In this document: positions 1 to 64,000 of the stretch, in pieces
Position numbering within the stretch: position 1 is the stretch's first letter
Layout of the letters: every line of letters starts with the position of its first letter
Assembly (NCBI RefSeq): GCF_030704305.1
Contig: NZ_CP131935.1
Coordinates: 806,001-870,000, forward strand
DNA: 64,000 nt
Direction of reading: 5' to 3'
Source: Massilia sp. R2A-15
GTDB taxonomy: Bacteria; Pseudomonadota; Gammaproteobacteria; Burkholderiales; Burkholderiaceae_D
Position numbers and translations under genes: made by a program
The notes under the pieces: model-generated
What the model was told of the DNA's origin: nothing
Databases searched by the model: none
The model's input: the letters and a program-made list of their open reading frames with translations, nothing else

Positions 1-439
1 AATGCGGGCGATCTTCAAGATGGCGCCGATCCTGAAGCGCACTCTTCCTTGATGTGTCGGTGGGATCGGACTTGGGAGTTTTGTTCAGCAGGCATAAACG
101 CTAATTTAGGGGCTCGCTGGAGGAGTGGCAAGTAAAACCGGCGGTACCAGCAAGCACTGGCGGGCTTTGTTCTTCGCGCTTCGCCTTGTTCCTGTTGGTC
201 GGATCAGCGCTTTCCTGTGCGGAGCTGGATGCCCGCTTCGCAGTGCGACAGGCGCCCATCGAAGCCCCAGGGCCAACGACAACAAGGCAGCGTTAGCGGC
301 CCCTCAACCATGCTTCTTCCGGCAAGAAGCTGTCCTTGCGATGCCTGCGGCGTATTCTGAGAGTATGCCCATCGATAGACCAGCGGACATCAACTGGTGC
401 TTTCCGAACCGCTCCAACGGTTCGGGTCTTGAGGGACAG
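1..439. other. Gene-free or unrecognised left edge
   Basis: No protein family is recognisable here. Frame 2 stays open from base 2 and stops at 50-52 (ending ...KRTLP), so the first 52 bases could be the 3' end of a gene lying to the left, but this is too short to name. A plus-strand open frame over 125-469 has no recognisable domain or ribosome binding site and overlaps the end of the HNH gene, so it is not called. Confidence 0.4.
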
Positions 440-1357
440 CTATTCTCCGATAATTTTCGCCCCTTTTGAGCGATTACATTTCCAACACAAAGTTTGAAGG
501 TTTTCTTCTGATGTGATCCCCCCCTTAGCAAGGGGCCTGATATGGTCAATCTCAAGTAAAAGGTTTTTCTCGTCCGAAGTCGACAGGTTGCAAATCTTGC
601 AGGTAAAATTGTCCCGGTTCTTAATTTTTTCCCGTAAGCTCGGCGTCATTAGCGCGCGCTGTCCCGCGACGCTATTCCGAAATTTGACCAGTGTGCTCAG
701 GTACGCAATGAATCTATCCAGATTTCCTAGATCGAGTTTTATATCACACCTGGCCGAACTATTGCCTCCCGCGGAAACATACTGGAAGGTATAGACAGGA
801 AAATACAAATCGCTTAAATCAATCTTGTTGAACCCCAGTTCCTTTATTAACCTGTTCCGGCTGAAACAGTATATCGCGAAGGGTACCTCGTTATTAATAC
901 TTGATACGATTTCATCCCTCTCATTTTCCAGTAAGAATTTTCCTTGCTCAGCTGCCGAAAAGTTGTTGATCACTTCCTCAAACTTCGACAGTGTCTCTTC
1001 ACTTGGTTTGATGTCAAAATATTTGCAAAGATACTTAAAAGGCTGATTGCTCGCATTTTTACAGACCGTCGCAGAGCAATTGTGTACCCAACTACTTCTC
1101 ACAACCTCTTGCCACTTCGTCCTCTTCATGTTGTAGCGGCTATTGTCACGTAGATCACTTTGACCGTAATCGACTGATGTAACATATGAGTATGTCGATT
1201 TCAAATTCTCTATGTGGTCGTTTAGCTCGTTACAGTTGTCGGTGTGCTGACTAATACCGATTTTGGTTTGCAGGAATTTTTTGCTCCCAAAATATATAAA
1301 GGCATAAATTTGGTACGTTACAAGCAGTAATGCCACTAAAATAAAAATCTCTAACAA
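440..1357 (-). CDS. HNH endonuclease domain protein with N-terminal membrane anchor
   Basis: A 305-residue protein. Residues 1-23 form one hydrophobic segment (MLEIFILVALLLVTYQIYAF), so it is probably anchored in the inner membrane. The middle part is not recognised. The C-terminal 65 residues are an HNH nuclease domain: a CKIC zinc pair, EIDHI with the catalytic Asp-His, an Asn in SEENLQTL, and a second pair in CWKCNRSK. The start is a TTG codon, chosen because AAAGGAG lies just upstream at normal spacing and no better start follows. The gene is clearly richer in A+T than the rest of the window and sits beside the 3' end of a tRNA gene, which suggests acquisition by transfer. The substrate is unknown; a role in restriction or phage defence is possible but not shown. 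Confidence 0.8.
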   Translation of the reverse strand: MLEIFILVALLLVTYQIYAFIYFGSKKFLQTKIGISQHTDNCNELNDHIENLKSTYSYVTSVDYGQSDLRDNSRYNMKRTKWQEVVRSSWVHNCSATVCKNASNQPFKYLCKYFDIKPSEETLSKFEEVINNFSAAEQGKFLLENERDEIVSSINNEVPFAIYCFSRNRLIKELGFNKIDLSDLYFPVYTFQYVSAGGNSSARCDIKLDLGNLDRFIAYLSTLVKFRNSVAGQRALMTPSLREKIKNRDNFTCKICNLSTSDEKNLLLEIDHIRPLAKGGITSEENLQTLCWKCNRSKGAKIIGE

Positions 1358-2000
1358 TTACCGCTCCTTTAAAGTTCTGTCGGAAAAACGTACCCGGCAT
1401 GTAAATCCGCGTTTTTCGGGTCTGTACCACATCTAACAATCGAGCGACATTTGACGTATCGTTCTGTAGTAAATCCACAGTCGGGTCTAAGATAAGGCCT
1501 GTCAGGTGCAGCGGCAGTTGGTTGCCAATGCCGGATTCTGCGGCACTCGGATGAGAGCTGGCATAGTGGAAGTTTAACCTCAAGCAAGACACGTGTCCAT
1601 TATGCAATAGTCGTTCGATAGAAGGGATTCTTGTTGAGCTTTCCCGGTATCTAACGTCACCTGAACGACGTGGCACGGTTCGGTTTACGTCGAAATTCCA
1701 CTAACGCTGCGAAGCGGTGACATCTTGCTTCGTCGCGTCCCAAGGCCGCGCTGCGAGCGCAAACGGGGGCAGTGCCGAACAAAACACCCGAAATGAATAA
1801 TCGTGCGCCGTGCATACGAGTCATGTTGTTACTTTGGGTGAAGTAGCTCGCGGTGTGGAGGGGCACCGTCGCCAACGCGGCATCTTTGCCTTTGGAGCGG
1901 GCAGGCGCGCAGGGCGAGTGTATGCCCGTCCATTTGGATCTCTTAGGGCATGGGCTAATTGGTGTTCGATCAGGTCGGTGCGTTCGCCGAGACGTGATCT
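1358..2000. other. Gene-free stretch between HNH gene and tRNA-Arg
   Basis: Several short open frames occur on both strands but none has a recognisable domain or convincing ribosome binding site. The base composition moves from the AT-rich HNH gene back to the local high GC towards 1700-2000. No copy of the tRNA 3' end, integrase or insertion sequence end was found in it. Confidence 0.5.
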
Positions 2001-2075
2001 TGGTCCCTCCGACTGGAATCGAACCAGTATCCCACGCTTAGGAGGCATGTGCACTATCCATTGTGCTACGGAGAG
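2001..2075 (-). tRNA. tRNA-Arg, anticodon CCT
   Basis: Read on the minus strand the sequence folds as a full cloverleaf. It has a 7-bp acceptor stem (CTCTCCG with CGGAGGG, one wobble), a D arm (GCAC/GTGC), an anticodon stem CATGC/GCGTG with loop CTCCTAA giving anticodon CCT, a 4-base variable loop, a T arm with loop TTCGATT, and discriminator A followed by an encoded CCA. It decodes AGG. A perfect minus-strand TATAAT at 2179-2184 could be its -10 element. Its 3' end faces the AT-rich HNH region, the usual side for integrated elements. Confidence 0.95.
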
Positions 2076-2193
2076 GACGCTCGCGCCGCCGGGAAGTCCG
2101 GCGGGCAGTGGCAGGCCAGGCCTGCAATTCGGCGATCGTGACGGCGCGTTCGCCGTCCGGTGTCGTGAATCGAGCGCAATTATAGCCGACCTT

Positions 2194-2218
2194 CGGCAGC
2201 AAATTGCGCTTGCTGCCG
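2194..2218. promoter_or_regulatory. Palindrome between divergent promoters of tRNA-Arg and uup
   Basis: CGGCAGCAA and TTGCTGCCG are perfect 9-base inverted arms separated by 7 bases. The palindrome lies between a minus-strand TATAAT (2179-2184) and a plus-strand TACAAT (2229-2234). It could be an operator for either direction or an RNA hairpin. The regulator is unknown. Confidence 0.4.
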
Positions 2219-2306
2219 CGACAGTCGGTACAATGCACGCTTCTTTCATTTTTTCGGCCACGCATTTCCTTGCGAAAAGCTCCGCGGCCGGGCATTCCTC
2301 ACTACT

Positions 2307-4205
<1,899 letters not shown>

Positions 4206-4233
4206 GCCACGCTGAAAACATTGGAGGATCCCG

Positions 4234-4950
4234 ATGTCCAAGCAGCAAGAAGCACCCAGCTCCGCCGCCCTCGGCGCCGGGGCGTCACTGTTTCCCCGCG
4301 CCGCCCTGGTGCGGGTCCTTCCTTTCGCCGTCTACCTGGCGTTCATCGCGCTGACCGAACTCTTGGCCCGGCTCGGCTGGACCGCGGCCGAACTGCGCTG
4401 GCTGTATGCGGTCAAGGCCGCCACGGTGGCGCTGGCGCTAGCCGTGTTCTGGCGCCACTACACCGAGCTGCACATATTCCGCCTGCGGCCGCCGCGCCTG
4501 CTTTTCGCGCTGGCCGTGGGGGTGGTCGTGCTGGTGCTGTGGATCGGTCTGGGCGCAGACTGGATGACCATCGGCACGTCGGCCGGCTTCGATCCCACCA
4601 CGAACGGGCGCATCGACTGGGCGCTGGTGGTGGTGCGCATCGCCGGCGCCGCACTGGTGGTGCCGGTGATGGAGGAGCTGTTCTGGCGCTCCTTCCTGCT
4701 GCGCTGGCTCGACAACCCCGACTTCGACACTGTTGCTCCAGCGCAAGTGACGATCAGGAGCGTGCTGATCTCGTCGGTGCTGTTCGGCTTCGAGCACAAC
4801 CTGTGGCTGGCCGGAATCGTCGCCGGTCTTGCTTACAGTGCACTGTATATGCGCCATCGCACGATCTGGTCCCCCATCCTGGCCCATGCTGTAACCAACG
4901 GTTTGCTGGGCGCGTGGGTGGTGCACACGGGTAGCTGGTCCTATTGGTGA
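4234..4950 (+). CDS. CAAX (CPBP) intramembrane protease, PEP-CTERM-associated type
   Basis: A 238-residue, very hydrophobic inner-membrane protein with about six to seven predicted membrane segments. It carries all three motifs of the CPBP/Abi family: EELFWR (glutamate pair and Arg), FGFEHN (the FxxxH motif) and HAVTN (the HxxxN/D motif). The sequence resembles the CAAX-protease subfamily found in exosortase/PEP-CTERM bacteria. That fits the two PEP-CTERM proteins and EpsA elsewhere in this window, although no exosortase gene is present here. The start is an ATG preceded by GGAGG. The substrate is unknown; processing of sorted proteins is an inference from genome context. Confidence 0.85.
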   Translation: MSKQQEAPSSAALGAGASLFPRAALVRVLPFAVYLAFIALTELLARLGWTAAELRWLYAVKAATVALALAVFWRHYTELHIFRLRPPRLLFALAVGVVVLVLWIGLGADWMTIGTSAGFDPTTNGRIDWALVVVRIAGAALVVPVMEELFWRSFLLRWLDNPDFDTVAPAQVTIRSVLISSVLFGFEHNLWLAGIVAGLAYSALYMRHRTIWSPILAHAVTNGLLGAWVVHTGSWSYW

Positions 4951-5120
4951 CAGGAGGGAGGCAGCGGATTGATCATTTGGACATTGACACAATCCGCTGA
5001 GTTCCCGACCGGCCCGACTCTTTTTCCTTCTCCCTCACCGCATTCGGCGGAGCGCCCCGCTGCGGCCGCAGCGGCAGCCGCCAGCGCGTCCGCGTCCAGC
5101 GGAAACTTGAGGGGGATACC

Positions 5121-6221
5121 ATGAAAAAAGCACTGATCACCGGCATCACGGGGCAGGATGGTTCCTATCTGGCCGAGTTCCTGCTGGAAAAAGGCTACGA
5201 GGTGCACGGCCTGCGGCGCCGCGCCTCGCTGCTCAACACCGGGCGCATCGACCATCTGCGCGGAAACGCCGGCTTCCACGTCCATCATGGCGACCTGAGC
5301 GACACGTCCAACCTGACCCGCATCCTGCAGCTGGTCCAGCCCGACGAGGTCTACAACCTGGGCGCGATGAGCCACGTGGCGGTGTCGTTCGAGTCGCCCG
5401 AGTACACGGCCGACGTCGATGGCGTCGGGGCCGTGCGCCTGCTCGAGGCGATCCGCTGCCTCGGGCTCGGCGCCACCACCCGCTACTACCAGGCGTCGAC
5501 GTCCGAGCTGTACGGGTTGGTGCGGGAAACCCCGCAGCGCGAAACCACGCCGTTCTATCCGCGCAGCCCGTACGCGGCGGCCAAGCTGTACGCCTACTGG
5601 ATCACGGTCAATTACCGCGAAGCCTACGGCATGTACGCCTGCAACGGCATCCTGTTCAATCACGAGTCGCCGCGCCGCGGCGAAACCTTCGTCACCCGCA
5701 AGGTCACGCGCGCGCTGGCGAACATCGCGCTGGGCCTCGAGCAGCGACTGTTGCTGGGCAACCTGGACGCGCTGCGCGACTGGGGCCACGCGCGCGACTA
5801 CGTCGAGATGCAATGGCTGATGCTGCAGCAGGACCAGGCCGACGATTTCGTCATCGCCACCGGCCGCCAGTACTCAGTGCGCCACTTCGTCGACATCGCC
5901 GCGCGCGAACTGGGGATGGAAATCGCATGGCATGGCAGCGGCGTCGATGAGCACGGCGTCATCGCTTCCATCATGGGGGACCGATGCCGCGGCGCGCGTG
6001 TGGGCCAGGCCATCGTCGCCGTCGACCCGCGGTTCTTCCGGCCGACCGAGGTAGATACCTTGCTGGGCGACGCCGGCAAGGCGCGGGCGCGGCTTGGCTG
6101 GACGCCGCGGACCAGCTTCGAGTCGATGGTGAAGGAAATGGTGGCGCACGATCTGGACCGCGCGCGCCGCCACAAGCTGCTGCAGGCGAACGGCTACGAC
6201 GTCGCCATTTCACTGGAGTGA
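5121..6221 (+). CDS. gmd: GDP-mannose 4,6-dehydratase
   Basis: A 366-residue SDR-fold enzyme converting GDP-mannose to GDP-4-keto-6-deoxy-mannose, the precursor of GDP-fucose, GDP-rhamnose or GDP-perosamine. It has the N-terminal nucleotide-binding motif [14 protein letters not shown], the [13 protein letters not shown] segment, catalytic Ser-Glu in TSELYG, and the YxxxK pair in YAAAKLY. The conserved [15 protein letters not shown] region typical of Gmd is intact. The ATG is preceded by GAGGGGG. With manC (which makes GDP-mannose) 6 kb downstream it forms the sugar-nucleotide supply of this cluster. No partner reductase or epimerase to finish a deoxy sugar is encoded in the window. Confidence 0.94.
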
Positions 6222-6300
6222 ACCCTTGGGCAAGGCATGACCCGGTGATCGACAAGGACGGCCGCAGCAAGCCACGGCTGCGCGTGAAAGGGGCGCTCGC

Positions 6301-7509
6301 ATGAAGATTCTGATGGTGTCCGAAGACCTGCCCGGCGAACAGATCGGCGGATTGGGCAAGCACGTGGTCACGCTGTCGAACGCCTTGCTGGCGCGCGGCC
6401 ACGAGGTCGCCATCCTCGGCCGCAGTTTCAGTGGCGCCGCCGCCGATGGCAGCGCGCGCCAGATCGGTTTCAATGGCCGCTTCATCCCGGGATTCGATTT
6501 CGCGCATCCCGGATGGAAGGAGACGCAGCTCGGCGTGTTCAATCCGCTCAAGCGGCCCTGGTTCGCGCGCAAGATCGCCCGTGCGATCGCCACGCATGCC
6601 GCCGGCTTCGACGTGGTGCACTACCACGGCCACCTGCCGATGGTGGCGCTGCACGTCGACCGGGCGCTCAACTTCATCCAGACGCGCCACGACCAGGGCA
6701 GCGAATGCATCACCCACCTGCGCTTTCGCGACGGCGTCGTGTGCGCCGCGGCCTCCGCGCGCGCCTGCGCCGGCTGCATCCATCCGGCGCCCGGCCCGCT
6801 GCGCGAGCACGTCTCGGCGCTGGCGGTGACGCGCTACCGGCGCGACGCGGCGGAGGCGTTCCGTCGCCACAAGACCATTTTCGTGTCCGATTTCCTGCGC
6901 CGCCAGTTCCTGCGCCAGATTCCCGGCGCCGACCTGGCGCGAAGCCGCGTCATCCACAACTTCGTTGATTATTCGATGCTGGCGAATTGCGCGCAGGCGC
7001 CGCGCGCCGGGCAAGTGCTGCTGGCCGGGCGCATCGATGCCGGGAAGGGCTTCGGCGAATTCCTGGCCGCGGCGCGCGGGCGCATGCCGCCGGACGCGCG
7101 CCTGCTGGTCGTCGGCGACGGCGCGGAACGCGCCGCGCTCGAAGAGCGCTACGCCAGCCGGCAAGTGCGCTTCCTCGGCTGGCGGCCGCACCGGGAAGTG
7201 CTCGCGCTGACCGCCCGCAGCCATGTCTGCGTCGTGCCGTCGCGGTGGGAAGAGCCATGCGGCACCACCGTGCTCGAAGCGCTGGCGCTGGGACGGCCCT
7301 GCGTCGCACTGGCGCGCGGGGGCACGCCCGAACTGGCCGCCTACCAGCTCCACGCCGGCCAGCTGCAACTGGGCGGGTCGATGGACCGGCTGGTCGCCAT
7401 GCTGTGCGAGCGGCTCGCGCGGCCGCCGGCGGCGCAGCCGCTGCCTCCCGCGGCCGCGCTCGATGTGATCCATGCGGTGCCGAAGATCCTCGACTACTAC
7501 GCCGAATAA
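6301..7509 (+). CDS. Glycosyltransferase family 4
   Basis: A 402-residue GT-B fold protein that probably adds one sugar to a lipid-linked or growing surface polysaccharide at the inner membrane. The N-terminal acceptor domain opens with MKILMVSEDLPGEQIGGLGKHV, whose GGxGxHV is typical of GT4 enzymes. The C-terminal donor domain has LLAGRIDAGKGFGEFL and the E-x7-E-type motif in EEPCGTTVLEALALG. A cysteine cluster (C-x6-C-x2-C) lies near residue 145. The sugar specificity cannot be read from sequence. It lies 79 bases after gmd and in the same direction, so it may use the GDP sugar made there. Confidence 0.88.
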   Translation: MKILMVSEDLPGEQIGGLGKHVVTLSNALLARGHEVAILGRSFSGAAADGSARQIGFNGRFIPGFDFAHPGWKETQLGVFNPLKRPWFARKIARAIATHAAGFDVVHYHGHLPMVALHVDRALNFIQTRHDQGSECITHLRFRDGVVCAAASARACAGCIHPAPGPLREHVSALAVTRYRRDAAEAFRRHKTIFVSDFLRRQFLRQIPGADLARSRVIHNFVDYSMLANCAQAPRAGQVLLAGRIDAGKGFGEFLAAARGRMPPDARLLVVGDGAERAALEERYASRQVRFLGWRPHREVLALTARSHVCVVPSRWEEPCGTTVLEALALGRPCVALARGGTPELAAYQLHAGQLQLGGSMDRLVAMLCERLARPPAAQPLPPAAALDVIHAVPKILDYYAE

Positions 7510-7621
7510 GCCCGCAGTGCGGGCGCCCAGCCGATCACCCTGAACGGATCAAGGTCGCCCTACGCGGCCGGTGCTACGCTTTCAAGGTCGGGTCCGCCGG
7601 ATCCGATCCCGGGAGGCGGCC

Positions 7622-7771
7622 ATGCGGCAGGTAATCCTGATCCACGCGCACAAGAACCTGGACCAGCTCAGCGCGCTGGTGGTCCGCATGGCGGACGACG
7701 AGTTCCTGACCTGTCTCAACCCCGCCGCCGGCGGCGCGCCGCGGCTCCGGCGCGAAGCGTGCGCGCCATGA
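7622..7771 (+). pseudogene. Remnant of a core-2/I-branching type glycosyltransferase (GT14) gene
   Basis: A 49-codon frame opens after a strong ribosome binding site (GGGAGG) with MRQVILIHAHKNLDQLSALV, which looks like the extreme N-terminus of bacterial GT14 beta-1,6-N-acetylglucosaminyltransferase-like proteins (usual form: ILAHK or IHAHK followed by xxQLxxLI). After about 33 residues the similarity stops and the frame runs through low-complexity GC-rich sequence to a stop. That stop overlaps the ATG of the next gene by 4 bases. A full protein of this family is around 300 residues, so this is best read as a gene reduced to its 5' end. It may still be translated as a short leader coupled to the next gene. 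Confidence 0.55.
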
Positions 7772-9966
7772 AGCGCATCGCCTTCATCGTCCGCGACCCT
7801 TTGCCGCCGACCCGGGCCGACGTGGCGACGCTGTTCGGCGCCGAACTGCCGCGCCACGGCATCGACAGCGAATTGATCGGGCAGGGGAAGACCCGCAGCG
7901 TGCTGGCGCTTGCTGCGAGCCCTTTGCGGGACGCGCTTGGCCTGTGGCGCGCGCGCCGCGTCGACGGCATCCAGGTGCGCGACAAGATCGCCAGCGGCGT
8001 GCTGGCCCGCGTCGCCGCCGCGATCCTCGGCGTCCCGTTCGTCTACTGGATGTCGTTCCCGGTCGTCGAAGGCTTCGAGGCGCGGCGCGACGAGATTGGC
8101 CGCGCCGGCCGCGGCCCGCGCTGGGCTGCCCATGCGCTGCGCGCGCGTGTGGCGCGGCTGGTGCTGTACCGGCTGGTGCTGCCTGGCGCGCGCCACGTGT
8201 TCGTGCAGAGCGACGCGATGGCGTCATGGCTGGCCGGGCAGGGCGTGCCGCGCGCGCGCATGAGCGCGGTGCCGATGGGCGTGGACGCGGCGCTGTTCGA
8301 GCGCGCGGCCATCGAGCCGGCGCGCGATCCGCGCCTGGACGGGCGCCGCGTCATCCTCTACCTGGGCCGCGTCTCGCAGTCGCGCCAGTCGGGCTTCCTG
8401 CTCGACGTGGTCGAAGCGCTGCGCCGCGGCATACCCGGCATCCTGCTGGTGATTGCCGGCGACGCGTCATCGTCGGCCGACATGGCGTGGATGCGCGGCC
8501 TGATCGGGGAGCGCCGCCTCGGTGAGCATGTGGTGCTGACCGGCTGGCTGCCGCAGCGAAAAGCGCTCCGCTACGCGGTGCGGGCGGAAGTCGCCCTGTC
8601 GCCGCTCCCGCGCGGCACGCTGTTCGACGGTTCGTCGCCGGCGAAGCTGATGGAATACCTTGCGCTCGGCATTCCCTGCGTGGCCAGCGACATCCCCGAC
8701 CAGGCACTGGCGATCGAGCAGAGCGGGGCGGGCGTGCTCGCGCCCATGTTGCCCGGCCCCTTCAGCGAAGCCGTGCGCGCGCTGCTCGACGATCCCGCGC
8801 AGCGCGCGCGCCTGGCCAAACTGGGGCCGCCGTGGGTTGCGCGCCACCGCACCTACGCCATCCTCGGCGCACAGGTGGCCGAGACCTACGAGCGCATCCT
8901 GCCGGAGGTGCCGCGCGTGCTGATGATCGGCACGGCGCCGGGCGGGCGCGGCGGCATCGCTTCGGTGGTCGGCGTGCTGCGCGCCGGCGGCCTGTTCGAG
9001 CGCGCGGCGGTGCGCTACGTGGTGTCGCACCGCGCGGGCGCGCACCACGTCGGCGCGCGCGCCGCGCTCTCCGCATTCTTGAGCACCGTTGCCGCCTGCC
9101 TGCGCCGGCGGCCGGAAGTGGTGCACGTCCACTCGGCCACGCGCGCCAGCTTTGCGCGCAAATCGCTGCTACTGCTGCTCGCGCGCGCGGCCGGCTGCCG
9201 TACCATCTTCCATTTGCACGGCGCCCAGTTCGGCCGCTTTGCCGCGACCGGGGCCTGGGCGCCGATGCGCTGGTGGATTCGCCGCACGCTCGAGCGCAGC
9301 ACCGCCGTGATCGCGCTGTCGGACCGCTGGGCAGCATTCGTGCGCGGCTACGCGCCGGCCGCGCGCGTGGTCGTGGTGCCCAACGCGGTCGCGCTGCCGG
9401 CAAGCGCCGACCGCAGCCGCGAGGAGCGCGGCCGCATCCTGTTCCTCGGCCGCGCCGACGCCGGCAAGGGCGTGTTCGACCTGCTCGCGGCGGTGGCGCT
9501 GCTGGCGCCGGCGCTGCCGCATATCCGGCTGGTGATCGGCGGCGCCGGCCAGCTGGCGCTGCTGCGCCGGCGCGCGGAAGAACTTGGCATCGGCGCGCGC
9601 GTGATCTTGCCGGGCTGGCTGGACGCGCGCGCCAGGGAGCGCGAGATGGCGCGCGCGCAGGTGTTCTGCCTGCCGTCGCACGCGGAGGGGCTGCCGATGG
9701 CGATGCTCGAAGCCATGGCCGCGGGAAAAGCGATCGTGGCCAGCGCCGTCGGCGGCGTCCCCGACGCGATTGCCGACGGCGCCAACGGCGTGCTGGTGGC
9801 GCCGCGCGACCCAGCCGCGCTGGCGGCGGCGCTCGGCAAGCTGCTGGCCAGCCGGGCGCTGCGCGAGTGCATGGGCGACGCGGCCAGCGCCACCGTGCGC
9901 GAACGCTTCAGCGCCGAAGGCGCGGTCGGCGCCTTGAGCGCGCTGTACCGGGAGCTTGGGGCCTGA
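7768..9966 (+). CDS. Two-domain fused glycosyltransferase (GT4-GT4)
   Basis: A protein of 732 residues from the ATG at 7768 (a GTG at 7759 would add three). It contains two complete GT-B glycosyltransferases in tandem. The first (about 1-375) has YLGRVSQSRQSGFLLDVVEA and SSPAKLMEYLALGIPCVASD. The second (about 380-732) begins PRVLMIGTAPGGRGGIASV and has FLGRADAGKGVFDLL plus the donor motif SHAEGLPMAMLEAMAAGKAI. Most GT4 proteins are half this length. The fusion suggests two consecutive sugar additions by one polypeptide. The start overlaps the stop of the preceding GT14 remnant. Specificity is unknown. Confidence 0.88.
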   Translation: MKRIAFIVRDPLPPTRADVATLFGAELPRHGIDSELIGQGKTRSVLALAASPLRDALGLWRARRVDGIQVRDKIASGVLARVAAAILGVPFVYWMSFPVVEGFEARRDEIGRAGRGPRWAAHALRARVARLVLYRLVLPGARHVFVQSDAMASWLAGQGVPRARMSAVPMGVDAALFERAAIEPARDPRLDGRRVILYLGRVSQSRQSGFLLDVVEALRRGIPGILLVIAGDASSSADMAWMRGLIGERRLGEHVVLTGWLPQRKALRYAVRAEVALSPLPRGTLFDGSSPAKLMEYLALGIPCVASDIPDQALAIEQSGAGVLAPMLPGPFSEAVRALLDDPAQRARLAKLGPPWVARHRTYAILGAQVAETYERILPEVPRVLMIGTAPGGRGGIASVVGVLRAGGLFERAAVRYVVSHRAGAHHVGARAALSAFLSTVAACLRRRPEVVHVHSATRASFARKSLLLLLARAAGCRTIFHLHGAQFGRFAATGAWAPMRWWIRRTLERSTAVIALSDRWAAFVRGYAPAARVVVVPNAVALPASADRSREERGRILFLGRADAGKGVFDLLAAVALLAPALPHIRLVIGGAGQLALLRRRAEELGIGARVILPGWLDARAREREMARAQVFCLPSHAEGLPMAMLEAMAAGKAIVASAVGGVPDAIADGANGVLVAPRDPAALAAALGKLLASRALRECMGDAASATVRERFSAEGAVGALSALYRELGA

Positions 9967-10209
9967 AGGCGGCGCGCGCGCGGCATCGAGAATCCGGCGC
10001 TGGGCTGGCAACCGCGCCCGCCCTGCGGCGTTCTCAAAATAACAACTCTATCGAACGGGGTTCCGGTAGAGTGCCGGATTACAATAACATTTTTCCATTA
10101 AACATCGATTTCCCGATTGCGGTTGTGGTGGCGCGGCGCTGGTGCACAATCAGTCTGTTCGCGGGTCCGCCCGCGGGAGTTTTTGAATTTTTTTAGAGCG
10201 AATACGACA

Positions 10210-11208
10210 ATGAATATCCTCGTTACCGGCGGCATGGGCTACATCGGTTCCCACACCTGCGTCGAGCTGCTCCAGGCGGGCCACCAGGTGGTGATCCTCG
10301 ATAACCTGTGCAACAGCGATCCGGGCGTGCAGGCGCGCGTCGAGCGCATCGCGGGCAAGAAGGTCCAGTTCGTGAAAGCGGATATCCGCGACCGCGCCGC
10401 CATCGAGGCGGCGTTTGCCGCCCACCCGGTCGACGCGGTAATCCACTTCGCCGGCCTGAAGGCGGTCGGCGAATCGGTCGAGCAGCCGCTGCGCTACTAC
10501 GACAACAACGTCACCGGCAGCATCGCGCTGTTCGAGACGATGGAAAAGTTCGGCGTGCGCACGCTGGTGTTCAGCTCGTCGGCGACGGTCTACGGTGACC
10601 CGGCCTCGGTGCCGATCACCGAGGATTTCCCGCTGTCGGCCACCAACGCCTACGGCCGCAGCAAGCTGATGATCGAAGAAATGCTGCGCGACCTTTCGCG
10701 CGCCAGGCCGGAATGGCGCATTGCGCTGCTGCGCTATTTCAATCCGGTGGGCGCCCACGAGAGCGGGCTGATCGGCGAGACCCCGAACGGCATCCCGAAC
10801 AACCTGGTCCCGTACATCGCCCAGGTCGCCAGCGGCGAGCGCGCGCAGCTGTCGGTGTACGGCAACGACTATCCGACCCCGGACGGCACCGGCATGCGCG
10901 ACTACATCCACGTCGTCGACCTGGCGATCGGCCACGTCAAGACGCTGGCCAGGCTGGCGGCCGCGCCCGGCGTGGTGACCTACAACCTGGGGACCGGACG
11001 CGGCAACAGCGTGCTCGAGATGATCCAGGCCTTCGAGCAGGCCAGCGGCAAGAAGATCCCGTACAAGATCGTCGCGCGGCGCCCGGGCGACATCGCCAAA
11101 TGCTACGCCGACCCGGCGCGCGCGCTGTCCGAGCTGGGCTGGAGCGCCGAGCGCAACATCGCCCAAATGTGCGCCGATTCCTGGCGCTACCAGTCAACTG
11201 CGAAGTAA
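10210..11208 (+). CDS. galE: UDP-glucose 4-epimerase
   Basis: A 332-residue SDR enzyme interconverting UDP-glucose and UDP-galactose with bound NAD. It has the NAD-binding motif TGGMGYIGSHTCVELL at the very N-terminus, SSSATVYG with the catalytic Ser/Thr, and YGRSK with the catalytic Tyr and Lys. PVGAHESGLIGE and YGNDYPTPDGTGMRDYIHV are diagnostic of GalE. The frame is open further upstream, but the family aligns from the ATG at 10210. It begins a run galE, nucleotidyltransferase, manC with gaps of 10 and -4 bases, so these three are probably co-transcribed. The 243 bases before it are comparatively AT-rich and probably hold the promoter. Confidence 0.95.
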   Translation: MNILVTGGMGYIGSHTCVELLQAGHQVVILDNLCNSDPGVQARVERIAGKKVQFVKADIRDRAAIEAAFAAHPVDAVIHFAGLKAVGESVEQPLRYYDNNVTGSIALFETMEKFGVRTLVFSSSATVYGDPASVPITEDFPLSATNAYGRSKLMIEEMLRDLSRARPEWRIALLRYFNPVGAHESGLIGETPNGIPNNLVPYIAQVASGERAQLSVYGNDYPTPDGTGMRDYIHVVDLAIGHVKTLARLAAAPGVVTYNLGTGRGNSVLEMIQAFEQASGKKIPYKIVARRPGDIAKCYADPARALSELGWSAERNIAQMCADSWRYQSTAK

Positions 11209-11218
11209 GGACACGGAC

Positions 11219-12385
11219 ATGAAAGCAATGATCCTGGCGGCCGGCAAGGGCACCCGCGTGCGGCCGCTGACCTACGATTTACCCAAGCCGATGATCCCGC
11301 TGCTGGGCAAGCCGGTGATGGCCTACCTGGTCGAGCACCTGGCCAAGTACGGCGTCAACGAGATCATGGTCAACGTCAGCTATTTGCACGACAAGATCGA
11401 GGAATACTTCGGCGAGGGCCACCAGTTCGGCGTGCAGATCGGCTACTCGTTCGAGGGCTACACCAAGGACGACGGCGAAGTGGTGCCGATGCCGATCGGC
11501 TCGGCCGGCGGCATGAAGAAGATCCAGGAGTTCGGCGGCTTCTTCGACCAGACCACGATCGTGCTGTGCGGCGACGCGCTGATCGACCTCGACCTGAAGT
11601 CGGCCCTGTTCGAGCACCGCCGCAAGGGCGCGCTGGCGTCCGTGGTGACCAAGGAGGTGCCGTGGGACAAGGTGTCGAGCTACGGCGTGGTGGTGGCCGA
11701 CGCCGACGGGCGCATCACCGAGTTCCAGGAAAAGCCCAGCCAGGAAGAGGCGCGCTCGAACTTCATCAGCACCGGCATCTATATCTTCGAGCCGGAAGTG
11801 ATCGACCTGATTCCGTCGGGCGTGCCGTTCGACATCGGCTCGCAGCTGTTCCCGCTGCTGGCCGAGCGCGGCCTGCCGTTCTACGCCCAGCGCCGGCCGT
11901 TCAACTGGCTCGACATCGGCAGCGTGTCCGACTATTGGGAAGTGCTGCAGAACGTGCTGATGGGCGAAGTGGCGCACATGGACGTGCCCGGCACGCGCGT
12001 CGAGGAGGGCCTGTGGGTGGGCCTGAACACCAGCATCGACTGGCACGGCACCACCATCGAAGGGCCGGTGTACATCGGCTCGGGCACCCGGATCGAGTCG
12101 GGCGTGCATATCGTCGGGCCGACCTGGATCGGCCACGGCAGCCACATCTGCGAAGGCGCGGAAGTGGTGCGCAGCGTGTTATTTGAATATACTCGGGTGT
12201 TGCCGGATGTCAGCCTGCATGAGATGATCGTGTTCAAGGATTACAGTGTCGACCGCAAGGGCGACATGAAGCACGTTTCGGAATATTCGTCGGAAGAATG
12301 GGTCAACGCGCGCGACCGCCGCAACAAGCGGCGCAAGGAAAGCCCGGCCGCTTCCGTTTCAACAGAACAGAAAGAACGTCCATGA
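11219..12385 (+). CDS. NDP-sugar pyrophosphorylase (mannose-1-phosphate guanylyltransferase-like)
   Basis: A 388-residue sugar nucleotidyltransferase. It has the pyrophosphorylase signature [19 protein letters not shown] at the N-terminus, the metal-binding region [19 protein letters not shown], and the sugar-binding [11 protein letters not shown]. From about residue 255 there are left-handed beta-helix turns ([20 protein letters not shown]) as in GDP-mannose and glucose-1-phosphate enzymes with a C-terminal helix. A charged tail of about 40 residues follows. The substrate is uncertain: the neighbouring manC already makes GDP-mannose, so this may make another NDP-sugar. Its stop overlaps the manC start (ATGA). 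Confidence 0.85.
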
Positions 12386-13797
12386 AAATTTATCCAGTCA
12401 TCCTGTCCGGTGGATCCGGAACCCGCCTGTGGCCGCTGTCGCGCGCGGTGCTGCCCAAGCAACTGCTGCCGCTGGTGTCCGACAAGACCATGCTGCAGGA
12501 AACCGTGCTGCGGGTGGCCGACTGGCCGGGCCTGATGGCGCCGGTGGTGGTGTGCGGCAACGATCACCGCTTCCTGGTGGCCGAGCAGCTGCGCGAGATC
12601 GGCGTCGCTCCGCTCGGCATTCTGCTCGAGCCGGCCGGACGCAACACGGCGCCGGCGGTGGCCGCGGCCGCGCACTTCCTGGCCAAGCTTGACCCCGAGG
12701 CGGTGATGCTGGTGCTGCCGGCCGACCACGTGATCCTCGACCGCGCCGCGTTTTCCGCCGCCGTGCAGCGGGCCGCGGCACCGGTCGCCGGCGGCGCGCT
12801 GGCCACCTTTGGCATCGTGCCGCAGGGTCCCGAAACCGGCTACGGCTACATCCGCCGCGGCGCCGCGCTCGATGCCGAGGGCTGCTTCGCGGTCAACCGC
12901 TTCGTCGAGAAGCCGGACCGCGCCACGGCCCAGCAATTCGTCGACGACGGCGGCTACTACTGGAACAGCGGCATGTTCCTGTTCCGCGCCGACCGCTACC
13001 TGTCCGAGCTGGCGCGCTGCAAGCCGGAGATCGCCGCGGCGGCCGAAGCGGCGGTGCGGCTCGGCTACAGCGACCTTGACTTCTGCCGCCTGCACGAGGA
13101 CTCGTTCAACGCCTGCCCGTCCGACTCGATCGACTACGCCGTCATGGAGAAGACCGAGCGCGCCGTGGTGGTGCCGGCCGACATCGGCTGGAGCGACGTC
13201 GGCTCCTGGTCGGCGCTGTGGGAAGTGCAGCAGCGCGACGGCGACGGCAACGCCAAGCGCGGCGATGTCTACCTCGACGGCGTGAGCAACTCGCTGGTGC
13301 GTGCCGAAAGCCGCATCGTGGCCGTGGTCGGCGTGCAGGACCTGGTGGTGGTGGAAACGCGCGACGCGGTGCTGGTGGCGCACAAGGACCAGGTGCAGCG
13401 CGTCAAGCAGGTGGTGGACCACCTGAAGGCGCAGGCGCGCACCGAGCACCTGCACCACACCAAGGTGTACCGGCCGTGGGGCCACTACGAGGGCATCGAC
13501 ATGGGCGACCGCTTCCAGGTCAAGCGCATCACGGTCAAGCCGGGCGAGAAGCTGTCGCTGCAGATGCACCATCACCGCGCCGAGCACTGGGTGGTGGTCA
13601 GCGGCACGGCGCGCGTGACCTGCGGCGATACCATCAAGCTGCTGTCGGAAAACGAATCGACCTACATCCCGATCGGCATGAATCACCGACTCGAGAACCC
13701 GGGCAAGGTGCCGCTGCACATCATCGAGGTGCAGTCGGGCAGCTATCTGGGCGAAGACGACATCGTGCGCTTCGAGGACATCTACCAGCGCGCCTGA
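12382..13797 (+). CDS. manC: Mannose-1-phosphate guanylyltransferase / mannose-6-phosphate isomerase
   Basis: A 471-residue bifunctional enzyme (ManC/AlgA type) converting fructose-6-phosphate to mannose-6-phosphate and mannose-1-phosphate to GDP-mannose. The N-terminal guanylyltransferase has [15 protein letters not shown] and FVEKPD. The C-terminal cupin isomerase has [20 protein letters not shown] with the metal-binding His residues and [14 protein letters not shown]. The ATG at 12382 overlaps the preceding stop by 4 bases; the open frame further upstream belongs to the other gene. Its product feeds Gmd. A terminator follows. Confidence 0.94.
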
Positions 13798-13819
13798 CTG
13801 GGCGCCGGCAACAAGCGAA

Positions 13820-13842
13820 GGGGGCTGCGGCCTCCTTTTTTT
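13820..13842 (+). terminator. Rho-independent terminator after manC
   Basis: Stem GGGGGC / GCCTCC (one G-T pair), four-base loop, then seven T residues. It closes the galE-manC unit and faces the convergent exporter gene. Confidence 0.7.
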
Positions 13843-13864
13843 CGCCGCACTCACGAAGGCCGCG

Positions 13865-13890
13865 GAGTCTGGTCCTGCGGACCTGACCCC
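13865..13890. repeat. REP-like palindrome, copy A
   Basis: Contains the core TGGTCCTGCGGACCTG followed by ACCCC. It is one of four related palindromic elements in this window (others at 55587, 55644 and 61536). It lies between the convergent ends of manC and the exporter gene. Confidence 0.65.
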
Positions 13891-13899
13891 ATTCGTCGC

Positions 13900-16062
13900 T
13901 CAAACCGGTCGCACGGATTTCTCGGACTCCGCCATTTGACGCGGAGCGATTCCGGTGCCAGCCGTGACATCAACGAATTTTCCTTGCTCAAGCCGGACGA
14001 TACGATCGGCAATTGCGATAGTCTGTGGGCGGTGGGCGATCATGATCCGGGTGATATCGAGCGCCGCGATTGCCTCGCCTATCATGGCTTCGTTCCCAAC
14101 GTCCAGCTGGCTCGTGGCCTCGTCGAGGAGCAGGATTTTCGGGCGTCGATACAGAGCGCGCGCCAGCAGTACCCGTTGTTTCTGGCCACCCGATAGTACC
14201 GAACCCATGTCTCCAACGAGCGTTTGGTAGCCCATCGGCATCTGGACGATTTCATCATGGATGCAAGCGGACCGGGCGCAGGCGTGAAGCCATTCAGTGT
14301 CGGGTTTCGGATCGAGAAACGCGATATTGTCGTACACCGAACCAGCGAAAAGATGGTCGTCTTGCATGACCGTCGCGACCACGTTTCGGTAATTTTGCAG
14401 CCCCAGCTGCGCGACCGAAAGACCGCCAAGGTGAATTTTCCCCTTTTCCGGTTTGAGAATACCGAGGATGAGTTTCAAATAAGTCGTCTTGCCACAGCCC
14501 GAAGGCCCGATGATCGCCACGCACTCGCCCGGCTTTACCTTCAGCGTGGCACCGTTCAACAGCAGGGCATCGTCCGCCGCGTATCGAAAGCTCACATCTT
14601 CCAGCGCAAGGGTCAGATCGTCGGACGGTTCACGCCGGTGGGCGATGTTGCGTTCTTCCGGCGCGGTGAGAACAATGTCCGCCAGCCGTTCGGCCGAAAT
14701 ACCGAGCATCTTGAATTCAACGACGCTGTCGATCAGGCGATTGATCCGGCCGGCGAACTGCTCCTTGTAGCTCAGGAAGGCAAACAGCATTCCAAGCGAC
14801 ATCCGGTGATCTATCACGGCCACCGCGCCCAGCCAGAATACAAAGGCGCGCTCCACAGAAGAGATGAAAGACCAGCTGGTTCCGAATAGCAAGCTGAGCT
14901 TTTGCATGACCAGGCCGGCATTGGTGGCATCGACCCACAGATTCAGCCACGCAGTGCGGCGCTCGCGCTCCCGATTGCACATCTTGATCGTGCGAACCCC
15001 GCGTACCGTTTCAAGAAAGAAGGTTTGTTCCTTTGCCTGCTTTGCGATCATGCCGGTCGCCGCTGTTCTCTCGGCACTGTAGCGCAGCCACCGCAGGGTG
15101 CCGTACAGGCTCACCGCTCCCACTGTCACACCTGCCAGGGCCGGAGCGTAAAGCACCATCATGACAAGGGTTCCGATCGCCAGCAAGCCGTCGAGGGCGG
15201 CTTCAATGGCGGCATTCGTCAGTCCATGTTCAATCGATTTTACGGCGCCGAATCGTGACACGATGTCGCCTACGTGGCGTCGCTCGAAATATTCGACGGG
15301 CAGTTTCATCATGCGCCCCATTACGTTGGACATCCACTGCATGTTGAAGCGAGCGCTGATATACATACCGATGTAGGAGCGTACCGCTCCAATCACGGCG
15401 GTCGACAGCCCGATCGCGACCATGCCGAAGCCGAGCACCGTCAAAAGGTCGCGATCTCCGCCGACGATGGCTTCATCGGTGATCCACTGAGTCAGGATCG
15501 GCAGGGCCAGAGCCAACACTTCGATCACGAGTGCCAAACCCAATAGCTGCGCCAACCCTCGCTTGAGTCCGACGACCTTGCCGATCAACGCCTTCAATTC
15601 GATCGCGGGAGGCGGCGCCTTGCGCCTGAACGCCATGCCAGGCTCAAGTTCTATTGCGATGCCGGTGAAGTGGTCTGAAACGGTCTTGAGACGCAGTTTC
15701 AGGGCGCCGATCGCCGGATCGTGAATGTAGGCCCATCCCCCTGTGAGGGTGTGGAGGACGACAAAATGGTTGAGGTTCCAGTGCAAGATGGCGGGCAGCT
15801 GTAACTGCGACAATTCGGCCAGTTCAAGTTGCAATGGCCGGCACGCCATTCCCATCTGGTCTGTCACCTCGGCGATGTGGGCGACGGTGGCGCCCTTTAG
15901 CGAAACCGGATAACGCTTGCGCATTTCGGCGACATCGGTTTCGTGGCCGTGGTAGGAGGCGACCATTGCAATGCACGCCAGGGAACATTCCGCCGCCTCG
16001 GTTTGCATTAACACCGGCACGCGCTGGCTCCAGCCGAGTTTCAGGTCCTTGACCAGATTCAT
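13900..16062 (-). CDS. C39-peptidase ABC exporter (microcin V/CvaB type)
   Basis: A 720-residue inner-membrane exporter. Residues about 15-140 form a C39 cysteine peptidase with Cys26 (AAECSLAC), His99 (LNHFVVLH) and Asp115 (IHDPA), which cleaves double-glycine leaders during export. A six-helix ABC permease follows, then an ATPase with GPSGCGKTT, LSGGQKQR and ILLLDEATS. All catalytic residues are present, so it should process substrates rather than only transport them. The start was placed at 16062 because the family begins about here and the upstream frame runs through the adaptor gene. It lies 19 bases after the HlyD adaptor and on the same strand as the glycine-rich precursor. An outer-membrane partner is not in this operon, but a TolC homologue is encoded at 24598. 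Confidence 0.92.
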   Translation of the reverse strand: MNLVKDLKLGWSQRVPVLMQTEAAECSLACIAMVASYHGHETDVAEMRKRYPVSLKGATVAHIAEVTDQMGMACRPLQLELAELSQLQLPAILHWNLNHFVVLHTLTGGWAYIHDPAIGALKLRLKTVSDHFTGIAIELEPGMAFRRKAPPPAIELKALIGKVVGLKRGLAQLLGLALVIEVLALALPILTQWITDEAIVGGDRDLLTVLGFGMVAIGLSTAVIGAVRSYIGMYISARFNMQWMSNVMGRMMKLPVEYFERRHVGDIVSRFGAVKSIEHGLTNAAIEAALDGLLAIGTLVMMVLYAPALAGVTVGAVSLYGTLRWLRYSAERTAATGMIAKQAKEQTFFLETVRGVRTIKMCNRERERRTAWLNLWVDATNAGLVMQKLSLLFGTSWSFISSVERAFVFWLGAVAVIDHRMSLGMLFAFLSYKEQFAGRINRLIDSVVEFKMLGISAERLADIVLTAPEERNIAHRREPSDDLTLALEDVSFRYAADDALLLNGATLKVKPGECVAIIGPSGCGKTTYLKLILGILKPEKGKIHLGGLSVAQLGLQNYRNVVATVMQDDHLFAGSVYDNIAFLDPKPDTEWLHACARSACIHDEIVQMPMGYQTLVGDMGSVLSGGQKQRVLLARALYRRPKILLLDEATSQLDVGNEAMIGEAIAALDITRIMIAHRPQTIAIADRIVRLEQGKFVDVTAGTGIAPRQMAESEKSVRPV

Positions 16063-16081
16063 GATCTTGCCTTTTCGGGAT

Positions 16082-17350
16082 TCAGCCGCGGCGGAGGCTG
16101 TACAGCGGTTCCAACACCCATTCGTAGATCCGGCGGGTATCGAGCTGGACTTCGGCGTCGAGCTGCATGCCTGGCCGCAATCGTTGCTGGCTTCCGTAGG
16201 CGTCGATGAGCTGCTTGTCCAGCTGGACCCGCACGGTGTACATCGGCTCGCCGGTTTCCGTGCTGGTCGCAAGGCGCGTGCCAGCCGAACTCTCCGATGC
16301 GCGCACAGGGCTGTCGGCAATCGACATCACTTTGCCCTCGGCCACCCCAAATTTTTGGTAAGGAAAGGCATCGAGCTTTAGTTTGACCGCTTGACCGGGC
16401 TTGAGGAATCCCAGCGCTCTGCTCGGCGCATACAGGATCGCCTGCAGCTTGCTGTTGCTCGGCACAACAGTGACTAGCGGAACGCCGATGGCTGCGTTCT
16501 GGTGGTGAGAAATCGTGAGCGACGACACGGCGCCGTCGCACGGCGCAAGCACCGACCATTCATGATTGTTTTGCTGCTTGCTCAATTCCGACTCAGTGGT
16601 GGAAATGCTTCTACTAAGCTGGGCCTCGGCCACTTGTTCGCGTAGCGGACTGTTTTCCAGTTCGAGCGTCAGCCGCGCGATATCGGCGTCGGCGCTGGTC
16701 GCCTGCTTTTGCAAACCTTGCAGGCGCATTTGCTGATCCATCAGTTCATCGATTTTCTGCTGCGTCTGCATGGCGGGCATGAAGCCGGATTTTTGCAGCG
16801 ACTTGAAGCGCGCAACCATCCGTTCCGCCGACTTTACCCGCGCTGCCTGCGTTTGCGTTTCGCTGCGCAACGTGGCGCGATTGCGCTGCGCAGCATCAAG
16901 ATCCCGGCGCATCGTTGCCACGCTTGCCACATGCAGCTTCGCGGTGCCGCCAAGCTCTTGGCGAAGTGCTGCTAGTTGTTCGGTCAATTTGGCGTCGAGT
17001 CCCACTTCGATGGCCTTACCGTCTGCGCCAACGTGCTCCGATTCGAATATGAGCAAGACCTGCCCTTTTCGCACTTGTTGGCCCTCCTGGACGCGCAACG
17101 TTTTCAGGGTGCCGCCTTGCGGGGCATAAAGTTTGACCACGCCCTCGCTCGGCTCGAGTACGCCCGATATGCTGGCGTGCCGGGTATATTTACCGACGTA
17201 CGCAAAGGAGCAAAGTGCCGTCAGCAGGGCAGTAGCCAATGCCACTATAAAATAGTTCGAAACTGGATAGACCAACAGCACGTCGCCGAAAGCGCGCTTG
17301 CCGTCGGAATCGAGGACTTCTGCCCGAAATACACTTTGGCCGGACGCCAT
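16082..17350 (-). CDS. HlyD-family membrane fusion protein of the C39 exporter (CvaA-like)
   Basis: A 422-residue periplasmic adaptor linking the ABC exporter to an outer-membrane channel. One membrane segment near residues 30-50 (YFIVALATALLTALCSFAYV) is followed by a lipoyl half (LYAPQGGTLKTLRVQEGQQV), a long alpha-helical hairpin rich in Gln/Ala/Lys (about 105-265), and the second lipoyl half (WSVLAPCDGAVSSL). The start at 17350 was chosen over an ATG 36 bases upstream because TAGGAGAG sits at ideal distance and the upstream codon falls inside a terminator hairpin. It is followed by the exporter after 19 bases. Confidence 0.9.
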   Translation of the reverse strand: MASGQSVFRAEVLDSDGKRAFGDVLLVYPVSNYFIVALATALLTALCSFAYVGKYTRHASISGVLEPSEGVVKLYAPQGGTLKTLRVQEGQQVRKGQVLLIFESEHVGADGKAIEVGLDAKLTEQLAALRQELGGTAKLHVASVATMRRDLDAAQRNRATLRSETQTQAARVKSAERMVARFKSLQKSGFMPAMQTQQKIDELMDQQMRLQGLQKQATSADADIARLTLELENSPLREQVAEAQLSRSISTTESELSKQQNNHEWSVLAPCDGAVSSLTISHHQNAAIGVPLVTVVPSNSKLQAILYAPSRALGFLKPGQAVKLKLDAFPYQKFGVAEGKVMSIADSPVRASESSAGTRLATSTETGEPMYTVRVQLDKQLIDAYGSQQRLRPGMQLDAEVQLDTRRIYEWVLEPLYSLRRG

Positions 17351-17380
17351 AAGTTTCTCTCCTACACGCGCTGGAATAAG

Positions 17381-17408
17381 TGTCAAAAAGGCGTTCGCCT
17401 TTTTGACA
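17381..17408. terminator. Bidirectional hairpin between precursor and export genes
   Basis: A perfect 12-bp stem (TGTCAAAAAGGC with GCCTTTTTGACA) and a 4-base loop. The A and T tracts flanking the GC core make it terminator-like in both directions. It lies between the precursor gene (17482) and the HlyD gene, so it could lower exporter transcription relative to the precursor. Confidence 0.65.
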
Positions 17409-17481
17409 AGAAACAGGTTGGAGCGTCAGGGCCGCGCGGTCCAGCCCCAAGTGCTACAGCTCATGGCGCAAATGGCGAACA

Positions 17482-18006
17482 TCAGCAGATTTCCGCGTTA
17501 TATTCATCGAGACCATCACCGCCGCCGCCAACGCCGCCGCCAAAGCCGCCGCCCGCGCCGCCGCTTTCGCCTCCAGCCCATGCGCCCCCATCACCCCAAC
17601 CAGCGCTGTCTCCCCAGCCATCGCTACCGAAGTCGGCAAAACCCTCGAAGACGGAACCGTCCGAGGTGTCGCTGCTCGTCGGGGTGATCGTTGTATCCTT
17701 TTTTGTCTCACATTCGAGGTTCGGCTTGCACGTCTTGGTCTCGGTCGTAGTTTTGATGACATCGACGCCTGCGTCCAACCCGACCATCCGTTTGACCAGT
17801 CCTGTTATGCCTATTGACGCGTGCACTACGGTGATGTCAACCGTAGTGGTCACGGAATTGCCGTTGGCTAATTGGCAGAGCTGCGACGAACTCGACACAT
17901 CGATATCCCGCGACTTGATGTGTGTCGGCACCGCTGGCGCACACACCATACCCGTCGTTCCGCCGCCAGCGACGAAATCCCACTTCGCATGTTCCAAACT
18001 TCTCAT
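17482..18006 (-). CDS. Double-glycine-leader precursor, glycine-rich (candidate microcin-like secreted protein)
   Basis: A 174-residue protein. Its first 15 residues, MRSLEHAKWDFVAGG, match the microcin V leader in length and at the positions that matter (Met1, Arg2, Leu4, Asp10, Val12, Gly14-Gly15). The predicted mature part is about 159 residues. It has a Val/Thr/Ser-rich first half, five cysteines (VCAP, LCQL, TCKP, ECET and the C-terminal residue), then an acidic, Gly/Trp/Asp-rich tail ending EYNAEIC. GGAG lies 7 bases before the ATG. No family is recognised for the mature part. Cleavage and export by the C39 exporter encoded just downstream is inferred from leader and context. It is much longer than classic class II microcins and could be an adhesin or other surface protein instead of an antibacterial. 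Confidence 0.7.
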   Translation of the reverse strand: MRSLEHAKWDFVAGGGTTGMVCAPAVPTHIKSRDIDVSSSSQLCQLANGNSVTTTVDITVVHASIGITGLVKRMVGLDAGVDVIKTTTETKTCKPNLECETKKDTTITPTSSDTSDGSVFEGFADFGSDGWGDSAGWGDGGAWAGGESGGAGGGFGGGVGGGGDGLDEYNAEIC

Positions 18007-18119
18007 ATCATTTCTCCATGGTTGAGGTCAAAAGGTTTGCGCAATGGCATGCGCGATATCGCTAACGTGGCCGCCCGCGGCACCACGCTCAAACGATTCG
18101 TTGGTGAATCACATTCGGC

Positions 18120-19145
18120 TCACTTGACCACGCTTATCGTGAAACCCGTCTTCTCCAGACGCAAGAGCAATCCGTCACATCGTTTCTTGTCGTTCGGCGC
18201 CGGTTGGAATACGTGCGCCATTCCCAAGGCATAAAATCTAATCCCACCGCCCAGGTTTTGCTTCATCTTGGCCAACCACTTGTCGTTACGGTCACACACG
18301 ATCGGGGCATCGCCATAACCGGCCAGTGCGTCGACCAGAACACCGTTCAATTGCTTGTCGCGCACCGCATCGACGAAGCCCTCATCCATGCGCACGAGCT
18401 CATTTTTCGATGGAGGCGCGAACTTCGTCGGATCAAGCAATGCGAGCCACCGCTGCAAATAGCGGGGCCGATCTTTCCCTAGGCCGCAATAGGCATTGAC
18501 CAAGTCGTATTTCTCGTCGATCGACGCATTTGCCTTTTTGCCATCCTTTTGCCGGCGATACGCGATGTAGCGGGCGATTTCTGGTCGAGACGCGTAGCCG
18601 GCATCCGCCTTCGGCAGTCTTTCGGGATGTGATTCTTGGGTTTTGGTCAGATACGAGCCCATTGCAATGATTAACCCGTATTCGGACAAGTCACGCGTGA
18701 GACTGTGCGCGAAAATACGGGATGCTTCGCGCGCCTGCAGACGGTCGTTCTCGGTGTCGCCCGGCATTGCGGCGGCAGGCGGGATAATATTTAACAGTGC
18801 CCGCGCCACATCCGCGTGCGCTTTTCCAAGGATTTCGCGGTTTTCCGTAGTGTCGGCGAAAGGTATCGGACACGCTGGCGCGTCGGCCGGCAGCATGCCC
18901 GACGATTCATGCAAAAATAGATCCGCTTGCATTGCGATAGGTACGACCGTCCTGTAGAAATAGTCGTCGTGTTCGGCCGCCAGACCGTTGTGGGTCACCG
19001 GCAGAATATAGAATTTTCCTGTTACGCCTTGTTCATTTTTCCCGGTGACTTCCCACAGCCTGGGCGGCGCTTCTGCAGCATTTGCAGCCACGCAAAATCC
19101 GACAATTGCAAACGTGTTGAGCACCGTTCTAGAAGTGAGATTCAT
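18120..19145 (-). CDS. TraB/GumN (Tiki-like) family secreted protein
   Basis: A 341-residue protein with a clear signal peptide (MNLTSRTVLNTFAIVGFCVA to ANAAEA), so it is probably periplasmic. After it comes the TraB/GumN pattern: FYILPVTHNG near the start (a His in place of the usual G[TS]xH), several acidic residues in ADLFLHE, and the closing FYALGMAHV motif. Members related to Tiki are metal-dependent proteases, while most bacterial members have no known function. The start at 19145 was chosen because the signal peptide begins there. It lies 113 bases upstream of the double-glycine precursor on the same strand, so co-expression is possible. A role in immunity or maturation would be speculation. 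Confidence 0.7.
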   Translation of the reverse strand: MNLTSRTVLNTFAIVGFCVAANAAEAPPRLWEVTGKNEQGVTGKFYILPVTHNGLAAEHDDYFYRTVVPIAMQADLFLHESSGMLPADAPACPIPFADTTENREILGKAHADVARALLNIIPPAAAMPGDTENDRLQAREASRIFAHSLTRDLSEYGLIIAMGSYLTKTQESHPERLPKADAGYASRPEIARYIAYRRQKDGKKANASIDEKYDLVNAYCGLGKDRPRYLQRWLALLDPTKFAPPSKNELVRMDEGFVDAVRDKQLNGVLVDALAGYGDAPIVCDRNDKWLAKMKQNLGGGIRFYALGMAHVFQPAPNDKKRCDGLLLRLEKTGFTISVVK

Positions 19146-19483
19146 TCTGTACCTACGCTGGTTCGTTCGAAAAATTACCATGGTGCATTGCCGCTCTACC
19201 ATTTAATGCCAATGCGATAATGATGCAAGCAAGTTAATTTGTGTTGACAATTCGCAATGATAAGGTGGAAAGAAGCGCAAGCGGGACCCTTGCTTGAAAT
19301 GCATCAGGGATGCGTGGTCCGGCCAGCTGCGCCCAGCTGTTTTTTGCCTAGTTGGGTAACGAAACAGTTGGACGGAGGACGCCTATCTCCGGATGTGACA
19401 CTACGCAATCCTCAGCAACATTTCGTTGGCATTTCCACAATTCCGGGCGCTTAATGAGCGATCTCCTTTTTTCGGAAATCGCC
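19146..19483. other. Divergent intergenic region
   Basis: Separates the minus-strand TraB/GumN gene from the plus-strand transglutaminase-like gene and must hold promoters for both. A TTGACA occurs at 19244-19249 but has no convincing -10 at the right distance. No RNA gene or small protein was recognised. Confidence 0.5.
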
Positions 19484-21310
19484 ATGCGCTCAACCCCATT
19501 CAGCTTGCTTTCCCTGCTTCTCGCAACTGCCGGCTCGGCATTGTTCTTCGCTGCGCAGGCCGCGGTGCCGGATCCCTCGGCGACAATTGAAAAAGACCAG
19601 CGAACTTATCTGATCAATCCCAACGGCACGGCGGCGATGACGCGCGACCTGGCGATTCGGATTAACAGTGCGCCGGCGATCGCCAAGTTCGCCAATCAGG
19701 CCTTCGATTACAACGCCACGCTGGAAACGCTCGATATCGTCGGCGCCTATACCGAAAAGCCCGATGGCCGCAGGGTGCCCGTACCGCCCGACCGTATCCG
19801 TGAACAGCAGGCGCAAGGTTCGCGCGATACGACCCTGTTCGCGGACGAACGCATCAAGGTCGCGATCTTCCCGCAGGTGGAAGTCGGCGACCGGCTGGTG
19901 ATGCAGATTCGGCAGAACCAGATCGCAGCCCTGATTCCGGGCCAATTCCAGGACATCGTCATGCCGCCGGAGCAGGCGGCGCCCCAGCAGCGATTGATTT
20001 ATGACCTGCCGGCGGGCATGGCCTTGTATGCCGACGCGCGCGGCTACGTCGCAAGGCCGGTTGACGCGGCGCCTGGGCGCAAGCGCTACCAGTACGAATA
20101 TGCAGAGCACGATCGCGCCGAGCACGAACGTGGCGCGGTATCCCCGCTCGACGTCGCCGACCGGCTGGTTGTGTCGACCATGGCCGACTACGCAGCGCTG
20201 GCCGCCGCGTATGAACGTGGCGCCCAGGGCAAGGCGGCCGTCTCGCCTGCGATCCGCGCGCTTGAACAAAGCATCACGCAGGGCGCCGATGGGCCGCGCG
20301 CGAAGGCGCTGCTGTTGGCCGACTGGGTGCGCAAGCATATCCGCTACGTGGCGGTCTATATTGGCCACGGCGGCGTCGTCCCGCATTCAGCTGATGAAGT
20401 TCTGGAGCAGCGTTATGGCGACTGCAAGGACCACGCGACCCTGCTCGAGGCGCTGCTCGCATCGGCCGGTATCGACAGCACGCCTGCGCTGATCAGTTCG
20501 GGCAGCGCATTCACGCTGCCTTCGGTCGCGGCGGTTGGCGTGCTCAATCACGTGATCACCTATGTGCCGAGCCTGGACCTGTTCGTCGACGCGACGGCAG
20601 AGAAAGTCGCCGCTGGCTTTCTGCCGCAAGCGGACCTGGACAAGCAGGTGGTGCTGACGAAAACGGGAGCACTGGCCCGCACGCCCGCGCGGCAAAAGAC
20701 CAAGGTGCTGGTCGAATCGAGATTCGTGATCGACGCGCACGGCGATTACAAGATTGTTCGCACCACCACCGCGCAGGGTGCGGCCGCCGAGCATTACCGG
20801 CGTCGCGACCCCGATGCGGGCCCGCACAGGTCAGAGGAAACGACCGTGGTCGAGCCGGGCATGATCGATGGTGGGGGGGACGAGTACGTGTACAAGGAAA
20901 CAATTCGCGGCAAATCGCCGTCACCAGATCAGAAACATATCGACCTGTGGGCGGAACAGGCAGCCGGGCCCGCTATCTCGTGGCTTGTGACGACCCGAGA
21001 CATGGTCGCAGAGAAATCGCGCATTCATCCGTATCCGTGCGCGGCGGAGGAAATCGAACAGCGCACGCACATTCGGGTTCCCGCCAGATTTCGGCTTGCC
21101 AAGCTGCCGCCGCCCGTGGCGCTGAAGACGGCGCAGTTTGACTACAACGCCGAATACCTGCGCGAAGGGCAGGCCATCTTGGTTCACCAACGCTACCATG
21201 CGCATCCAACGCGTGCCTTTTGCACGCCGGACGAGGCGAAGGCGCGGCAAGCGCTGTGGGGGGAGATGATGATGGACACGGTGCAATTGATGCGATTCGC
21301 GAAGCAGTAG
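19484..21310 (+). CDS. DUF3857 / transglutaminase-like secreted protein
   Basis: A 608-residue exported protein. A signal peptide (SLLSLLLATAGSALFFAAQA) precedes a DUF3857-type beta-sandwich (about 30-235), then a transglutaminase-like cysteine domain with Cys in RYGDCKDHATLLEALL, His in LNHVITYV and Asp in FVDAT, the expected triad order. A C-terminal beta domain ends the protein. The start at 19484 places the signal peptide at the N-terminus; an ATG at 19454 in the same frame is less likely. Proteins of this layout are periplasmic and mostly uncharacterised. It stands alone between the microcin-like module and the type I secretion genes. Confidence 0.85.
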   Translation: MRSTPFSLLSLLLATAGSALFFAAQAAVPDPSATIEKDQRTYLINPNGTAAMTRDLAIRINSAPAIAKFANQAFDYNATLETLDIVGAYTEKPDGRRVPVPPDRIREQQAQGSRDTTLFADERIKVAIFPQVEVGDRLVMQIRQNQIAALIPGQFQDIVMPPEQAAPQQRLIYDLPAGMALYADARGYVARPVDAAPGRKRYQYEYAEHDRAEHERGAVSPLDVADRLVVSTMADYAALAAAYERGAQGKAAVSPAIRALEQSITQGADGPRAKALLLADWVRKHIRYVAVYIGHGGVVPHSADEVLEQRYGDCKDHATLLEALLASAGIDSTPALISSGSAFTLPSVAAVGVLNHVITYVPSLDLFVDATAEKVAAGFLPQADLDKQVVLTKTGALARTPARQKTKVLVESRFVIDAHGDYKIVRTTTAQGAAAEHYRRRDPDAGPHRSEETTVVEPGMIDGGGDEYVYKETIRGKSPSPDQKHIDLWAEQAAGPAISWLVTTRDMVAEKSRIHPYPCAAEEIEQRTHIRVPARFRLAKLPPPVALKTAQFDYNAEYLREGQAILVHQRYHAHPTRAFCTPDEAKARQALWGEMMMDTVQLMRFAKQ

Positions 21311-21471
21311 GCGCCGGCGACGGGTTGCGGCTTCAAAACATCACTTCCACAAAAATTCCAGAATTGTTGTGACTCTGATCATGTTTATTGCAGGAATTCA
21401 GCGATAATTCCCCGCAAGCTTGTTTTCCCGACGAGGTACGCCTCGCAACCCGATCAGAGCGCAACGATTCA

Positions 21472-23238
21472 ATGAAATCAAAAAATTCTTCCGTCAAGAA
21501 CGAAATTGAATTGACGCTGGCGTCGTTCAAGCGCGTCTTCTTTACCGTCGGCGCATTTTCGGCGATCAGTAATCTGCTCATGCTGGTGCCATCCCTCTAC
21601 ATGCTGCAGGTGTACGACCGGGTGCTGGCCAGCCGCAATGAGATTACCTTGCTGATGCTCACCTTGATGATGCTCGGCGCCTACTTGCTGATGAGTGCTC
21701 TGGAGGTGGTGCGCACTTTCGTGCTGGTGCGGGTGGGCGCCCAGTTCGACATGCGCCTCAACAAGCGGGTGTACACCGCCGCATTCGAACAGAATTTGAA
21801 GAAATCCGGCGGCAACGCCGGCCAGGCGCTGGCCGACCTGACCACTGTCCGTCAATTTCTCACCGGTAACGCGTTGTTCGCATTTTTCGACGCACCGTGG
21901 TTCCCGGTGTATTTGATCGTTATTTTCCTGTTCGAGCCCGCGCTCGGCTTGTTTGCCCTGACCGGCACCGCCGTGCTGGTGAGCCTGGCGTTCATCAACG
22001 AAAAAGTGACCAAGGCGCCGCTGGCCGAAGCCAATGCAATGGCGATCGCCTCGACCACGCTGGCGACGAACAACCTGCGCAACGCCGAAGTCATCGAATC
22101 GATGGGCATGCTGCCCAATCTGCTGGCGCGCTGGTTCAAACTGCATGGCAAATTCCTGCACCTGCAGGCCGAGGCGAGCGAAAAAGGCGGCATGGTCGGC
22201 GCCGTCACGAAATTTGTCCAGGTATCGCTGCAGTCGCTGGTTCTCGGCTTTGGCGCGCTGCTGGTCATCGAGGGCAAGATCACCCCCGGCATGATGATCG
22301 CCGCGTCGATCCTGGTCGGGCGCGCGCTGGCGCCGGTGCAGCAGGTGATCGGCGTGTGGAAAAGCTACAGCAGCACGCGCAGCGCCTATGAGCGCCTGGT
22401 GACGCTGCTGGCGGCCAATCCGGCGCGTCCCGCGGGCATGGCATTGCCCAAGCCGCTGGGCGCGCTCACGGTCGAAGGCGTCACCGCCGCGCCGCCGGGT
22501 TCCGCCACTCCCGTGATCAAGGGCCTGAATATCGCCATCGCCGCCGGCGACGTGGTCGGCGTCATCGGCCCGAGCGGCTCGGGCAAATCGACGCTGGCGC
22601 GGCTGCTGGTGGGCGTCTGGTCCGCGCAAGTGGGCAAGGTACGCCTCGACGGCGCCGATATCTATTCCTGGAACAAGGCCGAGCTGGGCCCGCATATCGG
22701 CTACCTGCCGCAGGATATCGAGCTGTTTGCCGGCTCGGTCAGCGACAACATCGCCCGCTTCGGCGAGGTCGATCCGGCGCGTGTGGTGGAGGCGGCCAAG
22801 CGCGCCGGCGTGCACGACATGATCCTGCACTTTGCGCAAGGCTACGACACCGTACTCGGCGACGGCGGAGCCGGCCTGTCCGGCGGCCAGCGCCAGCGCC
22901 TCGGCCTGGCGCGCGCGATGTACGGCGACCCGTCGGTGCTGGTACTCGACGAGCCGAACTCGAACCTGGACGACGTCGGCGAGCAGGCGCTGGTGCAGGC
23001 GCTGAGCGAACTGCGCCAGCGCGGCAAGACCATCATCCTGATCACCCATCGCACCAGCGCGGTCGGCGTGACCAACAAGCTGCTGTTGCTGCGCGACGGC
23101 GTCGCCGAGATGTTCGGGCCGACGAAGCAGGTGCTGGCGGCGCTGCAGGAAGCGGGCCAGAAACAGGCGCAGGCGCAGTCGGCGCAACAGGCACAGCGGG
23201 CCCGGGCCGCGGCGGCAGTCACTACTGAACAGGAATGA
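21472..23238 (+). CDS. Type I secretion ABC transporter (permease/ATPase)
   Basis: A 588-residue PrtD/HasD-type exporter without a C39 domain, which suits substrates with C-terminal secretion signals. The N-terminal permease has about six membrane helices ([11 protein letters not shown] is a hallmark). The ATPase has [17 protein letters not shown] and [14 protein letters not shown] Gln/Ala-rich tail ends the protein. The ATG at 21472 is followed by the usual N-terminal sequence of the family. Its stop overlaps the next gene (ATGA). Together with the adaptor and TolC protein downstream it makes a complete type I system, and an RTX substrate is encoded 3.6 kb downstream. Confidence 0.93.
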
Positions 23239-24596
23239 ACATGAAGCTCCTGAAAAAAGAACCGGCGACCGAAGTCGTTGCGCATGATGTGGAGCCGCTG
23301 ACGGTCGATACCGATGCGGGCGCCTACAGCAAGTTCGGATGGTGGATCGTGCTGCTCGGCGTGGGCAGCTTCCTGCTGTGGGCATTCTGGGCGCCGCTCG
23401 ACAAGGGCGTGCCGCTGACCGGCACGGTGGCCAAGGAAAGCAACCGCCAGGCGGTGCAGCACCTGGCCGGCGGCACGGTGGACGCGATCCTGGTGCGCGA
23501 GGGAGACAACGTCAAGGCCGGCCAGGTGCTGGTGCGCATGAACGGCGTGCAGGCCAGGTCGCAGTCCGACATCACCCGCGCCCAGTACTTCAATGCGCGC
23601 GGCGCCGAGGCGCGGCTGCGCGCCGAACTGGAAGGTCGGAAGACCATCACGCCGCCGGCCGCGCTGGCGCCGTACAAGGCCGATCCGCGCGTGGCGCCGG
23701 TGATGGCGCTGCAGGCGCAGCTGATGGCGTCGCGCCAGATGGCGCTGCAAAACGAACTGGCCGCGATGGACGAAAATATCGCCGGCCTGAAGATCCAGAC
23801 CCAGGGCCTGCAGGAATCGCGCGACAGCAAGAAGCAGCAGCTGGCGATCTTGAAGGAGCAGCTCGACAACATGCGCGACCTGGCCAGGGACGGCTATGTG
23901 GCGCGTTCGCGGCTGCTGGACGTCGAGCGCACCTGGGTGCAGACCAGCGGGATGCTGTCCGAGGACATCGGCAACATCGGCCGCGCCCAGCGCCAGGTGA
24001 TGGAGCTGAGCCTGCGCCGCGCCCAGCGCATCCAGGACTACCAGAAGGAAGTGCGCGCCACGCTGGCCGACACCGAACGCGAAGCCGAGGCGCTCGGCGC
24101 GCGCATGACGGCGCTCGATTACGAGCTGGCCAACGCCGACGTCAAGGCGCCGGTGGACGGCACCGTCGTCGGCCTGAACATCTTCACCCGCGGCGGCGTG
24201 GTCGGCCCTGGCTTCCGGATGATGGACCTGGTGCCGACCGACGATCCGCTGATCGTCGAGGGCCAGCTGCCTGTGAACCTGATCGACAAGGTGCACGCCG
24301 GCCTGCCGGTCGACCTGATCTTCTCGGCCTTCAATGCCAACAAGACGCCGCACATTCCCGGCGTGGTGACGCAGGTGTCGGCCGACCGTACCGTGGACGA
24401 GCGCACCGGCGCCGCCTACTACCGCATGAAAGCGAAAGTGACGCCGGCCGGCGCGCGGCTGATCGCCGCGCAGAAGCTCGACATCCGCTCCGGCATGCCG
24501 GTCGAACTGTTCGTCAAGACCGGCGAGCGCACGATGATGAGCTACCTGCTAAAGCCGGTGTTCGACCGCGCCAAGACGTCGATGTCGGAGGAATAG
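23235..24596 (+). CDS. Type I secretion membrane fusion protein (HlyD/PrtE)
   Basis: A 453-residue periplasmic adaptor. One membrane helix ([20 protein letters not shown]) near residue 40 is followed by [20 protein letters not shown], the first lipoyl half. A long helical hairpin (about 105-290), the second lipoyl half ([14 protein letters not shown]), and a beta-barrel region with the conserved [14 protein letters not shown] segment complete it. The first ATG overlaps the ABC stop codon; an alternative ATG lies two codons later at 23241 and is nearly equal. Confidence 0.93.
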
Positions 24597-24597
24597 C

Positions 24598-25950
24598 GTG
24601 AGCATCGCTTTGAAGAACAGGACGCCGTTCGCGCTGCGGACAGCGGCGGCGCTGGCGTTGACGGCGTGGTGCGCGGGGGCCGGCGCGGTGACCTTCGCCG
24701 AGGCGTATCAAGCCGCGCTGCGCAACGATCCGACCTACCGGATGAACTACTACGAGAACGAATACAGCAAGGAGAACGCGGTGATCGGGCGCGCGGGCCT
24801 GCTGCCTAACGTGAGCGCCACCTATCAGGCCAGCCGCAACCGGGTCGACCTGACCGCTCCGGACTTGCTGGGGCGTGCGAAGTTGACGCAGCCCGAATAC
24901 ATCAGCCGTTCGGCCGCGGTGCAGCTGCGCCAGCCGCTGCTGAACCTCGAAGCGGTCGCGCTCTACCGCCAGAGCAAGGTGCAGGCCGAAGCGGGCGAGG
25001 CGCAGTACCGGACCCGCGGCGGCGAAGTCGTGCTGCGCGTGGCCGGCGCCTACCTCGGCGCGCTGCTGTCGGGCGATGCGCTGGCGCTGGCCCAGGCGCA
25101 GCGCGACATGTACGTCGAGCAGGCCAAAGTCAACCAGCGCCTGTTCGAAAAGGGCGAGGGCACCCGCACCGACATGCTCGAGACGCAGGCGCGGCTGGAC
25201 CAGGCCGAGGCACAGGTGCTCGAAGCGCAGGATGCGCTGGCAACCGACCGCAACGCGCTGGCGGCGGTCATCGGCATGGACCCGGGCGTGCTTCAGCCGC
25301 TGGCGCCGACCTTCCATTTTTCGCCGCTGTCGCCGGCCGGTTTCGACGACTGGAAAGCGATCGCGCTGGCCAATAATCCGGACCTGGCCGCGGCGCGGCT
25401 GATGGTGGAGGCGGGGCGGCTGGAAGTGCAGAAGGCGCAGGCCCGGCACGCGCCGCGCATCGACCTGGTGGCGACCTATTCGAAGAACGACGCGGAGACG
25501 GTCAACACCTACAACCAGAACAGCGTCAACCGCGCCATCGGGGTGCAGATGAACGTGCCGCTGTACGCGGGCGGGCAGGTCAGCGCGATGGTGCGCCAGG
25601 CGGTGGACGGCTACGAGCGCGCCAGGGCGGACCTGCAGGCGCGCACCGACAAGGTGGTGATCGAACTGCGCAAGGCGCACAGCATGGCGGTGAGCAGCGT
25701 GGCGCGCATCGCCGCGCTCGACAAGGCGGTGGCGTCGGCCCAGTTGCTGATCAAGGCGACCGAGCAGAGCATCAAGGGCGGCGTGCGCATCAATCTCGAC
25801 CTGCTCAACGCGCAGCAGCAGCTGACCGGGGTGCAGCGCGATCTGGCGCAGGCCCGCTACGGCTACCTGGTGGCGCAGCTGCGCCTGCGCGCGGCGGCGG
25901 GCACGCTGTCGGCGGCCGATGTGGGCGAAGTGGCCAGCTACTTCCGCTGA
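24598..25950 (+). CDS. Type I secretion outer-membrane channel, TolC family
   Basis: A 450-residue outer-membrane efflux protein starting with GTG one base after the adaptor gene. It has a signal peptide (ALALTAWCAGAGAVT) and two repeated halves of helical and strand segments. TolC-like motifs include YQAALRNDPTYR, QPLLNLEAVALY and the second-half repeat NVPLYAGGQVSAMV followed by LDLLNAQQQL. It completes the export channel of the type I system. It could also serve the C39 exporter, whose operon lacks an outer-membrane component. A strong terminator follows. Confidence 0.92.
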   Translation: MSIALKNRTPFALRTAAALALTAWCAGAGAVTFAEAYQAALRNDPTYRMNYYENEYSKENAVIGRAGLLPNVSATYQASRNRVDLTAPDLLGRAKLTQPEYISRSAAVQLRQPLLNLEAVALYRQSKVQAEAGEAQYRTRGGEVVLRVAGAYLGALLSGDALALAQAQRDMYVEQAKVNQRLFEKGEGTRTDMLETQARLDQAEAQVLEAQDALATDRNALAAVIGMDPGVLQPLAPTFHFSPLSPAGFDDWKAIALANNPDLAAARLMVEAGRLEVQKAQARHAPRIDLVATYSKNDAETVNTYNQNSVNRAIGVQMNVPLYAGGQVSAMVRQAVDGYERARADLQARTDKVVIELRKAHSMAVSSVARIAALDKAVASAQLLIKATEQSIKGGVRINLDLLNAQQQLTGVQRDLAQARYGYLVAQLRLRAAAGTLSAADVGEVASYFR

Positions 25951-25971
25951 AGGTGACAAGGCGCGCACAAG

Positions 25972-26008
25972 AAAAAAACCGGAGCAGAGAATGCTCCGGT
26001 TTTTTTTC
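25972..26008 (+). terminator. Rho-independent terminator after the type I secretion operon
   Basis: Stem ACCGGAGCA / TGCTCCGGT with a short loop, an A tract before and eight T residues after. It can act in both directions and separates the secretion genes from their downstream putative substrates. Confidence 0.88.
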
Positions 26009-26418
26009 GGCGTTTGAATGGGCGCCCACTATGCAAAATCTTGCATAAATTCTCTCGAAAAACCACGAATTGATCCGAACGGACTAAGCCTTGGTCACAC
26101 AGCGGTCATCGTCGGCAATTAGTATCACTTTTGCCATAAATCAATATGTTTTGTTAGCTACACCACTCATATTGCGTGAAATATAACGAATGACACATTC
26201 ATGCCTATTTAGCACGGCTTTTTCGCAACAGTTAGTGCATTTATTTTAAGAAACTTTTATCAAAAGAATTTATCTTTTCATAGGGAAAAAACAAATTTAG
26301 TCGGATTTCATCTGAATTCATTAACGAAATCGAATTTGCGTTTAGCTCAGCGGCTAATGCATATTGACCCGCGGAAGCACCGGCTTTCCGAGGCGAAAAA
26401 CAACGAAGAGGCTCAGGT
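26009..26418. other. AT-rich leader upstream of the PHP/Ig-like gene
   Basis: About 400 bases that are strikingly AT-rich compared with both neighbours. It has A and T tracts between 26220 and 26340 and no open frame of note. It probably contains the promoter and regulatory sites of the two large secreted-protein genes downstream. No precise promoter could be assigned, and a sigma-54 pattern was looked for and not found. Confidence 0.55.
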
Positions 26419-29400
26419 ATGAACGGAAAAAATCAGTTGGGCAAGCAATTGCCGCGTCGCGCACTGCTCGCGATGGCATTGGCAGCAATCAATTTCGGCG
26501 CCCTGGCGCAACATCTGGAAGAAGATCACCGCGAATTCGAGGCCACGCTGTACGCGCCTTACGCCGCCGGCCCGCAAGGCAGCCGCAGCTTCACGATGGA
26601 TTTCTCCTACCCCTTCGTCGGCAGCGCCCACGACATCGTCTGGCGCCTCGAGCTGCTCGATGCCCGCGGCCGCAGCGTGCAGCAGTGGCAGGGCGTCGAG
26701 CGCCTGACCGGCGCGCCGCGCAAAGTCAATATCGACTGGGCCGCCCGCAGCGCCGACCCGTCCCTGGCCGATGGCCTGTACACGGCGCGCATGCTTGCCT
26801 TCGCCAAGCCGGCCACGGGCGCCAAGGCCGCCGTCGTCAGCAAGGCGGAAGTGGACGCCATGCTGGCCGGCGCCGCGGAAACCGAAGAACAAAAATGGGA
26901 CATCCTGGTCGGCGACGTGCCCGCCGCCGCGATGCCGAGCGCCGCCCGATTCGCCGCGCCGGCGCGCAAGGCAAGCGCGTCGAGCCTGCAGCGCATGGCC
27001 GCGCAGAGCAAATCGGTCGCGGCGAACGGCGCCACCCTGGCCGCGCCCGCCACGATGGCCGCGCCGGCCACCATGGATGCGGCGCCCGCAACCGGCTCGT
27101 CCACGCCGGCCTACACCGTCTACTTCGGCAACCTGCACAGCCAGACCAACCACAGCGACGGCGGCGGCGCCCTGTCGACCTGCGTCGGCGCGCAGAACCC
27201 CCAGTCCGGCACGGCCGGCGGCCCGACCGAGGCCTACACCTACGCGATGAACAAGGGCCTCGACTTCCTGATGGCCTCCGAGCACAACCACATGTTCGAC
27301 GGTTCGGACAGCACCAACGCCAGCGCCAACGCCGCCAACGCGAAGGCGCTGTACCAGTCCGGCCTGGCGGCGGCGACCAACTTCAATGCCGCCCACCCGA
27401 ACTTCCTCGGCGTCTATGGCCTGGAATGGGGCGTGATCAGCAACGGCGGTCACATGAACATCTTCAACACCAATGAACTGCTGGGCTGGGAATCGAACAG
27501 CAGCGGCCAGCTGATCGGCGACACCTACACGGCCAAGGGCGACTACGCCGGCCTGTACACCCTGATGGCCCAGCGCGGCTGGGTCGGCCAGTTCAACCAC
27601 CCGTCCTCCAGCGGCCAGTTCCTGGTCAACGGCGTGCCGCTCGGCTACACGGCCGACGGCGACACCGCGATGGCCCTGTGCGAAGTGCTCAACACCTCGG
27701 CCTTCTCGACCAACGCGACGGAAACGGAAACGGGCCGCAGCAGCTACGAGGGCGCCTGCCAGAAGGCGCTCGAAGCGGGCTACCACGTCGCGTTTACCAC
27801 CGACCAGGATAACCACTGCGCGAACTGGGGCGCGTCCTACACCAACCGCACCGGCATCCTGGTGCCAACCGGCACCGCCTTCACCAAGGACAGCTTCATC
27901 GCGGCCATCAAGGACCGCCGCGTGTTCGCCACCATGGACAAGGCCTCGCAGCTGATCTTCACCGCCAACGGCCACATGATGGGCGAGCGCTTCTACAACA
28001 GCGGCCCGCTCGCCCTGGCCGCCAGCTTCTCCAACACCAGCGGCAAGTCGGTCGCCACGGTGGCGATCTATGAAGGCGTACCGGGCCGCAACGGCACGGT
28101 CTCGGTGCTGGTCAACAGCGCCACCGCCAGCATCGTGCCGACGCTGGGCGAGCACTTCTATTACGCCAAGGTCACCCAGAACGACGGCAACATCCTGTGG
28201 TCGGCCCCGCTCTGGGTGACCCAGACCAACGGCACCGGCGACTACATCAAGCCGACCGTCAGCGCCAGCGTGACCGGCAGCAGCGGCGACATCACCCTGG
28301 CCGCCGACGCCAGCGACGACACCGGCGTGACGATGGTCGAATTCTATGTCGACAACGCCCTGGTCCAGGCCACCGGCGTGACGCCTTACCAGACCACCCT
28401 CAATTCGACCACGCTGTCGAACGGCAACCACCGCCTGGTCGCCAAGGCCTACGATGCGGCCAACAACGTCGGCAGCTCGGCCGCCGTCACCTTCGCAGTG
28501 AACAACCCGATCGTCGACAGCACCGCTCCGGTCGTGTCGGCCAGCGAAACGGGCCGCATGGGCTCGATCACCCTGAGCGCCGCCGCTACCGACAACATCG
28601 GCGTGACCAAGGTCGAGTTCTACGTCGACGGAAGCCTGGCCGGCTCGACCACCGCCATGCCTTACTCGCTGGCGTTCGATTCGACGCTCTTGACCAACGG
28701 CAGCCACAACGTGACGGCCAAGGCCTACGACGCGGCCAACAACATCGGCAGCGCCGCCGCCTTCGCCTTCACGATCGACAATCCGGACACCATCGCCCCC
28801 GTGGTGACGGCAGGCGAGAGCGGTACCAGCGGCACCATCACGCTGAGCGCGACGACGTCCGACAACATCGGCGTGACCAAGGTCGAGTACTACGTCGATG
28901 GCGTGCTGAAGGGCACTTCGCTGGCGGCGCCGTACTCGCTGGCGATGAACTCGACCCAGCTCGCCAACGGTACCCACAGCCTGGTGACCAAGGCCTATGA
29001 CGCCGCCGGCAACGCCGGCACGTCCGCGCCGCTGAGCTTCAGCGTCAGCAACGCCACCACCAACCTGATCCTCAACGGCGGCTTCGAATCGGGCGCCACC
29101 AAGTGGACCGCCACCGCTGGCGTGATCAACAAGGATCCGAGCGAAGCGGCGCGCACCGGCACCTACAAGGCCTGGCTGAACGGCGCCGGCACCGCGGGCA
29201 GCGCCTCGCTGGCGCAGAAGGTGACGATCCCGAGCACCGCTGGCCTGGCCCAGCTGAGCTTCTGGCTGCGCGTGACGTCGGAGGAAACCGGCTCGGCGCC
29301 GGTGGATACCTTGAAAGTGCAGGCGAAGAGCGCCAGCGGCGTCGTGACCACCCTGGCCACCTACTCGAACCTGGACAAGGGCAACGACTACGTCCTCAAG

Positions 29401-29517
29401 ACCCTCGACCTGACCGCCTACAAGGGCCAGGCTGTCACCGTAACTTTCGCCGGCACCGAAAATGACGGGGCTGCGACCTCGTTCATCATCGATGACGTCA
29501 GCGTCAATGTGCAATAA
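26419..29517 (+). CDS. Secreted PHP-like (CehA/McbA type) protein with Ig-like repeats and a carbohydrate-binding-like C-terminus
   Basis: A 1032-residue exported protein with a signal peptide ending near FGALAQ. Residues about 30-230 are a beta-rich region plus Ala-rich linker. Residues 234-560 resemble polymerase-histidinol-phosphatase-like metallohydrolases: FGNLHSQTNHSDGGG (His240, His245), ASEHNHMFDGSD, VGQFNHPSSSGQ and FTTDQDNHC supply His/Asp ligands. The usual HxH is H-S-Q here. Three near-identical bacterial Ig-like repeats follow (about 610-880). The C-terminal 145 residues start LILNGGFESGATKW, a jelly-roll, carbohydrate-binding-like pattern. The substrate is unknown; hydrolysis of phosphoesters or lactones is known for relatives. 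It is followed after 11 bases by the RTX gene. Confidence 0.82.
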   Translation: MNGKNQLGKQLPRRALLAMALAAINFGALAQHLEEDHREFEATLYAPYAAGPQGSRSFTMDFSYPFVGSAHDIVWRLELLDARGRSVQQWQGVERLTGAPRKVNIDWAARSADPSLADGLYTARMLAFAKPATGAKAAVVSKAEVDAMLAGAAETEEQKWDILVGDVPAAAMPSAARFAAPARKASASSLQRMAAQSKSVAANGATLAAPATMAAPATMDAAPATGSSTPAYTVYFGNLHSQTNHSDGGGALSTCVGAQNPQSGTAGGPTEAYTYAMNKGLDFLMASEHNHMFDGSDSTNASANAANAKALYQSGLAAATNFNAAHPNFLGVYGLEWGVISNGGHMNIFNTNELLGWESNSSGQLIGDTYTAKGDYAGLYTLMAQRGWVGQFNHPSSSGQFLVNGVPLGYTADGDTAMALCEVLNTSAFSTNATETETGRSSYEGACQKALEAGYHVAFTTDQDNHCANWGASYTNRTGILVPTGTAFTKDSFIAAIKDRRVFATMDKASQLIFTANGHMMGERFYNSGPLALAASFSNTSGKSVATVAIYEGVPGRNGTVSVLVNSATASIVPTLGEHFYYAKVTQNDGNILWSAPLWVTQTNGTGDYIKPTVSASVTGSSGDITLAADASDDTGVTMVEFYVDNALVQATGVTPYQTTLNSTTLSNGNHRLVAKAYDAANNVGSSAAVTFAVNNPIVDSTAPVVSASETGRMGSITLSAAATDNIGVTKVEFYVDGSLAGSTTAMPYSLAFDSTLLTNGSHNVTAKAYDAANNIGSAAAFAFTIDNPDTIAPVVTAGESGTSGTITLSATTSDNIGVTKVEYYVDGVLKGTSLAAPYSLAMNSTQLANGTHSLVTKAYDAAGNAGTSAPLSFSVSNATTNLILNGGFESGATKWTATAGVINKDPSEAARTGTYKAWLNGAGTAGSASLAQKVTIPSTAGLAQLSFWLRVTSEETGSAPVDTLKVQAKSASGVVTTLATYSNLDKGNDYVLKTLDLTAYKGQAVTVTFAGTENDGAATSFIIDDVSVNVQ
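28251..29045 (+). repeat. Three tandem Ig-like repeats inside the PHP-like gene
   Basis: Three units of roughly 88-90 codons, each containing DDTGV or DNIGVTKVEFYVD, then a stretch ending in AKAYDAANN or a close variant. The second and third units are nearly identical around DNIGVTKVE at both protein and DNA level, indicating recent duplication or gene conversion. Confidence 0.85.
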
Positions 29518-29528
29518 GGAAAACCACC

Positions 29529-32500
29529 ATGTCCAAAACAGCCTTTAAACTCTCGACCGGTAATTTCTTCCAGGACTGGTCGGACCTGAGCCAGTTCACC
29601 GCTGACAACGACTGGTCCCACGTCGCCAGCATCGTCGGCTACAACGGCGCCGGCATGTCCGGCTCCCCGGGCAGGGACGCGGGCGCGCTGGTGGCCGACA
29701 ATCCCGTCTCCGCCACCCCCCAGTTGTTTTTCAACAGGGCGACCACCTTGTCGTCCGGCGGCGTGGCCGAGTTCCACAATCCAAACAACAGCGGCAATGC
29801 CGTGGTCGGCCTGCAGGGCTCGGGAACGGGGCAGGCGCCGAACCTGGTGCTCTACCTCGATTCGACCGGCATGGAGAAGGTCAACCTGACGCTGGACCTG
29901 CGCGACCTCGACGTGACCGACAACTCGATCCAGCAGATCGCCATTCAATACCGCATCGGCGACAGCGGCAACTGGACCAACATCGCGCCGAAGACGCCCA
30001 CCCCCGGCTCGACCGCCTACATCGCCGACGCCAGCGCGGCGGGCGGCGCAAGCCTGGTGACGCACGTCGACATCACCCTGCCATCGGCTGCCGACAACCA
30101 GGCCAACCTGCAGATTCGCATCCTCACGGTCGATGCCGCCGGCTCCGATGAATGGATCGGCATCGACAACATTGGCGTCACCGGCACGGCGATCGTGGTC
30201 GGCGCCGACACCACGGCGCCGACCATCGCGGCCGCATCGCCGGCCGACAACGCCACCAACGTGTCCGCGGGCGGCAACCTTACCGTGACGTTCAGCGAAG
30301 CGGTCAACCTCGGCACCGGCAACATCACGCTCACCGACGGCGCCGGCGACACGCGCATCATCGCGGTGACCGACGCCAGCCAGGTCAGCCTGAGCGGGCA
30401 GGTGCTGACGATCAATCCGACCGACGACCTGAAGCTGAGCGCCACCTACCACCTGACGCTGCCGGCCGGCGCCGTGGTCGACCTGGCCGGCAATGCCTTC
30501 GCCGGCAACGCCGCCAATCCGATCGATTTCGCCACCTCCTTGAAGTTCACCGGCATCTACGACATCCAGGGCGCCGGCCACACTTCGTCCATGGTGGGCC
30601 AGACGGTCCACACCGGCGGCGTAGTCACGGCCATCGACACCACCGGCAACAAGGGCTTCTGGATCCAGGACGCCGCCGGCGACGGCAACACCGCCACCTC
30701 CGACGCGATCTTCGTCTCGTCGACCCTGACCACCATCAAGGTCGGCGACCTGCTCGACCTGCAGGGCGTGGTCGAGGAGAGCACCAACGTCGGCAGCAAC
30801 ACCAACAATCTGACCGTCACGCAGCTCAATGCGGTCCAGAACCTGAGCATCGTCAGCCACAACAACGTGATCGCGCCGACCATCATCGGCGCGGGCGGGC
30901 GCGCGGTGCCCGGCGAAGTGGTCGACAGCGACCATTTCCGCGTGTTCAATCCGGACCACGACGCCATCGATTTCTACGAATCGGTGGAAGGCATGCTGCT
31001 GCAGGTCAAGAACGTCCAGGTGGTCAGCAACTCCGTGGCCGGCGCGACCTTCGTCGTCACCGACGGCGCCAGCGGCGCCAACGACCGCGGCGGCCTGACC
31101 AACTCGCTGGGCGACGTCAATCCGGAGCGCTTCCAGATCTACGCCGACACCGGCGTGACGACCGGCATCACCGGCGCCTACACTACCGGCGACACGCTGG
31201 GCGACGTCACCGGCGTGATGAGCTACTACAACGGCAACTACGAGCTGCTGCCGACCGCGCTGCCGGCCGGAGCCGTGCACCATGCGGCTTCGCGCGAGAC
31301 GACCGGCCTCTCCGGCGACGCCACCCATCTGTCGGTCGCCTCGTACAACCTGGGCGCCCTGAGCGTGAACGACTCCCAGGCCAAGTACGACGCCCTGGCC
31401 CACGACATCGTCGCCAACCTGGCCAGGCCCGACCTGCTGGGGCTGGAAGGCGTGCAGGACAGCAACGGCAACCTCGCCGGCGAACTGGGCGCCGACCTCA
31501 CGATTGGCAAGCTGATCGACGCCATCGTCGCTGCCGGCGGCCCGCGCTACCAGTTCGCCCAGGTCAATCCGTCCGACGAAAACACCAGCGGCGGCACGCT
31601 CAACACCAATGTGCGCAGCGTGGTGCTGTACAACGCCGACCGGGTGCAATACGTCGAAGAGTCGGCGCGCCTGCTCGACGACACCCATTCCGCCGATGGC
31701 ACGGCGTTCGCCAACGCGGTGCACCCGCTGGCGGCCGACTTCGTCTTCCGCGGCGAAACCGTCACCTATGTCGGCGTGGACATGGCCGGCCGCAGCCCCG
31801 GCGACGAGATGTTCGGCAAGAACCAGCCGGCCACCGTCGCCGGCGAGGCCCTGCGCGCCGACCAGATCGGCTCGGTGCAGGACTACGTCGCCGAACTGCA
31901 GGCGGCGCATCCGGGCAGCCACATCGTGGTGGGCGGCAATTTCAACGCCTACCAGTTCGACACGGCGATGACGGCGCTGGCCACCGGCGCCGGCCTGGTC
32001 AACCTGACCGACAAGCTGGGCGATGCGACCGACCGCTATACCGCCGCCACCAACGGCAACAACAGCCAGCTCGACCATCTGCTGGTGTCGGGCGACCTGG
32101 CCGGCCAGGCCCAGTTCGACATCGTCCACTTCAACACCAACCAGGCCGCCAACACCACCCAGGCCGACCGCGATCCGGTGCTGGGAACGTTTTACATCAA
32201 CAGCGCACCGGTGGCTGCGGACGACAGCTTCAATCTCAATGAAGACACGACGCTGACGATCAACGCCCTGCAAGGCGTGCTGGCCAACGACCACGACGTC
32301 AACCAGGACACCCTGTCGGTCAACGTGGTCACCGGCGTTGCCCACGGCAGCCTGGCGTGGAACAGCGACGGCTCCTTCAGCTACACGCCGGACGCCAACT
32401 ACAACGGCGCCGACAGTTTCAGCTACCTGGTCGACGATGGCCATGGCTTCAGCTCGGGCGCGACCGTGCAACTGACGGTCGATGCCGTCAACGATGCCCC

Positions 32501-33911
32501 GGTCCTGACGGCCGACGCGCCGGACACGGTGCTGGTCGAGGCGGGCATGAACGGCGACGGCATCGATGTGGCCACGGTGCAGCTGCACATGAGCGATATC
32601 GACAGCGCCACGCTGGTGCTCGGCAGCGACGGCTGGATCGACCAAGGCGACGGCCTGTACACCCAGGATGGCCAGTACGGCTGGGCCACGCTGGACATCA
32701 ACACCAACACCGTCACCTACCGGCTCGACAATGGCATGGCCGATTCGCTCGGCGCCGCCGACCACGTGCAGGAGCAGTTCACGGTCACCGTGAGCGACGG
32801 CGACGCCACGGCCAGCGTGCCGGTCACCTTCGACATCCAGGGCGCCAACGACAATCCGTTCGGCAAAGCGGACAAGGCCGTCGCGATGGAAGACTCGAGC
32901 GTGCTGATCAACGTACTGGCCAATGACGGCGACGCCGAGGGCGACGCGCTCGACATCGTGCTGGTCGGCGCCAAGTCCGCCCTGGGCGCCTCGCTGACCT
33001 TGGAAAACGGCCAGGTGCGCTACAGCGCCGATGCCGACCGCTTCGACCTGATGGCCTCCAACACCAAACTGGTCGACACGTTCACCTACCGCATCAGCGA
33101 CGGCCATGGCGGCTTGTCCGGCCCGATCTCGGCGCAAGTGACGGTGCAGGAAGCGGGCGACAACATCAGCGTGATGGGCACCGCCGGCAACGACACCTAC
33201 CGCGTCGTGCTCGGCAAGGACACCACCTACGATGGCGGCAAGGGCAACGACAAGATCATCGGCGCGGCCGGCGCCGACGTCCTGATCGGCGGCGAAGGCA
33301 ACGACACCATCGATGGCGGCGCCGGCAACGACGTCATCACCGGCAACGACGGCATCGACTCCCTGGCTGGCGGCGACGGCAACGACTCGCTCGACGGCGG
33401 CGCCGGCAACGACAGCCTGAACGGCGGAAATGGCGATGACTTCGTGGACGGCGGCATCGGCGACGACCTGGTGCAGGGCGGCGCGGGTGCCGATCGCCTG
33501 GTGGGCAACGCCGGCAACGACGCCATGTTGGGCGGTAAAGGCGACGACGTGCTCGACGGCGGCAGCGGCAACGACCTGTTCGTGTTCAGCCTCGGCAGCG
33601 GACACGACACGATCCTCGGCTTCAAGCCGGGCGAAGACACGATCCTGACCGGCTTCGGCGAAACGGGCGCCCTGGGCAATCCGTCCACCTGGGCCACGAC
33701 GATCCGCAACGCACCGCTGGCGGCGACGGCCGCGCCATGGAGCTTCGTCGACGTCGACGCCGACGGCAACGGCACGGCCGACGCGGTGGCGATCAGCGGT
33801 GGCAACCTGGGCAGCGACACCGTCGTGCTGGACGGCTGGTCGATCGCCACCCTGGTCGGCCAGAACTACCTGGACGCGCAACACCAGGCCATCGGCGGCT
33901 GGTTACACTAA
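29529..33911 (+). CDS. RTX protein with degenerate ExeM/NucH-type nuclease domain (type I secretion substrate)
   Basis: A 1460-residue protein without a Sec signal peptide, as expected for a type I substrate. Residues 1-220 are a beta domain. At 225-340 is an Ig-like domain (TTAPTIAAASPADNATNVSA). At 340-590 is an OB/lamin-tail-like region as in ExeM nucleases. At 600-890 is an endonuclease/exonuclease/phosphatase fold. At 895-1210 are cadherin-like domains (NEDTTLTINALQGVLANDHD). Nonapeptide RTX repeats occupy about 1215-1355 and the C-terminal secretion region follows. In the nuclease fold Asn607, Glu640 and Asp849-His850 are kept. The usual GD[FL]N is GNFN (Asn804) and the closing SDHDP is ADRDP (Arg881), and the conserved His-containing strand reads GVDMAGRS. 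Catalysis is therefore doubtful. Export by the system at 21472-25950 is inferred. Confidence 0.87.
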   Translation: MSKTAFKLSTGNFFQDWSDLSQFTADNDWSHVASIVGYNGAGMSGSPGRDAGALVADNPVSATPQLFFNRATTLSSGGVAEFHNPNNSGNAVVGLQGSGTGQAPNLVLYLDSTGMEKVNLTLDLRDLDVTDNSIQQIAIQYRIGDSGNWTNIAPKTPTPGSTAYIADASAAGGASLVTHVDITLPSAADNQANLQIRILTVDAAGSDEWIGIDNIGVTGTAIVVGADTTAPTIAAASPADNATNVSAGGNLTVTFSEAVNLGTGNITLTDGAGDTRIIAVTDASQVSLSGQVLTINPTDDLKLSATYHLTLPAGAVVDLAGNAFAGNAANPIDFATSLKFTGIYDIQGAGHTSSMVGQTVHTGGVVTAIDTTGNKGFWIQDAAGDGNTATSDAIFVSSTLTTIKVGDLLDLQGVVEESTNVGSNTNNLTVTQLNAVQNLSIVSHNNVIAPTIIGAGGRAVPGEVVDSDHFRVFNPDHDAIDFYESVEGMLLQVKNVQVVSNSVAGATFVVTDGASGANDRGGLTNSLGDVNPERFQIYADTGVTTGITGAYTTGDTLGDVTGVMSYYNGNYELLPTALPAGAVHHAASRETTGLSGDATHLSVASYNLGALSVNDSQAKYDALAHDIVANLARPDLLGLEGVQDSNGNLAGELGADLTIGKLIDAIVAAGGPRYQFAQVNPSDENTSGGTLNTNVRSVVLYNADRVQYVEESARLLDDTHSADGTAFANAVHPLAADFVFRGETVTYVGVDMAGRSPGDEMFGKNQPATVAGEALRADQIGSVQDYVAELQAAHPGSHIVVGGNFNAYQFDTAMTALATGAGLVNLTDKLGDATDRYTAATNGNNSQLDHLLVSGDLAGQAQFDIVHFNTNQAANTTQADRDPVLGTFYINSAPVAADDSFNLNEDTTLTINALQGVLANDHDVNQDTLSVNVVTGVAHGSLAWNSDGSFSYTPDANYNGADSFSYLVDDGHGFSSGATVQLTVDAVNDAPVLTADAPDTVLVEAGMNGDGIDVATVQLHMSDIDSATLVLGSDGWIDQGDGLYTQDGQYGWATLDINTNTVTYRLDNGMADSLGAADHVQEQFTVTVSDGDATASVPVTFDIQGANDNPFGKADKAVAMEDSSVLINVLANDGDAEGDALDIVLVGAKSALGASLTLENGQVRYSADADRFDLMASNTKLVDTFTYRISDGHGGLSGPISAQVTVQEAGDNISVMGTAGNDTYRVVLGKDTTYDGGKGNDKIIGAAGADVLIGGEGNDTIDGGAGNDVITGNDGIDSLAGGDGNDSLDGGAGNDSLNGGNGDDFVDGGIGDDLVQGGAGADRLVGNAGNDAMLGGKGDDVLDGGSGNDLFVFSLGSGHDTILGFKPGEDTILTGFGETGALGNPSTWATTIRNAPLAATAAPWSFVDVDADGNGTADAVAISGGNLGSDTVVLDGWSIATLVGQNYLDAQHQAIGGWLH
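33172..33600 (+). repeat. RTX nonapeptide repeats
   Basis: About a dozen glycine/aspartate nonapeptides of the type GGxGNDxIx encoded in tandem (for example GGAGNDVIT, GGDGNDSLD, GGKGDDVLD). They bind calcium in parallel beta-roll proteins and mark type I secretion substrates. Confidence 0.95.
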
Positions 33912-33921
33912 GAGAGGGCAG

Positions 33922-33964
33922 GGGCGGGGCGCGTCGGAAAACTTTACACTCGCCCCGCCTTTCA
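33922..33964 (+). terminator. Terminator-like hairpin after the RTX gene
   Basis: GGCGGGGCG pairs perfectly with CGCCCCGCC across a 19-base loop, followed by only three T residues. It is a weak Rho-independent terminator but stands directly after the stop codon. Confidence 0.55.
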
Positions 33965-34011
33965 TCCTCTGCGTCAAGATAAGTTGCTGTTGTTAAACAA
34001 TATTTTATTTC

Positions 34012-34027
34012 GGGCATGATTGTTGCA
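34012..34027 (+). promoter_or_regulatory. Sigma-54-type promoter of the first PEP-CTERM gene
   Basis: GGGCATGATTGTTGCA matches the -24/-12 consensus TGGCAC-N5-TTGCA at 9 of 11 positions, with exact GG-N10-GC spacing. It ends 32 bases before the start codon, leaving a normal leader. PEP-CTERM genes in related bacteria are known to depend on RpoN with the PrsK/PrsR pair, so the match is biologically reasonable. Confidence 0.6.
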
Positions 34028-34059
34028 TTGTTCCAATCAAGCCTACTACTGGAATCGAC

Positions 34060-34719
34060 ATGAACCTTAAACTTCTCCTCGCCTCGATCGCCCTGTGCGC
34101 CAGCGCCGCCACCCAGGCCGGCATCGTCGAAGGCATCGACGTCACCGGCATCACCGGGACCGTCGAGCAATTCAACGGCCTGCCGGTCACGGCAAGCACT
34201 TACGACTTCGGCAACGGCATGGTCTACACCAGCCTGACGGGCGATCCAGCCCAGATCAACTTCGACGGCTTTTATGTTCTGGGCGCGCTGGCTGGGGCAA
34301 ATGGCGGTTTCGAAGGCAGCAAGTATTTTGCTACCGGCGCCGGCCCGACCACGTTCGCGTTCAGTTTTGCCGGCGGCGTCAAGCGCTTCGGCTTCCACGG
34401 CACCGAGGCACTGAGCGAAGACGGCTCCCCGGCGGCGGACGGCATCATCGATGTGACGTTCTACGACATGAACAACGCGGTGATCGACACCGTGCACGCC
34501 AACTCCCTCGGCATGTGGTCCTGGGACGACTTCTACGGCTACGAAACCGATGCCGGCGCGATTGGCCGGGTCGAGTTCTCGGGCACGGGCGGCATGGTGC
34601 TCGACAATGTCGCGTTCGACAGCGCCGCAGCCGCCGTGCCGGAACCGGGCAGCTTGGCGCTGCTGGGCCTGGGCCTGGCCGGTTTCGCCGTCGCGCGCCG
34701 CAAGACAGCACGCAAGTAA
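34060..34719 (+). CDS. PEP-CTERM sorting-domain protein
   Basis: A 219-residue exported protein: signal peptide MNLKLLLASIALCASAATQA, a mature beta-rich domain of unknown function, and a C-terminal sorting tail with VPEPGSLALLGLGLAGFAVA and a basic end RRKTARK. This is the PEP-CTERM tripartite signal (Pro-Glu-Pro, hydrophobic helix, Arg-rich end), recognised and cleaved by an exosortase at the inner membrane before release or attachment to the surface or exopolysaccharide. The exosortase gene is not in this window. A sigma-54-like promoter precedes it and a strong terminator follows, so it is a single-gene unit. Confidence 0.93.
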   Translation: MNLKLLLASIALCASAATQAGIVEGIDVTGITGTVEQFNGLPVTASTYDFGNGMVYTSLTGDPAQINFDGFYVLGALAGANGGFEGSKYFATGAGPTTFAFSFAGGVKRFGFHGTEALSEDGSPAADGIIDVTFYDMNNAVIDTVHANSLGMWSWDDFYGYETDAGAIGRVEFSGTGGMVLDNVAFDSAAAAVPEPGSLALLGLGLAGFAVARRKTARK

Positions 34720-34749
34720 GGCATCGGCAGGGGAGGGCAACGCCTCATG

Positions 34750-34787
34750 GACACATGTGCCGCAAACGACACATGTGTCTTTTTTTT
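34750..34787 (+). terminator. Rho-independent terminator after the PEP-CTERM gene
   Basis: Perfect 10-bp stem GACACATGTG / CACATGTGTC, a 10-base loop and eight T residues. Confidence 0.9.
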
Positions 34788-34994
34788 GCCTTTTGCAAAT
34801 TCGACCGCTGCGGCGCGAAACGGCGCGCGGCACCAATAGCGGCGGGCATTTCCCCCTGTTAATTCGCCGGTGACGTGCATCGCCAAACAAAAATCGTATT
34901 GTCAAAGCCGGGCCTTCTCGTGCATAGTGGAATTGTTTGTTGTTCAATAGACATAATATTGCTACAAAAGCCACACTTTGCCTGGAATTGAACC

Positions 34995-35720
34995 ATGTCA
35001 GCACACGTCCTCGTCGTCGAAGCCGAGCCAGCGATCCAGCAATTGATCGGGTTGAACCTGACGCGCGCCGGCCACCGGGTCAGTTGCGTGCCGGACGCCG
35101 AATCGGCGCTGGCCGCGCTCGGCCAGGCGCTGCCGGACATGGTGCTGCTCGAATGGGACTTGCCCGGCCAGAGCGGCATCGCGCTGATCCGGCGCCTGCG
35201 CGCCCATCCGCAGGCGCGCGACCTGCCGATCATCATGGTGGCCGCGCGCAACGGCGAGCATGACAAGATCCTGGCCCTCGAATCGGGCGCCGACGACTAC
35301 ATCACCAAGCCGTTTTCCCCGCGCGAAATGATCGCCCGCATCCACGCCTTGCTGCGCCGGCGCGTGCCGCACGCGGCCGCCGACACCGTGCAGATGGCCG
35401 GCCTGCGGCTCGACCCCAGTACGCACCGGGTCACCGCCGGCGCGCGCCAGCTCGAACTGGGCCGCATCGAATTTCGCCTGCTGAACTTCCTGATGCATCA
35501 TCCGGAGCGGGTGCACAGCCGCGCCCAGCTGCTCGACAGCGTCTGGGGCAACCACGTGTTCCTCGACGAGCGCACCGTCGACGCCCACGTCGGCCGCCTG
35601 CGCAGCGCCTTGCAACCGAGCGGGCACCAGGACCATATCGAAACCGTGCGCGGCAGCGGCTACCGCTTCGTCGCGTGGGACGCGCGCCTGAAGATGGGCT
35701 GGCCGGGCGCCGCGGCATGA
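34995..35720 (+). CDS. PhoB/OmpR-like response regulator with altered receiver
   Basis: A 241-residue protein aligning with E. coli PhoB over its whole length: receiver (1-120) and winged-helix DNA-binding domain (135-235, ending TVRGSGYRFVAWD). The receiver lacks the phosphorylation residues. The acidic pocket Asp10 is Ala (VVEAEPAI), the acceptor Asp53 is Glu (LLEWDLPG) and the conserved Thr83 is Ala (IMVAARNG). Lys105 is kept (ITKPFSP). Glu at the acceptor site can mimic phosphorylation, so it may be permanently active. No sensor kinase is encoded nearby. It is 11 bases upstream of epsA and probably in the same operon. Confidence 0.88.
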   Translation: MSAHVLVVEAEPAIQQLIGLNLTRAGHRVSCVPDAESALAALGQALPDMVLLEWDLPGQSGIALIRRLRAHPQARDLPIIMVAARNGEHDKILALESGADDYITKPFSPREMIARIHALLRRRVPHAAADTVQMAGLRLDPSTHRVTAGARQLELGRIEFRLLNFLMHHPERVHSRAQLLDSVWGNHVFLDERTVDAHVGRLRSALQPSGHQDHIETVRGSGYRFVAWDARLKMGWPGAAA

Positions 35721-35731
35721 TCGCGTAAGCA

Positions 35732-36526
35732 TTGGAACCGGTCATCCTCAGCAAGCTCGAGCAGGAATACCTGCTGCGGGTGATCGAGTCGGCCCACCAG
35801 GTGCGCGATGCGCGCCAGTTTTTCCTCTGGACCCAGGGCCAGCTGCAGGCGCTGCTGCCGCATCAGCTGATGCTGTGCATGCAGTTCGACCCGGCCGGCG
35901 CGCTGCTGCGGCTCGAGCCGATGCACGCCGGCCTGCTGGACGATGCGGCGATGCGGCGCCTGTGCGATCCCTCGGACGGCTTGGCGGCGCGCCTGGCGCG
36001 CCATTGCCGCGACAGCGACCGGCTGCCGGCCATGACAGGGGGAGGGCGGCGCGCCGGCGACGCCATGCTCGAGCAATTTCGCCGCGAGTTGCAGCAGGCG
36101 GCCGGTCTCGACCATATGGTGGTGCACGGCAGCGGCGCGCTGGCCGGCGGCGCCACCCTGTTCGTGCTGTGCGGCTGGGGCGAGCAGCCGGCCGCGCGCC
36201 ACGCCTATTTCCTCGCGCTGCTCCTGCCTTACCTGCACATGGCGCTGCTGCGGCTGTCGGCGGGCGGGCGGCCCGCACTGGCGGCGCAGGAGGGGCTGGC
36301 GCGTCCGCTCAGCGCGCGTGAAACGGAGATCCTGCGCTGGGTCCGCGAAGGGAAGAGCAATTTCGAAGTCGGCTGCATCCTGGGCATCAGCGCACTGACC
36401 GTGAAAAACCACCTGCAGCGCATCTACCGCACCCTGGGCGTCTCCAACCGCACCCACGCTCTGGCGCGCTGCCTGGCGCTGCGCCTGCTCGAAGCGCCGG
36501 GGCCCGCCCTCGGTTCGCCGCAGTAA
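35732..36526 (+). CDS. epsA: LuxR-type transcriptional regulator EpsA (PEP-CTERM/exopolysaccharide-associated)
   Basis: A 264-residue regulator. The N-terminal 190 residues are an unassigned sensory or dimerisation domain starting EPVILSKLEQEYLLRVIESA, characteristic of the EpsA family found with XrtB exosortase and exopolysaccharide loci. The C-terminal part is a LuxR helix-turn-helix: LSARETEILRWVREGKSNFE and LTVKNHLQRIYRTLGVSNRT. An in-frame TAA two codons upstream forces the start to be the TTG at 35732 or later; TTG fits the family N-terminus. It directly follows the PhoB-like gene. Control of exopolysaccharide or PEP-CTERM genes is inferred from the family. Confidence 0.82.
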   Translation: MEPVILSKLEQEYLLRVIESAHQVRDARQFFLWTQGQLQALLPHQLMLCMQFDPAGALLRLEPMHAGLLDDAAMRRLCDPSDGLAARLARHCRDSDRLPAMTGGGRRAGDAMLEQFRRELQQAAGLDHMVVHGSGALAGGATLFVLCGWGEQPAARHAYFLALLLPYLHMALLRLSAGGRPALAAQEGLARPLSARETEILRWVREGKSNFEVGCILGISALTVKNHLQRIYRTLGVSNRTHALARCLALRLLEAPGPALGSPQ

Positions 36527-36723
36527 GGACGGATGCCGCTTCCGATTACACGGCATCGATTTATTTTGGCTGGGTAATTTAACCGTATGTTGAACGACAA
36601 TCGCCGTGCAATCATGCTGCGTTGGCGGACGATCCTCGTCGCCGCCTGGCCGTTTCGACAGCGGGGCGGCACGGCGGCGCGAATGCGCTTGACGCCGGCT
36701 TAGGGTGGCGCGATCATATATCA

Positions 36724-37146
36724 ATGCGACAACTTCTCCTGATCCTCTTCCTCGGCTGCTCCGCCTGTACTGTGGCGGGGCCGGTTCCCCCCGCGGCGCC
36801 AGCCGTCACCGCCACCGCCGCGCCTGCCAAAGGCGAGGACGCCGCGACGCTGCTGATCCGCCTGCGCGGCATGGTCGGCTCCGCCAGCTGCACCGAGTCC
36901 TCGCAATGCCGGACGGTCGCGGTGGGCGCGCGCGCCTGCGGCGGCCCGGAAGGCTATCTGCCGTACTCGACAACAGTGACCGCCAGCGCGCCCCTGCAGG
37001 AACTGGCGCGGCGCCATGCCGAGCGCCGCAAGGCCGACGTCGCCGCCTCCGGGATGCTGTCCACCTGCGAGGTCATTCCCGATCGTGGCGCCCTGTGCGT
37101 CGCAGGCACCTGCCAGCTGCGCACCATGGCCAACGACCCTAGCTGA
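36724..37146 (+). CDS. Small putative lipoprotein with conserved cysteines
   Basis: A 140-residue protein starting with a short hydrophobic signal (MRQLLLILFLGCSACTVAGP) with possible lipobox cysteines at 12 or 15. After a Pro/Ala-rich linker comes a compact domain with CTESSQCRTVAVGARACGGP and CEVIPDRGALCVAGTCQL, seven cysteines in all after the signal, suggesting disulphides in the periplasm. I recognise this cysteine pattern from unnamed proteobacterial proteins but know no function. The ATG at 36724 gives the signal peptide; the frame is open further upstream without one. Confidence 0.7.
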   Translation: MRQLLLILFLGCSACTVAGPVPPAAPAVTATAAPAKGEDAATLLIRLRGMVGSASCTESSQCRTVAVGARACGGPEGYLPYSTTVTASAPLQELARRHAERRKADVAASGMLSTCEVIPDRGALCVAGTCQLRTMANDPS

Positions 37147-37648
37147 TCCCTCACTGCCCGGCATGCGGCTCTTGGCCGGGTAGTTTCCGTCGTTCGATCG
37201 GTTCCTGCGGCCGCTCGCATTCGCCGTCCTCCCGCCGCGCCTCAGCGCTTTTCGCGCTGAGCTCCTCCCTTGTCATTTAAACCAAAAGTCAACTTTTCTT
37301 CTCGACAATAACGTCGCTGTCGAGGCGGCTTCCCGTATGCAATAAGCATGTGTGCCAATCTATGCGGCAATGCAACATTGCGCAAGCATGCGCATTGTTA
37401 AGAAAACATGACTTCCGGTCAAAAATTTGTCGGGAAATCTTACAGTCCAGCGGGGAAACATTGGTGATTCGCAACAACTCTTTGATTCCGCTGGATATTT
37501 TTTCCAGGCACAAATAATGCTTGTTCACAATCGCTGAGTTCGCTCGTCAACATGTCCGACGGCTTTTACTTGCACAACAAGCAGCAAGGTCCGGGTCACA
37601 AATCCGGGCGACCTATTTATCGAAAAGTTAACTAAAACTGGGGAAGAC
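37147..37648. other. AT-rich intergenic region before the second PEP-CTERM gene
   Basis: Roughly 500 bases, AT-rich from 37270 onward. It contains a sigma-54-like element at 37506-37521. A minus-strand frame at 37289-37528 has no domain, signal or ribosome binding site and is not called. No RNA gene is evident. Confidence 0.55.
37506..37521 (+). promoter_or_regulatory. Sigma-54-type promoter candidate of the second PEP-CTERM gene
   Basis: AGGCACAAATAATGCT has GGCAC and GC with exact GG-N10-GC spacing and matches the sigma-54 consensus at 8 of 11 positions. It would give a leader of about 115 bases before the GTG start. The match is weaker than that of the first PEP-CTERM gene. Confidence 0.45.
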
Positions 37649-38371
37649 GTGGCTAATATTTCAAAAAAACCAAACCGCAGCACAGGGAATTTTCTTAAAT
37701 CCATCGTTGCCGCCGGCGCATTGAGCGCCTGCGCCTTCGCGCAGGCCGGCGTCCTCGATTTCGAGGCGCCTGTCGACAGCCCGTTTTTCTTTTCCGGCGG
37801 CTACGTCGAGATGGGCGACTTCTGGGTCCAGACCTACGGCGGCGCGCTGTCGAGCGACCTGGTCGGCGCGCTGGTCGACGGCAGCGATCCCGGCACCTGT
37901 TTTTCGGTGGCGTGCCCGGTCAACAACAGCTCCCACTACTTCGCCGGCCTGGACGACGGCTACTTCTACTTCGGCATGACCAACGACGCCAGCTTCAAGG
38001 TCAAGAGCCTGCAGGCCAGCTTCATCGGCGCCGGCCAGGCCAGCTTCCCGGACATCAGCGGCATGCTGGTCCTGCAAGGCTTCGACATTACCGGTCACAC
38101 CGTGGGCAACGCCCTGCAGCTCGGCCTGGCGGGCCCGACCAACGGCCAGTTTAACTTTGCCACCTACAACCTTGGCACATTCAGCAACAACGACGTGTCG
38201 TTCGTGCGCGTGCTGGGCTATTCCTGCGACGCTTCGGCCAACTGCCTCCGCAACACCAATCTGGCGAACTTCGCGATCGATAACATCGTGACCGTTCCCG
38301 AGCCGACCAGCTGGGCCATGCTCGGCCTCGGCCTGGCCGGCCTGGCCTTGTCCCGCCGCCGCCGCGCCTGA
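37649..38371 (+). CDS. PEP-CTERM sorting-domain protein
   Basis: A 240-residue exported protein starting with GTG. Its signal segment (FLKSIVAAGALSACAFAQAG) precedes a beta-sandwich-like domain with three central cysteines (GTCFSVACPV and later SCDASANCLRN). It ends with the sorting tail TVPEPTSWAMLGLGLAGLAL and SRRRRA. The mature part is not recognised beyond the sorting signal. It lies 42 bases upstream of a large subtilase on the same strand, so the two are probably co-expressed. Confidence 0.92.
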   Translation: MANISKKPNRSTGNFLKSIVAAGALSACAFAQAGVLDFEAPVDSPFFFSGGYVEMGDFWVQTYGGALSSDLVGALVDGSDPGTCFSVACPVNNSSHYFAGLDDGYFYFGMTNDASFKVKSLQASFIGAGQASFPDISGMLVLQGFDITGHTVGNALQLGLAGPTNGQFNFATYNLGTFSNNDVSFVRVLGYSCDASANCLRNTNLANFAIDNIVTVPEPTSWAMLGLGLAGLALSRRRRA

Positions 38372-38413
38372 TTCGCCGCCGCTTCCATCCGATTACCTCA
38401 TTCGAGAAGACAC

Positions 38414-41400
38414 ATGAAGCTCAACCTACGCCCAATTTCATTCGCCGTGATGTTGATGCTGGCCGGCGTCGCCGTCAGCACCACCGCCCAGGAAGTCCGC
38501 CGTCCCTACATCGTTCAACTGCAGGACCAGCCGGCCGCCAGCTACGTCGGCGGTATCGACGGGCTGCCAGCCACCCAGCCGGCGCCCGGCGCCGTGTTCG
38601 ACTACCACGCAGCCGACGTTCAGAACTACGTGCGCTACCTGGGCGACCGCAAGAGCGAAGTGCTGGCCACCATCAGCGCCGCCCCGGTCATCGCCGACTA
38701 CGACGTCGTGCTGAACGGCTTTGCCGTAATGCTGACCGACGATGAAGTGCTGACGCTGAAGAACAACGCTGCCGTCGCCGACATCCAAGCCGATGTGCCG
38801 CGCCACGTCGACACTGTATCGACCCCGCGATTCCTCGGCCTGACCAACGCTGGCGGCCTGTGGTCGCAATTTGCCGGCGGCTCCCTGGTCAAGGGCGAGA
38901 ACATGGTCATCGGCATCATCGACGGCGGCATCTGGCCGGAAAATCCGGCCTTCGCCGACCGCACCGACGCCAACGGCAAGCCAACCTTCGACCAAGCCGG
39001 CACGCTGGCCTACACCAGCCCTCCGGCAACCTTCACCGGTTCGTGCATGGCCGGCGAAGGCTTCGATCCGCTCAAGCATTGCAACAACAAGCTGGTGGGC
39101 GCGAAGTACTTCAACGCGGGTTACCTGGCCGCCGCCTTGCCGACCAACTGGAGCGAATTCTTCTCGCCGCGCGATTCCAACGCCGGCAGCAACGGCGTCA
39201 GCCAGGGCCACGGCGGCCACGGCGACCACACCGCGTCGACCTCGGCCGGTAATGCTGGCGTCCCGGTCGTCATCGGCGGCGTGCCGATGGGCGAAGCGTC
39301 GGGCATCGCCCCGCGCGCACGCGTTGCCGCCTACAAGGTCTGCTGGACCTATGACGATCCGACCGCTGTCGACGGCACCCACGCCTCGAACAGCTGCTTC
39401 GGCTCGGACTCCGTCAAGGCGATCGATGAGGCAGTCAAGGACGGCGTGAACGTCATCAACTTCTCGATCAGCGGTTCGCAGACCTCGGTTGCCGACGCGG
39501 TCGAGCAGGCCTTCTACCGCGCCTCGCTGGCCAACGTGTTCGTCGCCGCTTCGGCCGGCAACAGCGGCCCGGCCAACGCCGTGGCCCACAACAGCCCATG
39601 GCTGACCACGGTCGCGGCATCGACCCACGACCGCAAGTTCCAGGCTGACGTCACCCTGGGCAGCGGCACCACCTATTTCGGCGCCTCCGACAACATCGTT
39701 CCGCTGCCGCAAACGGCGCTGATTCGCGCCGAAGACGCAGGCGTCGCCGGCGGCAACGCCAACCTGTGCTACAGCGACGCGGCCGCGGCCACCGCCGCCG
39801 GCCAGGCCATGCTCGATCCGGCCAAGGTCAACGGCAAGATCGTCATTTGCACGCGCGGCACCAACGCGCGCGTGGACAAGAGCCTGGCGGTGCAGAACGC
39901 CGGCGGCGTCGGCATGGTGCTGGCCGATAATGGCGCCGGCCTGGTGGCCGAGGTGCACTCGGTCCCGACCGTCCACGTCTCGGCCGCCGACGGCGCCGCG
40001 ATCAAGACCTACGCGGTAGCCCAGGCCGCCGCGGCGACCAGCGCCATGAGCGCCTTCTACATCGGCACCAAGCCGGCGCCGATCATGGCCGGTTTCTCCT
40101 CGCGCGGACCGAACCAGGCTGACAGCAACATCCTCAAGCCTGACCTGACCGCGCCTGGCGTGGACATCATCGCCAGCGTCACGCCGGCGCTGACGGTCGC
40201 CCAGCACGCCCAGGTCGCCGCCGGCGCGATGGTGCCGCCGCCTGCCTACGAGTCCTACCAGGGCACCTCGATGTCGAGCCCGCACGTGGCCGGCCTCGCG
40301 CTGCTGCTGCGCCAGTTGCATCCGGACTGGTCGCCGGCGGCGGTCAAGTCGGCGCTGATGACCACCGGCTACACCACCCTGAACGACGGCGTGGCCGGCG
40401 CCTCCAACGGTCTGCTGCCATGGTCGCAGGGCGCAGGTCACGTCGACCCGAACAAGGCCGCCAATCCAGGCCTGGTGTACGACGCCGGCAAGGCCGACTA
40501 TGTGTCCTACCAGTGCAAGGTGAACAGGCCCGCCGTGTCGCCAGCTTCCGATTGCACCACCTACGGCATCCTGGACGAGTCGTACAACCTGAACCTGCCG
40601 TCGATCACCGTCAGCAGCGTCCAGGGCAACGTCACCGTGCGCCGCAAGGTGACCAACGTCGGCGCCGCGAGCGCGACCTACACCGCCGCCGCATCGGTGC
40701 CGGGCTTCAGCACGGTGGTCTCCCCATCGAGCCTGACCCTCGCGCCAGGCGCCAGCGGCAGCTTCACCGTCAAGATGACGGCGACCAGTGCGCCTGCCGA
40801 TGTCTGGCAGTTCGGCAGCCTGATCTGGACCAGCGGCACCACCACGGTGCGCAGCCCGATCCAGGCCAAGGTGGGCAAGCCGATCACCGCGCCGGCTGAA
40901 ATGACCAGCGACAAGGTCTCGGGCAGCAAGCTGTTCGCCGTCAAGACCGGTTTCTCCGGCCGCATGGGCTTCATCAAGGGCGGGCTGAAGGACGTGACGA
41001 TGGGCAGCGAAGTGTCGCTGGTCCCTGCTGCGATGGACTCGGCAGGCCTCAAGGCCGCGTGCATCGCCGGCGTCGATACGGCGTCGGTCAAGGTCTACAG
41101 CGTGAACGTTCCGGCCGGCGCGATTGTCGCCCGTTTCGCCCTGCGTCAGGTCGACGTGAGCTCGCCGATCGACGACAACGACATGGGCGTCCTGGCGCCG
41201 AACGGCACCACCTGGGGCTACTCGGGCAACAACGGCAGCAATGAGTCGGTGCAGGTGAGCGCCCCGGCTGCAGGCACCTACAAGGTCTGCGTGGTTGCGT
41301 ACGGCGGCTCGCCGGTCATGACCCACAAGCTGTCCTCGTGGGTGGTCACGCCTGCCGACAACGGCGGCAAGTTCGTCGTCGCAGTGCCGGGTAAAGTGGT

Positions 41401-41596
41401 CGCTGGCAACAACACCACCGTCGGCATGAGCTGGTCGGGCCTGACGGCCAACCAGCGCCTTGTCGGTGGCGCGCACTTCCTCGACCTGAACAACGCGGTG
41501 CAGGCCACGACCGTGCTGCGCGTCGATACCGGCGCCGCGGGCGTCCCGCTGTCGGAATCGGATCGCGCGATTTCGGCTTCGAAGTCGCAGGACTAA
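38414..41596 (+). CDS. Secreted subtilisin-like serine protease (S8) with PA domain
   Basis: A 1060-residue exported protease. A signal peptide (VMLMLAGVAVSTTAQ) and an inhibitor-like propeptide (about 30-130, RRPYIVQLQDQP) precede the catalytic domain. Its triad is Asp170 (GIIDGGIWPE), His269 (GHGGHGDHTAST) and Ser619 (GTSMSSPHVAG), with oxyanion Asn in SAGNSGP. A protease-associated domain is inserted around 420-545 (GKIVICTRGTNARVDKSLAV), the layout of cucumisin-type subtilases. A fibronectin-like domain (about 735-830) and a C-terminal beta domain follow. It has no PEP-CTERM tail or C-terminal membrane anchor, so release to the medium is likely. The atypical type II-like operon begins 307 bases downstream and could export it. 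Confidence 0.92.
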   Translation: MKLNLRPISFAVMLMLAGVAVSTTAQEVRRPYIVQLQDQPAASYVGGIDGLPATQPAPGAVFDYHAADVQNYVRYLGDRKSEVLATISAAPVIADYDVVLNGFAVMLTDDEVLTLKNNAAVADIQADVPRHVDTVSTPRFLGLTNAGGLWSQFAGGSLVKGENMVIGIIDGGIWPENPAFADRTDANGKPTFDQAGTLAYTSPPATFTGSCMAGEGFDPLKHCNNKLVGAKYFNAGYLAAALPTNWSEFFSPRDSNAGSNGVSQGHGGHGDHTASTSAGNAGVPVVIGGVPMGEASGIAPRARVAAYKVCWTYDDPTAVDGTHASNSCFGSDSVKAIDEAVKDGVNVINFSISGSQTSVADAVEQAFYRASLANVFVAASAGNSGPANAVAHNSPWLTTVAASTHDRKFQADVTLGSGTTYFGASDNIVPLPQTALIRAEDAGVAGGNANLCYSDAAAATAAGQAMLDPAKVNGKIVICTRGTNARVDKSLAVQNAGGVGMVLADNGAGLVAEVHSVPTVHVSAADGAAIKTYAVAQAAAATSAMSAFYIGTKPAPIMAGFSSRGPNQADSNILKPDLTAPGVDIIASVTPALTVAQHAQVAAGAMVPPPAYESYQGTSMSSPHVAGLALLLRQLHPDWSPAAVKSALMTTGYTTLNDGVAGASNGLLPWSQGAGHVDPNKAANPGLVYDAGKADYVSYQCKVNRPAVSPASDCTTYGILDESYNLNLPSITVSSVQGNVTVRRKVTNVGAASATYTAAASVPGFSTVVSPSSLTLAPGASGSFTVKMTATSAPADVWQFGSLIWTSGTTTVRSPIQAKVGKPITAPAEMTSDKVSGSKLFAVKTGFSGRMGFIKGGLKDVTMGSEVSLVPAAMDSAGLKAACIAGVDTASVKVYSVNVPAGAIVARFALRQVDVSSPIDDNDMGVLAPNGTTWGYSGNNGSNESVQVSAPAAGTYKVCVVAYGGSPVMTHKLSSWVVTPADNGGKFVVAVPGKVVAGNNTTVGMSWSGLTANQRLVGGAHFLDLNNAVQATTVLRVDTGAAGVPLSESDRAISASKSQD

Positions 41597-41668
41597 GCTG
41601 GTGCAGTAGCAGGCAAGCCGCCGGCCGCATCGCAGCGTTTCGACGTTGTGCTGCGGCAGGCGGCGCCC

Positions 41669-41708
41669 GCGGCCGCTGCCGGGAATACCCGGTGCGGCCG
41701 CTTTTTTT
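41669..41708 (+). terminator. Rho-independent terminator after the subtilase gene
   Basis: GCGGCCGC-based hairpin with an inner CCGGG/CCCGG stem and one mismatch or bulge, followed by seven T residues. Confidence 0.85.
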
Positions 41709-41812
41709 CGTTTGACGCGTCCGCCATTTCGCTGTGGCGCGCACGGGTGGAAATGTCGTTCCTCCATTGAAAGAAATATTGTCGGAACGCGAGGCGGCGT
41801 GGTAGCCTTGTC

Positions 41813-41828
41813 GGGCTGAAGAATTGCT
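41813..41828 (+). promoter_or_regulatory. Possible sigma-54-type promoter of the type II-like operon
   Basis: GGGCTGAAGAATTGCT has GG-N10-GC spacing and an intact TTGC -12 box but a poor -24 box (about 7 of 11 matches). It lies 75 bases before the first pseudopilin gene. The rest of 41709-41903 holds no recognisable element. Confidence 0.25.
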
Positions 41829-41903
41829 GTGTTCGGCTGTCATGTGCGCGCTGCGCCGGGACGGCCGCTGAATCAAAACAAAGGTCATCGAGGAGTTGGT
41901 CGG

Positions 41904-42344
41904 ATGCATGCAGTAACGTCACAACGGCGCGCCCGGCGCTCATTTGCCGCCGGCTTCACATTGCTCGAACTGCTGGTCGTGATCGTCATCATCGGCTTGC
42001 TCGCCGCCTATGTCGGCCCCAAATACTTCTCGCAGCTTGGCAAGTCCGAAGTGACCATCGCCAGGGCCCAGATCAACGCCTTCGAGAAATCCCTCGACAC
42101 CTACCGGCTCGACGTCGGCCGCTATCCGAGCACCGAGGAAGGCCTGGCCGCGCTGCTGGCCGCGCCGGCCTCCGGCGCCGGCAAATGGAACGGCCCTTAC
42201 CTGAAGAAAGCCCTGCCGCTCGATCCGTGGGGCCATCCATTCCAATACCGCGCGCCGGGTCCGAAGGGCGAGTTCGAAATCCTCTCGCTGGGCCGCGACG
42301 GCCAGCCGGGCGGGGCCGGCGAAGACGCCGACATCACCAACTGA
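41904..42344 (+). CDS. gspG: Major pseudopilin, GspG-like
   Basis: A 146-residue type II pseudopilin. A basic leader (SQRRARRSFAAG) is followed by the prepilin peptidase site and helix FTLLELLVVIVIIGLLAAYV with Glu5. The conserved GspG features KSLDTYRLDVGRYPSTEEGL, PYLKKALPLDPWGHPFQYR and the acidic C-terminal calcium loop (GRDGQPGGAGEDADI) are present. It would form the periplasmic pseudopilus. The ATG at 41904 gives a normal leader. It opens an operon of eleven genes in which gaps are mostly overlaps of a few bases. No prepilin peptidase gene is present, so that must come from elsewhere in the genome. Confidence 0.9.
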   Translation: MHAVTSQRRARRSFAAGFTLLELLVVIVIIGLLAAYVGPKYFSQLGKSEVTIARAQINAFEKSLDTYRLDVGRYPSTEEGLAALLAAPASGAGKWNGPYLKKALPLDPWGHPFQYRAPGPKGEFEILSLGRDGQPGGAGEDADITN

Positions 42345-42359
42345 CCGGACCGGCGAGCA

Positions 42360-43531
42360 ATGCAGTTCCAGGTGCGTGCCCTGACGGCCGATTCCACGGT
42401 CGCCCAGCTCAGTGTCGATGCGCTCGACGAGGCCGACGCCCGCCGCCAGGTGGAGGCGCGCGGCCTGTTTGTCGCGTCGGTCCAGCGCCGCGCCGGCGGT
42501 CGCGCGAAGGGCGCGATCTCGCTGGTGCTGTTCAGCCAGGAGTTGCTGGCGCTGCTGTCGGCCGGCCTTGGCGTGGTCGAGGCGCTCGAGGCGCTGCTTG
42601 AGAAGGAAGCCAGCCCGGCGCTGGCCAACGTGCTCGAACGCCTGCTCGCCGGCCTGCGCGAGGGAAAACGATTCTCGAGCGTGCTGGCCGAGCAGGGCGA
42701 CCGTTTTCCGCCGCTGTACATCGGCATCGTCAAGGCGGCCGAGGGCACCAGCGACCTGCCGCGCTCCCTGTCGCGCTACATCGATTACCAGCAGCGCATC
42801 GACGCGGTGCGCGCCAAGATCGTCAGCGCGGCGATCTATCCGACCATCCTGCTGCTGGTCGGCGGCGGCGTCAGCGCCTTCCTGATCACCTACGTCGTGC
42901 CGCGCTTCGCCGAGGTCTACCAGGGCGCCGGCCGCAACCTGCCGTTCATGTCGCGCCTGCTGCTGTCCTGGGGCCAGTTCGCCGCCAGCCACACCGCCGT
43001 GCTGCTGGCCGGCGTGGCCGCCGCCGCGGCGCTGGCGGCGCTTGGCGTGCGCCACATGATGGCGCGCGGCGGCGTCGGCGGCCTGCTGGCGCGCCTGCCA
43101 GGCATCGGCGAGCGCGTGCGCATCTACGAGCTCTCGCGCCTGTACCTGACGCTGGGCATGCTCACTGAAGGCGGGATCCCGATCGTGCATGCGATCGACA
43201 CCGTGCAGTCGATGGTGTCGCCGTCGATGCGCACGGCGCTGCAGAACGCGCGCCTGGAAATCGAATCGGGCCAGCCCCTGTCGAAGGCGTTTGCCGACCA
43301 CGCGCTGACCACGCCGATTTCGCTGCGCATGCTGCGCGTTGGCGAGCGCACCGGCGACATGGGCCCGATGCTGACCCAGTCGGCGGCGTTCTACGACGGC
43401 GAGATCAGCCGCTGGATCGACCGCTTCACGCGCACCTTCGAGCCGCTGCTGATGGCCGCGATCGGCCTGGTGGTCGGCGCCATCGTCGTGCTGCTGTACA
43501 TGCCGATTTTCGACCTTGCCGGAGACATGTC

Positions 43532-43535
<4 letters not shown>
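42360..43535 (+). CDS. gspF: Type II secretion inner-membrane platform protein, GspF-like
   Basis: A 391-residue polytopic protein with two repeated T2SSF domains. The first is around 60-190 (FSQELLALLSAGLGVVEALE), followed by a helix near LLLVGGGVSAFLITYVVPRF. The second (LSRLYLTLGMLTEGGIPIVH and LSKAFADHALTTPISLRMLR) is followed by the C-terminal helix LLMAAIGLVVGAIVVLLYMP. Length and layout are normal for GspF/PilC. It holds the ATPase on the membrane. Its stop overlaps the TTG of the next gene. Confidence 0.9.
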
Positions 43536-45221
<1,686 letters not shown>

Positions 45222-45229
<8 letters not shown>

Positions 45230-45998
45230 GCGCTTCGGACAGGCCTTGCGGCTGGGCGTGTCGCACGACGCGCTGGCGCTGGTGCAGACCAGCCGCTGGG
45301 GCGGGGAGGCCGTGCTGCTGGCCGAACGGCCGTACGCGGCGGCGCTGCCCGACGCCCTGGCCGCGCTGCTGGACGGCGCCGGCCGCGCCGGCTGGCCCTT
45401 GACCATCGTGCTGGCCGACGACCTGGTGCGCCTTTGGCAAGTCACGCCGCCGGCCGACAGCACGCGGCTGGCCGACCTCGAAGCGGCGGCCGCGCTGCGA
45501 TTCCAGCAGCTGTACGGCGAACCCGCCGCGCCGTGGCAATTCAGCGCCGGCTGGGACGCGGCGCGCCCCTTCCTCGCGGCGGCGATGCCGCGCGCGCTGC
45601 TCGGCGCGCTGGAGCAGGGCGCCTCGGCGCACAAATTGAAAGCGGTCGAAATCGTGCCCCAGTTCCTTGGCTTGTTCAATCGCTGGCGCGGCGCGCTGCG
45701 CCCCGGCGCCTGGTTCGGCGTGCTGCATGACGGCGTGCTGACCCTGGGCGCCTGCGACCGCGGCGCGATTGCCGCGGTGCGCGCGGCCAGGGTGCCGGAA
45801 GGCGCCGGCGCGGCCTGGCTGGCCGAGCACCTCGACCGCGAGGCGCTGCGCCTGAACCTGCCCGCGCCGGCGAAGCTGCAATTGTGCGGCGACCTGCCGC
45901 CGGCCTGGATCGGCGCGCGCGCCAGCATGCTCGGCGCCGAGGCGCCGCGCGGCTGGTCGGCCGCGGCGCAACTGGCCGTCAGCGGGAGCGCCGCATGA
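45222..45998 (+). CDS. PilM/GspL-like cytoplasmic component of the type II-like system
   Basis: A 258-residue, Ala/Leu-rich protein with no signal or clear membrane helix. Its start overlaps the gspE stop by 8 bases. Position, size and the alternating-strand ATPase-like pattern (LGVSHDALALVQTSR, WPLTIVLADDLVRLWQV) suggest the cytoplasmic half of GspL or PilM, but the actin-fold nucleotide motifs are not clear. It would connect the ATPase to the membrane proteins encoded next. The assignment rests mainly on operon order. Confidence 0.6.
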
Positions 45999-46540
45999 AG
46001 CGCGTGCGCATCGACTTCGCGCCGCCGAGCCTGGCGCGCACGATCCACCGCACCGGCCCGGGCGCCTGGGCTCTCGCCGCGCTCGCGCTGGCCCTGTGCG
46101 CGGCGGCCGGCGCGGCTGGCTGGCAGATGCACCTGCGCCAGGGCGCGCTCGACGCCCAGCTGGCGGCGGTGCGCAGCCACGCCGCGCCGATCGTCGTGGC
46201 CGCGCCTGTGCAGCCGCGCGCGCCGATTCCCGAGGCGCAGGCCGCGGCGGTGAACGCCGCCGTGCTGCAATTGAATACGCCGTGGCAGGCGCTGCGCGAC
46301 GCGATCGGCGCCGCGACTCCGCCTTCCATCGCCTTGCTGACGCTCGAACCGGATCCGCGCCGGCGCAGCATGCGCATCACCGCCGAGGCCAAAACCAGCG
46401 ACGACATGATCGCCTACGTCGAACAGCTCAAGCGGCAGGAGCTGTTCGGCGCCGTCGCGCTGGTGCGCCATGAAATCAGCGAACTCGATCCGAACAAGCC
46501 GATCCGTTTCCAGCTCGACGCGCAGTGGAGCGCGCCATGA
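45995..46540 (+). CDS. PilN/GspL-C-like bitopic membrane protein
   Basis: A 181-residue protein with one N-terminal membrane helix (GAWALAALALALCAAAGAAGW, residues about 22-43). Its periplasmic part has a short helical stretch and a ferredoxin-like C-terminal domain (ALLTLEPDPRRRSMRITAEA and MIAYVEQLKRQELFGAVAL), the pattern of PilN and of the periplasmic half of GspL. It overlaps both neighbours by 4 bases. Confidence 0.7.
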   Translation: MKRVRIDFAPPSLARTIHRTGPGAWALAALALALCAAAGAAGWQMHLRQGALDAQLAAVRSHAAPIVVAAPVQPRAPIPEAQAAAVNAAVLQLNTPWQALRDAIGAATPPSIALLTLEPDPRRRSMRITAEAKTSDDMIAYVEQLKRQELFGAVALVRHEISELDPNKPIRFQLDAQWSAP

Positions 46541-47103
46541 AGGCCGCCTCGCTGATGCTGCGCCTTCGCTTGTGGCTCGCCGCGCGCGGCCCGGTGGCCT
46601 GCGCCGGCGCGGCGCTGTGCCTGGCCGGCGCGCTGGCGCTGGCGTGGCTGCTGCCCGAGCGCGCCCTGCAAAGCCAGCGCCGCGCCGTCGCCCTGAGCCT
46701 GGCCGCGCTGCCGCCGCCCAAGCCGCTGGCGGTCGCCGTGCCCGAAAGCCCGAACGAAAACCTGGCGCTGTTCTACGGCACCCTGGGCGAGCGCCGCTAC
46801 GCCGAGCAGCAGGTCAAGACCCTGTTCGGCCTCGCGTCCAAGGCCGGGCTCACGCTCAGCCAGGGCGAGTACAAGGCCGCCTACGACAAGAACGGCCGCT
46901 TCCATACCTATCAGATCAATTTGCCCGTGAAGGGCAGCTACGGCGCCATCTGGCAGTTCGGCGCGCTGGCGCTGGAGGCCATCCCGTTCGCTTCGCTCGA
47001 CGAGATCAGCTTCCGCCGCGAGTCCGTCGGCGAGCCGGCGGTCGAAGCGCGCGTGCGCCTTACCCTGTACCTGGCCGACCAGCCATTGGGAGCATCGAAA
47101 TGA
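46537..47103 (+). CDS. PilO/GspM-like bitopic membrane protein
   Basis: A 188-residue protein with an N-terminal helix (GPVACAGAALCLAGALALAW) and a periplasmic domain in which FYGTLGERRYAEQQVKTLFG and YQINLPVKGSYGAIWQFGAL resemble PilO/GspM. It would pair with the PilN-like protein in the inner-membrane alignment complex. The ATG at 46537 overlaps the previous stop; a GTG twelve bases upstream is less likely. Confidence 0.7.
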   Translation: MKAASLMLRLRLWLAARGPVACAGAALCLAGALALAWLLPERALQSQRRAVALSLAALPPPKPLAVAVPESPNENLALFYGTLGERRYAEQQVKTLFGLASKAGLTLSQGEYKAAYDKNGRFHTYQINLPVKGSYGAIWQFGALALEAIPFASLDEISFRRESVGEPAVEARVRLTLYLADQPLGASK

Positions 47104-47618
47104 AACCGCGCCATATTGCGCTTAGCGCCGCCTTGATCGTGGCGGCCGGATTCGCGCTGTTCGGCGACAAGACGCCGGGCAGCGTGGTGGTGGAGCCGGC
47201 CCAGCGCCGCGCTGCGGCTGCCCCTGCGCGGGTTGCCGCGGTCGCGCCGAAACAGGAAGCGGCGCCGGTCGTGATGATCATGCGGCTGGAACCGCGCGCC
47301 AGCGCGATGATGCCGCCGAACGACGCGGACATGGTATTCGGCCGAAAGGACTGGACGCCGCTGGCGCCTCCGCCGCCACCGGCGCCGCCGCCGCCGGCGC
47401 CCACCGCGCCGCCGCTGCCGTATAGCTTCGTCGGCAAGGCGCAGGAGAAGGGTGCGTGGGAAGTGTTCCTCGCGCGCGGCAACGAAACCCTGATCGTGCG
47501 TAACCAGATGGTGCTCGACGGCGTGTACCGCATCGACGCCATTGCGCCGCCGACCCTGAAAATCACCTACCTGCCTTTGAATCAGGTTCAACAGCTTAAT
47601 ATTGGAGTAGCCGAGTGA
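47100..47618 (+). CDS. PilP/GspC-like periplasmic linker protein
   Basis: A 172-residue protein: an N-terminal helix (HIALSAALIVAAGFALFG), a linker, a proline-rich run (PLAPPPPPAPPPPAPTAPP), then a small beta domain. In that domain YSFVGKAQEKGAWEVFLARG and VLDGVYRIDAIAPPTLKITY look like the homology region of GspC/PilP that contacts the secretin. Databases carry a similar family under the odd name secretion system X translation initiation factor, from memory. There is no sign of a role in translation. Confidence 0.7.
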   Translation: MKPRHIALSAALIVAAGFALFGDKTPGSVVVEPAQRRAAAAPARVAAVAPKQEAAPVVMIMRLEPRASAMMPPNDADMVFGRKDWTPLAPPPPPAPPPPAPTAPPLPYSFVGKAQEKGAWEVFLARGNETLIVRNQMVLDGVYRIDAIAPPTLKITYLPLNQVQQLNIGVAE

Positions 47619-49525
47619 TGTCGATCCACCTGAACCGCCTGCCGCGCCTGTTGGCCTTCGGCGCCATCGCCGTGGCGCTGGCCGGCTGCGCCGCGCAAAT
47701 GGCTTACCGCGACGGCGAGAAGCTGGTGGCCGAGGACAAGATCGAAGCCGGCCTGGTGAAGTACCAGGAGGCGATCGCCGCCGATCCGGGCAACGCGCAA
47801 TACAAGGCCGCCTTCCTGCGGGCGCGCGACCGCAACACCACGCGCCTGGTCGAACAGGCCGAGCGTGAGCTGGCCGACGGCCATGCCGACCTGGCGTTGC
47901 GCAGCTATCGGCGTGCGCTGTCGATCGACCCGGCCAACGAGCGCGCGCGGGCCGGCCTGCGCCAGGTCGAAGCCGATGCGCGCCACGCGGTGTTGATGGA
48001 GGAGGCGACCGCCGCGTTCGAGCGCAAGGACTATGAGCTGGCGCGCCAGAAGCTGGCCGCGATCCTGACCGAGCGCCCCGGCCACGAGCCGGCGCGCCTG
48101 CTGATGGCCCAAGTGGTCGAGAAGACCGCCGCCCCGGCCGCCGACACCGGCCTGGCCGCCGCCTTCAAGCTGCCGATCAATATCGAGTTCCGCGACGCTT
48201 CGCTCAAGCAGGTGTTCGAAGTGATCTCGCGCCGCTCCGGCCTGAACTTCCTGTTCGACAAGGACGTCAAGACCGACCAGCGCACCTCGATCTTCCTGAA
48301 GAACAGCACCGTCGAAGCGGCAGTGTACTACCTCCTGGTCAGCAACCAGCTCGAGCAGCAGGTCATGGACGGCAACACGATCCTGGTCTACCCGAATGTC
48401 GCCGGCAAGGTGAAGGAATACCAGGAGATGGCGGTCAAGACCTTCTTCCTGGCCAACGCCGATGCGAAAAACGTCGCCAACACCCTCAAGACCATCCTCA
48501 AGTCGCGCGACGTGGTGGTGGACGAAAAGCTGAACCTGGTGATTCTGCGCGACAGCCCGGAAGTGATCAAGCTGGCCACGCGCCTGGTGGCGCTGCAGGA
48601 TGTCGCCGAACCGGAAGTCATGCTCGACGTCGAGATCCTCGAAATCAAGCGCAGCCGCCTGATGGACCTGGGCATCGCCTGGCCTGCCAGCGTCGGGTTC
48701 GCGCCGCTGAAGACCGATTCCGGCGGCGCCATCACCATCGACACGCTGCGCCATCTGAACGGCGCGACGATCGGCGTGTCGAACATCTCCCTCGCCGTCA
48801 ACGCCAACAAGACCGACGGCGACTCCAATACGCTGGCCAATCCGCGCATCCGCGTGCGCAACCGCGAGAAGGCCAAGGTCGTCATCGGCGACAAGGTCCC
48901 CAACATCACCACCATCATCACCGCCGGCACCGGCGCCGGCTTCGCGTCCGAGTCGATCAACTACGTCGACGTCGGCCTGACCCTGAACGTCGAGCCGACC
49001 ATTTACCTGAACAACGAAGTGGCGATCCGCATTTCGCTCGAGGTGTCCAACCTGGTCGACTCGATCACCACCAAGTCAGGCTCGGTCGCCTACCGCATCG
49101 GCACCCGTTCGGCCACCACCATGCTGCAGCTGAAGGACGGCGAGAACCAGGTGCTGGCGGGCCTGATCAACAACGAAGACCGCACCAGCGGCAGCAAGGT
49201 GCCCGGCGTGGGCAACCTGCCGATCCTGGGCCGCCTGTTCGGCAGCACGCGCGACTCGACCGACAAGACCGAGATCGTGCTGTCGATCACGCCTCACCTG
49301 GTGCGCAACATCCAGCGTCCGGCGGTGGGCGTGTCCGAGTTCAACGCCGGCACCGAGACCAGTTTCCGGCGCCGTCCGGAGACGGTTCCGGTCCCGGTCA
49401 AGGCATCGGCCCCCGCGCCCGCGCTGCCGGCGCCGGTCGCGCCGCAGCCGGCTCCGGCGCCGACGCCGGCACCGACGCCAGCACCAGCGCCCGCAACCAC
49501 GGTCGTACCGCTGCCGGCGCAATGA
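47618..49525 (+). CDS. gspD: Outer-membrane secretin, GspD-like, with N-terminal TPR region
   Basis: A lipoprotein of about 635 residues: lipobox ALAGC with Cys24, TPR-like helices (about 30-160, [20 protein letters not shown] and [18 protein letters not shown]), secretin N-domains (about 170-320) and the secretin core with the hallmark [16 protein letters not shown]. It ends in an Ala/Pro-repeat tail. It forms the outer-membrane pore. GTG at 47615 or ATG at 47618 are both possible. TPR domains fused to a secretin are unlike classical GspD and more like secretins of less-studied T2SS/T4P relatives. Confidence 0.9.
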
Positions 49526-49986
49526 AAGGCTTCACGCTGATCGAGCTGCTGGTGACGCTGGCGATCCTGGCGCTGCTCGGCACGATCGTCGCGCCGGCCG
49601 CGCAGGTCGTAACGCAGCGCCGCCAGGAGGCCGAGCTGCGCCACTCGCTGCGCGAGATCCGCGCCGGCATCGACGCGTGGAAGAAAGCCAGCGACGAAGG
49701 GCGCATCGCCAAGACGGCCGGCGCCACCGGCTACCCGCCGAAGCTGGAAAGCCTGGTGGAGGGCGCGGCAGACCAGCGCAGCCCGAAGCACGCCAAGATA
49801 TTCTTCCTGCGCCGGCTGCCGCGCGACCCCTTCAACCCCGACGCGGACCTCCCGGATGCGCAAACCTGGGGCAAGCGCAGCTACGCCAGCGAGGCGGCCG
49901 ATCCGCGCGAGGGCGACGATGTGTACGACGTGTATTCCACATCGGAGCGGGCCGGCCTGAACGGCATCCCGTACCGCAAATGGTGA
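49522..49986 (+). CDS. Type II pseudopilin (second)
   Basis: A 154-residue pseudopilin with a minimal leader: MKG is followed at once by [20 protein letters not shown] with Glu5. It has a helical region ([20 protein letters not shown]) and the GspG-like [13 protein letters not shown] segment. It may be a minor pseudopilin or a second major one. It overlaps the secretin stop by 4 bases. Confidence 0.85.
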
Positions 49987-49991
49987 CGTCC

Positions 49992-50366
49992 ATGCGCGCA
50001 AAAAAAGGCTTCACGCTGATCGAGCTGCTGGTGGTGCTGGGCATCGTCGCGCTGCTGCTGACGCTCGCGGTGCCGCGCTTTTTCCCCAGCATCGACTCGG
50101 CAAAAGAGACCATCCTGGCCGACAACCTGCGCAACACGCGCGCCGCGATCGACCAGTACTACAGCGATACCGGGCGCTATCCCGATTCGCTGGACCAGCT
50201 GGTCGAAAAAAAATACCTGCGCAATCTGCCGCTCGACCCGGTCGCCGACAGCACCGCCAGCTGGATCGTGGTGCCGCCGGAAGACGGCGCCAAGGGCGGC
50301 GTCTACACCATCAAGAGCGGGGCGCCCGGCAACGACCGCCACGGCAAGCCCTATGCGGACTGGTAA
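49992..50366 (+). CDS. Type II pseudopilin (third), short GspG-like
   Basis: A 124-residue pseudopilin: leader MRAKKG, then [20 protein letters not shown] with Glu5, NTRAAIDQYYSDTGRYPDSL and LPLDPVADSTASWIVV. An ATG at 49980 in the same frame would add four residues. It overlaps the next gene by 14 bases. Confidence 0.85.
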   Translation: MRAKKGFTLIELLVVLGIVALLLTLAVPRFFPSIDSAKETILADNLRNTRAAIDQYYSDTGRYPDSLDQLVEKKYLRNLPLDPVADSTASWIVVPPEDGAKGGVYTIKSGAPGNDRHGKPYADW

Positions 50367-51009
50367 GCGGCCGCGCCAGGACGGCTTCACCTATATGGGG
50401 CTGATCATCCTGGTCGCCGTGATCGGCATGGTCGGCGCGGCGACGCTGAAGATCGATTCGCTGCTGCAGCGCGCGGCGAAGGAAGAGGAACTGCTCGAGA
50501 TCGGCGCCGCGTTCAGCGCCGCGTTGCAAAGCTATGCGGCCGCCACGCCGCGCGGCCAGCCGACGCAGCCGCCCAGCCTGCGCGATCTGCTGAAGGACCC
50601 GCGCACGCCCGGACTGCGGCGCCACCTGCGCAAGATTTTTGTCGACCCGATGACCGGCAGGGACGAGTGGGGCGTCGCCTACCTGGGCGGCGGGACCGGC
50701 GTGGTGGCGGTGTACAGCCTGTCGCAGGCGGCGCCGTTCAAGGTCGCCAATTTCGACGCGCGCTTCGTCGGCTTCGAGAACCGCCAGCACGTGTCCGAAT
50801 GGCGCTTCACGGCCGGCACGAATACCACGCCGCAGCCAGGTGAGCCGCTGGCCGAGATGCCGCATGCAGTGGTGCCGGCAGAGGCGCCAGCGCAGGCAGC
50901 GCCGCCGCCGCCACCACCGCCGCCTCCGCCTCCGCCCGAGGAAGAAAAACCGGAGGAAGAAAAACCCGAACCGGTGGCGCCGCCGCCCGACCGGCGCGGC
51001 GAGCGCTGA
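50353..51009 (+). CDS. Pseudopilin-like protein without Glu5 and with polyproline tail
   Basis: A 218-residue protein. Its leader KRPRQDG is followed by FTYMGLIILVAVIGMVGAAT: the peptidase Gly-Phe site is kept but the fifth residue is Gly instead of Glu. This variant occurs in other Burkholderiales pseudopilin-like proteins. Absence of Glu5 is typical of GspK-type tip pseudopilins, so it may sit at the pseudopilus tip. The C-terminus carries 12 consecutive prolines, then Glu/Lys/Pro repeats. It is the last gene of the operon and converges on murJ. Confidence 0.82.
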   Translation: MRTGKRPRQDGFTYMGLIILVAVIGMVGAATLKIDSLLQRAAKEEELLEIGAAFSAALQSYAAATPRGQPTQPPSLRDLLKDPRTPGLRRHLRKIFVDPMTGRDEWGVAYLGGGTGVVAVYSLSQAAPFKVANFDARFVGFENRQHVSEWRFTAGTNTTPQPGEPLAEMPHAVVPAEAPAQAAPPPPPPPPPPPPEEEKPEEEKPEPVAPPPDRRGER

Positions 51010-51016
51010 GGGCAGG

Positions 51017-52561
51017 TCAGCGCGCGCGGCGCTTGAAGTCGCGGAAGCGGAAGCCCAGCGCGAACAGCACCGCGAAGTAGGCAGCGCCGCCGGCCCCGAC
51101 GATGGCGAACAGGGCTCCGGCGCGCAGCCAAGGGTGCACGCGCATGCCGGCCCAGTCGACCAGGCCCTGCCCGTACCAGCACAGCGCGCCCATCACCGTC
51201 ACCGCCGCAACGAGTTTGGCGAAGAATCCGATCCAGCCGGGCTGCGCCACGAAGATCTTGCGCTTGCGCAGGCCGATGTACAGGAACAGCGAGTTCAGGC
51301 AGGCGCCCACGCCGATCGACAGCGCCAGACCCGCCACGCCCAGCAGCGGCACGAAGACGAGGTTCAGCAGCTGGGTCGCGATGATCGTGCCGGTGGCGAT
51401 GCGCACCGGCGTGCGGATGTCCTGGCGTGCATAAAAGGCCGGCGCCAGGGTCTTGACCAGGATGATGCCGAGCAGGCCGGCCGCGTAGGCCATCAGCGGC
51501 ATCGCCGAGCCGTGAATCGCCGCAACGCTGAATTTACCGTAGTGGAACAGGGTCGCGATCAGCGGCTCGGCCAGCACGGCCATCCCGACGGCCGCGGGCA
51601 AGGCCAGCAGGAAGGTCAGGCGCAGGCCCCAGTCGAGCAGCGAGGAGTATTCCGTGCTGTCGCCTTCGGCATTGGCCTTCGACAGGCTGGGCAGCAGCAC
51701 CGTGCCCAGCGCCACGCCCAGCAGCCCGATCGGAAACTCCATCAGCCGGTCCGCGTACTGCAGGGCCGACACGCTGCCCGCCGCCAGGTGGGCGGCCCAG
51801 CTGGTGTTGATCAGCAGGCTGATCTGCGCCGCGGCCACGGCGAACACGGCCGGCCCCATGCGCTTGAGCATGCGCCGCACGCCCGGATCGTGCAGGCCGG
51901 ACAGGGGATTGAACGACAGGCGCGGCAGCATGCCGATGCGCATCAGGGCCGGCACCTGGATCGCCACCTGGAGAATTCCACCGACGCACACCCCAACAAC
52001 CATCGCGTACACCGGCTGCGCGAAGTAATGCACCAGGAACAGCGCTGCCAGGATCTGCGAGACGTTCAGCAGCACCGGCGCGAAGGCCGGGATCTTGAAT
52101 TCGCGCCAGGTATTGAGCACGCCGCCGGCCAGGGCCGCGAACGCCATGCATATAATATAGGGGAACATGATGCGGGTCATCAGCACCGCGTCCTTGAAGG
52201 CGTCCGGCGCCAGGCCGCTGGCGATCACCGCCAGCAGGCCGGCGCTGCCGATGATGCCCGCCACGGTGACGGCCAGCGTGGACCACATCAGCGAATTGGC
52301 CACATGGTCGACCAGCGTCTTGGTGGCCTGGTCGCCCTGCTGGATTTTGTATTCGGCCAGGATCGGCACGAAGGCCTGCGAGAACGCGCCTTCCGCAAAC
52401 AGCCGGCGCAGCAGGTTGGGGATGCGGTAGGCGATGATGAAGGCGTCGGTATAGGCCGAGGCGCCGAAGGCGCGCGCGAACAGGCTCTCGCGCAGCAATC
52501 CGGTGATTCGGGACAGCATGGTCATGCTGGAGATGGCGGCGAGGGATTTGAGCAAGTTCAT
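51017..52561 (-). CDS. murJ: Lipid II flippase MurJ (MviN)
   Basis: A 514-residue polytopic protein of the MOP superfamily with about 14 membrane helices, flipping lipid II across the inner membrane for peptidoglycan synthesis. It starts MNLLKSLAAISSMTMLSRIT and has GLLRESLFARAFGASAYTDA and RRLFAEGAFSQAFVPILAEY, which are diagnostic and contain functionally important Arg and Glu residues. It is divergent from rpsT, the usual arrangement in Burkholderiales, and converges on the pseudopilin operon with only 7 bases between stop codons. Confidence 0.96.
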   Translation of the reverse strand: MNLLKSLAAISSMTMLSRITGLLRESLFARAFGASAYTDAFIIAYRIPNLLRRLFAEGAFSQAFVPILAEYKIQQGDQATKTLVDHVANSLMWSTLAVTVAGIIGSAGLLAVIASGLAPDAFKDAVLMTRIMFPYIICMAFAALAGGVLNTWREFKIPAFAPVLLNVSQILAALFLVHYFAQPVYAMVVGVCVGGILQVAIQVPALMRIGMLPRLSFNPLSGLHDPGVRRMLKRMGPAVFAVAAAQISLLINTSWAAHLAAGSVSALQYADRLMEFPIGLLGVALGTVLLPSLSKANAEGDSTEYSSLLDWGLRLTFLLALPAAVGMAVLAEPLIATLFHYGKFSVAAIHGSAMPLMAYAAGLLGIILVKTLAPAFYARQDIRTPVRIATGTIIATQLLNLVFVPLLGVAGLALSIGVGACLNSLFLYIGLRKRKIFVAQPGWIGFFAKLVAAVTVMGALCWYGQGLVDWAGMRVHPWLRAGALFAIVGAGGAAYFAVLFALGFRFRDFKRRAR

Positions 52562-52625
52562 GGCGCGAGATTATATCCCGGCAACACCGTCGCCACCGGT
52601 TTGGCCGGCATGTGTGATTTTTGAA

Positions 52626-52654
52626 TTGCTCCGGCCGGAATAATTCGCTATAAT
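52626..52654 (+). promoter_or_regulatory. Sigma-70 promoter of rpsT
   Basis: TTGCTC, a 17-base spacer and a perfect TATAAT. The start point would be near 52661, giving a leader of about 140 bases before rpsT. Two further TTGACA boxes at 52694 and 52709 lack good -10 elements. Confidence 0.65.
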
Positions 52655-52800
52655 CGAAGGCTGTACAGAATTCTGTTACGCAGACACATTTGTTTGACAG
52701 GCACTGGTTTGACAGCAAGGTTGTTCGAGCAGCATGAACTCACCGGTTTGCCAGACGCTTGTGTTTGCAAACGCAACTTGACCCCGTTTTAGGAAATTCC

Positions 52801-53064
52801 ATGGCAAATACCGCACAAGCGCGCAAACGCGCTCGTCAAGCAGTTAAGCAGAACGCACACAACTCGTCCCAGCGTTCGACCCTGCGTACCGCAATCAAGG
52901 CAGTGCGCAAAGCGATCCAGGCTGGCGACAAGGCTGCTGCCGCGTCGATCTTCCAATCGTCGGTTTCGACCATTGACAGCATCGCTGACAAGAAAATCAT
53001 CCACAAGAACAAGGCCGCTCGCCACAAGAGCCGCCTGGCAGCTGCCCTGAAAGCGCTGGCTTAA
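52801..53064 (+). CDS. rpsT: 30S ribosomal protein S20
   Basis: An 87-residue, highly basic protein beginning [20 protein letters not shown], the typical S20 N-terminus. [18 protein letters not shown] and [18 protein letters not shown] complete the three-helix bundle that binds 16S rRNA early in 30S assembly. The ATG at 52801 is preceded by TAGGAAA. It is flanked by a strong promoter and a terminator, so it is a single-gene unit. Confidence 0.98.
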
Positions 53065-53123
53065 TTCAGCCGCGCTGGCGCGGCCGCTTCGGCGGTGGCG
53101 CCTGGAACTGCCTGTGGTAAAAG

Positions 53124-53156
53124 AAACCCGCCTGACTCGGTCCGGCGGGTTTTTTC
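53124..53156 (+). terminator. Rho-independent terminator after rpsT
   Basis: AACCCGCC / GGCGGGTT stem, 11-base loop and a run of T residues. Confidence 0.9.
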
Positions 53157-53209
53157 GCTTGGCGTCCGCAAACGGGCGCCGCGGCATTGAAGCGGATGCC
53201 TTAAAACCG

Positions 53210-53269
53210 TAGCGCCTAGTAAAATACTGGTGCATAATGTGAAACGCGCCTCTTATGTCTTATAGAAGA
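53210..53269 (+). promoter_or_regulatory. Promoter and operator of the monomeric icd gene
   Basis: TAGCGC (53210-53215), a 17-base spacer and TG-CATAAT (-10 at 53233-53238). After 12 bases comes TCTTATGTCTTATAGAAGA (53251-53269), which contains the direct repeat TCTTATG/TCTTATA. The same arrangement with identical spacings precedes the second icd gene. The element lies at or just after the expected start point, where a bound repressor would block transcription. A GntR-type TCA-cycle regulator is a plausible but unproven binder. Confidence 0.6.
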
Positions 53270-53339
53270 CCTTCCGGCCCGACCCCTTAATTAGATTCAC
53301 CCATCGCGGCGCCCGTTCGCGAACACCGAGGAAAATCGC

Positions 53340-55571
<2,232 letters not shown>

Positions 55572-55586
55572 CGCGGAAATGAAAAT

Positions 55587-55613
55587 GGGGTCAGGTCCGC
55601 AGGACCAGACCCC
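55587..55613. repeat. REP-like palindrome, copy B
   Basis: GGGG-TCAGGTCCGCAGGACCAGA-CCCC, reverse complement of copies A and C. With copy C it forms a long inverted repeat around a 30-base spacer directly after the monomeric icd gene and may act as a transcript end. Confidence 0.7.
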
Positions 55614-55643
55614 GGACTTCGTGACGCGGCGCCGGCGTCATCT

Positions 55644-55670
55644 GGGGACTGGTCCTGCGGACCTGTCCCC
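55644..55670. repeat. REP-like palindrome, copy C
   Basis: GGGG-ACTGGTCCTGCGGACCTGT-CCCC followed by a T-rich stretch. It lies between the convergent stops of icd and rluE and is inverted relative to copy B. Confidence 0.7.
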
Positions 55671-55674
55671 ATTT

Positions 55675-56235
55675 TTATTTGTGGATCGCGTTCGCGGGTA
55701 CCTCGATGAAGTCGCCCGGCATCAACGGATGCGTCGCCAGCGAAAACGGCCCGATACTTGAACGCACCAGTCGCAGGGTAGGGAAGCCGACCGCCGCCGT
55801 CATGCGCCGCACCTGGCGGTTCTTGCCTTCCTCGAGCGTGATGGCGACCCAGCTGGTCGGCTTGTCGGCGCGCTCGCGGATCGGCGGATTGCGCGGCCAC
55901 AGCCAGTCCGGTTCGGCAATCCGCACCGCCTTGCTTGGTTTGGTGACGAAGTCGCCCAGGTCGAGCGGCGCCTGCAGGCGCGCCAGCGCGGCCGCGTCGA
56001 TGGCGCCGTCGACCTGCACCAGGTAGGTCTTCGCTTCCTTGTGGTCCGGATGCGCAATCTTGTGCTGCAGCTTGCCGTCATCGGTCAGCAGCATCAGGCC
56101 CTCGCTGTCGGCGTCGAGGCGCCCGGCAGGGTAGATGCCGGGAATCGACAGGTAATCGGCCAGCGATTCGCGGCCTTCCTGCGGCGTGAACTGGCACAGG
56201 ACCTGGAATGGTTTATTGAAGAGAATCAGGGGCAT
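55675..56235 (-). CDS. rluE: 23S rRNA pseudouridine synthase RluE
   Basis: A 186-residue RsuA/RluB-family pseudouridine synthase. The catalytic Asp is in GRLDADSEGLMLLTDDG. WLWPRNPPIRERADKPTSW and EEGKNRQVRRMTAAVGFPTL are very close to E. coli RluE, which modifies U2457 of 23S rRNA. It lacks the S4-like domain of RluB/RsuA, as RluE does. The start at 56235 (MPLILFNKPFQVLCQF) matches the family; the longer open frame upstream would overlap the icd promoter. It is divergent from the dimeric icd gene. Confidence 0.92.
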   Translation of the reverse strand: MPLILFNKPFQVLCQFTPQEGRESLADYLSIPGIYPAGRLDADSEGLMLLTDDGKLQHKIAHPDHKEAKTYLVQVDGAIDAAALARLQAPLDLGDFVTKPSKAVRIAEPDWLWPRNPPIRERADKPTSWVAITLEEGKNRQVRRMTAAVGFPTLRLVRSSIGPFSLATHPLMPGDFIEVPANAIHK

Positions 56236-56266
56236 GGCGTGGCGTAGAGCGGGGAAGCTAAAATCA

Positions 56267-56326
56267 TAGCACCTCGCCAACGCCTGATGCATAATGCAAG
56301 ATTCACATCTTATGTTTTATGCAGGA
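56267..56326 (+). promoter_or_regulatory. Promoter and operator of the dimeric icd gene
   Basis: TAGCAC (56267-56272), a 17-base spacer and CATAAT (56290-56295), then 12 bases and TCTTATGTTTTATGCAGGA (56308-56326). Elements and spacings match those before the monomeric icd gene exactly (-35 to -10 gap 17, -10 to TCTTAT gap 12), although the sequence between them differs. Confidence 0.6.
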
Positions 56327-56359
56327 CTGTCGCACCGCGCGTCCAATTGGGAGAGCACA

Positions 56360-57613
56360 ATGTATCAACACATCACCGTCCCGGCCGATGGCCAGAAAAT
56401 CGGCCTGAACGCGGACCTGTCGCTGGCGGTCCCGGATAATCCCATCATTCCCTTCATCGAAGGCGACGGCACCGGCATCGACATCACGCCGGTCATGATC
56501 AAGGTGGTCGACGCGGCCGTGGCCAAGGCCTACGGCGGCCGGCGCAAGATCAGCTGGATGGAAATCTACGCCGGCGAGAAGTCCACCAGCGTGTACGGCC
56601 CCGACGTGTGGCTGCCCGACGAAACGCTTGCCGCGGTCAAGGATTACATCGTGTCGATCAAGGGGCCGCTGACCACGCCGGTCGGCGGCGGCATCCGTTC
56701 GCTCAACGTGGCGCTGCGCCAGCAGCTCGACCTGTACGTCTGCCTGCGCCCGGTGCGCTACTTTACCGGCGTGCCGTCGCCGTTGAAGGAGCCGGAGAAG
56801 ACCAACATGGTCATCTTCCGCGAGAATTCGGAAGACATCTACGCCGGCATCGAATACCAGCAGGGGTCCGACGGCGTGAAGAAGCTGATGGACTTCCTGG
56901 TCAAGGAAATGGGCGTGACCAAGATCCGCTTCCCCGAGACCTCGGGCCTGGGCATCAAGCCGGTCTCGATCCAGGGTACCGAGCGCCTGGTGCGGAAGGC
57001 GATCCAGTACGCGATCGACAACGACAAGCCATCGGTCACGATCGTCCACAAGGGCAACATCATGAAGTACACCGAAGGGGGCTTCCGCGACTGGGCGTAC
57101 GCGCTGGCGCAGAAGGAATTCGGCGCCGAGCTGATCGATGGCGGCCCGTGGATGAAGTTCAAGAACCCGAAGACCGGCCGCGACATCGTCATCAAGGATT
57201 CGATCGCCGACGCTTTCCTGCAGCAGATCCTGCTGCGCCCGATCGAATACAGCGTGATCGCGACCCTGAACCTGAACGGCGACTACATCTCCGACGCGCT
57301 GGCGGCCCAGGTCGGCGGCATCGGCATCGCGCCTGGCGCCAACATGTCGGACTCGGTGGCCATGTTCGAAGCGACCCACGGCACCGCGCCGAAGTACGCC
57401 GGCAAGGATTACGTCAACCCGGGCTCGCTGATCCTGTCGGCCGAAATGATGCTGCGCCACATGGGCTGGACCGAAGCTGCCGACCTGATCATCTCCTCGA
57501 TGCAGAAATCGATCGCCTCGAAGAAAGTCACCTACGACTTCGCCCGCCTGATGGAAGGCGCGACCCAGGTGTCGTGCTCCGGCTTCGGTGACGTGATGAT
57601 CGAAAACATGTAA
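56360..57613 (+). CDS. icd: NADP-dependent isocitrate dehydrogenase, dimeric type
   Basis: A 417-residue enzyme of the isocitrate/isopropylmalate dehydrogenase family. It contains [20 protein letters not shown], whose Ser is the residue phosphorylated by AceK in E. coli; [14 protein letters not shown]; the Arg/Tyr/Lys substrate residues; [20 protein letters not shown] with the metal-binding Asp; and [14 protein letters not shown] with the NADP site. The ATG at 56360 matches the family N-terminus; upstream in-frame ATGs lie in the operator. It catalyses the same reaction as the monomeric enzyme upstream. Confidence 0.97.
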
Positions 57614-57636
57614 TTTTTCGCTGCGCGCGGCAAAGG

Positions 57637-57674
57637 AAAAAGCCCCGACTCCTTGATGGAGACGGGGCTTTTTG
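57637..57674 (+). terminator. Rho-independent terminator after icd
   Basis: AAAAAGCCCCG / CGGGGCTTTTT stem with a short loop; it can act in both directions. Confidence 0.92.
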
Positions 57675-57739
57675 CATGTTGAAGCGTGCGCGCCGTGGGC
57701 GTACTTATAATTGAAGGATGCTATTTCCGGGAGACGGAA

Positions 57740-58051
57740 GTGAACGATAAAGCGAATGACAGAGTGTTCGGTATCGATGAGGCGGCCCGGCATCTTTCCG
57801 GCTTGGTGAAGGCGGCATGTGAAGGGCCGGTCAGGATTGGCGACGACGGCAAGGCCGCTGTGTATCTGGTTTCCAAGCACGATTTCGATGCAATGCTCGA
57901 CCATGTGGAAGAAATCACCGACGCGCTGTGGCTCGCGCGGGCGGAACTGGCCGAGCAGGGAGGCTACGTGGAGGGTGATGCTTTGGCGTTGATAGTGGGC
58001 AGGCTCGAGGAGATCGAAAATGCTGCTGTTGACGCTCAGCAAGGAGGTTGA
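57740..58051 (+). CDS. Antitoxin, Phd/YefM-like
   Basis: A 103-residue protein. VFGIDEAARHLSGLVKAACE followed by VRIGDDGKAAVYLVSKHDFD is the DNA-binding part of Phd/YefM antitoxins, and the helical C-terminal half (LDHVEEITDALWLARAELAE) would wrap the toxin. The start is a GTG preceded by GGGAGACGG; the frame is open upstream but without a ribosome binding site. It overlaps the toxin gene by 32 bases. Such antitoxins usually repress their own promoter. Confidence 0.82.
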   Translation: MNDKANDRVFGIDEAARHLSGLVKAACEGPVRIGDDGKAAVYLVSKHDFDAMLDHVEEITDALWLARAELAEQGGYVEGDALALIVGRLEEIENAAVDAQQGG

Positions 58052-58295
58052 AAAATTCCTGTTCTCGCTGGCGCCCAAGCAATTCAAACAGGTCACGGTA
58101 TCGATGCTGAAACTGATGAGTGACCCGACCCCGCACGACAGCGCGGCGTTGAAGGGGGCGCGCCGCGGAGAGCGCAGGGTCGACATCGGCGAATACAGGG
58201 TGATCTACCGCGTTGAGGATGGCGTAATTCGGATCGTATTGATCGGCAAGCGAAATGATGACGAGGTATATCGTCGATATGAGCGTAAGCCCTGA
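58020..58295 (+). CDS. Toxin, RelE/ParE family
   Basis: A 91-residue protein with the RelE fold pattern: LTLSKEVEKFLFSLAPKQFK, LKGARRGERRVDIGEYRVIY and IRIVLIGKRNDDEVYRRY. The conserved Arg and Tyr residues of RelE-type mRNA interferases (RRVDIGEYRVIYRV, RNDDEVYRR) are present, so ribosome-dependent mRNA cleavage is more likely than ParE-type gyrase inhibition. It is translated from inside the end of the antitoxin gene and is followed by a terminator. Confidence 0.85.
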   Translation: MLLLTLSKEVEKFLFSLAPKQFKQVTVSMLKLMSDPTPHDSAALKGARRGERRVDIGEYRVIYRVEDGVIRIVLIGKRNDDEVYRRYERKP

Positions 58296-58310
58296 AGGGC
58301 GAGACGAAAA

Positions 58311-58336
58311 AAAACCCCGCCAGCGGCGGGGTTTTT
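58311..58336. terminator. Bidirectional terminator between the toxin and cold-shock genes
   Basis: AAAACCCCGCC / GGCGGGGTTTTT with a 3-base loop, between the convergent stops of both genes. Confidence 0.93.
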
Positions 58337-58351
58337 CACATTCGGGTTTGC

Positions 58352-58555
58352 TTAAGCAGCCTGGATGTTGGAAGCTTGCTTGCCTTTAGGGCCTTGCGTT
58401 ACTTCGAATTGAACTTTTTGACCTTCTTTGAGGGTCTTGAAACCGTTCATGTTGATTGCGGAGAAGTGTGCGAACAGATCCTCGCCGCCGTCATCTGGAG
58501 TGATGAAGCCAAAACCTTTGGAATCATTGAACCACTTAACTGTACCTGTTGCCAT
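58352..58555 (-). CDS. cspA: Cold-shock protein, CspA family
   Basis: A 67-residue single cold-shock domain binding single-stranded [26 protein letters not shown] holds RNP1 (KGFGFI) and DLFAHFSAI holds RNP2. It acts as an RNA chaperone. The start at 58555 is the universal MATGTVKWF; the upstream open frame is leader. About 320 bases separate it from clpS, enough for the long structured 5' leader typical of cspA genes. Which paralogue this is cannot be told from sequence. Confidence 0.95.
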
Positions 58556-58875
58556 AAAAAGAACTTTCAAAAATAACCAATCACACGAGCCATAAAAGCA
58601 AGAAGCTTCTTGCCCCCTCCTCAGCCTGCTCACTTCTTATCAACAAGTACATAAGTACCGTCGATAACTGCATTGTTGGCGGAATGACTATTGAAGTCAA
58701 GACCTTTTAAATTGGTATTGCTTCTTTTGCCACAGTGACATCCAAAGCAACTCTTGATTTTCCGAATCGGGTCGCCATCTGCGCATCAGGCGGAAAACGC
58801 GTAAGATGGAAAACAAATGTAAAAGCCCTGATCTTTACGCAGTGCATCACCATTGAAAGCATTAGAATAAAGCGT
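58556..58875. other. Divergent leader region of the cold-shock gene and clpS
   Basis: AT-rich relative to its neighbours. It must contain the cold-shock promoter and 5' leader on the minus strand and the clpS-clpA promoter on the plus strand. Individual elements were not assigned with confidence. Confidence 0.5.
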
Positions 58876-59174
58876 ATGGCAACCAAGCAAGATACCGAGC
58901 AACTACTGGAACGGCAGGTCGTCAAGCCACCGCCTTTGTACCAGGTGGCCCTGTTGAACGACGACTACACGCCGATGGAGTTTGTCGTCGCCATTATCCA
59001 GGAGTACTTCAACAAGGATCGGGAAACGGCAACGCAGATCATGCTTTCGGTTCACCGCCACGGCAAGGGAGTATGTGGCGTGTTTTCCAAAGATATCGCG
59101 TGTACCAAAGTCGAGTTTGTATTAACGCATGCACGTAAGGCAGGGCATCCCCTGCAATGCGTGATGGAGGAAGT

Positions 59175-59178
<4 letters not shown>
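58876..59178 (+). CDS. clpS: ATP-dependent Clp protease adaptor ClpS
   Basis: A 100-residue adaptor delivering N-degron substrates to ClpA. The core has [20 protein letters not shown] with the Asn-Asp-Asp of the binding pocket, [15 protein letters not shown] with the pocket His, and [21 protein letters not shown] flexible N-terminal tail ([19 protein letters not shown]) precedes it. The ATG at 58876 fits the family; the open frame continues upstream without homology. It overlaps clpA by 4 bases (ATGA), so the two are translationally coupled. Confidence 0.96.
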
Positions 59179-61475
<2,297 letters not shown>

Positions 61476-61493
61476 GCGCCTCGCGCCCATCGG

Positions 61494-61527
61494 AAACCCG
61501 CCGCACGCAAGTGCCGCGGGTTTTTTT
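61494..61527 (+). terminator. Rho-independent terminator after clpA
   Basis: AAACCCGC / GCGGGTTT stem with a GC-rich inner hairpin and seven T residues. Confidence 0.88.
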
Positions 61528-61535
61528 ACGGGGTT

Positions 61536-61563
61536 GGGGTCAGGTCCTGCGCGACCTGACCCC
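61536..61563. repeat. REP-like palindrome, copy D
   Basis: GGGG-TCAGGTCCTGCGCGACCTGA-CCCC followed by GTTTTT. It shares the outer arms GGGGTCAGGTCC / GACCTGACCCC with copies A-C but has a different centre. Confidence 0.65.
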
Positions 61564-61681
61564 GTTTTTGTCGCCGCCCGCTGAGTCATTGCAGTCCCGA
61601 TTTTATTTGCATATATGCACGTCCACCACCGTGGCGCTTATGGCAAACTCATGCTCTCTCGCAACTAAAACGCACCGAGCC

Positions 61682-64000
61682 ATGATCCTGTCCCGTATAA
61701 CCCTCGCTGTTTCGCTGGCGCTGGCGGCCAGCCACGCCTTCGCCGCCGAACCGTACTTCCGCTTCCCGTCGATCCGCGGCGACACCGTGGTATTCACCGC
61801 CGAGGGTGACCTGTGGCGCACCACGGACGCCGGCGGCAAGGCTCAGCGCCTGACCACGCATCCGGCCGCCGAGACCAATTCGGCCATCTCCCCCGACGGC
61901 AAATCGCTCGCCTTCTCCGCCTCGTACGAAGGCGCCCAGGAAGCCTACGTGATGCCGCTCGAAGGCGGCCTGCCGAAGCGGATCAGCTTCGACAACGGCG
62001 GCGTGGTGGTCGTCGGCTGGACCCCGCAGGGCGAGGTGCTGGTCAGCACCGACCACGCGACCGGCCCGGTGCGCCAGCGCATCGTCGTCGCGATCGAGCC
62101 GTCCTCGCTCAAGCGCCGCGTGCTGCCGCTGGCCGAAGCCAACGACGCGACGACGGACGACAGCGGCCGCTGGGTTTACTTCACGCGCATGGGCCTGTCC
62201 CAGACCAGCGACAATGTGCGCGCCTATCGCGGCGGCGCCCATGCGCAGCTGTGGCGCTACGACCTCAATGGCAAGGGCGAGGCCCAGCTGCTGTTCAAGG
62301 ACGACGCCAACAATCGCCGCCCGATGTGGTGGCAAGGCCGCCTCTACTTCATCAGCGACGCCGGCGGTGCCGACAACATCTGGTCCTCTCTGCCCGACGG
62401 CAGCGACCGCCGCGCCCACACCAGCCACAAGCAGTGGGACGTGCGCAGCGCCTCGCTCGGCGACGGCCGCATCGCCTACCAGCTGGGCGCCGACCTGCAC
62501 GTGCTGGACCTGGCGAGCGGCGCCGACAGCGTCATCAAGGCCAGCCTGATGTCCGACTTCGACCAGCAGCGCACCCGCCTGGTCCGCCCGGCGCTCGAGG
62601 CGCTCACGAGCATCGAACCGGCGAACAAGGCCGAGCGCATCGTGCTGACCGCGCGCGGCCGCGTGACGGTGGCCGGGGCCGACGGCCAGCGCCGCGTCGA
62701 CATCGCCATTCCCGATGGCGCGCGCGCCCGCGGCGCCGTGTTCAGCCACGACGACAAATGGATCTACGCGATCGTCGACACCACCGGCGAAAACGAGATA
62801 TGGCGTTACGCCGCCAACGGCTCCGGCCGCGGAGAGCAGCTGACCCGCGACGGCGCCAGCCACCGCCTGAACCTGTATCCGTCCCCGGACGGCAAATGGC
62901 TCGCGCACACCGACAAGCACGGCCGCACCTGGCTGCTCGACCTGGCCGCGCGCACCAACGTGATTATCGACGACGCCGGCAAGAGCGGCTTCGATACATC
63001 CGACGAGGTGGTGTGGTCGCCCGACAGCCACAACATGGCGTTCGTGCGGACGGGCACCGACGCGCAGCGCCGCCAGATCGGCATGTTCAACGTCGAATCG
63101 AAGCAGCTCGCGTTTGTGACCACCGACCGCTATTCGGCCAGCTCGCCGGCGTTTGCGCCGGACGGCAAATGGCTGTACTTCCTGTCGGCGCGCCACTTCA
63201 ATTTGGCCAATGGCTCGCCGTGGGGCGACCGCAACATGGGGCCGGTGTTCGACAAGCGCGTGGGCGTGTACGCGCTGGCGCTGCAGCCGGGCGCGCGCTT
63301 CCCGTTCAAGCCCGACGACGAATTGAGCAAACCTGAGGCCAAGGCGGAAGAGGGCAAGGAAAAAGAGGCCGACAAGGCCGCGCCGAAAAAGCCGGAGTCG
63401 CCCGCCGTCACGTACGCCGGCCTGAAGGACCGCCTGTTCGAAGTGCCGGTCGAGCCGGGCAACTACAAGAAGCTCGAAGCCGACGCCAAGCGGCTCTACC
63501 TTCTCGATGGCGATAGCGTGCTGAAGACACTCGCCATCAGCCGCACGTCGCCCAAGCCCGAAGTATTCGTCGCCGGCGTGCGCGAGTTCGGCCTCACGGG
63601 CGATCGCAAGCACCTGTTCTACCGCACCGCCGCCAAGGCTGGACCAGGCGACATGCTGATCGTCGAAGCCGGCGCCAAGCTGCCGGCCGACGTATCGAAG
63701 GCCAGGATCACGGTCGAGGATTGGGCAATCCGCGTCGACCCGCGCCTGGAATGGACCCAGATGTTCAACGACGCGTGGCGCATGCACCGCGACTTCCTGT
63801 ACGACGCCAACATGCGCGGCGTCGACTGGAACGCCGTGCGCGCGCGCTACGCGCCGCTGGCCGCGCGCGTCACCGACCGCGCCGAGCTCGATGACGTGCT
63901 GGGCATGATGGTGGGCGAAGTGGGCGCGCTGCACTCGCAGATCCGTCCAGGCGACGTGCGTCGTCCGCCAGCGGAGGGCGCCGCCGCCGGACTTTGCGCC
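61682..64000 (+). CDS. Tricorn-type S41 protease, N-terminal part (runs off the window)
   Basis: A 773-codon open frame still open at the last base. The signal peptide ISRITL-type segment MILSRITLAVSLALAASHAF is followed by EPYFRFPSIRGDTVVFTAEG, the start of a beta-propeller of WD40/PD40-like blades (SPDGKSLAFSASYEGAQEAY, SPDGKWLAHTDKHGRTWLLD, APDGKWLYFLSARHF). An acidic/Lys-rich insertion (about 550-580) and the C1-type helical domain (QMFNDAWRMHRDFLYDANMR) come next. PDZ and S41 catalytic domains should follow beyond the window. Bacterial tricorn homologues are periplasmic peptidases degrading peptides. Confidence 0.9.
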   Translation, partial: MILSRITLAVSLALAASHAFAAEPYFRFPSIRGDTVVFTAEGDLWRTTDAGGKAQRLTTHPAAETNSAISPDGKSLAFSASYEGAQEAYVMPLEGGLPKRISFDNGGVVVVGWTPQGEVLVSTDHATGPVRQRIVVAIEPSSLKRRVLPLAEANDATTDDSGRWVYFTRMGLSQTSDNVRAYRGGAHAQLWRYDLNGKGEAQLLFKDDANNRRPMWWQGRLYFISDAGGADNIWSSLPDGSDRRAHTSHKQWDVRSASLGDGRIAYQLGADLHVLDLASGADSVIKASLMSDFDQQRTRLVRPALEALTSIEPANKAERIVLTARGRVTVAGADGQRRVDIAIPDGARARGAVFSHDDKWIYAIVDTTGENEIWRYAANGSGRGEQLTRDGASHRLNLYPSPDGKWLAHTDKHGRTWLLDLAARTNVIIDDAGKSGFDTSDEVVWSPDSHNMAFVRTGTDAQRRQIGMFNVESKQLAFVTTDRYSASSPAFAPDGKWLYFLSARHFNLANGSPWGDRNMGPVFDKRVGVYALALQPGARFPFKPDDELSKPEAKAEEGKEKEADKAAPKKPESPAVTYAGLKDRLFEVPVEPGNYKKLEADAKRLYLLDGDSVLKTLAISRTSPKPEVFVAGVREFGLTGDRKHLFYRTAAKAGPGDMLIVEAGAKLPADVSKARITVEDWAIRVDPRLEWTQMFNDAWRMHRDFLYDANMRGVDWNAVRARYAPLAARVTDRAELDDVLGMMVGEVGALHSQIRPGDVRRPPAEGAAAGLCA

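Follow-up and report, generated by a model that had tools for sequence, protein, structure and literature searches.

Organization of the Locus

Three genes lie one after the other on the minus strand of the window (the whole stretch of 64,000 nucleotides analyzed here), in the order precursor, hlyD, C39 exporter. The first (17482..18006), which runs from the ATG at 18006 to the stop at 17482, encodes a protein of 174 amino acids representing the putative cargo. It is followed, after 131 bp, by the gene for a HlyD-type adaptor (16082..17350; HlyD_3, E 2e-16), whose start fits best at the ATG at 17350, with GGAGA ahead of it, and then by the gene (13900..16062, ATG at 16062) for a C39 peptidase-containing ABC exporter of 720 amino acids. 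Coordinates, strand, and domains bear out the sequence-only reading, according to which three same-strand genes form a double-glycine export unit. The spacer between precursor and hlyD embeds, on the same strand, a 12-bp hairpin (17381..17408; −17.3 kcal/mol, z −5.5), whose stability was equaled in 0 of 200 shuffles; it was not among the elements listed by the consensus scan. This hairpin might be terminator- or attenuator-like and may reduce the expression of adaptor and exporter relative to that of the cargo.

The exporter joins in one chain the domains Peptidase_C39 (E 5.5e-31), ABC_membrane (1.1e-35), and ABC_tran (1.1e-31), all scoring above the Pfam cut-offs. Its C39 domain aligns with the solved structure 6mpz (E 9.7e-22), Gln20, Cys26, His99, and Asp115 all finding their counterparts, so that the Cys, His, and Asp previously read from the letters are confirmed; residues 17–702 align with 4ry2, a bacteriocin transporter of solved structure (E 2.7e-80). 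Judged from its domains, the catalytic Cys/His/Asp, and the oxyanion Gln, the protein is predicted to be a peptidase-containing ABC transporter (C39 PCAT). Since it does not reach the curated cut-off of any NCBIfam exporter subfamily shown, and since the adaptor reaches 144.8 bits against TIGR01843, under the curated cut-off of 208.65, neither of the two proteins receives a subfamily name. A match to the exporter at E 1e-60 or less was found in 137 of the 195 genomes of the host family, and one at 1e-225 or less in 27 of 392 genomes. The same genome harbors a second C39 exporter (locus L072, C1:717000-732000, at 6511-8559; 46% identity) with its own hlyD (3904-5121); an ORF located between these two genes (5146-5814) is Gly/Trp-rich and shows VAGG near its N-terminus.

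The Leader and the Precursor

The N-terminus of the precursor reads MRSLEHAKWDFVAGG|GTTG. The first 15 residues (17962..18006, minus strand) resemble a double-glycine leader, as they end in G14-G15 and carry hydrophobic residues at −12 (L4), −7 (W9), and −4 (V12). As the sequence-only reading had it, this leader has the length of the microcin V leader, which is given as MRTLTLNELDSVSGG in PMC10231218, and shares with it 7 of 15 positions (M1, R2, L4, D10, V12, G14, and G15). Residue −8 is a Lys, where most relatives have Glu. When the ORFs of the window encoding 40–350 amino acids behind a ribosome-site-like motif were scanned, a loose double-glycine pattern matched two of them in 64 kb, the precursor among them; a stricter pattern, requiring an acidic residue at −8, matched none, the precursor being left out because of its Lys. 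The predicted leader thus matches above chance expectation.

The mature part of the precursor would consist of 159 residues, 19.5% of which are glycine, with a pI of 4.2. According to the AlphaFold model, residues 20–113 form beta strands with a pLDDT of about 80 (below 50 at residues 66–79), and the leader and the tail remain below 50. This predicted beta-rich domain (17668..17949, minus strand) includes Cys22, Cys44, Cys93, and Cys99, and is followed by a tail (17485..17667, minus strand) that is Gly-rich, but Trp/Asp-rich as well. Foldseek returned no significant solved relative of the beta domain, its best rows starting at E 0.056 with a gasdermin pore; similarly, the precursor found no credible family in Pfam (best Trp_halogenase, E 0.092) or in PHROGs (best phrog_13141, E 0.023), and no match in NCBIfam.

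The criteria for class II microcins given in PMC11494933 include a leader of 15–18 residues ending in GG or GA, hydrophobic residues at −4, −7, and −12, a glycine content of 12–26%, a gene close to a PCAT gene, and a size below 150 residues. The window precursor agrees with these in its leader, its hydrophobic positions, its glycine content (19.5%), and its adjacent exporter, and it exceeds the size limit both as a precursor (174 amino acids) and as a mature protein (159). No small membrane protein or immunity gene was recognized among the ORFs of 60 amino acids and above. For these two reasons, size and the immunity gene, we refrain from classing the cargo with the class II microcins.

A Precursor Family with Exchangeable Tails

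A search of 5.8 billion proteins with the precursor retrieved two relatives besides itself, a profile built from the first relatives enlarged the list to eleven, and the family now comprises 20 proteins, the window copy included, with precursors of 151–315 residues. They share a common plan, in which a double-glycine leader precedes a beta-rich domain with four cysteines and the tails then diverge. Cys22, Cys44, Cys93, and Cys99 are present in 20, 20, 19, and 19 of the 20 members, which suggests disulfides in the cargo. Homologues lacking the leader would have spoken against the sequence-only reading, by its own account, and this is not what we observed: the Gly-Gly is aligned in all 20 members, with the caveats that P0003 has a shorter start, that the leader of P0020 deviates, and that the leader profile used in the comparison included the window leader itself. 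Moreover, among the members found via their Hint domain alone, and thus independently of the leader, eight out of nine possess it. The precursor is a real, conserved gene.

This family is rare across the sets of genomes searched (392, 17, 74, and 399). The single-sequence search at E 1 or less gave matches in 15 of 60 genomes, i.e., the window and weak matches at E 0.013 or more. Profile A2 matched 4 of 392 genomes, namely, the window and three others at E 0.0026–0.0087, which we took as chance, and profile A3 matched in 0 of 17, 0 of 74, and 1 of 399 genomes, the one being the window itself. No precursor relative was confirmed by pattern scans of genome contigs and viral contigs, nor was any found among plasmids by tblastn with P0002. 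A member of the family beside a C39 exporter was observed in one genome, that of the window.

This single linkage, together with the atypical residue at −8 and the fact that cleavage itself is argued from analogy, might lead one to suspect that the likeness of the leader is coincidental and that the exporter serves some other substrate. We regard this as very improbable, as the leader is kept across the precursor family in spite of the diverging tails, the precursor adjoins the exporter and has the same composition, and among the window ORFs none fits the stricter leader pattern and just one other fits the loose one. The large precursor remains, in our view, the probable substrate of the adjacent export unit, and the earlier claim of a complete double-glycine export unit is supported.

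A Hint domain (intein/hedgehog fold) makes up the tail in 11 of the 20 members, and the structure model of P0012 shows a Hint fold in this position; the window precursor has no Hint domain, and its Gly/Trp/Asp-rich tail stands in its place. Five Hint-type proteins scanned against Pfam gave no match. A histidine in block B is a mark of active inteins, and in what we take to be this block (CSxxHP) it is missing: the motif occurs in 0 of 129 proteins, and a variant with A-P is found in 118 of the 129. Among proteins P0012–P0129, which carry this Hint-fold domain, the longer ones have varied N-termini, and two of them (P0034 and P0040) contain PF14891. A leader pattern was found in 27 of the 118 newly listed Hint proteins, about 8 of which resemble other N-termini by eye, versus 6 of 417 internal Met controls. 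Hint-domain matches were also found in five of the searched genomes (loci L140–L144). The Hint ORFs of L140, L142, L143, and L144 have a different N-terminus, with no double-glycine leader by eye; the exporter query retrieved ABC parts at three of the five loci (lacking the C39 part, with 31% identity over 537 residues at best) and had no match at the other two, so these loci do not link Hint cargo with a C39 exporter.

These tails bear on the idea that the cargo is a true antibacterial bacteriocin, either a class II microcin of excessive size or a contact killer of the Cdz type, whose immunity protein went unrecognized. The leader, the glycine content, and the neighboring exporter fit such a protein, and short Gly-rich double-glycine ORFs do occur at some related exporter loci; however, the precursor exceeds the microcin-like size, no small immunity gene was recognized, and half of the precursor family ends in a Hint domain, which to our knowledge is not a known microcin trait. 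We therefore consider a bacteriocin unlikely. Applied to the cargo, the label microcin-V-like given from the letters goes too far: the protein is oversize, no immunity gene was recognized for it, and its family is a distinct one in which tails are swapped and often consist of a Hint domain.

Related Exporter Loci

We read 48 loci with related exporters above 40% identity, leaving out rows below 40% (L073) and L074 (no hit); the set is biased toward close kin, since it consists mostly of the best-ranked exporters. A hlyD match starts upstream of the exporter, at a distance of no more than about 3.2 kb, in 45 of the 48 loci; at L081 the match is partial and lies 5.2–5.6 kb away, and none was found in the stretches read for L078 and L083. 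At L068, L078, and L081, the C39 exporter shows a stop within the aligned stretch, which may reflect a broken gene or an overrun of the alignment. An ORF with a strict leader lies within 3 kb of the exporter in 28 of the 48 loci, and such ORFs number 36 per 438 kb near exporters versus 7 per 264 kb farther away, although at least two of the 36 near matches are false by eye (L055, inside hlyD, and L125 at +2703) and the strict pattern missed candidate leader ORFs in L123 and L125.

In the exporter tree, the window falls in a five-member clade (100% SH-aLRT) with L052 (genome G065, 71% identity), L123, L124, and L125. A double-glycine ORF lies ahead of hlyD in L124 and L125, and one is found there on the opposite strand in L123; at an E threshold of 0.01, the precursor profile has no match in any of the three genomes. 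In G065, the nearest relative, the contig extends about 260 bp beyond hlyD on its upstream side and breaks off within the 3' end of an ORF. The presence, in the same clade, of exporters accompanied by double-glycine ORFs not detectably related to the precursor suggests that the machine stays and the cargo changes.

Genomic Setting and Possible Companions

The GC3 is 66–71% in the module and 63–74% over the five genes at 13900-21310, versus 85–92% in the 13 flanking genes measured. Four other genomes of the genus possess both manC and its upstream neighbor, and in the stretches read beside manC (19, 19, 5.8, and 6 kb) nothing matches the module or its companions; in G003, sequence matching the luxR-type gene at window position 35732 starts about 320 bp beyond manC. 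The low GC3 and the absence beside manC in the stretches read point to an acquired island, which would make its position amid polysaccharide and type I secretion genes incidental. The same two observations speak against the module being part of a polysaccharide or type I cluster, so that the setting to which the sequence-only reading attached a meaning is not supported as a unit. Beyond the island, the window contains a PrtD-type type I secretion set (21475-33911; ABC, HlyD, and TolC, the TolC homologue at 24598-25950), followed by a 1032-aa protein with Ig-like domains and a 1460-aa RTX protein with an exo/endonuclease/phosphatase domain, as well as a PEP-CTERM protein adjoining a 1060-aa subtilase (37649-41596).

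Two possible companions share the low GC3. An orphan gene upstream of the precursor (18120..19145, minus strand; GC3 62.8%) was searched for in 40 genomes and matched in none but its own, and it gave no Pfam match at E 10 or less; its assignment to TraB/PrgY/GumN was discarded, since at E 1 or less PF01963 matched at three other places of the genome and not here. The other (19484..21310, plus strand; GC3 74.4%), identified through Pfam, is a DUF3857/transglutaminase-like gene, for which a role as maturation partner is hinted at. A relative of this gene lies near the exporter of L124 (11585-13318), one locus among those searched (L116 is the same place).

This recurrence, the low GC3 common to gene and module, the Gly-rich acidic tail, and the pI of 4.2 of the mature part would suit a secreted surface or matrix protein, with a beta domain and a Gly/Trp/Asp tail that serve to construct or decorate the cell surface, and with the DUF3857/transglutaminase-like protein perhaps joining or trimming it. 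We find such a role rather improbable, as the pairing with an exporter was seen at a single locus among those searched, and as rarity and tail swapping point to conflict and not to housekeeping.

Proposed Mechanism and Its Meaning

C39 exporters bind the leader of their substrate, cut after the double glycine, and export the product in one step. We consider it likely that the locus is a horizontally acquired export module whose precursor is cut after Gly15 and exported; cleavage and export at this site, taken by themselves, are very likely by analogy with what is established for C39 exporters. The exporter would recognize the cytosolic precursor by its 15-residue leader, the C39 domain would cleave after Gly15, and the ABC core would pass the remaining 159 residues to the outside by way of the HlyD adaptor and a TolC-type channel; the TolC homologue of the window might act as the channel, and another TolC could serve as well. 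The cysteine-bearing beta domain would fold outside the cell and might represent the constant part, the C-terminal tail being the exchangeable, working part; in the members that carry a Hint domain, this domain may undergo self-processing once exported.

What is observed is the order of the genes, the catalytic residues, the conservation of the leader, the modular family, and the island signature. The export-module explanation is supported by the maintenance of the leader while tails diverge, by the catalytic residues in place, and by the HlyD genes near exporters, as well as by the greater density of strict leader ORFs near exporters, the clade with changing cargo, the shared low GC3, and the Hint fold. 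Against it we count the Lys at −8, the single-genome linkage, the shortfall in NCBIfam scores, the rarity of the family, and the length of the cargo. The last is a real difficulty: according to PMC10231218, the microcin V machine exported a 116-residue test cargo much less well than a 66-residue one, and its preferred cargo is proposed to be about 88 to 116 residues long; the cargo here would measure 159.

As for function, we tentatively propose competition with other bacteria, acting at or near the cell surface; it is favored over a surface role because of patchiness and tail swapping. A somewhat more speculative possibility is that a constant leader and Cys beta domain carrying exchangeable C-terminal modules form a polymorphic system of secreted effectors that relies on microcin-type exporters and in which, in many members, a Hint module matures after export, in series with the one-step exporter on the same cargo. 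Microcin-type exporters are regarded as peptide machines, and a family of 151–315-residue precursors with conserved cysteines and exchangeable tails would widen their cargo range. Such a family would further suggest a swap-in scheme for secreted proteins, searchable elsewhere, and a possible new use of intein-like domains.

Comparison with Known Systems

Screens for double-glycine peptides and their transporters in Gram-negative bacteria have reportedly been carried out since Dirix 2004. Exact-term searches of the open-access literature returned no matching cargo family and no paper joining double-glycine, Burkholderiales, and bacteriocin, or Hint domain, double-glycine, and secretion, or intein and peptidase-containing ABC transporter. 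As far as these searches reach, novelty lies in the precursor family and in its connection to Hint domains, and the module is a variant among the known peptidase-containing ABC exporter systems.

The microcin V system (CvaA/CvaB with TolC) likewise combines an adaptor with a C39 exporter bearing a Cys-His-Asp triad, given for CvaB as Cys32, His105, and Asp121 in PMC3335142, and the leaders of the two systems agree in length and in almost half of their positions; by analogy, the module might work as that of microcin V does. Unlike the 88 residues of microcin V, the window cargo would have 159 in its mature form, with a cysteine-bearing beta domain and an exchangeable tail, and no immunity gene was recognized near it. 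PCAT1 (4ry2) and LahT (6mpz), with which the exporter and its C39 domain align, differ from the window system, which has a HlyD adaptor, another cargo, and a genome placed among Gram-negative relatives. The contact-dependent killing system Cdz of Caulobacter is similar in its type I secretion of bacteriocin-like proteins; as described in PMC5380434, it relies on a pair of small proteins (86 and 84 residues) that bear glycine zippers, and its immunity protein has three helices, whereas in the window a single 174-residue precursor takes the place of the pair and no immunity protein was recognized. Lastly, Hint domains, known from inteins, bacterial intein-like domains, and hedgehog proteins, are shared with the tails of the relatives and not with the window precursor.
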